Assembly (NCBI GenBank): GCA_963281255.1
Contig: OY725501.1
Span: 3,573,674 to 3,637,673, forward strand
Direction: 5' to 3'
From: Aphrocallistes beatrix
Lineage: Eukaryota > Porifera > Hexactinellida > Sceptrulophora > Aphrocallistidae
Length of the DNA: 64,000 nt
Below are positions 1 to 64,000 of this stretch, piece by piece; positions within the stretch are counted from its first letter, which is position 1, and each line of letters opens with the position of its first letter. Under the pieces are notes generated by a model. The model did no database searches. It saw only the letters and a program-made list of their open reading frames with translations, and was not told where the DNA came from. A program made the position numbers and the translations under genes.

Positions 1-597
1 ACCGGTTTGGCCGGATAGCTAAACTGGTCAAACCAGTTTGGCTGGATAGCTAAACTGGTCAAACCGGTTTGGCTGGATGGCTAAACTGGTCAAACCGGTT
101 TGGCTGGATGGCTAAACTGGTCAAACCGGTTTGGCTGGATGGCTAAACTGGTCAAACCGGTTTGGCTGGATGGCTAAACTGGTCAAACCGGTTTGGCTGG
201 ATGGCTAAACTGGTCAAACCGGTTTGACTGGATAGCTAAACTGGTCAAACCGGTTTGGCTGGATGGCTAAACTGGTCAAACCGGTTTGGCTGGATGGCTA
301 AACTGGTCAAACCGGTTTGGCTGGATGGCTAAACTGGTCAAACCGGTTTGGCTGGATGGCTAAACTGGTCAAACCGGTTTGGCTGGATGGCTAAACTGGT
401 CAAACCGGTTTGGCTGGATGGCTAAACTGGTCAAACCGGTTTGGCTGGATGGCTAAACTGGTCAAACCGGTTTGACTGGATAGCTAAACTGGTCAAACCG
501 GTTTGGCTGGATGGCTAAACTGGTCAAACCGGTTTGGCTGGATGGCTAAACTGGTCAAACCAGTTTAGCAGGTTTGGTAAACTGGTCAAACCCGTTT
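1..597. repeat. 31-bp tandem minisatellite in a UPF1 intron
   Basis: About 19 copies of a 31-bp unit run from the window edge to about 597; consecutive units start at 61, 92 and so on. The unit contains the near-palindrome AAACCGGTTT and the related half-motifs TAAACTGGTC. Most units are nearly identical; variants (GGATAGCT for GGATGGCT, AAACCAGTTT for AAACCGGTTT) cluster at the ends and around 227-240 and 472-485. The last unit decays near 555-597. The array lies downstream of the donor of the last visible UPF1 exon (minus strand), so it is intronic unless UPF1 is broken off-window. Its left end is outside the window. Confidence 0.95.
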
Positions 598-684
598 GTC
601 GCTCCTTTCGGCGTATAATTTCAAGCTCGAAAGTGTTTAGGATCCCGCTTGTATTATACATATCAAACGACTGCCGTCTCCTAC

Positions 685-3384
685 CTGATAGTGATTGAGT
701 TCGGGTAGCAAGTTGCTGGGAGGAGAGAATTTCTTGGGAAGAGCACACTTCACGACTGGCTCCTCTACATCATGTCCCAACAGCTTGTGGTAGATGTAGT
801 AGCTGACGCTGTTGTCATCGATAGCGAAGGTTTTCAGTCCGTTCAACATTCGATCGAAACTGGTTCGCTTCCAGACGAAATCCACACAGAAATTGTGCGT
901 GCATTCTGTAGGGACGTTACTGCTGGAGCGGAGTTCTAAGCCAACTTCTTCTCCGAAGCTGTTCGGCACTTTCACAACGTGTCCCACTCCTTCCCAATGC
1001 TTGTGCAGTGACCCCGTGTACCTGTGGATACGAGCTGACATTATACGCAGAACTGATTTCAAACCATTTTAAAATGGATACTTCTTGATGGGAAAGATAT
1101 ATAGAGTAAGCAGAGGAATTTTAACCAAAACCTAGACACGAAAAAAACATTGGACTTTCCTAGACAAAAGGTAACATAAATGGATTTGGGATATACAAAT
1201 CTACTCCCTGCAAGAGATACAGTCAACTCCGCTTAATTGGGACAAGTCTCCAGGAACGGAATGGTTCCCATACATAGAAGCTAATACTAAATATCATTGG
1301 TTAATTGGGAACTCCGCTTAATCGAGACAAAATCTCCGGGACTAAAGTGTCCCGATTAAGCAGAGCCACCTGTATCTAAATATAGAAACACACGCATACC
1401 TGAGTTTGAGTTCGTCTCCTTGCATCAGTCTCATGTCCCCGTCTCCTCTGGGGAAGTTGAAGTAAGCGATCCTCTTCTTATTCAGTCCCACGTCCCACCT
1501 CACCACTACGTTGTCCTGCGTCTGGGATTCTTTCAGTTTCTTGTCGTAGTCCGCTTCTAGCTTGATGAGCGGAGTCAGGATGTTCTGGTACAAATATGCG
1601 TCTGCATACCTAACCTAAGAAGTGGTTGCTATGTAAACCTGAAGCTAGGAGCGTTCCACTCATTCTTACTCGCCTGCACAGGTAGAGGTTCGTCGTCTAT
1701 GCCTGGCTTCTCTAAATCCTCCAGTTTCGCATCTGGATTGTCCTTCCACAGTTCCTCTAGCTTGTTGATCTGAGCCCCACTGATCTGTCTCGCTCTCAGC
1801 TGTTCTTGCTCCGAGGGAATCTAGGAAACACAAACATAAATACAGTCGACTCCGCTTAATCAGGACACTTTTGGTAGGACCGGAATAGCTCTCACACATA
1901 GAAGCTATTACAAAATATTTTCGGTTAATAGGGTTCTTCGCTTAATCGGGGCAAAATGTCCTCTGACCGATGTGACCCTATTAAGCGGAGTCGACTGTAC
2001 AAAATAATGTCATCGTATATTATGACGTCATACCTTGACGAGCCAAGAGAGGAAAGATCTGTCTGAGATGAGAGGCTGCCATTGCACGGGGTCCCAGTCC
2101 ATATCCTTGAGATTTGATTGGTTAGCGCACGGATGCCTACACAGCAGCACTACTACTGAGTCGGCCTTGGCGGGAATGAATCCCAGAAGGAACACATTCC
2201 TACATCCACAGTTGTAACACTCCAAGATGGTCTCTCCTAGCGGCGAGTCTTTGTGCAGCATCACTTCCTTGCACTTGGAACGTACGAGATGGTTTACTAT
2301 GTGAGCTCCTAACCAATGTTAGCAGTTAAGAATAATGTTAGGCATATACAGTACACCCAAGCTAATCCGAACAGCTCTGTACCAATATCGAAAATATCGT
2401 TCGGATTAGTGAAATAACACTAATTCATTGGGGTATTAACTACGTGTATAGTAAATTTGTATTGTAAGAATATTAAGGTTAATATGATGCAATTATTGCT
2501 TTTTTAAAGAGGTTTCTCAAACTCATTTAAAGACATAATATTATAAACGTTGATTTAAAGCATAGAGGCGAATAAGATTATATGTTGGGTGTTCGGATTG
2601 TAAGAATGAAGTGCTCGGATTGGCGAGGGTGTACAGTATTGATATCATGGATACGTCCATGGTCCCACCCACAGGAAACCACGTACAACCCTGCGTGACA
2701 TACTCTGCCACTTCATTAGAAACCTGAGGTGTTGCCTCTGCCATTACAGAACCACTTCTTGGTCTGCAGACACTGCACCACTGCAGAGGGGTCGTGTATG
2801 CCGCAGTATACACACGCATGCTCTGACCAATCAGACATCCGTCTGTCATCCTCCCCTAGATCCTCATCCGCTAGACTGGGGGCCAAGGAGAAGTTCAGAT
2901 CTCCGAGCTTGTCACTCATCGAGTCGAGGGCACTGTCTCTCCCATCTCTGTACCCCTGGGTAGGTGTGAAAAATTAATATACAGTCGACTCCGCTTAATA
3001 GAGTCACTGTTTAATCGGGCCACTTTTGGCAGGACCGGAATAGCTCTCACACATAGAAGCTAATACAAAATATTTTCGGTTGATAGAGTTCCCCGCTTAA
3101 TCGGGGCAAAATGTCCTCTGACCGATGTGACCCTATTAAGCGGAGTCGACTGTAACTGGGTTTAAATTAAGATGGAATTATTAAGCAACAGAATCTATTT
3201 TAACATCTGAAGAAGAAGCACGTACTCTGTAGCTATCTGATCTTCTGTAGTGGGACATGTCTAGGTCAGGCTGGGAGGAGAAATCATTGAAATCGAAGTC
3301 TTGAGACTGAGTATCCACATACTCATCCGGGGTTTCTAGGAACGCCAGTGTTTGAAGGTTATTCAGTAATGGAATATCACTCAT
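685..3384 (-). CDS. UPF1: UPF1 (RENT1) RNA helicase, 5' half, six exons, continues off-window
   Basis: ATP-dependent RNA helicase central to nonsense-mediated decay. Exons, in transcript order: 3384-3226, 2955-2724, 2308-2034, 1820-1670, 1601-1400, 1021-685; all have GT-AG borders and phases agree (452 codons). Exon 1 has the acidic UPF1 N-terminus ([20 protein letters not shown]). Exons 2-3 carry the Cys/His-rich UPF2-binding domain ([49 protein letters not shown]). Exons 4-6 carry the 1B region ([41 protein letters not shown]-like, ending ELNHYQ). The helicase core lies left of the window. I start at the ATG at 3384; an upstream in-frame TTG is unlikely. The exon 4/5 junction (Asn codon) is the least certain. 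Three of five introns carry a MITE-A copy. Confidence 0.95.
1220..1372. mobile_element. MITE-A copy 1 (diverged), UPF1 intron 5
   Basis: Begins CAGTCAACTCCGCTTAATT and ends with the inverted form (...CCGATTAAGCAGAGCCACCTG), flanked by TA on both sides. It is a shorter, more diverged relative of the copies at 1843 and 2982. The TA target duplication and CAGT-type terminus fit a non-autonomous Tc1/mariner/pogo element; it has no coding capacity. Confidence 0.8.
1843..1997. mobile_element. MITE-A copy 2, filling UPF1 intron 3
   Basis: Terminal inverted repeats CAGTCGACTCCGCTTAAT...AAGCGGAGTCGACTG, flanked by TA. The interior includes ACCGGAATAGCTCTCACA and ATATTTTCGGTTAATAGG, shared with the other copies. 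It makes up about 155 of the 213 nt of this intron. Confidence 0.9.
2340..2420. repeat. Fragment of a pogo-like element in UPF1 intron 2
   Basis: CTAATCCGAACAGCTCTG and the inverted ATCGTTCGGATTAGTG form a hairpin near ACAGTACA. The stretch resembles the short CAGTAGAACC...AATCCGA segment at about 29232-29290. It is a weak match with no clear target duplication. Confidence 0.4.
2982..3152. mobile_element. MITE-A copy 3, UPF1 intron 1
   Basis: TIRs CAGTCGACTCCGCTTAATA / ATTAAGCGGAGTCGACTG, flanked by TA at 2980-2981 and 3153-3154. About 171 bp with the same interior as copy 2. It occupies most of the 270-nt intron. Confidence 0.92.
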
Positions 3385-3933
3385 CTCTGATATATGAGAG
3401 TAGATTCTAACCAATCAATATCTCTACAGGGAAGTGGTATTAATCCTAACATTTATATACATATACTACAGTAGTGGCAAAGCTTATACAACAATATGTC
3501 AAAGTCCCACGCGAAAAAGAGGGAATAACTCAATTATTTTCATAGAAAGAGAGGAGAGTTGAGTTAGTATTGAATAACATTGAGATACCATTTAACTAGC
3601 TAGTGACCGAAATTCTAGAAAATCTAGCAAACTCCTCCTAAATGAATCAGTTTTCCCGATAATTCACCACTTTGTGATTTATATAATTAAGATGTAGTAT
3701 CGGGGCCGCGGTAAGTCACAGAGGACCACCGGGAAGCAATAAGGAAGCGTGACCAAGATGGGATCACGGGGTCGAGGGTCACCCTACTGATGAGTCCCTG
3801 AAATGGGACGAAACCCCACTAGTAACGGTCAGGCCGACTAGTCTACAGATCAGTTGAACTAACATTATTACATAAGATGAGTGGATTCATTAGAGCATAT
3901 GGCATACATATATCCTATATGGACTGTACAGTT
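3385..3933. other. Intergenic spacer between UPF1 and the 440-aa gene
   Basis: Holds the presumed UPF1 promoter side and the hammerhead at 3768-3817. The GC-rich stretch about 3695-3850, including the small inverted pair ACTAGT...ACTAGT around 3818-3842, differs in composition from the AT-rich flanks and may be one small retroelement. No other gene seen. Confidence 0.5.
3768..3817 (+). ncRNA. Hammerhead ribozyme motif (type III layout)
   Basis: The 50-nt segment has the full hammerhead core in order: stem III strand GGGGU, cleavage triplet GUC (predicted cut after 3773), a short stem-loop I (3774-3786, GAGGG/CCCUA around a UCA loop), CUGAUGA (3787-3793), stem II GUCCC/GGGAC with a UGAAAU loop (3794-3809), GAAA (3810-3813) and the closing CCCC. 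Stem III pairs GGGGU with ACCCC perfectly; stem II is five perfect pairs. The weak point is a G-A juxtaposition at the base of stem I and its short loop. It lies between divergent neighbours (UPF1 start at 3384 and the gene ending at 3934). Animal hammerheads often belong to Penelope-like elements or retrozymes; I see no second copy here. Confidence 0.8.
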
Positions 3934-5256
3934 CTATAGATAGTGAATGTCGCTAAGCTTGGCTCGGTGTGAGGTGTCAGATTCCAGAGACAGCTGTCTC
4001 TGAAGTTTGGAGATGATGGGAGTGAATTCTAGACTGGAGGCAGGACTAACCGCACTGTCCATTGGATCCTCGAAGTTCCGATTTTGAGAGGAAAAACTGC
4101 GATTTGATTGGTCAGCAACAGAATCTGGGGAAATGCTTTCTGAATTCATATTCTCGAAATCAAACGAATTAATTCTTGACTCGGTGAATTCATTTGGTAC
4201 AAATTCGTCGTCTTGCAAGAAGGAATGTTGAGAAGAGGGAAGGTATTCGGAAGTGGAACTGTCAGGAAATGGATTCCCAAACTCTGAGTGTTGAGAGGAT
4301 TGATAGCCAGGAGTGTCGAATTCCTGAGACTGCATCTGGTTGCCTTGGTGAGGAAACTGGAATGTGTAATCTGATCGTGTAGGATGACTGTACATTGGAG
4401 CCTCAGAGAAAAACCTGTTGGAATTCATTTCATTTTTCCGCGCAAAATTCTCAGAAACGCGCACATTTTCACTTTGCGCGCCCAAGCCTTTGAAAGCGAG
4501 CCTTTGAGCATACCTCACATCTCCATTATGCATATCCTGCACTTGCTCTCTCTGCTCTAACACCACACCAGGTGTGACGTCATCAGACAGATGGAGAGAC
4601 TGCTGAATGGATGAGTTCAATTGGTTGTCTTGATAACTCTTACGGACTGTGTAAGAGACAATGTTGTCTTGATTCTTCACTATCGTTTCTCGCATTACGT
4701 AAGTGTAATTCGGGTTGCTATCTTTTCCTTCGGAAGAATTGCTTCTATTCAGGATGAGATTATTATAACTACCTGGAATAGGCGTATTTCTGGCGGGTAA
4801 TTTTCCATTTGCTCTCGTAGTCGCAGTATTCGTGTCTGGTGTGTTGCAAGTACGGATTAGGGGGGTCTTGAGTTGGGATGGGGTAGGAGAAGCATCAAAC
4901 GAAGCATCTAAGTTTCCGAGATCTATTGGACAAGTCACATTCAAATCAAACTGTGTTATTCCCTCAAACTCATCTCCAGACCCATTCTCCTCCTGATGAA
5001 AAGAAGGAGCGTTTTGATCATCGGCGAAACGTACTTTCTTTTTCGGATTCCGTTGCGCTGTTTCCATTTTAGACAAATCTCTTTTGGGTTTGAAAGAAGA
5101 AAATTGTTCGCTGCCCTTGGAGGAGAATGCTCCATCTTGAGTGGAGGCTAGCCTGCAATGTGATTGGCTGTTAGGCTTGAATGAGTCTTGACTACTGAAT
5201 GTGTCGGAACTAAACATTTCAGACTCAGAGTATGATTGGGCGATGGAAGGTTGCAT
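3934..5256 (-). CDS. Unrecognised 440-aa disordered protein with a KVRF PP1-docking motif
   Basis: Single-exon frame starting at ATG 5256. I do not recognise the family. Composition is Ser/Gln/Asn-rich, with many Phe-Ser-Ser and SSQ pieces and no apparent folded domain, signal peptide or membrane segment. Residues about 67-80 read QRNPKKKVRFADD: KVRF at 74-77 matches the RVxF docking motif of protein phosphatase 1 regulators, preceded by a basic patch. The C-terminus (FTPIISKLQRQLSLESD) could be a short helix. A PP1 targeting or nuclear scaffold role is only an inference. The length without stops and biased but non-repetitive composition support a real gene; transcript evidence would settle whether further exons exist. 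Confidence 0.75.
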   Translation of the reverse strand: MQPSIAQSYSESEMFSSDTFSSQDSFKPNSQSHCRLASTQDGAFSSKGSEQFSSFKPKRDLSKMETAQRNPKKKVRFADDQNAPSFHQEENGSGDEFEGITQFDLNVTCPIDLGNLDASFDASPTPSQLKTPLIRTCNTPDTNTATTRANGKLPARNTPIPGSYNNLILNRSNSSEGKDSNPNYTYVMRETIVKNQDNIVSYTVRKSYQDNQLNSSIQQSLHLSDDVTPGVVLEQREQVQDMHNGDVRYAQRLAFKGLGAQSENVRVSENFARKNEMNSNRFFSEAPMYSHPTRSDYTFQFPHQGNQMQSQEFDTPGYQSSQHSEFGNPFPDSSTSEYLPSSQHSFLQDDEFVPNEFTESRINSFDFENMNSESISPDSVADQSNRSFSSQNRNFEDPMDSAVSPASSLEFTPIISKLQRQLSLESDTSHRAKLSDIHYL

Positions 5257-5328
5257 GTGTTCTATTTATAGACTAGAGTTAGTATAATTAAATATAAACA
5301 ACAACAAACACAAATTTTAAATATTATA

Positions 5329-5518
5329 CAGTCGACTCCGCTTAATAGGGTCACATCGGTCAGAGGAGTTTTTGCCCCGATTAAGCGGAGAACCCTATTA
5401 ACCGAAAATATTTTGTATTAGCTTCTATTTGTGAGAACTATTCCGGTCCAACCAAAAGTGTCCCGATTTAGCGGTTGACCCGATTAAACAGTGACCCTAT
5501 TAAGCGGAGTCTACTGTA
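5329..5518. mobile_element. MITE-A copy 4
   Basis: CAGTCGACTCCGCTTAATAG at the left and AAGCGGAGTCTACTG at the right, flanked by TA (5327-5328, 5519-5520). About 190 bp, intergenic just upstream of the 440-aa gene. It retains an extra GCGGTTGACCCGATTAAA segment near the right end compared with copies 2 and 3. Confidence 0.9.
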
Positions 5519-6371
5519 TATTGTGTATACGTGTTATATCTTGAGGTTTGCAGAATGGAAAGTTAATAAGATAAACAAAACTATATTTCTCTAAAAATAT
5601 GGTTATTGCTTGCATTTGCTCTGAGCTAACTAGGTTGTGGTGTATGCATATAATATCAAGAAAGATGATATGTGTGAGATAGTTGATATGCTTAATGATA
5701 TTCCAGGGAGACCCGAGAACTAAAGTGGCATATAAATGTGTCTCACTGAGCCACTTAGAGAATAGAAAATGAATGTCAAAACTGAGCTTAAGTGTAATTG
5801 TCTAGAAATGTACAGTTAAAACTTTTTCATCTCCAAATGTTCCTGAATAAACTACCAAATTGGCACGATCATTGGTAGACTACCATTGCATTGTGCCAAT
5901 TTGGTAGTTAGGTAGCTAACCCAGCATTTGATTATCATCTATCTTGCTGTTACATTCCAGCCTTATACTTATATTATGTAAATGATAGTTTAGTTTTGAT
6001 ATAGCTGAGTCTTGTGGAACATCGATTGTTTGGGTGAACGCGAGATTTATTCCAAATCCTGGACTCTCCTGAACATCCACTGAAATCTATAGCAAAAATG
6101 GGTTGTATAAAAGGATTATGTATAGAAAATCCAACTAGTGATTATGAACTTTTGAATACTGCGGAATTTTGAACATTTTGAATGGCTTATTAGTAATTAT
6201 CCCTCTATGTGCTATGGTTCCACAAAAGTTTATCCTTGGAACATCAAGAATATCTTGGAAAGTTCTTACGAAAACCCTGAACTATCCAGGATAAACCACA
6301 ATAGTAACAGGAAACAAGCTATAATCACTATATATACTAATAAGATCAAACTAGAATAGGAGTGTGACAGA
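5519..6371. other. Intergenic, promoter side of the NHL host gene
   Basis: AT-rich, with the hairpin at 5851-5908. I see no other gene or transposon that I can support. Confidence 0.4.
5851..5908. repeat. 58-nt near-perfect hairpin
   Basis: A 16-nt arm, ACTACCAAATTGGCAC (5851-5866), is followed by its exact reverse complement at 5893-5908. The 26-nt centre itself contains the inverted pair TGGTAG/CTACCA. The RNA would fold as a long hairpin of precursor-microRNA size; as DNA it could equally be a foldback MITE relic. No target duplication is obvious. Confidence 0.6.
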
Positions 6372-9300
6372 ATGGCACGTGGCAGAGTGGAAGAGACAGA
6401 GTACGCCGCTGTAGATATTCCAGTGGTGGGGTTTGAAGTTAACTGCGATTTTCTAATCACAAATATCAACACTCAGTTCGACGCTATTGTCTCAGAGATT
6501 AACACCCGCAGAGAGGAGCTGATCAAGAGTGTGGAGAAACTGAAGACAGAGTACATCAACTGGATCAAGCATATCGGTAGGTCAGACACTTAATTATGAA
6601 AAACTTAAACATCATATTATCCAATTATCTAGATCAGGGCTGTCCGACTATATTTACTTCGGGCCGCAACTGCTTCATACCATTTAGTGGCAGGCCGCAA
6701 TACAGGGGCGTGCACTCGGGATGGGTATGGATAGAGGCATTTTGGACGCAACGCGGGCCGCACAAAGCAAGGCCGCGGGCCGCCTGTTGGACAGCGCTGA
6801 TCTATATAAATCTACGTTCAATGAACCAATCATACTTTATAACCCAATCCGAGCTAGGGAGTTTGGTGTCTCTAAGCCAGTGGTTCTCAACCGGGGTGCC
6901 GCGGCACCCTGGAGTGCCATTTGCTTCCTCTAGGGGTGCCGCAGGCCTTACCACACTTACATACTGCTTTATTTTATTTTCTATTGATACCATTGTCAAT
7001 GTTGAATTTGAAGATTGTCCGAAAATCCTCTGGAATAATTTATTACACAATATTCACAATAATTTCCTAGTTTATTAATTAGTTCTTCTATAATAAAGTC
7101 GTAATAATTCAAATAAATCTCCACTTTTACTATCATTTGTTCATTGGCCTGCCCCTAAGTAAAATTAAGGGGTGCCGCTAAAAGGTATAAGTTTAGAAAG
7201 GGTGCCGCGAGAGGAAAAGGTTGAGAAACACTGCTCTAAGCTGTAGATGTTCAAATATTTTAGTGCAGCATCTAGTATAGATGCATTATGTCATTATCGG
7301 CGTGCTACGTCTGTACATACCTCTGTCCGTCTGCTAGCTCCTGGAAATTATATTGGATCAAATTGCACCAAATTTGGACTATATATTCCTTATATGAGGT
7401 TTGAACCTAGGTTCAAATTCTGAAAATTTTAAACACCTTTTCACAAAAGGTGTGAAAATATATTAGCCAATATAATCCAGGAGTTTAATACTACAGTTGG
7501 CTATTTATATGAATTAATAGCTCGTATGTACAAATAATTTCTAATTTGTGGCTCTCGATCTCGTTGTTTCAATTAAGAGATTTCAAATAAATATAATAGT
7601 ATTACTACTATAACGGTACATATAACTACGTAACTCATTACTAAGAACTCTACCTATCTACGTAGTAACTACCTATCTACCACTATATTATTTTAACACA
7701 GTTCCACTTAGGACAGGTCACTATCAATTTGTCTTGATACACTGCTACAGAGTTGCATTCTGAAATATCTTCACTGTATTCAGTCCCTTTCCCAATCGCG
7801 TAAATCTTTTCACCATTCTGGTTCACAACAGTCATTCTGTTATCATTGCTGGAAACTAAAATAGCATTGCCAGAAGGATCAAAACAAAATGAAATGATGC
7901 CATGATAGTATGTGGAGTCTTTGGCTATTATCTGATGAGAAGATCCGACAGGTTTCCCATCGATTGTGTAATAATGAAGACTGTCCTGCTGATCTAACAC
8001 ATACAAACGGTTCTCCATAAACTGAATACACTTAGGAGGGTAAACCAGCTCAATGTTTCTCCTGTAGTGTAGACTTAGATCGTAAATATGAATGGTTTTG
8101 AAATTGCAGTTAATTACAAATATTTCACCTTCATAGATCTTTAAGTCAACGGGGTCATCAGGGCTCCCAGTGTAGAATTTAAAAGGAATACTTTTCCCTC
8201 TTCCTTTAACCGCATAACCTCGTTTACTAAATGTATGTATCATATATTCAGATTGGGTGTTCCCTAAGATGTAACCATGATATCCAGTCATTGCAACTGC
8301 TTTTGGCTTGAAATATTGATCTAAAGCAATACTCCATTTGTAACGCCAATTGATTGTATTAAAAACCTGAACTCTTGATGTATCAACAACATATAGCTCT
8401 TCCCCATCGATGTGCAAATTTATCAAATATTGAAAGCCACCATCAAACGTGCCTTGTTCGCCAAACACACAACTAGCCATTATCTTACTGGAATAATCAA
8501 TAGCTCTAACACCATCAAGTGTAATAGCTCCTAGGTTTCTGAACTGAGAAGGAATTGCACATTCAAACTTAAGCTTGGGAAGTTGAACAAGTTCAGATTT
8601 CAGATCTTGGATCTGTTTCTGAACTGGAGTTAAGGAGGGTTGTATCAAGTTAGAATCTTGCGCTTGACTGGCACTCAACTGTTCAATCTGTATTCGAATA
8701 TCCTCCAACTTATTCAAACTCTCTTTCTGAGATTTGAGTTTTTGCTCAAATTCTTCTTTCTTCTTTCTCACCTCTCCTAACAGCTGTTCCATTCTAGCAG
8801 TCAGCTGATCGATCAGTCCTCTGAAAGTGTCGGTTATTTGTTGAGATATCTCATCGAATATTGTCTGAGTTCCTGCCCTACTAGCCATTATACTGAGCGG
8901 ATTCAACTAATTATAACAACTAATAAACAGAGTAGAAACAGCAAGACTAGCAAACATTAAGGGTTGTTAACAGCTATCATTAATATAGTACCTTGCATAT
9001 ATACCCTTGATCATAACACCCAATACACAACTACGTAAATATACTATATCTGGTGCTATTCAATAAGATTTTGTAACAATTTGTGTTGCTGTTCAATATC
9101 TACTCGTAATAATATTGTTCAATTTGGTTTCAATCATCTCTTTAAAATGATAGGCTAAACATTTGGGGTTTGAATTCCCCTATCCTACTGTTGTACCAGT
9201 GTTTCTTAACCTTTTATACTTCCGCACCCCTTCAACTTTCAAAATCAACTCTCGCACCCCCTGCTAAACGAAATATCTTTGATTTTCTGACTAAACAGTA

Positions 9301-12300
9301 CTGTACATTCTCGTAGTACCTTGTATATAATATTTAATATCTATGAGCTGGTAATTTATCATTCACCAGAGAATTTATAGAGTGTGTCTTAGCACCTTTC
9401 ATTGAGTAGGCAAAAAGGAACAAATTTGTTATTATTTAATAAATATTAAACACGTGACTGCATTTTCTCGCACCCCCAAAATCGTCCCTTGTACCCCTAG
9501 GGTGTGTATACCCCCAGGTTGAGAACCACTGTTATACAAATCCTCAACATTCAATTGCGGCTCTCAAGATTTCAGAGAAATTGAGAATTAACTCTAAACT
9601 ATGATTGGATAAGAATCCCTGTATTTACGTAATAGGTAATAAACACAAATAAAAATAATATAAAACAAAGTACACCAGATCCTAGCAGCACAATTTTGAT
9701 ACTGTCTGAAATATCTAACTCCACCAACTGTCTCAATACTACGAGCGTACGAACTATATACAGAACCTATAACTAATTATCCAATAGCAATTATTATATT
9801 ATTTTAACACAGTTCCACTTAGGACAGGTCACTATCAATTTGTCTTCATATACCGCTACAGAGTTGCATTCTGAAATGTCTTCACTGTATCCGGTTCCTT
9901 GCCCAATTGCGTAAATCTTTTCACCATTCTGGTTCACAACTGTTATTCTGCTATCATTACTGGAAACTAAAATAGCATTGCCAGAAGGATCAAAGCAAAA
10001 TGAATTCACTTCATGATAGTATTTGGAGTCTTTGGCTATTATCTGATGAGATCCGATAAGTTTCCCATCGATTGTGTAATAATGAAGACTTTTCCGTTGA
10101 TCTAACACATACAAACGGTTCTCCATAAACTGAATACACTTAGGGGCGTAAACCAGCTGAATGTCTCTCCTGTAGTGTAGACTTAGATCGTAAATATGAA
10201 TGGTTTTGAAATTGCCGTGAGTTACAAAGATTTCATCTTCAAAAATCTTTAAGTCAATTGGAAAATCTTTTTTAGAATAAGGAGTCCTCTCAGTGTAGAA
10301 TTGAAAAGGAATATTTTTTCCTCTTCCAGTGGCCGAATCTCGTTTACTAAATGTACATATCATATATTCAGATTGGGTGTAGCCTAAGATGTAACCATAA
10401 TATCCACTCGTTGCAACTGCTTTTGGGTTGAAATATTGATCTAACGCAATAGTCCGTTTGTAACTCCAATTGTTTGTTCTAAAAACCTGAACTCTTGATG
10501 TATCAGCAACATAGATATCTTCTCCATCGATGTGTAAATTTTTCAAATATTCAAAGCCACCATTAAACTTGCCTTGTTCGCCAAAAGCACAAATAGCTCT
10601 TATCTTACTGGAATAATCAATAGCTACAATACCATCAAGTGTAATAGCTCCTAGGTTTCTGAGTTGAGGAATTGTACATTCAAACTTAAGTTTGGGAAGT
10701 TGAACGAGTTTAGTTTTCAGATCTTTGATCTGTTTCTGGACTGGAGCTAAGGAGGATTGTATCAAGTTAGAATCTTGTGCCTGACTGACACTCAATTGTT
10801 CAATCTGTATTCGAATATCCTCCAACTTATTCAAGCTCTCTTTCTGAGATTTGAGTTTTTGTTCAAATTCTTCTTTCATCTTTCTCACCTCTCCTAACAG
10901 CTGTTCCATTCTAGCAGTCAGCTGATCGATCAGTCCTCTGAAAGTGTCGTATATTTGTTGAGAAATCTCATCGAATATTGTCTGAGTTGCTGCCCTACTA
11001 GCCATGCTCCTAAGCGCATATTATAAACAAGTAAATATAGAATTAATTAAGATGTGAAGGAATGGAGCTAATAAAGTGTATTGCCCTTATAAGGTAATAA
11101 TTATAAGGGTAAACAAAACAAAACAAAACAACAAACAAACAAACAAACAAACAAAGTCCAATGTCAATATTTTCACTTAACTTTCTCAGAAACAGTGAAG
11201 GAACAAGCGAGCACAATGCGTACTGCAGCAGAACAGAGTAACATAGCACATGAACTGAGAGCAGTTAACGATAAACTGATGGAGAACTTGGAAGAGAAAC
11301 TCACTAGCTTAAATCAGGACGAGATGTACTATAAGGAGAGGGAAGTGCAATTCCATTTGGACGTTACGGGTGTTATGAAGATGATTAAAGGATTGGGGAG
11401 CATACGACTCAAACAGACACTAGACTCCTTCAAGGTTAGTGAGTACCCAGGAATAATGATACTCACCATAGGTAACAAATCTAGTATATAGTTGTACTCA
11501 ATTGTTGTATGTGTGTTTGTGTGAGTATTGATTGGTGCAGAAAAATATAATCAGAGTATACAGATCGTATTCTAATGTACTGAGTGACAATTTTTAGATT
11601 TTCTAGAAGCAGTCTTGAAACATTATCCTTACTATTAAAACTCGATTAATCGCAAGCAAGCGAAGCGCGCTTGTCATCACAAAGTGGCGAATAATTTGAG
11701 CAAAGATGCATTCCTAGCGAGCACATTGAAACGATTGAAAGCGATTCCATTCTATTTTAGGAATACAAGATGGTGAACAAGCCTCTCAGTGTGAAATTCG
11801 ATCGCAACACGAACAGCTACTACGTCATGACGAGTAGGAACGTCCAGATTTTAGATGAGAACTTCAATCCGATCCAATCCTTCCCAATTCTCCCTCCTGT
11901 CGACAAAGAAATTTCTAGAACGATAGTGGGAGGCATAGCAGTGGGAGTTGATCGTATCTACATCACCGTCTCCTCCCATTCGCTGATACAGGAGTACGAA
12001 AGGAACGGACATCTGGAGAGATCAGTGGGGAAGCGAGGGTTCGGAGAAGGAGAGTTAATGTGGCCAGAAGGGGTTGAGGTACATCCGGTGTCCCGCCGCG
12101 TGTACGTGTGTGAGTACGAGAATGACAGAGTCCAGGTCTTCTCCAACGGAATGCATCAGTTCTTCATCGGAGATACGGACAATAAATCCGGTCAACTCAG
12201 GAGACCGAAATCCCTCGCAATTACGAAACACGGCAAAGTCCTAGTTCTCCACATGTCACAGCCTTGTGTTAACGTGTACAAAGAAGACGGCGAGTTCATG

Positions 12301-12594
12301 GGACAGTTCGGGTCCTTGTTGGACTGTGGGGGGCTACGGGGTTTAAACTGGCTCGCGACCGCACACAACGGAGTGGAAATAGGCTCGACTGTGACTGGCC
12401 GGGTCTTCATAATGATCTACCGGGACAACCTAATTATAGAACTGAATGCGGTACAGCATGCGAAGTGTGATGTTAATCTCGGAGGTGTCGCCGTGGGAGG
12501 AGACAACAAGATTGTGGTGTGTGATACTATAAATAAACGCATGGTGTACTTTGATCTTGGCGTATACTTTCCTGTGTTCCCGATGCGTAAATAG
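6372..12594 (+). CDS. Coiled-coil/NHL-repeat protein, three exons
   Basis: Exons 6372-6576, 11190-11434 and 11761-12594 join with consistent phases (GT-AG) into 427 aa. Exon 1 and exon 2 encode an alpha-helical N-terminal part (QFDAIVSEINTRREELIKSVEKL; MENLEEKLTSLNQDEMYYKE). Exon 3 encodes an NHL-type beta-propeller; the clearest blades are GKRGFGEGELMWPEGVEVHP...RRVYVCEYENDRVQVFS and GQLRRPKSLAITKHGKVLVLH. This resembles the C-terminal half of TRIM-NHL proteins, but no RING or B-box is seen. A binding or scaffold role is likely; the ligand is unknown. The first intron is about 4.6 kb and contains two antisense genes of the same architecture. Confidence 0.85.
6635..6799. mobile_element. hAT-like MITE (GGGCTGTCC family)
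   Basis: Left end CAGGGCTGTCCGACT, right end TGTTGGACAGCGCTG, with 8-bp target duplications ATCTAGAT (6627-6634) and ATCTATAT (6800-6807, one mismatch). 165 bp, no coding capacity, in intron 1 of the NHL host gene. The interior GGGCCGC repeats are typical of this group. Confidence 0.85.
6878..7233. mobile_element. hAT-like MITE (GGTTCTCAACC family)
   Basis: Begins CAGTGGTTCTCAACCGGGG and ends GGTTGAGAAACACTG, with a perfect 8-bp duplication CTCTAAGC at 6870-6877 and 7234-7241. 356 bp; GGGGTGCCGC is repeated in the subterminal parts. Non-autonomous. Confidence 0.93.
7336..7494. repeat. Foldback element in NHL host intron
   Basis: AGCTCCTGGAAATTATATTGG at the left is mirrored by CCAATATAATCCAGGAG near 7475-7492. 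The interior holds a second hairpin, ACACCTTTTCACAAAAGGTGT. Probably a foldback MITE; the family is not recognised. Confidence 0.5.
7683..8888 (-). CDS. Intronless coiled-coil/NHL protein A, nested antisense
   Basis: 401 aa from the ATG at 8888 (an in-frame TTG six codons upstream is less likely). Residues about 5-90 form a coiled coil (IDQLTARMEQLLGEVRKK, EFEQKLKSQKESLNKLE). The remainder is a six-blade-like NHL/beta-propeller with recurring elements such as LYVVDTSRVQVFNT, IYDLSLHYRRNI, NRLYVLDQQDSLHYYTIDG and AILVSSNDNRMTVV. There is no RING, B-box or transmembrane segment. It lies wholly within intron 1 of the 6372-12594 gene on the opposite strand, and is a close paralogue of the gene at 9794-11005. 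Function unknown; a binding or adaptor role is inferred from the architecture. Confidence 0.9.
   Translation of the reverse strand: MASRAGTQTIFDEISQQITDTFRGLIDQLTARMEQLLGEVRKKKEEFEQKLKSQKESLNKLEDIRIQIEQLSASQAQDSNLIQPSLTPVQKQIQDLKSELVQLPKLKFECAIPSQFRNLGAITLDGVRAIDYSSKIMASCVFGEQGTFDGGFQYLINLHIDGEELYVVDTSRVQVFNTINWRYKWSIALDQYFKPKAVAMTGYHGYILGNTQSEYMIHTFSKRGYAVKGRGKSIPFKFYTGSPDDPVDLKIYEGEIFVINCNFKTIHIYDLSLHYRRNIELVYPPKCIQFMENRLYVLDQQDSLHYYTIDGKPVGSSHQIIAKDSTYYHGIISFCFDPSGNAILVSSNDNRMTVVNQNGEKIYAIGKGTEYSEDISECNSVAVYQDKLIVTCPKWNCVKII
9197..9531. mobile_element. hAT-like MITE, diverged copy between the nested NHL genes
   Basis: Left end CAGTGTTTCTTAACC, right end GGTTGAGAACCACTG, with subterminal CGCACCCC repeats. 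About 335 bp. The target duplication is not clear (GTTGTAC against GTTATAC), so this is probably an old copy. It separates the two paralogous NHL genes. Confidence 0.75.
9794..11005 (-). CDS. Intronless coiled-coil/NHL protein B, nested antisense
   Basis: 403 aa, ATG at 11005. Same order as its neighbour: a coiled coil at residues 5-90 (DQLTARMEQLLGEVRKMK), then a beta-propeller ending TCPKWNCVKII. It is a tandem duplicate of protein A: the coiled coil and C-terminus are nearly identical, while loops such as YTERTPYSKKDFPIDLKI differ by small insertions. Both lack introns although the host gene has two, so retrocopying followed by tandem duplication is possible. Function unknown. Confidence 0.9.
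   Translation of the reverse strand: MASRAATQTIFDEISQQIYDTFRGLIDQLTARMEQLLGEVRKMKEEFEQKLKSQKESLNKLEDIRIQIEQLSVSQAQDSNLIQSSLAPVQKQIKDLKTKLVQLPKLKFECTIPQLRNLGAITLDGIVAIDYSSKIRAICAFGEQGKFNGGFEYLKNLHIDGEDIYVADTSRVQVFRTNNWSYKRTIALDQYFNPKAVATSGYYGYILGYTQSEYMICTFSKRDSATGRGKNIPFQFYTERTPYSKKDFPIDLKIFEDEIFVTHGNFKTIHIYDLSLHYRRDIQLVYAPKCIQFMENRLYVLDQRKSLHYYTIDGKLIGSHQIIAKDSKYYHEVNSFCFDPSGNAILVSSNDSRITVVNQNGEKIYAIGQGTGYSEDISECNSVAVYEDKLIVTCPKWNCVKII
11109..11156. repeat. (ACAAA)n/(ACAA)n microsatellite
   Basis: Short run of AAACA and CAAA units just upstream of exon 2 of the NHL host gene. Low-complexity DNA only. Confidence 0.9.
11626..11672. repeat. Short copy of the TCCTTACTATTAAAACTCG...AAGCGCGCTT repeat
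   Basis: TCCTTACTATTAAAACTCG joined almost directly to GCAAGCAAGCGAAGCGCGCT. The same two ends bracket the larger repeats at 25730-26520. It lies 90 nt before the exon 3 acceptor of the NHL gene. Starting with TC and ending in a GC-rich hairpin (AAGCG-AAGCG-CGCTT) recalls Helitron ends, but no CTRR terminus is clear. Confidence 0.6.
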
Positions 12595-13015
12595 GAAGAT
12601 TTGTATCTTTTGGATCATTCGTAAATATTTTGTTTGCTATTCAGCTAGCCGGTTAACTGCTGTCTCGGGTAACCGTTAAAAATGTAGGTTAGCCGATATG
12701 TGATTTATTTTAAATTTTATATAATATATATTACTTTCATTTTTGAGGCAGATTATAGTAGTATTTGTGATTTCAATTTTCTATACAAATATATTCCAAT
12801 ATTGCTGACACGTTTAAAACTTCTAAAAATAACCATGGATTCGTCGATAATTTCCTTATTTTACCAAATAATATAGGCATCCTACTTAATAATAGCTCGT
12901 ATCATATTTGACAAATGAACGGAGGATTATAATTGCTTATGATAGCATAGCATAGCATAACATACAGAGTTAAGAGATCGGAGTGCTAAATAGAGTAACA
13001 TAGACGAGTGTAGGC
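12595..13015. other. Intergenic, convergent 3' ends
   Basis: Between the stop codons of the NHL gene (+) and CFAP20 (-). AT-rich, with a short (ATAGC)n run near 12941-12960. I see no gene. Confidence 0.5.
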
Positions 13016-13636
13016 CTATTGAGGCGGTTGAGGGGCCAGCTGGGCTTCTTTAGGCTGTGCCCCCTTCTTCCCTTGCACCGGGAGGTACAGCTTGAACTCC
13101 GCCGGCAGCTCGTCCTCCGAGTAGAGACGGTCTGAGAAGTAGACTCGCCGTATCCGACAGTTCGCGTGTATCTGCACACGCAGAGTTTCAATGTAGTTAG
13201 TCCCGTAAGCGCGACGCGTGAAGTCACTGAGGTTGAACTGGATCTGGTTCCACCCATCGTCCAATCGCATCGGCATGGTACAGATAAAAGGCTTCACGCG
13301 GGTAGTGGATTGGTAGTTGGACGCTCTAAACCGACGTCGTACGTCTTTATCATCCAGGACCATGACTTCAAATGTAAAGTACTTTTTCAGATTTTTTATA
13401 ATCATGACGAGAAAGGGGAGTTTGATGCCTAAAGTCTCGCAGTGAGCAGCGGGGCAGGTTATGTAGCTAGTGGAGACGTTGGTTCCTACGACTTGGAGGA
13501 CCAAGGATTGGATGTCGTTGTCCGTTATTCGCTTAATGTGTCCGTTCTGTACTTTCTTGTCCCAGATTTGCAGCGGTTTGCTGCCGATTGAGTAGAGGAT
13601 GGAGAGGAACCCAGATTGGAAGGTGTTTTTGAACAT
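13016..13636 (-). CDS. CFAP20: CFAP20 (BUG22/GTL3) ciliary axoneme protein
   Basis: 206 aa, single exon, ATG at 13636. Close to identical to animal CFAP20 over the first about 190 residues ([88 protein letters not shown]). In other species it is a doublet inner-junction protein of axonemal microtubules, needed for motility. This protein is about 13 residues longer than the 193-residue vertebrate one, through a Lys/Ala/Gln/Pro tail ([18 protein letters not shown]). A local change, [20 protein letters not shown], replaces the usual acidic stretch. It shows the organism builds cilia or flagella. Confidence 0.98.
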
Positions 13637-14116
13637 TTTGAATTGATTCGACTAATAAATTTGTAATATAAATTATTTAAAATTGTAAATAAGAACATAG
13701 AGATATCCAAAGGTGCTTTTATAGACACTCCTCAATATTTGTATCACGAAGGACAGCCAATTTGTTTCAAAAGGAATTGGTACCGCTAACTTGTATACAT
13801 TGACACCTCCATCTATTGTCTATCTATGCATTGTATTCAGATTATTGTAATTGTCTCTGTAATTGATGTAATGAATACTTCTACTATCAAATACTCAGAT
13901 TTCTAAGGAAAGCTCTGAGATAAAATTATGTGCATTCGATGTTGTTGTTGTTGTCAATATTTATAATAAAAACCCAGTATAGACGCAATTGGATCGAATA
14001 AAATTTTAAAATATAAAACGAGGACAATATTTATAAAAAAAGTAAAATAGGATAAAAATAGAACAACTACAAGGCGCACGAAATATGTACAGAAAATAAT
14101 TCAGTTATTTACAAAT
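13637..14116. other. Intergenic, CFAP20 promoter side and 3' end of the CAS gene
   Basis: AT-rich spacer between two minus-strand genes. No transposon or gene that I can support. Confidence 0.5.
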
Positions 14117-16009
14117 TCATATCTCTGACGAAGACATTGAGTCGTCTCTGAGCTCCATAACGCACCGACCGACCTCTAGCATTTCATTGGTCAGATTATC
14201 CACCATCCTCACCAGTTCTGCGCTAATTTTAGAATTGAAAGGTGTCATCTTTAGCGATTCTTGGCACTGACGAATGAGCGAGGTAGCTTTCGTAGTTAAA
14301 TTTAGAATGGATTTATCGAGGTAGAAATTGTTGCTAATTTTGGGTTTGGCGGCTTCAATTAAAAACACACATTTGTAAATATGCGTAACTAGGTTCTGCA
14401 CGATTGGAATGTAGACTAGAGGATCGTGAGTGGAGCTGGATAAATGGGATCTCAGGTTTTGGGCGGAAGTGTTAATATCGGAACCAACCTGTTCCAACTG
14501 CAGATACAATTCTGTTAATAGAGATACGTCACCTGATTTCTGTTTAGGCGCGGAATTGAAGAGAGTTACAGGCGCTCTATCAGGTACCAACGAGTTGGAA
14601 ACCGCGGTTTTCATTGGTTCATATTCCCCGGGTGTCAAGGGGAGTGATCGCGCATGGTTTGACTCAGCTGTGATGTCATCACAACTATCTCCTCTAACTC
14701 TGTGCTTCGATTGGCTGAGATCTGGTGATGACGTCATACTGGAATTTTCTGGCGTTGCCATAGTAACTGCGCGGGCTTTGGTCATGGAGAAATCAGAGGT
14801 GACTGATTGGAGCTTTTGAGGGTTGGAGGGAGAGGAAATGTCGATTTTATTCACTCGATCTCTCTTCGTACTTTTAAACAGAGCAGATGAACTATACTTC
14901 TCTCCAGGACTCTTTTTGATTTTTAGTTTCGAGATGGATTGAGAAATTGAAAAGGAGCGCTTCTTTTCAGGCTCAACCTCAGTCTTACCCGAGTGAGAGC
15001 GTGACTTGAGGAAGGTGTTAGTGGCTGGGAGAGACAGTTTGTGCTGGTTCGAGTCTGATTTACTTCGAGACCGCTTTTGAACGCTGCCGGGTTCTACGAC
15101 ATGGTTAGGTGAACTGGGAACGGAATTGTGTGAGACTTTTGCGTCCAAATTAACTTCGTTTCTGTTTCGAATCTCAACCGCTTGCGTTAGAAAGTCCATA
15201 CAGTCCACATCTTCATAGCTCTGTCTTCCTTTCTTAGCCCATTTGGGAGCTTCTTCGGTGAAGAACATATTTTTATTCGCTTTCAAGGTCGCGAATATTT
15301 CGTTCACTTGCGAAGGCAGTTTCTCAACACGGTCCATTAGTGCCGTTACGTTTTTAGAAGTGTTTTCATTCAGAATTAATTTAGTTATCTTAAACAGACT
15401 TAGAAGTCCTTGGTAGTCATGATCTAAGTTATTCAGTTTATTCGAGAGTTTGCCTACAACGACAAAATCTACATTCTCATCAATCGTTTCGAGAATTGAA
15501 ACGCGAATGAACTTCGAGAAAAGCAGAACGGAAGAAGAAAAGTTTTCAGAGAGTGTCCAAAAATGTTTTGTGACAGAACCCCACTTCATCAAGTCATACT
15601 CGTCACATTTCAACACGTCATTACTATAATGGTTATTCAGTCTGTTATAGGCCTCCTCCACTTGCCGATGATGGACATTCAGTTGACTCTCTCCCTCTCC
15701 AAGATACATTTTCGGGTTTCTAGGGCGTGCGTACTCGCCGGAGGGCGCTCGAGACGAACGGTCAGCTGCAACTTTATCTAATTTCGGGTCCGCGAGAGGT
15801 AAAAGAGGGGTGAAGGTTGAGGGTAGTTTTTCTAGGAAGTTCCCTGGTGCGATTCCTAGCTTCGAACCTTTCTTACAGAACCACCATCCAGAGGCGCCGT
15901 CAATGTCCGTGCTCAAGATGACGAGGATCTCTCCTTTCTGAAAAGAGAGCTCTTCCTGATGCTCGGAATCGTTGTCGTAGAGAGTGCGTGCGTACTGAAA
16001 ACCAGACAT
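14117..16009 (-). CDS. CAS-family (p130Cas/NEDD9-like) adaptor
   Basis: 630 aa, intronless, ATG at 16009. Residues about 3-63 are an SH3 domain (YARTLYDNDSEHQEELSFQKGE, GWWFCKKGSKLGIAPGNFLEKL) most like the CAS SH3. Residues about 105-265 are predicted helical (VEEAYNRLNNHYSNDVL to FATLKANKNMFF), in the place of the CAS serine-rich four-helix bundle. A long Ser/Lys-rich linker follows, then a C-terminal helical region (SLLTELYLQLEQVGSDINTS to VGRCVMELRDDS), in the place of the FAT-like CAS C-terminal domain. CAS proteins link integrin/FAK/Src signalling to the cytoskeleton. Oddly, the YxxP substrate region is almost absent: I find a single YxxP (YARP, 93-96). The assignment rests on domain order as well as the SH3. 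Confidence 0.85.
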   Translation of the reverse strand: MSGFQYARTLYDNDSEHQEELSFQKGEILVILSTDIDGASGWWFCKKGSKLGIAPGNFLEKLPSTFTPLLPLADPKLDKVAADRSSRAPSGEYARPRNPKMYLGEGESQLNVHHRQVEEAYNRLNNHYSNDVLKCDEYDLMKWGSVTKHFWTLSENFSSSVLLFSKFIRVSILETIDENVDFVVVGKLSNKLNNLDHDYQGLLSLFKITKLILNENTSKNVTALMDRVEKLPSQVNEIFATLKANKNMFFTEEAPKWAKKGRQSYEDVDCMDFLTQAVEIRNRNEVNLDAKVSHNSVPSSPNHVVEPGSVQKRSRSKSDSNQHKLSLPATNTFLKSRSHSGKTEVEPEKKRSFSISQSISKLKIKKSPGEKYSSSALFKSTKRDRVNKIDISSPSNPQKLQSVTSDFSMTKARAVTMATPENSSMTSSPDLSQSKHRVRGDSCDDITAESNHARSLPLTPGEYEPMKTAVSNSLVPDRAPVTLFNSAPKQKSGDVSLLTELYLQLEQVGSDINTSAQNLRSHLSSSTHDPLVYIPIVQNLVTHIYKCVFLIEAAKPKISNNFYLDKSILNLTTKATSLIRQCQESLKMTPFNSKISAELVRMVDNLTNEMLEVGRCVMELRDDSMSSSEI

Positions 16010-16542
16010 TTACGAGCCTGGGAGCCAATCAGATGTTAGGATGAGTGCCTACTACCTCAGAGTGCTGAGTATAAATAAGTGAAATGAGAATATAAGATAC
16101 TTTAGTTGTTAAATAGATAACATTATGAGCTGTTAACTATAACACTCACTGGGATATTCTATATGAAGTATCATACATAATGTGGTAGGGAAATGACGTC
16201 ATAATAAAATAACGACAATATAACGAGCCAAAATAGAGTGAGGGAACTGAAAAAAATTTGGTCTAGCATTATTAAATTAGAAAAAAAGTGGCTCCTGAAA
16301 CCACTTCGCTGCCCACTAGCGACACAATTATATAAAAGTGACATTTTATCCGCATTATGTGGACATAATGGGGATATTCGCGCAGTTAAATATTTTGAGT
16401 CGCAACGATTAGTAGGATTAGAGGACAATTCAAGATTCTCATCTCTCAAATATTAGTTTTTCGCTAAAAAACTCATAGATAAGCTCTAACTATCATTTAC
16501 TAAGATTCCCTAATAGAAATACAACAGAGTTACTACCGTTTA
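16010..16542. other. Intergenic, CAS promoter side
   Basis: AT-rich. Short frames at about 16171-16456 on both strands look random: no recognised motif and no splice context. Nothing else supported. Confidence 0.4.
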
Positions 16543-17193
16543 CTAATATATCCTAGCGGAAGGCCCCATGGTCGACTTGATGTAGAGAGACCGCACATTC
16601 TGCCAATTCTTCTTCAACAGACTGACCAGGAAGTTGATCGCTAGGATAATATTAGCGTTGAGTTCCTCTTCCGTCATCTTTACATTGCCAACCGCCACGG
16701 CAAGACAAGTCGTCTTTTTCATCTGAAACTTGATCGTGCTCCTCACGTCGTCGATTTTGTTCGTCATAGGCTCGGTGTGAGTGAGTAGGAGCGGAAACTT
16801 CCCCGCTCTCTGCAACCCTGGTCCAAGGAGCTTAGGGATCTGCTTCAGGACAGAATCGGATGCAAGGAATGCATTGTACTGCTTGGCGAGTTTCTTCACC
16901 TGCTTTTTGTCCTGGTTCAGTTTCTTCAACATGTCCACTGTCCTGAAATCCAATCCCATCTCCTGGGCTTCATCGCAATGTTTCTGGTCGCCCAATACGC
17001 ATAGCTTCATCTTAGGACGAGGCACGTGTTTGAGACGGATGGTGCCGGCGAACCGCTTGTCTTTTTGCGGGTCATAGTTCTTGAGATTTATTTGGAGCTC
17101 AACTGACTCTAAAAAGCCCTTTTTATGCTTCTTCGAGTACTCAAGCGTATCTTTGATCGATAGGGTGAGATTGTCTTTAGAGATCTTTGACAT
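16543..17193 (-). CDS. RPL10A: 60S ribosomal protein L10a (uL1)
   Basis: 216 aa (family usually 217), intronless, ATG at 17193. Matches eukaryotic uL1 throughout: [90 protein letters not shown], ending [10 protein letters not shown]. It forms the L1 stalk of the large ribosomal subunit. Ribosomal protein genes are usually spliced in animals, so an intronless copy could be a functional retrocopy, but nothing is broken. Confidence 0.97.
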
Positions 17194-17397
17194 TGCAAAG
17201 GATATCTATTCCAGCTGACAAAACACACACAATGAGTATACGGTAATCAGATTTGACTGGAATGCCGTGGGAATGGGAATTTAATTAAAAACAAAACCAC
17301 AAAAATATAATTCAGAATATTACGTTTATGGGAATACGAAAAATTATAGAAAGGTTAGAAAATCTAAAATTAGAATTGGATACACTTATTATATTGG

Positions 17398-17600
17398 GCA
17401 TGCCTAATTTCCGGGACGGGACGGAATCCCATCCCGGAAATTAGGTATCTTAACCCGTCCCATCCCGGAAATTAGGCATGCCCCTTATATTTATATAATA
17501 TAAGCGCGCTTCGCTCGCTGGCATACAGAATTCTCGGAACGGGATAGGTCAAGAAACCTAATTTCCAGGATGTGACGGAAATTAATTTTGAATCGTCCGG
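17398..17600. repeat. Foldback repeat with CCTAATTTCCGGGACGGGAC arms
   Basis: CATGCCTAATTTCCGGGAC at about 17400 is mirrored by CCCGGAAATTAGGCATG near 17463-17482. A further partial unit (CTAATTTCCAGGATGTGACG ... GGTCCCGGGCATTAGG) follows to about 17615. The 17500-17525 stretch contains the GCGCGCTTCGC motif found in other repeats here. Probably a foldback transposon cluster. Confidence 0.7.
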
Positions 17601-17616
17601 TCCCGGGCATTAGGTT

Positions 17617-17827
17617 CTCATACTTGCCAACTGTCCCGTTTTTGGCGGGACGTCCCGCTTTTTTCACTCTTCTATTGAGCTAATTTTTACGAGTGTCCCG
17701 CTTTTGCATGAAATTTCCCCATTATGTCCCGCTTTTTTATTTCAATGTTTAGTACATTTCTATTGCGTCCCGCCAAATTCAACGCTGAGTCCCGCTCTTA
17801 TCATGGCTCAGGTTGGCATGTATGGGT
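17617..17827. mobile_element. TTGCCAAC-type MITE with GTCCCGC repeats
   Basis: CATACTTGCCAACTGTCCCG at the left is matched by the inverse GGTTGGCATGTATG at the right. The interior repeats GTCCCGC(C)TTTT several times. About 210 bp with no coding capacity. Family uncertain. Confidence 0.6.
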
Positions 17828-17942
17828 TCTACATTCATTGGCAGTTCTTTCCAGTTCCAGGAATTAGGCATACCCTCGCTCTAATAGAAAATTGGGTAGC
17901 CGGTCCTGTCACGCCGTAACTGGACCAAGACCAGTTCAAGTA

Positions 17943-18309
17943 CAGTCAGGGTCGCTTATTATGAACCCGCTTAATATGAACATTCGTTTATTATGAACTA
18001 ACCTTCTAGTTCCAATTTCATTTTTTAGATAGGATTTGTATTGAATCAAGTTCGCTTAATATGAAGTACAGTCAGGGTCTCTTATTGTGAACCACCGGGG
18101 ACCAAAAAAAGCTGTTCATAATAGAGATACTTCATATTAAGCGAACTTGATTCAATACAAGTCTTATCTAAAAATGAAATTGGGACCAGGAGGTTAGTTC
18201 ATAGTAAACGAATGTTCATATTAAGCGGGTTTATAATAAGCTACCCTGACTGTATCTCTATTATGAAGATATTTTTTGGTCCCCTGGTGGTTCACAATAA
18301 GCGACCCTG
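17943..18309. mobile_element. MITE-B outer copy, interrupted by another MITE-B
   Basis: Starts CAGTCAGGGTCGCTTATTAT after TA (17941-17942) and resumes at 18255 to end GCGACCCTG. It is split at its own TA by the copy at 18069-18252. Without the insert it matches the copies at 23433 and 25800. The right terminus lacks the final ACTG. Confidence 0.9.
18069..18252. mobile_element. MITE-B inner copy, inserted in opposite orientation
   Basis: CAGTCAGGGTCTCTTATTGT ... AGCTACCCTGACTG, flanked by TA at 18067-18068 and 18253-18254. About 184 bp. It sits inside another copy of the same family, which proves TA-targeted transposition rather than tandem duplication. Confidence 0.93.
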
Positions 18310-18435
18310 TATTACAAATTGGTCAAATGATTTAAAAAATAAAAATAAACATTTAACTTTAATTAAGTCAGGTCTACTATAGTAATGTATATGCAATATA
18401 ATATCACTGGTATATTAATACACTTGTTGTAAGAC

Positions 18436-19632
18436 TCAAACTCTGACCGAAAGAGACCTAACGAATTGGATGAAGCGAGGCCTCTGGTTACAATTGTGAT
18501 GTCTCGACTGCAAAGTAGCTCGATAATTCTCCATCAGAGGACGAGTAATCCAGTCGTTGACATGATTAAACCTTCTTCGTTTCTTGATCAAATCCACTAC
18601 AATCCCTATGGAAACAATTGAATATGCAAGAAATTGGAGTAAAAACAAAACGATAGCGATCAACATTTCAATGAGTAAACAGTATGAATTTATTAGAGCT
18701 AATTTAGCTTGAATTGGAGGTGCAATATTGAATGTAGGAAATATGCCGAAAGAAATGTAAGTCAAGTAGCATGGATTATATCCGAGAATGCTGATTGGAA
18801 TTCGGATAAAACTAACGCCATAGTTAAATACAATTAGAACAGTTAAAATTATAAAGAAAATTCGTGCCCAGAAAAACCTCACGACAATTCGAGATTTATC
18901 GAGAAAATCTTTCTGAGATGAATGTATGCGTGCTTCGTCTCTCCTTCCCTTCAGTAAGATGTAGAAAGATTTCGAGCAAGAAAGATAAACAAGAAAATCT
19001 AAAGCTGCAAAAGGGAAGTAGAGCAATTCACTCAAGTAGCAAGTCAGCAGAAATGATGACAAAGAGATCATGAGAAGAAGTCTTAATGCAAAGTATGCTA
19101 GGTATATCTTGATCCAGCGTTTGTAAGAGAGGTTAAAGAAAACTCTCCTCAGGATAATCAGAAATAAATTAACCACGGCTGGTATCAGACCTAAAACAAC
19201 AAAATTGAGATTGACAATGCCATCAAATATTATATGGTTTACACCTCTAAAATAAAGAAGCCATGGATCCTTAATGACACACGAAGTGCTTATATTGACC
19301 GAATTTGTGACAGAAAAATGCATATCAAATTTTCTGACATTTTCAATTCCCCATCCTACGGCAGTGAAGATTTCCAAAACTGACAGGATTAGAACGAAAT
19401 TGTATGTCATAGAAGTGATTTGTAGATTTTTCTTGACTTTATCCAAGTCAATTCGTAATATTGTGGAGAAAGGTACATTTCTGATCTCAGCTCTTATACG
19501 ATATTTCTGATAGAGGAAGTAAACAAAAACGAAAGACATAACGAACAGATAAGGACACACTGCTACTGCACAGAACTTGGAAAGAATGGAAAAAGGTTGC
19601 ATTTGGAAAGGATATCTGTATCCAGATCTCAT
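18436..19632 (-). CDS. Seven-transmembrane-like membrane protein, copy 1
   Basis: 398 aa, intronless, ATG at 19632. I do not recognise the family. Hydrophobic segments lie at about residues 24-44, 77-97, 135-160, 170-195, 200-222, 250-275 and 305-340, giving roughly seven spans with short basic loops (RRDEARIHSSQKDFLDKSR, KKRRRFNHVNDW). No signal peptide or classical rhodopsin DRY/NPxxY motif is evident. A receptor-like role is only a guess. It pairs with the divergent copy at 20368-21555; the first 87 residues are identical and the remainder about 85% identical. Confidence 0.85.
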   Translation of the reverse strand: MRSGYRYPFQMQPFSILSKFCAVAVCPYLFVMSFVFVYFLYQKYRIRAEIRNVPFSTILRIDLDKVKKNLQITSMTYNFVLILSVLEIFTAVGWGIENVRKFDMHFSVTNSVNISTSCVIKDPWLLYFRGVNHIIFDGIVNLNFVVLGLIPAVVNLFLIILRRVFFNLSYKRWIKIYLAYFALRLLLMISLSSFLLTCYLSELLYFPFAALDFLVYLSCSKSFYILLKGRRDEARIHSSQKDFLDKSRIVVRFFWARIFFIILTVLIVFNYGVSFIRIPISILGYNPCYLTYISFGIFPTFNIAPPIQAKLALINSYCLLIEMLIAIVLFLLQFLAYSIVSIGIVVDLIKKRRRFNHVNDWITRPLMENYRATLQSRHHNCNQRPRFIQFVRSLSVRV

Positions 19633-20367
19633 GTTATTTATACTTGTATGTGACAGAAAGTGATTTGGAGGAAAATGTTGATTCTTCTCAAATGAAATAG
19701 TAATCTATTTTACCTTACATTGAGAATAAACTTCTGTTGTGAATAATTAATGTTAACCTTTGGGATTTATTTAAAGAATGATCAAATAAGATTTCCTAAT
19801 CTACTGTATCTAACTTATCTTGAAAGTTATTAAGGAAGGGTGTAATCTCTTTATTATCAATGAAAGCACATTTGTACGAATCGAAACTAATATTCTTTTT
19901 AGAACACCAATTAAAGGATACAACCCGAATATTGAAATAATAAACTGTTAAACTTAAATATGGAAATATGTAGAATATGAATTTGACTCAATTAAATCAG
20001 GGTCAGGTGGGTTGGCATCTCTCCTAAATATCTCAAATAATGTAAGCATTTTTGTTCAATAAGTAGAAAGCAGTTCAGCGATATTTAATTGGTGCTCTAA
20101 AAGATTCATCAGTTTCGATTCGTACAATTGTGCTTTCATTGATAATAAAGAGATTACACCCTTCCTTAATAACTTTCAAGATAAGTTAGATACAAGTAGA
20201 TTAGGAAATCTTATTTGGTCATTCTTTAAATAAATTCCATAGATTAACATTAATTATTCACAACAGAAGTTTATTCTCAATGTAAGGTAAAATAGATTAC
20301 TATTTCATTTGAGAAGAATCAATATTTTCCTCCAAATCACTTTCTGTCACATACAAGTATAAATATA

Positions 20368-21555
20368 ATGAGATCTGGATACAGATATCCTTTCCAGATG
20401 CAACCTTTTTCCATTCTTTCCAAGTTCTGTGCAGTAGCAGTGTGTCCTTATCTGTTCGTTATGTCTTTCGTTTTTGTTTACTTCCTCTATCAGAAATATC
20501 GTATAAGAGCTGAGATCAGAAATGTACCCTTCTCCACAATATTACGAATTGACTTGGATAAAGTCAAGAAAAATCTACAAATCACTTCTATGACTTACAA
20601 TTTCGTTCTAATCCTGTCAGTTTTGGAAATCTCCACCGCTGTAGGATTGGGAATTGAATCTGTTAGAAGATATGATATGTATTTTTCTATCACAAATTCG
20701 GTTAATTTAAGCACCTCTTGCGTCATTAGGGATCCATGGCTTCTTCCTTATGGAGGTGTAAACCATATAATATTTGATGGCGTAGTCAATCTCAATTTTG
20801 TAGTTATAAGCCTGATACCAGCTGTGGTTAATTTATTTCTGATTATCCTGAGGAGAACTTTCTTTAACCTCTCTTACAAACGCTGGATCAAGATATACCT
20901 AGCATACTTTGCATTAAGATTTGTTCTCATGTTTGCTTTGTCATCTTTTCTGCTGACTAACTACATGAGTGAGTTGTTATACTTCCCGTTTACAGTGATA
21001 GATTTTCTTATTTATCTCTCTTGCTCGAAATCTTTCTACATCTTACTGAAGGGAAGGAGAGACGAAGCACGGGTACATGCACCCAAAGATTTTCTTGATA
21101 AATCTCGAATTGTTGTGAGGTTTTTCTGGGCACGAATTTTCATGATAATCCTATCTGTTCTAATTGCATTTAACTTTTGCGTTAGTTTTATCCGAATTCC
21201 ATTCAGCATTCTCGGATACAACCCATGCTACTTGACTTACATTTCTTTCGGCATATTTCCTACATTCAGTATCTCACCTCCAATTCAAGCTAAATTAGCT
21301 CTAATAAGTTCATATTGTACATCTATTCAAATATTAAACGCCATCGTTTGCTTTTTGCTCCAATTTCTTGCATATTCAACTGTTTCTATAGGGATTGTAG
21401 TGGATTTAGTCAAGAAACGAAGAAGGTTTAATCACGTTAACGACATAACTCGTTCTCTGATGGAGAAATATCGAGCTACCTTAGAGTCAAGACATCGCAA
21501 TTGTAACCGTAGGCCTCCCTTTATCCAATTCGTTAGATCTTCAATCAGAGTTTGA
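20368..21555 (+). CDS. Seven-transmembrane-like membrane protein, copy 2
   Basis: 395 aa, intronless, ATG at 20368. Same topology as copy 1: hydrophobic segments near 24-44, 77-97, 135-160, 170-195, 200-222, 248-273 and 302-338. It differs by about 50 residues, all after residue 87, and by two short deletions (SSQK to PK near 235; the Trp of NDWITR). Both copies keep every hydrophobic segment and have no stops, so both are probably functional. Family and ligand unknown. Confidence 0.85.
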   Translation: MRSGYRYPFQMQPFSILSKFCAVAVCPYLFVMSFVFVYFLYQKYRIRAEIRNVPFSTILRIDLDKVKKNLQITSMTYNFVLILSVLEISTAVGLGIESVRRYDMYFSITNSVNLSTSCVIRDPWLLPYGGVNHIIFDGVVNLNFVVISLIPAVVNLFLIILRRTFFNLSYKRWIKIYLAYFALRFVLMFALSSFLLTNYMSELLYFPFTVIDFLIYLSCSKSFYILLKGRRDEARVHAPKDFLDKSRIVVRFFWARIFMIILSVLIAFNFCVSFIRIPFSILGYNPCYLTYISFGIFPTFSISPPIQAKLALISSYCTSIQILNAIVCFLLQFLAYSTVSIGIVVDLVKKRRRFNHVNDITRSLMEKYRATLESRHRNCNRRPPFIQFVRSSIRV

Positions 21556-21926
21556 GTCTTCATAAAAATGATTGTAATTTTATTTTATTCCATGACACAG
21601 TATTTTTCAGTTGTGTTAGGTGCCCATAGGAGCTGCTGTATGTCCGTCTATATGTCTATACTATATATATAACATTTATGACCTTGTACTTTTCAAACTT
21701 TATTATATTCAGTTCCAAATAAATTGTAAGCATTGTATCCAACCAGTCTCGTCATTTTAACTGTAACGTAATACAATTAAAATAATTTTATTAACATTAG
21801 TTATGACGATAGTGATACTGACTGACAAATATCGTTCGGTTCATTACTGAGATCCTAATACACTAATACACGAAGGAAAATGAGTGATATATAAGAGATA
21901 TAGTCGTTGAATTAGTTAATGATAAG
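21556..21926. other. Intergenic, convergent 3' ends
   Basis: AT-rich; TCCGTCTATATGTCTATAC near 21642 recalls repeats elsewhere. No gene seen. Confidence 0.4.
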
Positions 21927-24146
21927 TTAAGGATGATAAGAAATTATTTCCTCTAACTCAGGAGGAAGAGAAGGGACAAACTCTCCAGGAAGGAGGTAAG
22001 CTCCCAAACTAGATAGGTCTACGAATATCTTGTAGTGATCGGACACCGTACTCTTGAGGTAATAATACCCAGTCGATTTCCCTGTCCCCACACGAGATCC
22101 AATCATCCGCTGCACCATCTGGCTGTGTACGTAGCGCCACTTTGTCACTTGATTGTCAATGTCTGTCAGGAGCAACAGAATCTGGAAGGGTTGGCTGAAA
22201 CGAGGAATTTCTCTGAGAATAGATATGTTTCGAATAAGTATCACTCCCAAATTAAGTGCTAAGACCCAGAGGAATGCTAACCCCCCTTTGATAGTGCTCC
22301 TCAGGATACCCAACTCATGGCCGCAGGAATTTTTTGTATTGGTTCTATGGGTGATAAGGTGGATGATATTTTTGGTTGACTTAATAGCAATGGTATTACC
22401 ACTTTTGTCCCCATTGCTGTCGGAAGTTCATAAAAAGTGAACCTCACAGACATAGAGGTGATGAAAATACACTGACACATCCCTGGGAGGATGACACAAT
22501 AGATTTAGATGTGTCATCCTTGGAATATTATCCTTCAATTCTACTTTTCACTTTCAAGGAATTAGAAAATAATTACCATATGTAGAGTGGCCGTTATAGG
22601 AAGTTCCACCGTGTTCACAAAGGTCAACTTATAATGAGTCATACTATGGCCTAAACTTGATTAGTTAAGTCAGTAAACAAATTCCATTATTGCGTTTTAG
22701 TAGTTAGGCTGATGCTTACCTATATACGTGTAGCATTAGAGCACCCATGAGAGCTTTGTGGGTGAATTTCCTCTGACGGGATTTGTACAACTCATTGTAC
22801 CTGTCTATGTCAAAAATATCTTGAAAAATGCTCTTTGTCTGTTCGATGGATTCTTTTATCAGTGTTTTTTTTCTCTCATCTGTCTCTTTCTCTAGCGAAT
22901 GTTGTTTACTTTTTACCATATTGTCAACAGCTTGTTTATAAGTTTCAAGGAATGAATGGTTCGTCTCTTCCAATCCTGGCGTCCGCTCTAACCATTTCTG
23001 AATGAGAGAACTGAGCGGTTCTTGTTTGGAGACTGAGGAGAGGTAATCTCGATGTTCTTGCTTCAATATCGAAGCTATAATCTCAGTAGACTTTCCGATG
23101 CGGTCAGTAGGCAAGAGTCCTAGCTTCGTTTCAAGTTCTCTAAACTGCCAGCTCTGGAACCCAGAGGCAGGGAATAGGTGGTCTCTGAATGATATGAAAG
23201 CCTGTGGTGTCATGGTTTCCAAGATTGGCATAATGTCTGTGACTGATTTCAAAATGAGAACAATCCTGTTCAGTCGCTGTACTATAACTAGAGTGTTCTT
23301 CTCGTCTACGATGTCTGATCTGAAAATCTCACAGATGGAGTCGATTTCAGTGATAACTTGCTTGAACCAGAGTTCATTAACCTAAAAGATAATGATACTA
23401 AAAATAGAACGATATCTCAACAAATGAACATACAGTCAGGGTCGCTTATTGTGAACCACCAGGGGACCAAAAAATCTGTTCATAATAGAGATACTTCATA
23501 TTAAGCGAACTTGATTCAATACAAATCCTATCTAAAAATTGGGACCAGGAGGTTAGTTCATAATAAACGAATTTTCATATTAAGCGGGTTCATAATAAGT
23601 GATCTGACTGTATGTAATAAAGTCAAGTATCAATACAAGACGTAGGCATTAGGTTTGAAACGGTCCAGTTGGGATAAAATTCTCTAAAAAGAACAGGAGA
23701 GATGGTTCTCTCTAGCCCACGCACCTATATTGTCATTCCCCCTCTTGCCTTCGCTTCGATAACAATTGTATTATATCCTAAATTAAACTTGAGAAACTGA
23801 ACCAATCAAATAGAGGAACTCATCATTGTTAGCCGTGACTAGACCATTGGGAGATTAGAATTTCCCGGTGGACCAGTAGATTGGCGGTAGAAAGTGGACC
23901 GAAGATGGGTTTTTTTCGGACCGATTTTTTAGTCAGTCTGTCACTGATTGCCAGTCTTATTAGCAGAAGCAATCTCACCTGATGGAAGATGATGAACAGC
24001 GTCTCATCGTGCACAGGAGCGCCGGTAGTGAGACTCATGGGTGACTGCGCTCCTAGGATTTTGTCTAACTGCAAATATTGATTGTAGTATGTCCCCTCAG
24101 GGTCTGGTAGGCCCGAGTCAGAGTGAAAGGGACATTTGCCTGACAT
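21927..24146 (-). CDS. TDO2: Tryptophan 2,3-dioxygenase, three exons
   Basis: Haem enzyme that opens the indole ring of tryptophan to N-formylkynurenine, the first step of the kynurenine pathway. Exons 24146-23979, 23381-22720, 22212-21927 join in phase to 371 aa. Family motifs: [26 protein letters not shown] (distal His), [65 protein letters not shown] (His of WRYVH is the axial haem ligand) and [17 protein letters not shown]. All key positions are present. It is slightly shorter than human (406) at both ends. Intron 1 holds a MITE-B copy. Confidence 0.96.
23433..23610. mobile_element. MITE-B in TDO2 intron 1
   Basis: CAGTCAGGGTCGCTTATTGT ... AGTGATCTGACTG flanked by TA (23431-23432, 23611-23612). 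About 178 bp, same interior (TGATTCAATACAAATCCTAT) as the other copies. Confidence 0.92.
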
Positions 24147-24184
24147 CTCGGCTATCTAGCTAGGAAAACTCATGGGTTTAGATC

Positions 24185-24385
24185 AGGGTATTATACAGCC
24201 TTTCAGAGATACGCTCCTAATCTAAAATTTCTAAAATTTCAACGCCTAAATCGATACATAGCATTATAATATTGGGTAAATTGGGTATTTTTCTGGATTT
24301 TCACGCTCTTAAACTATTTGTAAAATCATACGCATAAAGGAGTCTCGCGCTCCTAGATAATTCCTGGGTTTAGATACAGGGTGAT
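24185..24385. repeat. GGAGCG dispersed repeat, copy 1
   Basis: Runs from ATTATACAGCCTTTCAGAGA through GATACGCTCCTAATC to GCGCTCCTAGATAATTCC. The reverse orientation matches repeats at about 58040-58235 and 59698-59895. About 200 bp, noncoding, family unknown; in the promoter side of TDO2. Confidence 0.75.
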
Positions 24386-24696
24386 AGACCAATCAATTCT
24401 AAGAGATGGAGATATGTGTTTACAAAGGGAAGAGAGAAGGGTTCTAACTTTCAGAAATTAGCGTTACGTACGTAGTAGCTAGTTACTGACTCAAAAACAA
24501 GTTATAAAAAAAATGGCACATCGTACTGTTGATAATGTTGATAATTCAATACTGAGGTGTTTTATTGGGTAGTACTGGCGTTTAGAAAATCATCCTACAC
24601 TTTTATCATGCAGTCGTCATTCAGACATCTCACAAATGCGCCGCTATACATAAGTGTCTAGCACAGTGGGACCTATTTTGAATAACTGTACTAGAT

Positions 24697-24855
24697 CAGT
24701 GGTCCCCAATTTTTTTCCAAGCGTATCCCCAAACTGTTTTTGAATTTTCTGTGTACCCCCAACAGTTAACTCGTGCTATTATTAATAGTATGTTGATATA
24801 TAAAAGCGGCGTACACCCATGAGAAGCCTAGCGTACCCCAGTTTTAAAATCACTG
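24697..24855. mobile_element. Diverged hAT-like MITE
   Basis: CAGTGGTCCCCAATTTTTTT at the left and GTTTTAAAATCACTG at the right, with GTACCCC repeated inside. About 159 bp; no clear 8-bp duplication, so old or rearranged. Confidence 0.6.
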
Positions 24856-24995
24856 TGCTATACGATACTCACTTGGTATCGCGGCGCATTTATAAGATGT
24901 CTGGATGGCGACTACATGATAAAGGTGGAGGAAAATTAGAGTATCTTTTTGATATTTGAAATCCCTGTGGTAATATAATATAGTTTAAATTAACC

Positions 24996-25063
24996 TCCGG
25001 CCGTATTCACTAAGAACTTAAGATTGATCTTAGTGCTTAAGATCTTAGTGAATACGGCCGGAG
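24996..25063. repeat. Compact foldback element (CCGGCCGTATTCACTAAG)
   Basis: A 26-nt arm beginning CCGGCCGTATTCACTAAGAA is followed directly by its near-perfect reverse complement ending TTAGTGAATACGGCCGG. The 66-bp palindrome would extrude as a cruciform or transcribe as a hairpin. Confidence 0.85.
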
Positions 25064-25489
25064 CTCATCTTACCCAGTAGGCTATGATTATGTAATAAGA
25101 TCCATGTAATAAGATTCACATGTACTAAAACCCTTATTTGTATTCATGTGTATTCTATAGGTATAGTCTTTGAAGATTTACTTTTTATTGTATCAATTCT
25201 GCTAATGTGACGGCACTACTAAATGGCAGAATGCACATCTCTCAAGTTGCAGAATTGGGAGTACCTACTTCGCGAATATTGTAAGAAAATTTATATAATA
25301 ATCCAACATTGTCATTTAAATTGTGTTTATCCTCTTCAGTATAGCAGTTTATGGGCAACGTTTAAAATATCTGAAACCAAATAATTTTCTACCAATACCT
25401 AAGAACAAGTAGATAAAACGAAAATGTAGGAACTAATTTGATCAAAGCCATCGGAAGCGTGCGGCTAAGTTATTGCAATATATATATCT

Positions 25490-25720
25490 AAGTTGACTAA
25501 TTCATGAATTATCAATGAATTACTCAAAATTTGAAATTAAAATAATGAAAAAAATATTTGAAATTTCGCTTAGGGACTGAGCAATGTTAGAGGTATATAA
25601 CATGAGCAACCTTTTAACAACTTTTGGGCATAAAATCTGCACTAATGTTTGAGATTTTGAATAATTCATTAATTGAATAATTCATAATTCTTCATCATCT
25701 TTCAATGAATTAGTCAACTT
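25490..25720. repeat. Inverted-repeat element with AAGTTGACTAATTCAT ends
   Basis: AAGTTGACTAATTCATGAAT near 25492 is mirrored by TTCAATGAATTAGTCAACTT ending at 25720, with several ATTCAT/ATGAAT palindromes inside. About 230 bp, noncoding; probably a MITE next to the TA-rich repeat. Confidence 0.6.
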
Positions 25721-25729
25721 ATATATATA

Positions 25730-25748
25730 TCCTTACTATTAAAACTCG

Positions 25749-25799
<51 letters not shown>

Positions 25800-25981
25800 C
25801 AGTCATGGTCGCTTATTATGAACTCGCTTAATATGAACATTCGTTTATTATGAACTAACCTCCTGGTCCCAATTTCATTTTTTAGCTAGGATTTGTATTG
25901 AATCAAGTTCGCTTAATATGAAGTATCTCTATTATGAACAGATTTTTTGGTCCCCTGGTGGTTCACAATAAGCGACCCTGA

Positions 25982-26027
<46 letters not shown>

Positions 26028-26520
26028 GTAACGAATTTATTGAAGAAACTGCCAGGTGTAGAAAGCTGATTTTTGGTATGTGGGAGTCTTTTGGCTATGG
26101 CTCCAGTAAGTTCCGAGCTCAGAGCAAAATGTCGACTCATCATGGAATTATGACGTCATTGTCACATTTTTATAAGTTAAGCAACAGTTATTCGAGCATA
26201 ACTCAGCTATTATAGGAGATAGAAGGCTCAAATTTTAATAGAATATGTATACTAACATATTCCACATATGGTGCAACTCTCATCCAAATATGATGACTCA
26301 TCACTCTGTTATGACGTCATCATTACTCATCAAAATTTTTAAATTTGACAAATTTGGTGATTTTTCGAGTGATATCGATTTTAAAACTAAGATGGACATA
26401 TTTAGAGATGATATCTCCCTTATAATTAACCAATGGGAACCCAGGCGACCGAAGGGAGCCTCCCGCGGACACAAAGTGTTCGCCAGCCGCGCAGCGCAAG
26501 CAAGCGAAGCGCGCTTATAT
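25730..26520. repeat. Composite TA-rich repeat with GCGCGCTT end, copy 1
   Basis: Starts TCCTTACTATTAAAACTCG, continues as (TA)n, is interrupted by MITE-B (25800-25984), resumes as (TA)n, then unique-looking DNA (TTGAAGAAACTGCC...TATGACGTCAT...CCAGGCGACCGAAGGGAGCC) and ends GCAAGCGAAGCGCGCTT. The unit is repeated at 26536-26983. The family is unclassified; the GC-rich terminal hairpin recurs around 11660, 17510, 31650 and 39320. Confidence 0.75.
25800..25984. mobile_element. MITE-B inserted in (TA)n
   Basis: CAGTCATGGTCGCTTATTAT ... AAGCGACCCTGACTG within a TA microsatellite, which is an ideal target for a TA-specific transposon. About 185 bp. Confidence 0.9.
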
Positions 26521-26535
26521 ATATATATATATATA

Positions 26536-26983
26536 TATGTAACGAATTGATTGAAGAAACTGTCGAGCGAAGAAAGCTGAATTTTGGCATGTGGGAGTCT
26601 TTTGGCTATGGCTCCAGTAAGTTCTGAGCTCAGAGCAAAATGTCGACTCATCATGAAATTATGACGTCATTGTCACATTTTTAAAAGTTAAGCAATACAG
26701 TTATTCGAGTATAACTCAGCTATTATAGGAGATAGATGGCTGAAATTTTAATAGAATCTGTATACTAACACGTCTCACATATGATGCAGCTATCATCAAA
26801 ATTTTAAAAATTGACAAATTTGGTGATTTTTCGAGTGATATCGATTTTAACACTAAGATAGACATATTTAGAGATGTTATCTCCCTTATTATTAACCAAT
26901 GTGCCCCCAGGCGACCGAAGGGAGCCTCCGGCGGACACAAAGTGTCCGCCAGCCGCGCAGCGCAAGCAAGCGAAGCGCGCTTG
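26536..26983. repeat. Composite TA-rich repeat, copy 2
   Basis: Begins with TGTAACGAATTGATTGAAGA after (TA)n and ends GCAAGCGAAGCGCGCTTG. Nearly the same as 26028-26517 but missing an internal segment (the ATGATGACTCATCACTCTG part of copy 1). Frames in either copy are by-products of the repeat, not genes. Confidence 0.8.
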
Positions 26984-27090
26984 TATATATAATCATTAAC
27001 CGTTGGGAGCTATATTTAAATACGTAAATCAAAGTTTTCGTTTTAGATATCGCCATGTATTAAAATTTATTTATCGCTAATCTTCCACAG

Positions 27091-30000
27091 GTCTCCAAAT
27101 TGTAACTATAAGAGGAACGGAAAATTTTTCTGTAAAATGTTTCTCAAATCTCAGAAGCAATATCGGTGAGCATCAAATGATAATAGCTGATGCAGAGGTG
27201 ATGGATCCTACACAGGTTAAATTCTTATTGCTCAACTGCCAGAGACATAAGCTTGGACAAAAACTTGAACAATCAACTCAGGATATCACTATACAAGCCA
27301 TAATTATACTCTACCCTTTGGAGGATCATTATGTAATTGCACAGGAGTATGTGGAGAGGATCAATATACCTTTATTTTTTCTCGAAGAGAGATGTGAAAG
27401 GATTGTAGAGCTCATGGATAGATTTCCTGATTTGAAAGCTACGGTTGTGCTAACTGCTGGAGAGGATGACTCTCACCTCAGCTTTTTCCCAAGACAGCAT
27501 GGGTCTAAAGGTATAAATGTGATTATGAATCCATTACTAGTATGTTCTCTATTAGATATCTTTCCAATTATAATCTCTGTTTGTATGAAAATGCAACATT
27601 ATCTGGTGATACAGTAATATTACTTCTAAGTGGCTGGTGCTCTGCCATTCTTTCTCTTCAATTAGGTCTAACACAACAAGATATATCCTTCCAAGGTCGG
27701 GCGGATTCGGCGTGTTACAAGTTGCACAATGGTAAGAATTATCAAACACGTATGTTTGTTTGAATTACTGCACATCTTAGAATTAGTACAAGAGGAGGGA
27801 CAAAGTATATTCTACTACTGAACCTTAATAAACTCCAGACGCTTCTTCAAATATTTACTAGTTTTCTTGTCCTACAGCTTTACACATCATAACGTTTAAA
27901 GAGAAAGAGGAATTCACTGTTAGTTGCTTCACTAAGCTAACCGGTGCTATCGGAGAGCAGCAGCTGACGCTAGCAGGAGAGGAGGTAGCTGATGCTACAC
28001 AGCTCAGGTTCCTAGTCCTCAACTGCCAGAAAGATAAGCTAGCTCAGCAGCTAGAGCAAGCTACGAAGGAGACCACCATTCAAGCTATCATCATACTGTA
28101 CCCGAGTGAGGAGCACCTTACCATCGCACAGGAGTATGTGCATAAGATTAAAGCGCCTCTCTTATTCGTGGAGGAGAGGTGTGAAAGAATTGTAGAGCTA
28201 ATTGATCGATTCCCTGATCTGAAAGCTAAGGTGGTTGCCATAGCTAAATCTAACAGGGATGAGTCCCATCAGAAGGAGCATAAGTGTTTGGTAGACGCGT
28301 ATGAGACAAAGGATAGGGAAGGTCGGAGAGTGAAGGCCATCTCTCGAGGTAAGTTTACATTAATGAATAGTTTCAGACCGATACTGTAGGAATTTTGGTC
28401 AAAAGACCTAAGTGCAGCTTTAGTCAACACCGCTGTAAAATATGTATATACACCTTTTAAAATAAGAAACTTCTTTAACCTGAAATTTCTAGGATGAGAA
28501 TCTGAAATAACTCTGCAGACACGGAGTGTTCGCTAGTTTCTTTAAAAACATGTTTCAATCGTGTTTGAGACGCGATTAAAATGCAATCAAAACCCAATTA
28601 AAGCGCGGTTGAAAAGCAATTGAAATGAATATTTAATTCGAAAGAATTTGAACAACTCTGTAGTAGGAATTTGACTAATACAAAAAATAAGAATTAAATG
28701 ATATTCTTCCTATAGAACCGTGCATACAAGTCTCAGAGCTACTGCGCAGATCAGAATTGATGAGACCTCGCTCTATGCAAGATAATCCGAGCCTGTTTTT
28801 CAAAATTATCAGAATAATTCGAAGTACCAAAGACGAGGATGTTGAGAAAAAGCAGAAGGTTGATTCCCTATAACCATACTTGTCATAGACAATTTATTAT
28901 ATTGAATACTATCGGTTGACTGCTGAATTTCTGTAGAAAGCGAAGAGAATTTATCAAGATGGAATCTATCCTTTCTTGAAATATCCTGAAGCTAAGGCAG
29001 ACTTCCTCTACTACATTATTTTCATCAGAGAGATGTGAGTTACTCATCGTGTAACATTTTCAGATACGTACTTTACTATGATCATTCCTCTTATAATCTA
29101 AGATTCATCCAAGATGTTGCCAAGGTCAGCGAATACATCACTCCACTACTACAAGATATTTCTTCCCAACAAGTTCTCCCAAAAGATCTTAAAGCGATAT
29201 TAACTTCTTTCTTCACTACATGGTATGTCATGTACAGTAGAACCTGCTGATAATCCGATATTTGTAATATTAGAAAAAAAAGTCGGATTACTAAGACTAA
29301 ATCGCTAGGTCGCCGGTTTATATAATTTATCGCTTATTTGGTGTGTAGCAACAGCCCAGCTGCTATTCATGGATGTCAATCAATGCCTAAGAACATTATG
29401 GATTTGCTGAAGAAGGAGAAAGGTTCATTTAAACAGATTAGAGATGTAAAAGAACTCACTGAGAAATTATTTTGGTGTAAGTTTAATTAATGAAATAAAC
29501 CTGCGATTGAGCTATATTGAAAATTAAATGCTTCTTTAATTCTCGTTCATAGCTAATCTACAGCTGCTGATGGAAGAGGTATTCCATTCCCGTACTGCCG
29601 CCCCGCATTTTGCAATTAATTATTGGAATAGTTTCTTCACTCAGGTCAGTTCTTTACTGTTCTTATTCAAAACAATAATCTAACCAACTCAGAGTTGCAC
29701 GCGGGACGAAATTTGTAACCTCAGCCTGCAAGAAGCCCGCATAAATATTTTTGTCCCGCTTTGTAAGTTACTAACTATACACATAATAAGTAGACTACAC
29801 TTAGGGAATCCTTTTATGGGAGTGAGTTTCTGCAAACACAGATAAGTGGAAACTAACAAAGTTCCATTTACGTAAGTATTCCTTAATTGGTACTTCGTGA
29901 CAATTAAAAACATCGTCGGCCCGCACGGCCCGCGTGCAACATAAAATGTATATAAGTATATGTATAAACACACACGATCTATCACAGATGTTTAATACAT

Positions 30001-33000
30001 TATTTTATTGGTTTAATTAGAAATGCAAGGTTGCAATCAGTGAAGATGCAGCCACTACTTTCAGCGCTTTGTCAGAAGGAGTCTCCATCGGTAAGAGCAT
30101 GGGTATCAATCCAGAGCGATGTATACAGCCTTACCACTTCATTCTACTCCTCAAGAAAGAGAAAAGTTTAAAGATGCACTGGTAAGCCTTTGTTAACTAT
30201 TCATTCTTATGCTTGGTAATTTTAGATATTCAACTGTTTCTTCTGTAGCCTAGCATTTGAGAAGCTAATTTCGCTCTCTTCATACTCAGAAGGTCACCAA
30301 TTCATTATCAAGTTTAAAGAGTATTTCTATCAGTGGGATGAGACCAAATTTGACCAATTAGTCAAAGATCCAGAATATATAATCAATGTACGTCAGAGTA
30401 GAAAATTCTTATGAAAGTTGGAAGTGTATTTATTGATAATTTTCTTTTAGGCTTGTCGACTGATGAGTTTCCTTGCAGGAGTTGTTCACAGCGCGAAAGA
30501 ACTGGCTCCTGCTGAAGCTATTAAGAGTAATGAACAACTAGAAACGGTCTGGACGAACATCTATAATAGAATAATCGTGCTGTGGGCAACTCCCTTCGGT
30601 ACTGAACTCCCTCCCACTTACCCTGACGATCTGCTGGATTTCAAGATGCTATTGAACCTCCCAACAGCTCCGGGGCTCAACAGAAGATGGACTTTTAGTT
30701 ACATCAACCCAACTGTAATTGACTAGACCATATGATAACTGTATTCTTTCATAATTATGTGATGCTAAGCTGTGTTTTCTAGTTGAAGACGATCATCAAT
30801 CGCACTAACCAATATTCTCCTGAAGTGTTCTACTCCATCATCACCAAGTTCTCATTCCTTATTAATAAAGAAGTTTGTGAATATACTTAAAATATTAACT
30901 GGAGAATCTCGATGTGTATGAGCGTTTAAATCGCTAGGGTCATTTTTGGGGTAGAATTAGTCAAATATCCCTTGAAAACAAAACGATCCCTCCTTAAATC
31001 TTAAAAATTGGCCCTAGTAGTGTGGTAGTTTAACTGTTCTCTTTTGCTGTGTTTAGTTCATAATGGGATATTTGGAAGGATGTACACACAAGAAAGATGT
31101 GTCCCTTCGTGCCAAGATATGGGTCCAAATCCTAGACAATGCTTTCACAATCAGGTGAGTTCACACACTACTACAGTTATAATACGTACTATGACTCTAC
31201 TCTACAACGTATCTGATAGTACACAATATGAAGATTCTAAGCGGGTGTTTGAATCAGTTCTAACTTGCCTCCACAAGATCTACAAACAGTACATTTTTCA
31301 TCAAACAACCAGAGAGAGAAGCATAACCGGGGTGTTTGATTTTATTAGAGACTTGTTGTTAATAAAACTGGAGTGTAAACCCAACTACCATCCGGACCGA
31401 ATTAACCAGACCGAACCTTGGAAGCAATTTAAAGCCAGTTTCACTCGACTCACTACTCAAATTCAGAATTATTTGGGTTCTATCTTTGTTAGTTGACATT
31501 ATAATTTAGATAATTGTGGGTGTCTTTTGAAATTTAAACTTTTTCCTTATTTATTAGTCCGCTCTACCGGATGCAGGAGAAACTACAATCCTTCAGGAAT
31601 GGTTTATGGACATGATCTTAGACGTGAGTTTTTCTTATAATAACTACAAGCGCGCTTCGCTTGCTTGCGCTGCGCGGCTTGCGGACACTGCGTGTCTGCA
31701 GATTTACCCAGTGGGCGCTTGCGGATATTAGAGAAATAATACGTCGCTTTCTTGTTTTATGCTAAGTACGCTGGATTATCATTTGTCTACGGTTACATTA
31801 ATGAAATCAGAACTGTAGCAGAAATTTTGTTTCGTGATAAATATAATTTACTTCGTATTAAGAACTGAATGTAAGCTCAATTTGAATACACAAAGTTCAC
31901 ATTGCTAAATATTATTATACTTAAATAATCAATTCCAGTCCATGTCGTTAAAAGTTATTTTATGATCGAATTGATTGATCGTAGCATATAACACACTTTA
32001 ATTGTTGTTAACAATCAAAATATAGACTCAAAATAGCAGTATTCAATCATTTATATGAAATAGGATCGTGTGAATGGCATTATAAAAGGCTGATAATTGA
32101 TTGGTTCACATAAACCAATGAATTTCAATCACAATTAGTTCTTTGGATTGTATGCATAAGTCATTACTATTTTATTCCAATGTATTTGCATTATAGAATA
32201 ATCGAATTTGATTGGTCAGCACATTTTGTCACCTATCTCGGCGAGGTGTGAACATTTCGCTTAGATCTTCGAACTTAATCCTAGATTCATCATTTGACAC
32301 GTACATGCCAATTTTCGTATCTCTACGACTTGCCAATTCTTCAATCAATTCGGACAAAAAAAAAAAAATCCTGGAGTTTTAATATATAAGATATAGACAT
32401 GTTTAGTACTTAAGAAAAAGGAAAATTCCCAGGAAAATTCTACTTATTTTGAATTTTAATATTGTATCTCCTATAATTGGTGGTCATCATATTTATAACA
32501 CGCTGATCAATTTTACAAGTTGGTGTAATAAAATTGTTTAACAAAAGTGAAAAAATATCAATAGATAAAAAATTACATTAATTTCAGAGTAACCAATACC
32601 AAAACACCTCCAAATGGATTTTTATAATATACCATTATCATTAATTACGATTTTTTGCTGTTTTGATATTTTTGATATGATTTTCATATCACTGCAGGCT
32701 GCTACACCTGTCCAAAATGAATTGATGTCTCCACAGCCCACTCTAACAACGACAAAAGTCTTCGCTGCTTCAATAGGCACTGTTCAAGAGTGGTTCAAAA
32801 GATTCGAAGTACAGGATCTCACACCGAAGTATTTATACGCATGGAAAATGCTAGCTTCCTGCTGTAAGAACACGACTGGAATCAAACATCTTCAGCTACA
32901 CAACATGCCTCAATTTATTTCCTCTCTACTCGAGCTATATAGTAACACTACCCTGATAGCTAACACGTATCTCGAAGAGACCTGCATTCAGACTGTTGTA

Positions 33001-36000
33001 GAGTTCTTCGCTAATGTGCGAGAACATTTAAAGGCAGCTGCCTACGATATACAGAAGAATAACATCACATTTACACTGTTATACGAATACCTCAAGAACC
33101 AAGATAACATCTGCAAACTGTATCGGATGTCTGAGCTAGGAAAAGTATTCACGAAAGAGGATCTAGGCAAATTCAACACTCAGTACAACCAAGTTAATAA
33201 CAAACTTTCAAAGAAGCTGATCCTACAGTTACCTAAGAAATCATTTCCTCACTGCCCTTGGAAGTTATTGAAGGATGCTTTGGAACAGTTCGGAGTAGAA
33301 GTAGCTCATCTGAGTAGGATACACACTTTTTTCAAAGTCGTTCAGACGGACTCGTCCGAATATCCTTGTTGCATCGAACCGATGCCTGACATCAAGATAA
33401 ATGAGCACGAAGGACTCAGTAGTCAGAATCTTGAATCTTTGGAGCCTCTTGAGAAGTATGAAGAATTTTTCACTTATTTCTTTCTTCAGAAAAATGACCT
33501 CTTCATGGCCAGCTTATGCTATTTCTGTCAGAGAGAAAAGAAGGAAGATGATCCCCTTTCAATCGAATCTTTCGGGGCTGCTGTTGCCCACACTTACGAA
33601 TGGCTTGATAATCTTATTCAAGAGAAATCTACATTCGCAGACATTAAGCCGATATTTGAGCTCCTTGATCCAAGAGTACTGAACCTTGATCTGATTAAGT
33701 CTCAGTTCCGTAAGTTTCCTCATTTCGCCAGCCTCACTAGAGACCTCAAATTCATGAACTTGTTCGAGTTACTTCTGTACAGAGCACATCTGCCGGCCAT
33801 TGAGCAAGCCTGCGAGTCATACGGACTGGAAGGATGTAAGCAAAGTCCTCAATTTAGAAAGATTATAAAATTCTCAGAAAAACCACAGGATGACTATTTC
33901 GTTAATCAACTAACGATTTCTGATGCGTCGAATTATCTGTATGAGCTTAGAAACTACCTGTCCGGGGCCAGCCCTCGCAGACTTCGGATATTTGATATCA
34001 TGATTAGCGCAAAGGAATTTTACAACTTCTTAATGGACCCGGAAAATGAATATTACAAGACAGAACGGCGTAAGCTGTTTTTTGACGAGATCAAGATCAT
34101 CACTGGAGATCTGCAGAATGAAGATTACAACGATAAAATCCTGAGTCATCTCCAGATAGCTTACAAGTTCATCGTTCCATTCTGTTTCAAAGATTCATCA
34201 TTTAGTGAACTAATGAAGCAGATCACTTCTGAGGAATTTAAGAATGGAGAAGAGTCAGGTTTTGAGGAACTTGAGACTGTGAACAGAAACATTAACCAGA
34301 TTCGACTCTGGTTCATCAGAAGTAGGGGGGAAGCTGTTCACGATGATTCTCAACAGCTCACCGACATTCTTTTGAATGGGACATTCGAGATAAAAATAAG
34401 TGCTGCTACTCTCAATCCTGCTATGTGCTCACCCTTATCAATGATAGACCCAAGGGGAATTTCCTCCACTATCCTACTCACATACGGACAATGCATCTGG
34501 AAACGCAGGCAAACCTCAACTGCCGAATCTCCCTCTGTCTTAAACGCACAGCAAACACTTCTGAATAAGGTACTGAACCAGGACATGATTGATGAGTTCG
34601 TTGGGAAGCTCGGATTTCCGGAATTCGATAAAAACGACTCTCTTCGCGAGAAGACGCAGAAGTTTCGAACATTCTACAGTGACATCTTGAAGCTAGCAAA
34701 GATTCTAACTCAGCTCCATTACTACGGACATCCTGAATTCATGACTTGTACAATGAAATATCCTCTCAATAAAGATATCTCAGAATTGAAGCAGATAATT
34801 TCACAATACGAGAGTAAATTTTACACATGGAAGCAGGGAATAGACAATAGAAACAGTGTGTACCCACTTCTCTCTCACTTCACGATGCAGCGAGTCACTG
34901 CCATCGTTAGAGATCTCAATCTTCAGGATTGGGATGAGGCAGCACAACTTCTGGCTTTCCTTTTCACCAGGAGTCAAGGTTTGCATTCTAAGCTGGCTGA
35001 TTGGTTGAGAGAAAACTTTAAATCTTCAGAGGGCGGTGTCAGTTCTTCAGAACATCTCGGCAAGCTATTGAATTTGATGCGAGAAAACTCGGAACTTACT
35101 GCGTACGTTGCCACAGATCAAGTTGTATTGTGTGAGTACTTGGTCCCCGCTAGAACTGTTGATCAAGAGAAACCTTGCTTCCACCATATCCACAAGTACC
35201 ACAGCGTATCTGACCTCGAGATAATGTCTCTCCTCATCAGCTTGTACAGCGATAATCCTTTCCATATTCCACACAATACTGAAATCCTGCATTGCACTCC
35301 TACTACAGGCGAAGAGGAAATAGAATTATTCCTCAAAAGAACCAAGCAATTCCCAGATTTCATCTACTCCTTAATCAAAGTGAACCTGCTTCCCACTAAC
35401 CTGCAGGAGAAAATAGTTTCCCACATGAGTAGACAGAAGAACATCTCTCAGACACATTACATAGAGACAGGTCCATCCGTATTGAGAGAATTGTCTACAG
35501 TCAAAATACACAATATTGGCACTGAGCCGAATGATAACATTGAAGAGCGTTATTATGATTGCCTCAAGTACTTGCAAGATGAGAAAATATGTGATGTTAT
35601 GTTGGTCTATGGGCTTGAAGGTGTGGGAAAGACCCACTACATCAAAGAGAGGATTCGTCGCGCTAAAGATAGAGATAATAACATTGATGTTGTACAGGTT
35701 GCGATTCATGAAGGGTTTTGTTTGACAAAAGTCATCGACAAAATAAAATCTAAATTCAACTCGAACAACTTGAAATCTGGCAACATAATGTATTTTAATT
35801 TCACCATTGCTTGCCCTAGATTTGGGAAAAAGGATAAAAAGTTTGAAGAATTAATGTCTTCAATTTGTTGGTTCTTTTTTCACCTATTTATACTCGGCTA
35901 TGTATACGATGCGCCCTCTGGCAAGGGATTCTACATGCCTGTGGGTCTAAACTGGAAGATTTTTATCGAAGTTCCGATTCAAGCTACTGACCTTGAGAAC

Positions 36001-39000
36001 CCCGGATCTCACTCACGAGATCCGATCATACTTCTCGACAATTTCCTGGATTCCGTCCCCATTTTGAGGTTTATCGGAAAGAATAAACTCATTGAGGCGA
36101 ATAAACCCTATCTTATTGATGAAGAGGTTCAGCTAGTTTGCAAATATCTCCGTGCGTTTGAAGAGTATATGACTAGAAAACCTGGACCTAAATTTGCGCA
36201 GTGTGGTATCAACACTCTATACCAAGAGGGAAGTCGTGCCCCTATTCAATTTGGTAGACATACAGAGGTCCCTGATGCCCAGTGTTATACATTACTCAAC
36301 AAATACATGATAGCTGAGGTTCAGCCGAAAAAGGTACTGCAAAAATTATTTATTAAATACATGCATCGTCGCTGTCAGATCCTAGAATCTCTTCCTGCTT
36401 TCAACTTCAATACTGGGAATTCCTTCACAATGGAAGTTGAAGGGGAGAAGAAACGGGTTTCTCTCAAGAATCTCGGCTCTACCTTAATGGAGTTAATGCT
36501 GAATGAGGTCAATAGTACTTTCTGTTGCTTAATATCCAGCAGAGAGTGGTCCTCACTGGAGCATCACCAGCTGGTGTACGACAGTGTGGGAGGGGGACAC
36601 TCCTTACTCTATCTCTCACTCAACCCAGAGAAACTTCCACCCGTCATCACACAGGAGTTAGACAAGATCGGTGTGTTTGTGCCACAGAGGAAACAACTCC
36701 AGAACAGAGCTACACTTGACCATTATCTGACAAGTGCTATGGGAATACGAATACCAGGAGAGAAGACTATGCTTCAGTGGATTGATAAGGAGAAATACAT
36801 CTTAACACCCGACCTTGTAATGAAAATGATTAACATCAATGAACGTCGTCTGTGTGGCGTTCCTGTTATCATAGAAGGAGAGACTGGTGTAGGTAAAACA
36901 GAGCTAATACGTATCCTGTCATTGCTATGGGATATGCCGTATGAAATTGAAATAAAGCAATGGAAGATAGTTTTGCATGAAACTTTGTTAAATAAGATAG
37001 CGAATAAAGATGATGAGAAATTTGTAAGAGAATGTTTTCACTTAATCGAGAAGATTGTTCTACCTTACGCTGGACCAGACTTGGACCAGGAATTAATTGA
37101 AAAGATTGAGTTAATAATGCAACGATTCTTTCACAGTGTCGTAAAGTGTTTAAAAGACCTGGTTGAAATGCCAGCTTTCTACTTGCTAGATTTTAAATGG
37201 GATGAAAAGTTGCATGAAAAAATAATTCAAAACAAATGCTTGATCGAGGATTGCGCATCTCTTTCAACATTTCTTATCAATCTACTTAAAGCTCCTCTCA
37301 TTAAAACATCTACTAAACTCAACCTGCAATCCAGAATAACAGAAAAAGAAATCAAAAGCAATTTGAACTCCATAATTCAGAGAGCTAGAACAATTCATAA
37401 TCGATGTACCAATTTAACCTATCAAAACATTAAATCTAGGAAGAAGATACCAATCATGAATTTATTCTTTGATGAATTTAACGCCACTTCATGTCTAGGC
37501 TTAATCAAAGAAATCATGACAGAAAATACAGTAGAGGGTACTCCGTTACCTAATAACCTGTTCGTGATAGCGGCATGCCATCCACAAAGAACCTTATCTG
37601 TCCCTGTCACTAACCAATCGAAGGAACTGGATTGGGTGCTAGGCTGGTACCATGTCAACCCAGTACACCCGACTATGGAACTGTTGAAGTGGAACTTTGG
37701 TGCATTAAACGAAGTGCAAGAGAACGAATACATCGCTAACTTAATGGCCATCACTGCTGTCAAGTTCAAATCGAAAACAGATAATTGTCGCTCGTTTGTA
37801 CAAGTCCCTTCAAAGGACCTTAAAATTTTGAGTACTTTTATTTTCAGAGGACAGAGCCAGGTACGAGAATATGCTCGGGAGACTTTGACGAGTATTTTCA
37901 ATGAGAAAGCAGGAGAAAACTTAGACAAGGAAATTCATGATAAACACCTTGAAGAGACTAATTCTCGTGCGAAGAGCTCAGCTAGTCAGCGAGATATCAA
38001 GCGTGTATTCATTCTCATTGAGTTCCTAGGCTCCATCATAGAGGTACCTCCTGATTTGAAAGGAGAGGAGATAACCCATTACAACATGTGCAGGAGAATC
38101 ATACTCGTAGCAGTAGGGATTGTGTACTACCTCCGTCTGGATCATCAGTTCCGTAAACGGTTTAAAGCCTCCATCAATATCGACAATCTTGCAAAGTTTG
38201 AGGATATATTCGAATACGAAGTTAACAGCTTTATCAACAAGGCAGATCTCCCGCATGGAATTGCAAAAACTCAAGGTTTGAAAGAGAATTTATTCGCAAC
38301 CATCGTGTGCACGATCACGAAGATTCCGCTCATCATTATTGGACCTCCAGGCACCTCTAAAACCCTTTCATTCAACCTGACTGTGTCTAACCTTAACAAA
38401 GCTAAGGACTCGAAATGCTATTTCCAACAGTCAAACTTTCCTTCCCTTGATGCACAGTACTATCAATGCTCTCCCAGATCAACCTCAAAAGAAATTGAAA
38501 ATGTTTTCAAGCGCGCTATGGAGAAACAAGAAGCGAATGACGAAGCAGGTGTTCCAGTCAACTGCGTAGTATTTCTAGATAATGTGGAACTACTAGTGGA
38601 ACAACAGGACTCGTTGAAAGTTCTCCACTACTTCCTAGATACTCCCAAGGTCTCATTTGTGGCTATCTCCAACCACATCTTGGATGCGGCTAAGAGCAAC
38701 AGAGCTATCAACGTATTCAGACCCTATCAACAGGATGCAGTGAGTCTCTCCCTATTCAGTCGATTTTATTAGCAAATTTAATCTGTTTACTTATTGCTAG
38801 AATGATCTGTGCGAGCTAGCTCGAGGCTGTTTCCTACAGAATGAAAACTCTAAAATCCCTACAGAGCTGGAGAGTAAGCTCAAGCAGTATTGTATCGCTT
38901 ATTCGCGTTTGGAATTTCACCTCAAGTAAGTTGGGATATTCCTAATATGACGCTTTAGTTTATTCGTGAAGGGATAAACTTTATAAAATGTTGGAATTTG

Positions 39001-41004
39001 TGTTTTACTGCAACCGGTTTGATTTAATATTCTAATATTTTAAAGGAAGATGGAATGCCATGATTTCTTCGGCATGCGAGACTTCATTCACTTTCTTAAC
39101 TATCTCAACCGTCATTCAATCTTTCTGTCTGGAATCAAAGAAAAATTGGTAGTGAGAGCTCTTGAAAGAAATTTCTCTGGCGTGGACAGCAAAATATTTT
39201 TCAACATTGTCCGCCATTTCATACCAGACCAGGTATATGATACATACATGTGCATGTTGAGTCTTGCATCTTATATATCAAAATGCAATAGTTTTTTAGG
39301 CGACTCACTGTGACACTGCGTGTCGCAAGCAAGCAGAGCGCGCTGTGTATTATTATAATATATAGATATACCGGGTGGTCCAAAATAGATTGTACCCAAA
39401 ATCTTTCCTCCACTGTTCAGGTAATATGTATCTCAAAGCAATGTGATTATAAACTTAAGATGGTAACTTAATTGTAAACATATCCTGTGAATATCAGGTC
39501 TATAGCCTGAAATCCTACGGCTTTAGAGGAGGTGCTCGATGTAGCCACCATTGCGTTCTTAGACATTTTGAGTCGCAACACGAAATTCTGGAAAACTGAC
39601 TTCAGAACATCTTTGCTTATCACCCTGATTTCTTGCATAATATTCGATTTCAGCTGCTCAGGTGTTCGAGGGTTGTTCTTGTAAATCTTGTCCTTCAAAT
39701 AACCCCATAAGAAGAGGTCTGGGGGCTAAGGTCGAGAGATTAAGGGGGCCACCCGATGGACGTCTTCCTGCTGACGACACGACTTTTGAAATGAGACACT
39801 TGAGCCAATCAAGGGAGGCTTTGGCGGTGTGGGGGGTCGCCCCATCTTGTTGAAACCACATCCTCTTGTGTAGCTCTGGATACTGAGTCCGGAGCTCGTG
39901 CCAGAACAGCTCTTATACAGCAATGTACCATCTACTGTGTTGTTTGTTATTGCCGTCCCATTTTCCTCGATGTAGTAAGAGTCGGTGTTCCCTCTCTTCG
40001 AAGGTTCACGCCACACATCTTGGAGTGTAGTGGCCTGTTTGCCACAATGTGCAGCTTCTGAGATCCCGAGAAGATGTTTTACTCAATAATCAAGGATTTA
40101 TAGGGTGTTTTGTCAGTTTTAGATTTTGTCCGGAATTCATCGATTATGGTCCAGTGTTGTTTTGATTTAAGTCATTGATTTAAATCATGATTTAAATCAC
40201 TTAAAAAATCAAAAATCCTGTTATTTGATTTTTTTGAAATATATTTCCTTTTACTATTCTTGGAGGTGTGGCATCAAGTGCTGGGATAGAGAGAATATTT
40301 TCAACATTTGGTTGTGTATATTCAAAAGTTAGGAATAGATTATGTATAGCTAAAGCAGGAAAATTAGTATTTAAGTATATACAAGCTGCTGAATGCTCAT
40401 AAATAATTTCTTCTAGTTCTACGTACATTAATACATACTCTAATTTTTCGGTTTCTTCATTAATATTTATTCTAATTTTTCGGTTTTTTTCATTAAAACA
40501 TTCTATTATACGTGGATAATGTTAAATTTATTCTAGAATTCTACTTGATTATGAGTAGTTAAAAAATAAACAGAAGACTAAATGATTATAGATAAAAATA
40601 TATAAAAATCTAATTTAAATCAAATAAATCTGATTTAAATCAAATAAATCATGTTTGTGATTTTTTTCCAACCCTGAAATTTATTAATTTATAAATAATA
40701 AATTATTTAATAAATAAATAAAATAATTTAATTTTAATTTAATTTAATTTAATTTAATTTAATTTAATTTAATTTAATTTAATTTAATTTAATTTAATTT
40801 AATTTAATTTAATTTAATGGCCTTAAAGCTCTGGCACTCTATGTACCATATCGCACAGAATGTTCTCATCCCGATGGTCCATTTGTGTTTTTCTTGAACA
40901 TAGGGGATGTATCTGACATATTTAAAAAAGGCTTTTTGGTTAGTGCAAGAAATGGAGTTTAAGCAGGTCAAAACGTGATCGGGTACATTCTATTTTGGAC
41001 CATC

Positions 41005-41087
<83 letters not shown>

Positions 41088-41098
41088 TATATATAGAT

Positions 41099-41145
<47 letters not shown>

Positions 41146-44100
41146 CATATATATATATAGATATATATAGATATATAGATATAGATATAGATATAGATAT
41201 ATATAGATATATAACTTATCTAGGAAGAGAGTCAGTTGAAGCATCTTCTCAGAAATACCGTGGACGTACTCAGAAGTAGTCTGGAGGACAAGAGCATACG
41301 ACCTCTGAAAAAGACCGGTGAGAAACTCGTGGAGGTGCGCTTCAAGATGATAATAGACACGAGTGAGGACGACACAGTCATCCGACTTCTGTTCCGACAC
41401 AACGTGCTGGACTCTAAATCCCGACACTTCGTGTGTGCTGACTTCTTAGAGGATGATGAGATGCAGAAAGTGAATCTCGTCTCCGCTATACAGAATGCTG
41501 CGTCCCAGGGGTTGACTGTTATAATGAGTCATGGAGGCGACATATTCAAATGCTTCTACGACCTTTTCAATCAGAATTACAAGGAGATTAACGATGTGAA
41601 AACTGGAGTGAGATACTATGCAAACATTGCAATCGGATCACATACTAAACCGTGCAGAATACATCCAGATTTCCAATGTATCGTGCACATGCACAAATCA
41701 GAGATATCGTCGACCCCTGCCCCATTTCTCAACCGTTTTGAAAAGTTCCTAATCACTCAGGAGGATATTAAGAAAGCTACCATCAATGGGATTCCTAACT
41801 CGATGAACAAATTAGTTATGTGTGCTATCGAAAAGGTTAGTTCAATACTTTGTTAAATATTTAGTTCGAGATACATTTGTTTATTAAATTCACTTTTAGA
41901 TTCAGGAATTCTTGAGTAACTTAGCTCCCAAGAACTACTACAGTCAGATTCAAGACACAGTCAACTCTCTTCTCATCGAACTCTTGCCGCATCCACGTCC
42001 GGAATCTGAACAGTATTCTTACCTCAGTGAAACTCCAAAAGTCGCATCTTGTATGACACTGCAGAGCGAATCAGAAGCCTCATTCAATGAAGATCCTCAC
42101 ATCTACCTAGACCTGCTAATAGACCATCTGCGCGAAAAGTATCACTTCCAGATACTCCACCTAGCCTTGGAGGAGCGTAACACAATCGCAATCGATATCT
42201 TTGACTATGCGTTGAGTCAGGTGCCAGATGCTCAGAAAGAGTACCACATGATCAGGTCTGATCCGACCACCATCATGAGGTGGGTCCCACACGCTCTAGA
42301 GCTCCTATACACCGTGGATGCCCCGGATGCTGCGTTTACTGACAGTGACAGGGGACTGTTCGTTGCTAAATTGATTGTTAACAACGGGGAACGTCTTGTT
42401 GCTAGTATGATCCTGCAGTTCATTATTCGTTACGTGTGCTGTCAGCTACTCAAGGTCACCATTCCTGAAACAATTACAATTAATAAGAATTTCATTGATC
42501 CTGCGTACAGAAAACACTACCTCTATTACCAAAACCATTTCTCACTCAAGAACCTGATTGCATCTCATATAGAACTGCTGGAAGAGGTGAATTGGGATCT
42601 TAGACTGCGTCCAACTAAGTTGATCTGCTTCACAACTACGAACTCGTTCCTTAACAAACTGCCTGACCTCTATCCAATGGAGCATAGTGTTGGTGTTGAT
42701 GAGGAGAACACCATATACAACATCAGGTCCAGTATATACGAATATCCAGAGAGAGTTTCCCTCTTCTCTCTGAGGTTTTTCCCCACTCAAGAGCATTTCT
42801 TGCAGGAGCTGAAGAATTTCATTGACTCTAACCGTACACTAATGGTACTCGTTGTGAACGTCCAGCTTGTATCCAAGTGTAAAATTAACATTGTGCGGCA
42901 CATAATTGAGCAGGAAGAGAGGTTGAGTAAGAATCTCAGAAAGTTCTTCGTCCTCATTCTTCACTACTCTCCAGGTATCTTCCATTCCCAGGGATTCAAT
43001 TCTGCTACTAATGAGAATAACCAGCACTGTACAGCTTCTCGCTATCCCTCTCACTTCGTACTCGGTTGGGATCATTATTACATTGATAGCGTCTCTCCTC
43101 CATCGAATATTGTGGACATTCAGGCTTGGCTGAAGCTTACTATTGATAACGTTGAAGGAGTGGAATGGAAAGAAGCATTTGTTAGCAAACTCAGAGACTC
43201 TCTGATGGAATATATCATGTTTGACATAACAAGTTTTATAAGTTTCAGAGCTAAAAAAATCGATTCGCGTACTACGATTAACTCGAAATCACACAGTGTA
43301 ACAAGACGTATTCATTTTTTGAAGAAAATATTCGAATGCACCGATATTGGAAGGATTCTGTGTGAAAAATTTGTCCACTATTGGACGCCCAAAGCCATCC
43401 AAGAGAGACTAGTAATCGCGTCTTCCGCTGTCATTTCCCGAGACTCCAACTTAAACATCAGTGACTACGTTCAAACTAATATTCGATTCCTATTCTCGCA
43501 GTACATCATCGAGATGATATTTAGGATTAACGACGATCTCAATTTGGATACTCTCTTTGAGGAAAGCCACGAGAATTCCGTGCCCGATCAAGTAGACGAG
43601 CCACACAACGTTGATAGTCCGTCAATCAGGCACATGAGCGAGTTCCGGTTCTCCAGTAATGATGAGGAAAATGTAGTCAGCATTCCAAATATCAACAAGC
43701 AGAATTGTGCGTTGTTCGAGAAGATTCTTCTAAACTACGATTACCTTCCAAGTATTGAAGATTTGCAGTTGGTTAACCGTAACAAGGACATGTCAGTTAA
43801 TAACTTTTGTTGGAGTAGAGGGTTCCCATTTTCTAAATACATCTCACAGATAATGGAAGATATGATCGAAGGATCTCTTAAGGATCTTGCCCCCAAGTCC
43901 TTGGACACGCCAGGCCTGTGGCCTGGGACCAGTGATAAAATGACGGACTCAGATAACTCACTTCAAGATCGGTTGAAAGAGAACCTGATTCACAAACTAA
44001 TGAAGATTGAGACGACTGGAAAATATAATGAAATTAGATATCCAATAATGTCTATCATTCTCGACGCGTTTAGAGACGAGGAAGCTTGGAACCGCTACAA

Positions 44101-47100
44101 GACAGATTACATCATATCCCGATTGGAATTACAGGAAGACATGAGCAAATTCATAGCGGAATTCGCACATCTTTGGGGAATGAAGTTTAACTGTCCAGGA
44201 CAATCTGTGATTGATCGCGTCGCTTCATTCCATGCTGAAAACTACTTCAACCCGCCCGACTCCAGTCGCCAGTTCTATCTGGTGCTGCATTTACAGAAGA
44301 ATGTTGAAGTAGACTTGAGTATAGTGATCGAATCTGCTCATGCTGACTTCTCTGTATACATTCTCAGTACGTTACAGAAACTGCTTGTGACGTGTGGCAA
44401 TGATACAGAGAAGTGGAAAGAATGGACGCTCAACTATGAATGCCTCTCTTCTGTAAAAAACATAAGTTATAAACGTTTGCCACCATCATGTAGAGATCTC
44501 TACTTGAAACTCCATTTCCTCTATCTCAATAACTCCTGTGACCGTGTCACCTGGACATTTATTCCGAATGCGATCAGGATGTACAGTGAATATAGGAACA
44601 TGGGATTCGAAGAGTCCAGTGATCTTCCTACCTTCATAATGCATATACAGCACATATATAGAGAGTCCACTGATAAAGCTGCTATTCACGAGTTTCTTAG
44701 CAAGTTCTTGGACCACTACATTGACGTATACTCTCCTCTGGGTGAACAAGATTGCGATTATCTTTTGAAGTTCATTCTAAATATGTTCACCCCGCCTTCA
44801 GATGGGTCACAGCACCCCCACGAATTCTACCATACACTCTCTTTCCAGCACTTAGAGCATCTCCTCGTTCAACTGCTTCACTCCCAGCCTACTAAAACGA
44901 ATGAAATGGAGCAAGCTATTCTCCCATTCAACACACGTATGAAGGAGAAGATAGGTTGTTTAATACTGGATCGGCCGCATACATTAGATGATTCATTGCA
45001 CAGGACCATTACACCCAGTTTTTCCTCATACTTCCCACCCACCAAGAAACTTGCACCTGCTTCTAACCAACCGCCTCTATTTCTAGAAGCGTACATCCCT
45101 CCATACTATTACAATCCTAAAAACGAGTTTATTGAACAGGCAAACAAGAATGTAGCAAAGCACATGAGAACTGAGTTAGCACATCTCTACTTTTCTGTCT
45201 GCATGAACGAGATTGAACGCCTCATGCAAGGGAGAGAGTTTGAACATATCATGCGTCTCCATGAACAGTTTTCTTTATTCCGTGAATCTCTGGAATTGGA
45301 AGTGATTGCTCAAATCGAGAAGCAAGCTTTGTTTCAAGTCACTCTCAAAAAATACGCCTCATTTTATGATGTCAGCCAATCCTTCAATATAAATCCTAAG
45401 GGTGTAGAGCAGTATCAGCAGAATTTCCCGGCGGAAATCGATGCTTTCCAAAAGGAGCTTTTGAACCCCGACACAGGCGGTGGTAAGAAGGGGGGACACT
45501 CATGGGTCTTGTTGTCTTGGGTGTACAAATGTTATTCAAGCAACATTGCCTGTACAAAACATCTTGATAATATTCTGCATGAAAACTTGCACGGTTGGTT
45601 ACGCGATTTCGACTCGAAGTTGAAGAATTCTCTGAATCAGAGTCAATCCGACTTTCCATGGATAACTACTTCATTTAATCATATTTCCAGGGCACTAACG
45701 GGCATTCAATCTCAATCTAAACATCCCTCTACCAAGAGTTCAAAAAATCCCTCTCTTTCCAAGCTAAACGACTTCCATAACCTTTTACAGAAAGAACGTA
45801 ATAATCCATCGCACCAAGCCGTTATGACGCTATGGTATGCCATCTACACGGAGCTATTCTGTAAGTCTAAGTTCTATCCTCTTGATGATGTGATCGCACG
45901 AGCCTTCCCTGAATTGAGTCCACAACAACAGAAGTTTATTTGCTATTTTGCGACCCCTGATCCTATGGGTCAAAAGGATCTCAAATTGATCCGCGACTTG
46001 CTTACTGAACCTTCTTGTCTACAGAAAGCAATTTTTTACTTCATCGATTACTTCCTCTCTCCAGATGGTTCGAACAGTTTCTACCACATCCTGATATTCG
46101 ATCCACTCAGCGCGATCTACCTGCCAGGCTCTCTCACACAGAAGAAGATAGGAGAAGACTGTACCGCTCGAATTAACCTGATGTGCTGTCTGAATGAAGA
46201 GGGATTGTACTCGGCCGACTCGTTCCTTCTTGCATCAACCAACAAACATAATAGTTTCAGCCTCCAATCCTTCTACATGATTAACATGCTCAACTACATT
46301 TCACTCCTGCTCTCCTACCTAATTCAGGACACGCTCAGGCATCCTGAAGTTCAAGCTAAACTGTTCTCTCCCAACTATAAAGCAGGTCTCGTAAGAAATC
46401 TAATTAACGACGTCAAGATGTATTGGAGACTAATGGTTGAAGTAATCGGGGTATATGAAGAGGATATGGTGTCTGTCATTGGACACTTCTTTACGAAAAC
46501 CCCGAGTGGAAGTTCTAAAGAATATCCTAAAGTCCTTTTAGATCCTAAAGACATTAATAGTTTCGAGTTAGATGCTCACTTGAGATTTCATAAAGTAAGT
46601 TTAACACATGTCAAGCACGATTTGAAGAAAAACCCTGATTTAGCACGGAATTTGTGGACACTCAATGCTAGAATACCGCAACCAATCACAGCGAAAAGTA
46701 TTCTCGCCTATATCGAGCCGAGAAATTTTGTTCGTCCCGAGAATGAGCACTTGAATAACTATGAAGTAGTTCGCGCCTTTATTTCCTTGAGAAAACCGCT
46801 TCGAGTCGGAGCTATGCTCCTCCCAATCGCATTGCGGCTCTACGAGATATTCCATGTTGACCTGAATTACATCCTGGTCAAAGAGTTGGCGAGGTCTAAA
46901 TCGCTGAGACAATTCGTTAAGGATGTTAGTCGGCAGCTGAACTTGCACGAGCTGAAAGTGATGGCTGACGATTTCGAGGTTTACCTCAGAGAATATCTGA
47001 ATTTGAGAAGACCGAACATCAAGATAGGGAAGTTACCGAGTCCACTCTACATGTACCATATCTTGAATTTGGATAAGAAAGGACAGGAACCAGAAGAGCC

Positions 47101-49602
47101 GTCCTTGAACCTTCTTCTTACAGTCATCAAAGACATCGTAAGTTATTCAATGAGTTCGAATCTACGTGCGTGTTGTCACTTTATATGAACATTTGTTAAG
47201 GAGATAGCTTAGTTGTAAAATGTCTTCAACAGACCGATAGTGTAGCTATTAGCTACCACACATAAATACAAGGTGTGAAAATGTATATATGAATATGTTA
47301 ATATTTCATGAAATACACCTAATTTCTGAGTGTAGAAAGCGAATCTCCACATAGTTGGCATACCTTAGAGCCATCTCGTTTCTATGTTGGGATACATATA
47401 TGGATTTAATGCTATCTGTAGTATACGTAAGGATGGTCAATTACCCAACCTTAAATGCCTCACTCCAATAGATACACCTTCACAACAGTCTGATAGATCT
47501 CGCCAGCAAATCCATCACTAAGAATGCGGGGAATCAGAGTGAATCAGCTCCCAGCATTCTCCCCACCGAAGACTCTGCCATCTCGAACATGATCACAGAC
47601 CTCACACAGAGTGAGTTGGTACAATTCAGAAACGACAGGTTGGTTCTAACACAATGATTGATTCTGCAATTAAAAGAATATTTGTGAGTAAATATTATTC
47701 CTTTCTAGTATGGCATCGTGTCGGGGGGACCCTCCACCTCCACTGACTGAGGAGAAGCTCGAGGTGTCTAATTTCTACCGGCGAAGAGCTCCAGACAGCT
47801 TCATCGTGGTGAAGGAGATTCAGGGCGGATTCAATCTGGAAGGAATTGAGAGGGACATTATAATGACCTATATTTCACCCAAGTTTAAGTTTGACGAACT
47901 TCCGGAGAAAGAATATCACTTCCGAGTGCAGACACCTCACACGTATGTATCAGTTTACTCAAATACCATAATTCCCAGACTTCAATTTCACTCTCCGTTT
48001 CTATTCATAGTCAAACAGCTTCTCAATACTATAAAATCAACGTGTTCAATGATCTGCTATCAGAAGACTTCAAGGTATGCTCCCATATGTAACTTTATAG
48101 ATTTTCTAGTGCAGTTACACATGGCAAATTGCATTATATATTTCCATCATCTGTAAATTATGCTTGTATAATTAATTCCATCCAGAGAGCTTTGTCGGAG
48201 GATTTAACACGGGACCTGGAGTACCACTTCCACATGCTAGACTACACTAACCTCCACATCTTACTGAAGGGGTTGCAAACAGTGACCAGCTTCCTCATTC
48301 AGAGCCAGAACATCACTGTAAGTATAGCATTGGACCCTATTCTGCAGTGAAGTTGTTGTCTCATGATGGATTTATACTATTCTGAAATTCTGTTTTAGCC
48401 TGCTGATAAGGAGTGGGGAGAAATTTCGCTAGGAATGTATGCTCAAGATATAATGAATCAGGAAACTGTTGAGAAAGCGTTCATTTCATTTGACTTTAAC
48501 AAGTGAGTTATGAATCACTTATACATATCCCAAGTTCACAATGATAGAAATAAGATTGATTCTAGTGTTTTAATGTTTTTGTATCATGAATTTCTGAATA
48601 CGTAATTCGTTAGAAATTTAACTTATACTTTCAGATTATCAAAGGACCAAGCTACTATTATAGCTGAAATCAAGATTGTGAACCTATTCGAATGTTTCAA
48701 ATTTTTCCGCGATAAGCTGAGTTTGAAGTATTACGAATTCTGTCACCTCACTTACTCTGTGAAGAAGCCCCTACCCATTGGGGTGGAGAAACACCTGGAA
48801 GCTGTAGCACAGGAGTGTCTAGGTACTGTGTGAGACAGCGAATTTAATTAGAATAGAAGAGATGGACTAATTTTCAAAATTCTCAATTTCCTAGACAATC
48901 GAGTGGGATACTATGCAGACATTGAGCCGTATCGTATCTTCTTGGATGACTTGCAAGTGAAGCTTCAGTACAAAGAGAGCTACATCATCCAGAACCCAAA
49001 GGTAGAGATAGGAATCTGACGCGATTAACGCCAATTGGAGAATATTGTATTGAGTATTCGTATTGTTTAGAGCTCTATGGATGACATTCTGAAACTCGTT
49101 CACGCGAACGACACCAAGCACAAACGTCTGATAAGCCTGCTGAATCAGAAAATTACTAATGAGCACTATGTGCACCTCATACTCAAGATAAAATCGTATG
49201 TTGCATTCATGTGTACAGACATATCATCGAAATATTAAGAAATTGTATTAATCATTACGAATGATCGTTTATCAATTCACACTTTGATATTTTCAAACAT
49301 TTCAATAATCTGTTTTATTCAGAATTGTGTCCCAGCTGAAAGCTAAGCATCCCAAGCTCCAGAAGTGGGAGGAGAACGTGCACAACTTCTGGGAGCTGCA
49401 CCTGCCCTATTTCTGTGAGCACACTGAAGACGACACGATCAACACTTCAGGCAACATCCTCTACCACTACAACCTGGACTTCTTCGACACAGATCTCCTT
49501 CTTCGAACTGCTGGAGCAGTCCAAGCCAACCAAGCGACTGTGCTAGCTATGGAGACGCACGTGTACGATTTCATTCCTAAGGAGGCTAAGGAGTATCTGT
49601 GA
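27091..49602 (+). CDS. RNF213: RNF213/mysterin-like giant AAA+ protein, 29 exons, 5' end not found
   Basis: Exons: 27091-27510, 27666-27731, 27878-28348, 28716-28858, 28937-29034, 29103-29222, 29349-29476, 29553-29644, 30021-30181, 30249-30387, 30451-30714, 30783-30872, 31057-31154, 31220-31487, 31558-31623, 32698-38739, 38801-38925, 39046-39232, 41224-41835, 41900-47137, 47472-47638, 47709-47942, 48011-48074, 48186-48317, 48399-48502, 48635-48822, 48895-49001, 49071-49195, 49323-49602. All phases agree; about 5,408 residues, close to human RNF213 (5,207). P-loops: GLEGVGKT (nt 35611), GETGVGKT (36877), GPPGTSKT (38341), with FFDEFNAT and [10 protein letters not shown] as Walker B-like strands, and [15 protein letters not shown]. 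The C-terminal [20 protein letters not shown] also fits RNF213. I find no RING and no RZ finger. The first exon needs one upstream nucleotide, so at least one 5' exon is missing. RNF213 acts in lipid-droplet, antimicrobial and ubiquitin biology; whether this one is an E3 is doubtful. Confidence 0.88.
29230..29310. repeat. Pogo-like MITE fragment in RNF213-like intron
   Basis: ACAGTAGAACCTGCTGATAA followed by ATCCGA and AGTCGGATTACTAAG. Resembles the fragment at 2340-2420. Short and diverged. Confidence 0.4.
29692..29941. repeat. Foldback element in RNF213-like intron (29645-30020)
   Basis: AGTTGCACGCGGGACG at about 29691 is mirrored by GGCCCGCGTGCAACAT ending near 29942. About 250 bp, noncoding. 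Probably a hAT-like MITE; no target duplication verified. Confidence 0.6.
31624..32697. other. Intron 15 of the RNF213-like gene (1.07 kb)
   Basis: Contains the inverted GCGC motif (CAAGCGCGCTTCGCTTGCTT, about 31649-31668) and a poly-A run near 32356. The open frame that runs left from 32698 to 32614 is intronic: it reads through a pyrimidine tract (TTTTCATATCACTGCAG) that is the acceptor. No missing exon recognised. Confidence 0.5.
40152..40676. mobile_element. hAT transposon remnant nested in the mariner copy
   Basis: Termini CAGTGTTGTTTTGATTTAAG and TGATTTTTTTCCAACCCTG, with ATTTAAATCA repeats at both ends. On the plus strand, about 40263-40400 encodes [20 protein letters not shown]-type sequence, the C-terminal dimerisation region of hAT transposases. 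Only that C-terminal piece remains. No clear 8-bp duplication. Confidence 0.7.
40722..40818. repeat. (AATTT)n microsatellite
   Basis: About 19 AATTT units, in the dead transposon cluster. Confidence 0.97.
41008..41213. repeat. (TA)n and (GATA)n microsatellite just before an exon
   Basis: TA dinucleotides (about 41008-41085) followed by GATA/GATATA units to about 41213. It ends about 10 nt before the acceptor at 41223, so the polypyrimidine tract of this intron is essentially lost. Confidence 0.95.
47138..47471. other. RNF213-like intron 20
   Basis: 334 nt with no repeat that I recognise. The acceptor is taken as CCAATAG at 47471, because it keeps the frame ([14 protein letters not shown]); the CACAACAG eighteen nucleotides later gives a stop. 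Confidence 0.6.
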
Positions 49603-49970
49603 ATCAAACAAAACTTAATCTTGTTTTTTTCAGATTTTTACTTTTGAATGTGTAAATATGCTTTTTTATCTTGTCATGATACAGTTTCATGTTTCTTAAT
49701 GCACTAACAATTATACTTACTAAATTCTTAATAAGTGAAGGAAGGGACAGTAATTGTGTATAGCGGATCAAATGTTAGAAACAAGATAGCATTAATGAAT
49801 AATATTATTAAAATATATTATCAAATTCTCTTTATTTATATAGTATCTTCAAATGATGTATCACTATAATATGTCTAGCAACTAAGAAACATCAAAAATC
49901 ACTAATACAAATATTAATCTTCGACTACATAAAATAGTATAGTTGAAACAGGACATAGCAATATCATTGT
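49603..49970. other. Convergent 3' ends of the RNF213-like gene and CCS
   Basis: AT-rich UTR-like spacer; no gene. Confidence 0.5.
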
Positions 49971-51796
49971 TTAGAGAGAGCATTTGATTCGTTCTTCTTT
50001 TGCTTGGACAGCTTCTTCCCAAATCGTCTTTCCGGAACATTGACAAACTTTCTTTCGATTTCCGAATACACCAGACGATCTAGCCACTACCCCATATGTC
50101 TGCATTCCTTTGAGGAGAGGTGTGGTAACCATGGAGCGTCCTATGACGTCACTCACTCTAAATCGATTGGTGGAGAATTTGTAATCCGCTGTGCCGTCAG
50201 GACCAACTTTAAACGTCCCTAGATACCCTCTAGCTTCATCGGAATGTGAGGCTACATAATTGATATACCTTCATTAATTCATTTTACTGACTCTTATTTA
50301 AGAACACAGCTTAAATCTCAACAATTTTTAAAATTTATTTTTGGCCGAATATCAATTCGTCCAATGGCAAACCAATTTAGGATAAATGCGACACTAATAA
50401 ACACAACTCCATCTGATAATTTGACTAATCAGCTTCGATATACTACGAAACAGAGATTATCTAGACCAGCGGTTTTCAACCTTTTTGAGCTGTGGACCCC
50501 TTATAAAAATGTTCCTATATTCTGTGGACCCCCTCCTATTAACCGTAACACAAAATTTCGAATCCTGTGGACCCCCTGATATCTTCTGTGGACCACTAAG
50601 GGGTCCATAGACCCCAGGTTGGGAACCACTGATCTAGACTATCTCACCAACCTCTCCCAAACACCTCCCCACAGCTGTCACACCCTCGTGTGAGGTCTCC
50701 ATTCTCGTGCACCTGCAGTCGATACTCTCCCTGACTCAACCCACTGAGTGACCCCTCCACCATGCATTGGCCCTCTCCCTGCACCAGGCGAGTCAGACCG
50801 GAGATTTTGTGTCCGCTCTGCATCGTCACGACTCCAGCCTCCACCGGAGTCTCGCTGACACTCTGACTGTGTCCCCTCAGCACCACCAGGAGACCTGCTC
50901 GATTAGTATAAATGCAAAAATTCTGATATTTGTTAAATATTTAAGATTTTTTCAACGACATTGTGAATTGATTTTCACTACAGTCGACTCCGCTTAATAG
51001 GGTCACATCGGTCAGGGGACATTTTTCCCCGATTAAGCGGAGAACCCTATTAACCGAAAATATTTTGTATTAGCTTCTATGTGTGAGAGCTAATCCGGTT
51101 CTGCCAAAGTCTCCCGATTAAACAGTGACCTTATCAAGCGGAGTCGACTGTAGTTCGTTAGAAGGATGTACTAGGATGGTTGAAATTATGTTGACACAAC
51201 AGTTTTGCATGAAGCTTAGTGCTTGCATTTTTATGAGCAAATGCTATCAACCAAATGGAGAAATTGCTGTTACAGTTCCAATATTACGCTTGCTGTTAAC
51301 ACAAATGCTGTTCCATCCTTAATAACTTATCTAAGCTGATTTATAAATAGTTTTGGAGTCAAACATCATCAATTTAATTACAGTCAACTCCGCTTAATAG
51401 GGTTACTGTTTAATCGGGCCTTTTGGCAGGACCGGAATAGCTCTCACACATAGAAGCTAATACAAAATATTTTCGGTTAATAGGATTCTCCGCTTAATCG
51501 GGCCAAAATGTCCTCTGACCGAGGTGGCCCTATTAAGCGGAGTCGACTGTTAATATTATTTCATAGTGCACATATGAGGTAGTGTATTAATTACCAGTGG
51601 ACTCCAGTAGCTCCTGAACTCTGAATGTAGAGAGAACAGACTGAACGAGCACTGACTCCTGAGAAAGGTCCACTTCCACACTCTGCACCCCTTCCACTCC
51701 CTCCAGCTTGCCCCTGACTGCCACTTCGTCCGGAGGAGACTGCATCCTCACTGAGAATTCCATAATAGTGGGATTATCTCCTGCACCCGATGCCAT
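49971..51796 (-). CDS. CCS: CCS, copper chaperone for superoxide dismutase, three exons
   Basis: Delivers copper to SOD1 and forms its disulfide. Exons 51796-51595, 50894-50652 and 50251-49971 join in phase to 241 aa (human 274). Domain 1 (residues about 1-70, TIMEFSVRMQSPPDEVAVRG, GVEGVQSVEVDLSQESVLVQ) has the ferredoxin-like fold sequence, but the copper motif MxCxxC is MQSPPDE, so it has no cysteines there. Domain 2 is SOD-like (YRLQVHENGDLTRGCDSCG ... ASHSDEARGYLGTFKVGPDG ... VSDVIGRSMVT ... GVVARSSGVFGN). Domain 3 keeps the essential CxC (VCQCSGKTIWEE). The start is the ATG of MASGAGDNP, as in vertebrate CCS. Copper transfer probably relies on domain 3. Confidence 0.93.
50467..50631. mobile_element. 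hAT-like MITE in CCS intron 2
   Basis: CAGCGGTTTTCAACC ... GGTTGGGAACCACTG with perfect 8-bp duplications ATCTAGAC (50459-50466 and 50632-50639). 165 bp; GTGGACCCC repeated inside. Confidence 0.95.
50981..51150. mobile_element. MITE-A copy 5, CCS intron 1
   Basis: CAGTCGACTCCGCTTAATAG ... CAAGCGGAGTCGACTG flanked by TA. About 170 bp, opposite orientation to copy 6. Confidence 0.93.
51381..51549. mobile_element. MITE-A copy 6, CCS intron 1
   Basis: CAGTCAACTCCGCTTAATAG ... TAAGCGGAGTCGACTG after TA; on the right the flank is TTA, so the duplication has a one-base blemish. About 169 bp. Confidence 0.9.
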
Positions 51797-52004
51797 ATGC
51801 AATTTTAATAAATATGTGTAACTAAGAGAGTTTGATTTGATATAATATTAATATTTATAGGGGAGTTTAAAAGGTGTTCTAGGTCCGTCCGTCCGTACAA
51901 GAGTGAATTTAGAAAGCTGAATAAGAAAATTTTCATTTCTCAAACAGTTTCGAAATTACGCACCCGCTGAAAGTGAGCTGCCTAGATTTGTTTCGGATAT
52001 ATTT

Positions 52005-52300
52005 ATGTTTCTAACACTAATTTTCACTTCAGGAGACTCAACTATCTTCTCAGCGTTTATCAGTAACACTGTTTGAGAGGATAAACTAGTGGTTAACGGA
52101 TTGGATACTCTCACTTTAGTCTCTTCAGTACAATTGCAACAGCTGTTTTCTATCCTCAGCCTCATTGAAAACGCGTCTCTTCCCGTTTGACTATCATTTC
52201 ATTTTCATTTTGAAAGGTTTTATTTTAGTTTGCTGTGTTTAGTCAGTACAGCACTTGCAAAGAGTTTAAACCATAAAATAAAGATTGACACATTGATATT
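52005..52300 (+). pseudogene. Diverged 3' fragment of the MFS transporter gene
   Basis: Plus-strand sequence from TGTTTCTAACACTAATTTTC through GTTAACGGATTGGATACTCT and TCTTCCCGTTTGACTATCAT to AAGAGTTTAAACCATAAAAT corresponds to the last about 90 codons of the MFS genes at 52501 and 61216. It carries substitutions and small deletions (for example TAGTGGTTAACGG in place of the RLGAVNG codons), so the frame is lost. It points towards the intact minus-strand copy next to it. Confidence 0.85.
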
Positions 52301-52500
52301 GCCAGATAGTCTCTAGCATATTTTTTAATTTGTTCACTTTCGTATGAAACTCTCGTAAGCAAAAAACGTTTTTCATTTATTCAGATTTAACATACCTATG
52401 TGGAAGAATGGTCCCATACCCTTGTCAGAATCAATTGCAAACTCAATTTTAATCAAAATTCTCTCAAAAATACAATAATAAAAGTACATTAAAGTCAAAA

Positions 52501-53961
52501 TCATTCTTTAGTATCTACATCAATGTCAGCAACAATTTTCATTTTATGGTTTAAACTCTTTGGAAGTGCTGAACCGATTAAGACACAGCAAACTAGAATA
52601 AAACCATTCAAAATGAAAACGAAATGATAGTCAAACGGGAAGAGGTGTGTTTTCAGTGAAGCTGAGAATACAGAACAGCTGCATATTGGACCAATCGCTT
52701 TGAAGAGACTACTGAGGGAAGTAGACAATCCGTTAACAGCTCCTAGCCTATCAGCTGTCACGGAGTTACTGGTAAACATCAACAAAGCAGTCGTGACTCC
52801 TGAAATTAAAATCCGTGTTAGAAACATGAAGACACCAAACAAAATCCAGACAGCAATGTCACTATTTATAGCTGTTACAGACGGAACCAGCACGAGTAGT
52901 GGGATCAAGAGTATCAGCATGACATGATAGGATCTCAGGGTTCCTAGAAGCCAATTCATCATTTGGAAAATGGATAAATTAAAAGGTAGAGCTGCAAGCG
53001 TACTAATCGAAATTATCATTGAGTACTTCCACATAGACATATCTAATCCTCCGAGATTCCGTTGTAGTTCAGCCCATAAAGGCGTTACCTCATCCACTGA
53101 CATGACAACCACTGAAAAGACAGAGTTCAGTACCAGCACTAGCATTACAATGCGATTGGTCAGCAATCCACAGAGTACACTGCCCCGGGAATTCAACTCA
53201 ACCGACTTTTCTTTTGTTTTTGACTCGGTTGCGTCATTCAACTTTTTCTGAGTTTCTGTTTCGTTTGCTTCACAATCTTCACTTTCAGCGATTGAAGTAG
53301 AATCTATAACATTTTTGTTGTTTTTGCGTGTTTCTTTCATGAAGAAATAAACAACAACAACACCAGTTAGGGCAACAATAGCATCCATAATTCCTGGTAA
53401 CATGTATGGGAACTTTACTAATATCCAAACAGGAGGAATTCCGTACTGTTTAATTGGGTCTGCAAGAAAGCCACTCACTGACGGACCTATCACTAATCCT
53501 AAAGTATGGATAGAACCAAGGATGTTCATTATGAACGACTGTGTTGAGTCATCGCTTAACTCAGAAACTGCTGCCTTCGCCGTAGGAGAAATACCATTAA
53601 AGAGTCCGACTAGAAATCTTAAAATTAATGCCATAAGAAATGTGACAGAAAAACCGAACCCTAGAGTAGCCATGGCAAGAAGTGTCCCCGAAATGATCAA
53701 AACACTTTTCCGTCCGAATCTATCGGCTAGATATCCCCACATGTACGAACTCAACATTCTACCGACAAACTGAGCACTTGCAATAATTCCCGAGTAGTAG
53801 CCGACATCTCTCACATCCAACTCTGGGATAATGTGTTGCACCATCCATGGGAGGTAGGGGAACACTTGAACGAGTGTGTACATGCTGGAGAAAAGGGAGA
53901 GTAGTGCTGGAGAGCTTCTCTTCAGGACTGTGACGTATTTATTCATTTTGTAGCAGTTCAT
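52501..53961 (-). CDS. MFS transporter, DHA1/ZIF-like, copy 1
   Basis: 486 aa, intronless, ATG at 53961. Twelve-helix major facilitator with motif [11 protein letters not shown] at 76-85 between the second and third membrane segments, a second-half loop RSYHVML, and [15 protein letters not shown] near 155-170 (motif C-like). A charged cytoplasmic loop (ETRKNNKN ... [20 protein letters not shown]) splits the two six-helix halves. The sequence resembles the drug:H+ antiporter/ZIFL group; substrate unknown. It is nearly identical to the copy at 61216-62676 on the other strand (about 15 differences), so a very recent duplicate or converted pair. Confidence 0.9.
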   Translation of the reverse strand: MNCYKMNKYVTVLKRSSPALLSLFSSMYTLVQVFPYLPWMVQHIIPELDVRDVGYYSGIIASAQFVGRMLSSYMWGYLADRFGRKSVLIISGTLLAMATLGFGFSVTFLMALILRFLVGLFNGISPTAKAAVSELSDDSTQSFIMNILGSIHTLGLVIGPSVSGFLADPIKQYGIPPVWILVKFPYMLPGIMDAIVALTGVVVVYFFMKETRKNNKNVIDSTSIAESEDCEANETETQKKLNDATESKTKEKSVELNSRGSVLCGLLTNRIVMLVLVLNSVFSVVVMSVDEVTPLWAELQRNLGGLDMSMWKYSMIISISTLAALPFNLSIFQMMNWLLGTLRSYHVMLILLIPLLVLVPSVTAINSDIAVWILFGVFMFLTRILISGVTTALLMFTSNSVTADRLGAVNGLSTSLSSLFKAIGPICSCSVFSASLKTHLFPFDYHFVFILNGFILVCCVLIGSALPKSLNHKMKIVADIDVDTKE

Positions 53962-55515
53962 CGCTTCTTTGGATGTATTTTGACTTCAACTTTAACTTCA
54001 ATGATATCCCAACACAAACACCTGATACTTATACTACATTTTAGCTTACTTGTACATGAGCACTCAGCCAACATGAAAGTCCTGAAAAAAAGGATTTTAC
54101 GCATTCACCAATACTACGTATGCCGCACAACATTTTTGGTTGCACAATCCATACACTAATATTCTTTCCAAGAGGCTTAACTAATCAGATTTTTCATCTA
54201 ATAGATTCAATCTATGAGGCTAGTGGGCATTTGGCTTATTTATGTGCATCACTAACTGAATGGGTGGAGTTATGATCCCCAGAATCAACACCCACATCTC
54301 ATCAATGTTTAAGATTTTCGTGACATAACATGAGATTTCCTTGCTTATTGGAGCATTTGAAATTGCAGCGTCGATAATCATCCATTTAAGTCATAGTTAC
54401 TATAAAAGCAAAAATGCAAAGTAGTCGTTTTTATTCGATTGCTCAATAATGTATAACAATTTTTCAACGAAAATTGTTAATCATAAATGTTCATAAATGT
54501 TTCTAAACATTGTAAAAATTCTAGATGGAAATATATTAGAACTTCCCTCAGATTGTTGTTTTTCTAATTTTCTCTGGATTCAGACTGAAATGACACGTCA
54601 CGTCTGTTTGTTCTTTCCTGGAAAATCAACTGGACTAAATTGGATCAAATTTAAATAGAATCTTATTCGTGCAGTGTAGACGATATCGTACAGCTAGCTT
54701 CCTCATAACAACCACTCTAAACTGACTTCATATACAACCATTTTTCTTCCTTAGGTATCCATAATTTTCAAAACTCCAATTACTGTATGTCAAATCATAT
54801 CCACAGACCACCACTCTGCTATTCAGAACGAATAATGATTACTAACCCTGACCTACTGTGAAATGCAACCAATATATGAGAGCAAAAATTAGAGAAACAT
54901 AAGAGATCACTGATCACGAATCAAGCAAAGATAAAATCATGTTATGAATAATTATGCTAATTCTATTCCCACAACATTTATATCATTTAAGAACTACTTA
55001 CTTAACTATGTATCTTCTTCCGTCGCTAAATTATGCAAAAAATGTCAGTCGACAGATCAAAAGTGAAGCTCCAGTGAAATATAAGCACAAAACCAAGGAA
55101 TGGAAACATATGGTAGAGCCAGGGTTGCCTCTAGCCACCAAATATTTCAGATCCCCTGAAATCGAGGGGCTGGATTCAACCCTGGCGATAGTCTTCTAAA
55201 TATGAGAATCAAACTTTTCATATTTGAGATAGGCCGTAAAGTAAATTCTAATAATTCTTCCAAAGAGTTTAAACCATAAAATAAAGATTTACACATTGAT
55301 ATTGACAGCTAGTATCTAGCATATTTATAAATTTATTTACTTCAGTATGTAACTATTGTAAACAAAAACGCTTTTCATTTATTCAGATTTAACATACCTG
55401 TGTGGAGGAATGGTCCCATACCCTTGTTAGAATCAATTGCAAATTCAATTTTAATTACAATTATCTCAAAAATACAATAATCTTAGTGGAAATTATAGAA
55501 CTTTTTAAGTTAAAA
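53962..55515. other. Duplicated flank of MFS copies
   Basis: The 5' flank of MFS copy 1 (53962-55200) is repeated, with small gaps, at about 56169-57430 behind the truncated copy (for example GTAGTCGTTTTTATTC and TGGAAATATATTAGAACTTC in both). It ends in a CAGGGTTG mini-element (55120-55184). The frame at 54954-55199 is not shared with the duplicate as a conserved gene, and I reject it. Confidence 0.7.
55120..55184. mobile_element. 65-bp hAT-like mini-element (CAGGGTTG)
   Basis: CAGGGTTGCCTCTAGCCACC ... GGCTGGATTCAACCCTG: 8-bp inverted ends and an interior shared with the longer copy at 57961-58318. The target duplication is not clear here. Confidence 0.7.
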
Positions 55516-56168
55516 TCACTCTTCAATATCTCCGTCAATATCAACAACAATTTTCATTTTATGGTTTAAACTCTTTGGAAGTGCTGAACCGATTAAGACA
55601 CAGCAAACTAGAATAAAACCATTCAAAATGAAAACGAAATGATAGTCAAACGGGAAGAGGTGTGTTTTCAGTGAAGCTGAGAATACAGAACAGCTGTATA
55701 TTGGACCAATCGTTCTGAAGAGACTACTGAGGGAAGTAGACAATCCGTTAACAGCTCCTAGCCTATCAGCTGTCACGGAGTTACTGGTAAACATCAACAA
55801 AACAGTCGTGGCTCCTGGAATTAAAATCCGTGTTAGAAACATGAAGACACCGAACAATATCCAGACAGCAATGTCACTATTTATAGCTGTGTCCCCGAAA
55901 TGATCAAAACACTTTTCCGTCCGAATCTATCGGCTAGATATCCCCACATGTACGAACTCAACATTCTACCGACAAACTGAGCACTTGCAATAATTCCCGA
56001 GTAGTAGCCGACATCTCTCACATCCAACTCTGGAATAATGTGTTGCACCATCCATGGGAGGTAGGGGAACACTTGAACGAGTGTGTACATGCTGGAGAAA
56101 AGGGAGAGTAATGCTGGAGAGCTTCTCTTCAGGACTGTGACGTATTTGTTCATTTTGTAGCAGTTCAT
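55516..56168 (-). pseudogene. MFS transporter, deleted tandem copy
   Basis: Starts like copy 1 (ATG at 56168) but after codon 94 (IISGT) jumps to the INSDIAVW region (codon about 365), with a shifted frame. About 0.8 kb is missing and the junction has 2-3 bp of shared sequence (plus-strand AGCTGT/GTCCCC at about 55886-55896), as in end-joining. The two remaining pieces still read as open frames (95 and 113 codons) but cannot make a transporter. Confidence 0.93.
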
Positions 56169-57436
56169 CGCTTCTTTGGATGTATTTTGACTTCAACTTT
56201 AACTTGACATTTCGAAAACGAACTGATACTTAAACTACTTTTTTAGCTTACTTGTACATGAGCACTGAGTCAACATGAAAGTCCTGAAAATAAAAGCATT
56301 TTACGCGTTCACCAATATTATACCGGAAAATATTAAAAAATTTGGTTGTATAATCCCTACACTATGTTCTTTCCAAGAGGCTTTCTAATCAGATTTCTCA
56401 TCTAATAGTTTCAATCTATGAGGCTAGTGGGCATTTCGCTTATTTTATGTGCGTCACTAACTGGATGAGTGTAGCTATGCTCCCCATGAATCTTCTAACA
56501 CCTACATCTTATCAAAGATTTTCGTGACATTACATGATATTTTGATTAGTAATTGGAGCATTTGAAATTGCAGCATTGATAATCATCCATTTAAGTCATA
56601 GTTACTATAAATAGCAAAAATGCAAAGTAGTCGTTTTTATTCTTTGCTCAATATTGTATAACAATTTTTCAACGAAAATTGTTAATCATAAATGTTCATA
56701 AATGTTTCTAAACATTGTAAAAATTCTAGATGGAAATATATTAGAACTTCCCTCATATTGTTGTTTTTCTAATTTTCTCTGGATTCAGACTGAAAGGACA
56801 CGTCACGTACGTAAGTACGTCTGTTCATTCCTGGAAAATCAGCTGTACTAAATTGGATCAAATTTAGACAGAAACTTCTTCGTGCAGTGTAGATGTGAGT
56901 GATACCGGACAGCTAACTTCCCATAATGACCACTCTAAAACTGACTTCATATAGATGTCAACATTAATTTATTTCAGAAATGTGTCCACGTTGAAACTAC
57001 AACCACTTTCTTCCTTAACAAAGGTATCCATAATTTCCATATGTGAGTCAAACGCTACATCCATATCATAGAAAATATCCAATTATGCTAAATCATGTGT
57101 ACAGACCACTCTGCTATTCAGAGTGAATAATGATTGCTAGCACTGACCTACTGAGAAATGCAACCAATATATGAGAGCAAAAATTAGAGCAACATAAGAG
57201 AAAGATAATGAAATCAGCAAGTCCTACCACTGATCACCAATCAATGATAAAATCATGTTATGAATAATTATGCTAATTCTATTCCCACAACATTTATACC
57301 GTCTAATGAACTATTTACTTAACTATGTATCTTCTTCAGTAGCTAAATTATGCAAAGAAATGTCAGTCGACAGACCGAAAGTGAAGCTCCAGTGAAATCC
57401 ACGTACAAAACCAAGGAATGGAAACATATGCTAGAG
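56169..57436. other. Duplicated 5' flank of the deleted MFS copy
   Basis: Direct repeat of 53962-55118. Contains a few extra segments (for example GTACGTAAGTACGT near 56808). No gene. Confidence 0.6.
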
Positions 57437-57951
57437 CAGAGGTTCTTAACCGGGGGGGGGGGAAACTTCAGCATTTCTGGGGGGAATTGTGTAGGATCTA
57501 GGGTGCTAAAATATTTCTCATAAAAGTACAGACTGTACAGTGATACTGATAGTAAAATGTAAAATTTCAGAATTACGGTGATTGTAATCAGGGATGAAAC
57601 CCTATTTTCAACCCCAGAATTACGACCAAATTACTAATTACAATATATTCTTCCTGGATTCCAAAGCTTGATGAATAGGAAACATACTAACTTGAAAAAT
57701 AAATAACAATCTGGACCCAATAGTATAAAATGTAAAGAAATCTATCTAATGGACATTTAAAGCCTTCACTACATCTTAGTTATATACTAGATTGAACATG
57801 ATGTCGAAGAAAAGGAGCTATGATGAAAACTGTAGTCTTTATACCAACTATAGTGTGTTGGTAAAATAAAAATTTATCATACTTAGTTCAATATTTGGGA
57901 TGCGTAGAAATACAAGGGGTTCAATTCGTACAAATAAGGTTAGAACTACTG
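57437..57951. mobile_element. hAT-like element, 515 bp
   Basis: Left CAGAGGTTCTTAACCGGGG (with a run of about 11 G), right GGTTAGAACTACTG. Duplications TGCTAGAG (57429-57436) and TGCTATAG (57952-57959) differ by one base. No transposase frame. Confidence 0.8.
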
Positions 57952-57960
57952 TGCTATAGT

Positions 57961-58318
57961 CAGGGTTGCATCTAGCCACCAAATATTTTAGAATTGCTTA
58001 GCTCCCATCTGAGATCTCGGACTCCATCCATCCCTACCAAAGAATTATCTAGGAGTGCGAGACGCTCCTTCTGGCGTAAGATTTTAAACTGCAAACTGTT
58101 TAAGAGCGTGAAAATCCAGAATAATACCCAATTAAATTATATAATGTTATTTATCGATTTAGGCGGATTTAAAATTTAGAAATTTTAGATTAGGAGCGTA
58201 TCTCTGGAAGACTGTGTAATACCTTGATCCCTACAGTAGCTACTTTATCAGTGGAGGCCAACACTCCTCCTGAAAATATTTTAGATCCCCCTGAAATCCA
58301 GACCTGGATTAATCCCTG
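57961..58318. mobile_element. hAT-like CAGGGTTG element with nested repeat
   Basis: CAGGGTTGCATCTAGCCACC ... GACCTGGATTAATCCCTG with perfect duplications GCTATAGT (57953-57960, 58319-58326). The inner about 58000-58255 is the GGAGCG dispersed repeat; without it the element resembles the 65-bp copy at 55120. It abuts the preceding hAT element and used that element's right duplication as its target. Confidence 0.88.
58040..58235. repeat. GGAGCG dispersed repeat, copy 2
   Basis: ATTATCTAGGAGTGCGAGAC ... TAGGAGCGTATCTCTGGAAG. Nested within the CAGGGTTG element. About 200 bp. Confidence 0.8.
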
Positions 58319-58565
58319 GCTATAGTAATCTAAATATGAGAATCGGACTTCTCATATTTGAGATATGCCATAAAGAAATTCTGAGTATTCGACTCCTTAA
58401 ACAACTCTAAGATAGAGTTACAACAAAAATAGCAAACTAAGTCTAATAATAGCACACAACACTCTTAGCATCAAACCTATAAAACGCACTGAAATCTACT
58501 AAATAAACAATCCTAACTCTAAAAATATAAATCTCAGACTATCTCTATCTCTAAAGCTCGACTTA

Positions 58566-61500
58566 TTACTTATGTTCGGTTGGTTTCCACAAATACGTGC
58601 CGGTGTATTTATGTCCGAAATTAGCGATGAAATCATCCGCCTCTTTCAGACCGCGACTCCCGTATATATACGTATACGGTTTCACACCCTGGGCTTCAAT
58701 CGCGTGTAAGAGAGGTGTGAAAACACGCCAGGCCTCTCTCAATTCGTCAGAACGTACAAAGTGTAGCTGATTCCCATCAAACACGTCTAATATCAGACGT
58801 TCATAAGCATCAGGCAACTTGATATCCTTATACTTCACATTGTAGGTTAGATCGAGTTCTGTCTCGTGCGGTTCAAACGATATCCCTGGTTCTTTGCTCA
58901 TTAGTTTGCAGTAGACGGCTTCGTTGGGCTGAACCCTGATCACCAGTTCATTGCGCATCGTTTTCCCTTCGAAAATGTCGCCCGGCACGTCTTTAAACTG
59001 TATGCGTACTTCGGCTTTTCGTTCATTTAACGCTTTCCCACACTTAAGAACGAAAGGTACGCCGTCCCACCTTTCATTGTTTATCTGGAGAACCGCACAG
59101 GCATAGGTGGGAGTGTGTGAGTTCTTGTTTTTGATGGTTTCGTCCTCTAAGTACCCCTTTTTAGAATCCTCAGTCGTTCCGTCAGGATTTGCCAAGTACT
59201 GTCCTATAATCACATCTTCGACGCCTATGGTCTTAGTGCATTTCAGCACTTTCACTTTCTCATCGCGGATGTCATTGGCGTGCTTGGAAGGAGGTTTCTC
59301 CATAGCAACCAAGCAGAATATCTGCAACAAATGGTTCTGCATTATGTCACGGATTATCCCGAAATCGTCGAAATAGCCACCACGGCCCATCGTTCCAAAA
59401 GGCTCCTTGAAAGTTATCATGACAGACGCAATGTTGTCACGATTCCAGATAGGCGTGAAAATCTGATTAGCGAAGCGGAGAATCATCAAGTTCTGTACCA
59501 TCTCTTTCCCGAGGTAGTGGTCTATCCTGTAGATCTCCTCTTCTGTGAAGAGAGAAGAAAGGTGCTTGGAGAGGACTTCGGATGAATCCAAGTCGTGTCC
59601 GAAAGGCTTCTCTACGATGACTCGGTTGTAGCCCGTGCGCGACCAGCAAGCAGCTTTTATCGTCAGAGCCACTTCCTAGAAGAATTGTAAGATACAAGGG
59701 ATTATCTAGGAGCAAGAGACGCTCCTTTAGGCGCATGATTTTAAGTCCGAAAGCGTTTAGGAGCGTAAAATTAGAATATTACCCAATTTATCCTATATTA
59801 TAATGCTAGTTATAGATATAGACATATGAAAATATGAAAATTTATCTGTTTGAGACTAGGAGCGTATCTCTGAAGGGCTGTATAATACTCTGGGAAGATA
59901 GAGTTATATATTTATATCTTCTTTCCTTCATGAAAGAATCATTTAGTCAAATCTCATTGTAGAGGAGTTTAGATCTAAGCTTTTGTTCATAATACACTTT
60001 TTCATCGAAGATTTATGAGTCGGTACAATGGCATAGAGACATTAAGCATGTACTGGGTGGTATATGGGTAAATATAGTACAGTTTCGCTCTAATATTAAA
60101 ATAAAGCAAGTTTCGAGTAGGATGCTACTAGTGGTTAACGGATTGGTTACTTCCATTTTAGTCTCTTCTGTACAATTGCAACAGCTGTTCTCTATTCTCA
60201 GCTTCATTGCAAACGCGCCTCTTCCCGTTTGACTATAATTTCATTTTCATTTTGAAAGGTTTTATTCTAGTTTGCTGTGTCTTAGTCAGTTCAGCACTTC
60301 CAAAGAGTTTAAACCATAAAATAAAGATTGACACATTGATATTTACAGCTAGTCTCTAGCTATTATCAAACAGGATGTCGGTTATTGGGAATTTACATGT
60401 TAACACATCATTTAATTTATGGGGGAAATTTCATATGTTTTTTACTGATTAACCAACTTATAAATTCCAAAAGTTTTCCTTAAAAACTGGTGGTACATTA
60501 CTCGAAACTTGCTTCATCTTGCTATTAGAGCAATCGCTAATACGCGAAAGAATATTTAGGTATATTTAGGTACCAGCACATGATTAATGCCACTTCACCT
60601 GGAGTATTTTATATTTATAGCCTGAAAAATTTTACACAATATTGAGCAATATATTTAAAGTGTTAACCTTGCATTTTAGCTATAATAACTATGATGGATG
60701 ATTATCGACGCTGCAATTGCAAATGCTCCAATTAATAAGCAAAATATCATGTTATGTCACGAAAAACTTAAACAATGATAAGATGTAGGTGTTAGAAGAT
60801 TCTGGGGAGCATAAATACACCCATCCAGTTAGTAATGCACATAAAATAAGCAAAATTCCCACTAGCCTCATAGATTGAAACTTTAGATAAGAAATCTGAT
60901 TAGATAAGCCTCTTGGAAATAACATAGTGTAGGGATTATACAACCAAATTTTTTGCATTGTGTTCCATAATATTGAGCCGTAAAATCCTGTTTTTTTCGG
61001 GACTTCATGTTGGCTCAATATATATAAATATCTGCAAATTTTTAATATTATGCGGTATAATATTGGTTGAGCGCGTAAAATCCGTATTTTTTCAGGACTT
61101 TCATGCTGGCTCAGTGCTCATGTACAAGTAAGCTAAAATGTAGTATAAGTATCAGGTGTTTGTGTTGGAATATCATTGAAGTTAAAGTTGAAGTCAAAAT
61201 ACATCCAAAGAAGCGATGAACTGCTACAAAATGAACAAATACGTCACAGTCCTGAAGAGAAGCTCTCCAGCACTACTCTCCCTTTTCTCCAGCATGTACA
61301 CACTCGTTCAAGTGTTCCCCTACCTCCCATGGATGGTGCAACACATTATTCCAGAGTTGGATGTGAGAGATATCGGCTACTACTCGGGAATGATTGCAAG
61401 TGCTCAGTTTTTCGGTAGAATGTTGAGTTCGTACATGTGGGGATATCTAGCCGATAGATTCGGACGGAAAAGTGTTTTGATCATTTCGGGGACACTTCTT

Positions 61501-63431
61501 GCCATGGCTACTCTAGGATTCGGTTTTTCTGTCACATTTCTTATGGCATTAATTTTAAGATTTCTAGTCGGACTCTTTAATGGTATTTCTCCTACGGCGA
61601 AGGCAGCAGCTTCTGAGTTAAGCGATGACTCAACACAATCGTTCATAATGAACATCCTTGGTTCTATCCATACTTTGGGATTAGTGATAGGTCCGTCAGT
61701 GAGTGGCTTTCTTGCAGACCCAATTAAACAGTACGGAATTCCTCCTGTTTGGATATTAGTAAAGTTCCCATACATGTTACCAGGAATTATGGATGCTATT
61801 GTTGCCCTAACTGGTGTTGTTGTTGTTTATTTCTTCATGGAAGAAACACGCAAAAACAACAAAAATGCAATAGATTCTACTCCAATCGCTGAAAGTGAAG
61901 ATTGTGAAGCAAACGAAACAGAAACTCAGAAAAAGTTGGATGACACAACCGAGTCAAAAACAAAAGAAAAGTCGGTTGAGTTAAATTCCCGGGGCAGTGT
62001 ACTCTGTGGATTGCTGACCAATCGCATTGTAATGCTAGTGCTGGTACTGAACTCTGTCTTTTCAGTGGTTGTCATGTCAGTGGATGAGGTAACGCCTTTA
62101 TGGGCTGAACTACAACGGAATCTCGGAGGATTAGATATGTCTATGTGGAAGTACTCAATGATAATTTCGATTAGTACGCTTGCAGCTCTACCTTTTAATT
62201 TATCCATTTTCCAAATGATGAATTGGCTTCTAGGAACCCTGAGATCCTATCATGTCATGCTGATACTCTTGATCCCACTACTCGTGCTGGTTCCGTCTGT
62301 AACAGCTATAAATAGTGACATTGCTGTCTGGATATTGTTCGGTGTCTTCATGTTTCTAACACGGATTTTAATTTCAGGAGTCACGACTGCTTTGTTGATG
62401 TTTACCAGTAACTCCGTGACAGCTGATAGGCTAGGAGCTGTTAACGGATTGTCTACTTCCCTCAGTAGTCTCTTCAGAACGATTGGTCCAATATACAGCT
62501 GTTCTGTATTCTCAGCTTCACTGAGAACACACCTCTTCCCGTTTGACTATCATTTCATTTTCATTTTGAATAGTTTTATTCTAGTTTGCTGTGTCTTAAT
62601 CGGTTCAGCACTTCCAAAGAGTTTAAACCATAAAATGAAAATTGTTGTTGAAATTGACGGAGATATTGAAGAATGATTTTAACTTAAAGTGTTTTATAAT
62701 TTCCACTTATTTATAATTTCCACTTAAATTATTGTATTTTTGAGATAATTTTAATTAAAATTGAATTTGCAATTGATTCTAACAAGGGTATGGGACCATT
62801 CCTCCACATAGGTACAGTAGAATTTGGATAAGGGAAGGCATTATTATGACGTACTATCCGTTAGTACATACAACCGAGTTTGTACTACATAGAAATCTAT
62901 ATTATAGATGGATTTTGGCTCAGAGAAATGAGTACGTACTAACCGAGTTCTATTGTATGTTAAATCAGAATAAATGAAAAACGTTTTTTGTTTACAATAG
63001 TTACATACTGAAGTAAACGAATTTAAAAACTAGAATGTAGAATTAGAGACAGAACATACCTTGAAGATGGAAGGAGGAAGAGCTAGGTAGTAGACTCTGT
63101 TTCCGTTGGAAGTCTTCTCATACTTGAGTATCTCATCATCTAGCTTCTTATAGGAAGCCAGGTCGCTATAACTGTCTCCTGCAACGTAGGAATTAATGGC
63201 ATAGAACTTCTGAGCTTTAGCCTTCTGCTCTTCAGTGATTTTCAGGAACGGTTCGAGCTTCTCAACCAATTGCCCTTGAGACATCTTCGACCGAGCAAAC
63301 CCGACTATCCGCGTGTTAGGAGCGAACTTGTCCTGTTGGAATATGGACCAGAGGGTGGGGTAGATTTTCTTCTTCGCCAAGTCGCCGCTCGCGCCGAGTA
63401 CGACAAATGTGTAGTGGTCATTCCCCGCCAT
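58566..63431 (-). CDS. G6PD: Glucose-6-phosphate 1-dehydrogenase, two exons
   Basis: First, NADP-dependent step of the oxidative pentose phosphate pathway (cytosol). Exons 63431-63060 and 59675-58566, phase 0, give 493 aa (human 515). NADP fold motif GASGDLA at 13-19; EKPFG at 146-150; catalytic motif RIDHYLGKE at 174-182; [88 protein letters not shown] and [15 protein letters not shown] follow in the usual order. I start at the ATG of MAGNDHYTF; a longer TTG-start frame is unlikely. The 3.4-kb intron contains an intact MFS gene on the plus strand. Confidence 0.97.
59698..59895. repeat. GGAGCG dispersed repeat, copy 3, G6PD intron
   Basis: ATTATCTAGGAGCAAGAGAC ... TAGGAGCGTATCTCTGAAGG then GCTGTATAATACTC. 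Starts about 20 nt inside the intron, next to the acceptor of exon 2. Confidence 0.8.
60120..60360 (+). pseudogene. Second diverged 3' fragment of the MFS gene, G6PD intron
   Basis: TAGTGGTTAACGGATTGG ... CTCTTCCCGTTTGACTATAA ... AAGAGTTTAAACCATAAAAT. Same breakpoint style and derived changes (TAGTGGTTAACGG, TACAATTGCAACAGCTGTT) as the 52005 fragment, so the two fragments were copied together with their intact partners. Non-functional. Confidence 0.85.
61216..62676 (+). CDS. MFS transporter, DHA1/ZIF-like, copy 2, inside the G6PD intron
   Basis: 486 aa, intronless, ATG at 61216, stop at 62676. Same twelve-helix protein as copy 1 with about 15 substitutions (for example V to I at 53, I to M at 59, V to F at 66, K to E in the EETRKN loop). 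Motif [11 protein letters not shown] at 76-85 is intact. Antisense to the host G6PD gene. Both full copies keep frame and motifs, so selection probably maintains them. Substrate unknown. Confidence 0.9.
   Translation: MNCYKMNKYVTVLKRSSPALLSLFSSMYTLVQVFPYLPWMVQHIIPELDVRDIGYYSGMIASAQFFGRMLSSYMWGYLADRFGRKSVLIISGTLLAMATLGFGFSVTFLMALILRFLVGLFNGISPTAKAAASELSDDSTQSFIMNILGSIHTLGLVIGPSVSGFLADPIKQYGIPPVWILVKFPYMLPGIMDAIVALTGVVVVYFFMEETRKNNKNAIDSTPIAESEDCEANETETQKKLDDTTESKTKEKSVELNSRGSVLCGLLTNRIVMLVLVLNSVFSVVVMSVDEVTPLWAELQRNLGGLDMSMWKYSMIISISTLAALPFNLSIFQMMNWLLGTLRSYHVMLILLIPLLVLVPSVTAINSDIAVWILFGVFMFLTRILISGVTTALLMFTSNSVTADRLGAVNGLSTSLSSLFRTIGPIYSCSVFSASLRTHLFPFDYHFIFILNSFILVCCVLIGSALPKSLNHKMKIVVEIDGDIEE
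62815..62955. mobile_element. 141-bp pogo-like MITE with a known empty site
   Basis: CAGTAGAATTTGGATAAGGG ... AACCGAGTTCTATTG flanked by TA (62813-62814, 62956-62957). The equivalent DNA downstream of MFS copy 1 (about 52388-52410, minus strand) reads straight through CATAGGTATGTTAAATC without the element. This is direct evidence of insertion after the MFS duplication. Confidence 0.9.
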
Positions 63432-64000
63432 TTCGTCAGCCAATAAGAGTTAGTTCTAATAATAGATTATCTCGAATTGATTGCAATCTCACACTTAAAA
63501 TGAAACTCTTAGTGTTCTAGGTCAACGGTGTTTTATGTTCAGGTGAAAAGCTATAAAATAATAACGAACACTCTGATATACCCGCTTAAATAGATCAAAT
63601 ATCTTAGAGGAAGAACTGCCTATCCAGTGTAATGAACCTATTAGTATCTGATTTCACTGAGTTGGATGATATACCAGGACTCTTACGTTCAACTTCTAGC
63701 TTATGTGCCAAGTTATTTAGTCATAAAGTTAAGATATATATAGTACAAGTTGTTTAATACGTATGGATACGAGTATTTAAATTATAATGAACTAAACGTG
63801 TTGTATTACTAATGTGCTCTTTGAGATAACTTGGATATGAGAATACTCAAGTTATGCACCTCTCAGGAATAATGAAAGCTGTTAAAACGTTGTACTTATC
63901 TGGATGCAAATATTAGTATTAAACAACTTGAGAGAAAACAGACTCGATATATTTATTTATTTGTTTGTTTATATAACAGAGCTCATTCCTACTGGAGGGT
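63432..64000. other. G6PD promoter side and window end
   Basis: AT-rich; a short (TTTA/TTTG)n run near 63950-63976. I see no gene or transposon. Confidence 0.5.

Follow-up and report, generated by a model that had tools for sequence, protein, structure and literature searches.

A type III hammerhead motif in a probable solo-LTR-like element of the sponge Aphrocallistes beatrix, with features of plant LTR retrozymes

Type III hammerheads in LTR retrozymes are given for plants and type I hammerheads in non-LTR retrozymes for animals, the types being "mostly" so divided in the available excerpts of the literature (PMC4918200, PMC7229834, PMC7761336, PMC6155905, PMC11722881). What kind of element, then, would carry a type III hammerhead in a sponge? 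The question is raised by the stretch of DNA analysed here, 64,000 nucleotides of contig OY725501.1 of the hexactinellid Aphrocallistes beatrix, referred to below as the window. The initial annotation had placed at 3768..3817 of the window a solitary type III hammerhead ribozyme, and had suggested that it belongs to a small retroelement, either a retrozyme or a Penelope-like relic.

The hammerhead motif and its fold

The Rfam search of the 64-kb window returned a single match at gathering scores, Hammerhead_3 (RF00008), at 3766-3819 on the plus strand, with 57.9 bits against a cut-off of 48.5 and an E-value of 2.8e-10 (8e-12 when a 1.8-kb stretch was searched alone). The bare core pattern CTGATGA...CGAAA is by itself weak: it occurs three times in the window, versus 0.25 expected, and one of the three, the one at 3766-3819, is a hammerhead by Rfam. 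This motif is a type III hammerhead: it keeps the core, forms three stems of which stem III has the open ends, and scores above the Rfam cut-off. The fold proper occupies 3768-3817. As read from the sequence, stem III pairs 3768-3772 with 3813-3817, the cleavage triplet GUC ends at 3773, and the core segments CUGAUGA and GAAA lie at 3787-3793 and 3810-3813. Stem I (3774..3786), placed by the sequence and the alignment of copies, pairs 3774-3778 with 3782-3786 around the loop UCA, and stem II (3794..3809), placed by Rfam and the same alignment, pairs 3794-3798 with 3805-3809 around the loop UGAAAU. The coordinates, the fold and all core letters of the initial annotation were upheld, and its cut site after 3773 agrees with the triplet ending there. 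Its description of "two perfect stems" holds for stems II and III, and the G-A mismatch that it had noticed at the base of stem I (3774/3786) is present.

Is this fold maintained among related copies? Covariation was assessed on 20 aligned copies, those matched by RF00008 among the 34 genomic places described below. Across the 15 hammerhead pairs, 91.2% of the cells hold standard pairs, and slid structures reach at most 60%. Changes on both sides of a pair were counted in 11 cells, versus 2.9 in shuffles, and none of 500 shuffles scored as high. Six pairs are changed on both sides, four of them in stem III, a single measure that is weak since the control slid by +3 has five. Kinship among the copies inflates these covariation counts. 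The annotation had staked its reading on a covariance match and on the retention of the core elsewhere: the match is present, and of the 20 aligned copies 15 retain an intact core, whereas it is altered in 5. In the minimum-energy fold of window 3690-3860, stem III was not formed, and the stability compared with shuffled sequences was not unusual (z -0.43). On the evidence of sequence and covariation, the hammerhead motif at 3766-3819 is real, and it is predicted to cleave itself after 3773.

The claim that the surroundings are GC-rich stood for the immediate neighbourhood, where GC is 0.51 (3676-3825) versus 0.32-0.47 in the other segments of 3001-4650; elsewhere in the first 10 kb it goes up to 0.55. 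The window also encodes a G6PD, whose best PDB matches are human entries, and, at 32593-38772 on the plus strand, a single 2059-aa ORF showing AAA matches and one match of the dynein-motor type. The genome has six matches of Ets, a domain not known outside animals, which like the G6PD indicates an animal host; wnt gave 0 matches, as did its control. Two major-facilitator transporter ORFs of 494 aa each, at 52501-53985 (minus) and 61192-62676 (plus), have near-equal Pfam scores, and their opposite orientation makes an inverted gene duplication likely.

Copies, ends and insertion sites across the genome

The word "solitary" in the initial annotation is apt in that the motif is not tandem, but it does not extend to the genome, which holds 24 further matches. 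In the assembly searched (100.5 Mb, 28 contigs) RF00008 gave 25 matches at E<=1e-3, 12 of them above the cut-off. The ribozyme class of the window, with loops UCA or UUA and UGARAU and variants of these, is represented by 20 of the 25, and another hammerhead class by five (L018, L019, L021, L022, L025). A 28-base pattern of the ribozyme, searched on both strands with up to three mismatches, matched the genome 23 times, and its reversed control 0 times. From the profile, DNA and pattern searches we compiled by hand 34 places, partial copies included, a number that is to be read as a lower bound.

A DNA search with window 3697-3872, followed by alignment, defined family A: 14 places with common flanks, some partial, namely the window and 13 others. 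Family B (L005, L015, L023, L024 and the partial copy L057) is about 255 bp long and carries the same ribozyme within flanks of its own. L001 and L009, with weaker partial relatives, form a third set, and L003, L008, L013, L017 and L020 have the ribozyme in common and little else. The genome-wide covariance search proposed in the annotation has in this way been matched by repeated copies with conserved flanks. One member of family A, L011, combines the family A frame with a hairpin stretch of the family B kind, about 33 bp before the ribozyme; it is 87.5% identical to L005 over 88 bp, spanning the ribozyme and the ~33 bp preceding it. Judged by its sequence, L011 is a mosaic of two families of ribozyme elements, which fits template switching in a shared copying route. 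A prokaryote or phage origin found no backing: the 28-base pattern had no exact match in viral_contigs and genome_contigs, and the element had no match among phages, all three being collections taken to hold no animals and of little bearing on relatives.

How did these units enter the genome? LTRs by rule begin with TG and end with CA. The alignment of family A stops at TGTAGTAT on the left and at ATTATTACA on the right, which in the window correspond to 3693 and 3872. The LTR-like element so delimited, 180 bp on the plus strand (TGTAGTATC...ATTATTACA), starts with TGT and finishes with ACA, and the 5 bp TAAGA stand on both sides of it, at 3688..3692 and 3873..3877, as a perfect target site duplication. 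Perfect 5-bp duplications also flank L007 (ATAGG), L031 (GCATG, with TATA as its right end), L012 (CAGAC), and L010 and L016 (GATTG), the last two being counted as one event because their flanks are alike. The duplication of L002 agrees in four of five bases, and none is present at L006, whose left end is mutated, or at L011. With L014 and L036-L039 left out of the count, as they lack a readable end, both ends could be located in eight independent insertions of family A, and five of these show a perfect 5-bp duplication at the family ends. In family B this is the case for two of four copies (L005, CTTCT; L023, CGGTT); L024 and L015 have no duplication at the family ends, and the partial copy L057 has its left flank in common with L023. 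The terminal bases are TGTARTA in family A and TGT in family B. Beyond the first few bases the two ends, compared by eye, are not inverted repeats, which favours LTRs over a DNA transposon.

The combination of TGT...ACA ends with an exact 5-bp duplication was found at 8 of 21 ribozyme loci, versus 59 of 2976 random centres (3000 were placed in the window, and 24 near the element were dropped). We relied on this stricter form because the looser TG...CA gave a control rate of 736/2976. Seven of the eight positive loci are positive at the family ends and represent six events; L015 is the one that is positive off the family ends. No TGT...ACA ends with a duplication were found at L001, L003, L008, L009, L013, L017 and L020. 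Empty sites were also seen. In L051, a duplicated sequence, family B units have been inserted at two points 8.4 kb from each other. The one at ~569-813 is missing from the paralogous place at ~7067, and the one at ~8942-9191 from the paralogous place at ~4423. Each is one unit of ~245-250 bp; at these diverged paralogues the target duplications are imperfect. The ends and the duplications taken together imply insertion by a Ty3-type integrase.

This bears on two other explanations. In the excerpted literature, most animal hammerheads have their described homes in Penelope-like, SINE-like or tandem non-LTR retrozyme elements, and the annotation had mentioned a Penelope-like relic. However, the motif is type III instead of type I, all 34 places are single units with no tandem copies among them, the duplications are short and of fixed length, and GC is above 0.5. 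Since type I is the hammerhead that the excerpts give for Penelope-like elements and for the retrozymes of animals, and the units here have LTR-type ends, the Penelope-like suggestion is not supported, and a relic of any of these three kinds appears very improbable. The annotation's other suggestion, a small retroelement of the retrozyme sort, fits well with the repeated copies and their conserved flanks, the TGT...ACA ends, the 5-bp duplications and the empty sites. Alternatively, the ribozyme could have been recruited by the host and act on a neighbouring gene, as the element ends ~60 bp past the stop of a 440-aa minus-strand ORF. The ribozyme and this ORF, however, are on opposite strands, the window copy retains its target duplication, it has sister copies elsewhere in the genome and it alone has the stem I mismatch, so that host recruitment seems extremely improbable.

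What is the state of the window copy itself? Units are 180-256 bp long. At 180 bp, the copy in the window is internally shortened, by ~40 bp relative to the 220 bp of L002 and L007. At the base pair of stem I where it has G-A, the other 19 aligned copies have G-C in 17 cases, G-U in one and a gap in one, and the mismatch is therefore unique among the 20. The window copy is, judging from these sequence features, probably a fossil. A different repeat lies nearby at 3000-3160 of the window; it has an internal inverted partner, recurs in L002 and L036, and looks like an unrelated short inverted-repeat element.

The parent element, its enzymes and a second hammerhead class

If the units are LTR-like, is there an element that has two of them? 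Among the 34 places of the lower-bound set, no pair in direct orientation lies within 8 kb: the spacing is 8.4, 9.2, 13.8 and 46 kb in the nearest direct pairs and 1.0 and 14.9 kb in the nearest inverted ones. Accordingly, neither a two-repeat element nor a primer-binding site or polypurine tract came to light next to the units at these places. A full-length parent was sought with units A, B and C as DNA queries, with the pattern and by neighbour distances, and none was found. The 8.4-kb direct pair on C9 was considered as an LTR element and rejected, since this is L051, a duplicated sequence with two separate insertions whose paralogous sites are empty. Both it and the 9.2-kb pair, which is likewise a family B one, have the look of separate insertions or of duplicated flanks. 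Another arrangement on C9, L052, has hammerheads in inverted 171-bp arms (1340-1510 and 2416-2586) that are 94% alike and 905 bp apart, with TGT...ACA ends and duplication absent; it may consist of two insertions or of an inverted duplication.

A two-LTR genomic form may never exist if the unit of 180-256 bp is the whole element, a unit-length circular RNA being copied into cDNA that a Ty3-like integrase then inserts. The missing direct pairs would be expected in that case, and the unit lengths are within the 170-400-nt range that excerpts of the published work give for animal retrozyme circles. Two of three family B units are, as linear RNAs, far more stable than shuffled sequences (z -4.3 and -5.7; the third, -1.5). 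Against this, family A units show little unusual stability (z from +0.35 to -2.4 in seven units), an unsystematic look at the unit revealed no primer site that would keep the exact TGT...ACA ends, and some LTR families are left only as fragments and solo LTRs according to the excerpt of PMC10886601. We consider this explanation unlikely.

Could the units be solo LTRs left by a Ty3-like retrotransposon, itself autonomous, whose LTR had acquired a hammerhead? The LTR-type ends and the 5-bp duplications would agree with this, as would the abundance of Ty3/Ginger-type integrase sequences: the zinc finger Integrase_H2C2 has at least 150 matches in the genome, which may include Ginger transposons. 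But the missing full-length copy speaks against it, as does the occurrence of the same ribozyme in several units that are dissimilar in all else. A search of 16 integrase loci of ~3.2 kb (of at least 150) yielded no convincing end of family A or B, a weak test, as many LTRs lie outside such stretches. These 16 loci contained four weak look-alikes of the family start (one in L081, two in L086, one in L087), and in two of them, L082 and L087, TGTA directly follows a purine tract ~1.2 kb past the zinc finger, so that LTRs in this genome may begin with TGTA like family A. A hammerhead-bearing autonomous parent appears, on this evidence, decidedly improbable. As to the reverse transcriptase with endonuclease that a Penelope-like element would have beside the ribozyme, ten chosen ORFs beside hammerheads, a minority of the flanking ORFs, included no reverse transcriptase match. 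A genome search for type I hammerheads with RF00163 gave 0 matches, with 73 of 13243 candidates scored and no positive control.

The second hammerhead class has another setting. At L071 (C13), positions 1342-7181 hold a 5.8-kb element with identical inverted ends of 88 bp, TGT...ACA termini and a 4-bp duplication, GTGC, read from the sequence. Its separate ORFs match Integrase_H2C2, rve (under its cut-off) and OTU, which by sequence is the make-up of a Ginger1 DNA transposon; the target GTGC differs, however, from the CCGG or CCGT that the excerpt of PMC2836005 gives as Ginger1 target duplications. The hammerhead (6009-6067) lies directly behind the OTU ORF, and together with parts of its surroundings it is kept in L018, L019, L021, L088 and L089. 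L025 has a hammerhead of the same class with no Ginger surroundings in view, and the stems covary with it, five pairs being changed on both sides. The 28-base pattern of this class has 30 matches in the genome (reversed control 0), six of which were viewed in context. Its RF00008 scores, 33-38 bits, are under the cut-off, with genome E-values of 4e-5 to 9e-4. A literature search for hammerheads with Ginger1 or DNA transposons found nothing on point.

Resemblance to plant LTR retrozymes

We favour, as the probable explanation, that an old copy, solo-LTR-like in form, of a small non-coding element occupies window 3693-3872, the element having a type III hammerhead in its terminal repeat and being an animal one that resembles the LTR retrozymes of plants. 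The abundant Ty3/Ginger-type integrase sequences and the two purine tracts before TGTA count in favour of this reading too. In the excerpts of PMC4918200 and PMC7761336, plant LTR retrozymes likewise have a type III hammerhead in an LTR-like repeat, a non-coding unit, GC above that of the genome, a short target duplication, single-repeat (solo LTR) copies, and families with little common sequence outside the ribozyme. They differ in being ~300-400 bp long with a 4-bp duplication, versus an animal host, 180-256 bp and 5 bp here, and in having two direct LTRs, a primer-binding site and a polypurine tract, none of which was seen at the 34 places. As the two-repeat feature is missing there, we call the element retrozyme-like and do not claim membership among LTR retrozymes. 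Of the hammerhead-like sequences of Jatropha, more than 70 in number, 48 are paired and make up 24 retrozymes, and the rest are mostly solo LTRs (PMC4918200, excerpt).

The element also has partial likenesses to other systems, as these are described in excerpts. Metazoan non-LTR retrozymes (PMC7229834) have in common with it the animal host and a small non-coding hammerhead unit of similar length; they are, however, type I, tandem, low in GC and without LTR features, with duplications of more than 4 bp, whereas the element described here is type III, occurs as single units and has LTR-type ends, with a unit GC of 0.51-0.62 (0.51-0.54 in family A and 0.61-0.62 in family B, ten units). Retrozyme GC is given as above 55% in plants and below 45% in animals, and a ceiling of 45-50% was applied here for the metazoan non-LTR kind. 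Penelope-like elements and Terminons (PMC7761336, PMC6431247) also place a hammerhead in an animal retroelement, theirs being a minimal type I. TRIMs, SMARTs, Helenus and Ajax (PMC10886601, PMC4918200) are equally tiny non-autonomous LTR elements, and Helenus has solo LTRs with 5-bp duplications and some families without full-length copies; they carry no ribozyme, and Helenus LTRs hold tRNA-derived sequence.

The plant model suggests how such an element might multiply. In plant retrozymes the transcript cuts itself at the two repeats, which frees a unit for circularisation and copying, and cDNA of solo-LTR length is one outcome (PMC4918200, excerpt). By analogy, a putative two-repeat element in the sponge would be transcribed, the ribozyme in each repeat would cut the RNA, and the RNA between the cuts would be circularised by ligation. 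A Ty3-like element, the candidate source of enzymes, would then provide the reverse transcriptase to copy this circle and the integrase to insert the cDNA, which would begin with TGT, end with ACA and leave a 5-bp duplication of the target. Unit-length cDNA could give rise to the single units, as could recombination of one repeat with the other.

Our literature search, in which the sources were available in part, found no recognised description of an animal LTR that carries a type III hammerhead. Type III hammerhead elements in bacteria or insects are mentioned with reference to work in preparation (PMC7761336, excerpt), and an atypical, discontinuous type III hammerhead is described in mammalian genes (PMC6155905, excerpt). 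More tentatively, and as a possibility that we would not yet bet on, animals may have LTR-type retrozymes of their own: type III hammerheads in tiny elements inserted by an integrase via circular RNA, separate from the non-LTR route of type I hammerheads. Elements that use a Ty3-type integrase would then have acquired hammerheads at least twice in this genome, once as LTR-like units and once as a Ginger DNA transposon. The sequences reported here can serve for direct tests of circular RNA and cleavage. If true, an LTR-like animal family with type III hammerheads would breach the division, as drawn in the excerpted literature, between type III LTR retrozymes in plants and mostly type I non-LTR retrozymes in animals. 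It would bear on the suggestion, made in the excerpt of PMC7761336, that plant LTR retrozymes originated by transfer from other organisms, and on the origin of viroid-like circular RNAs.
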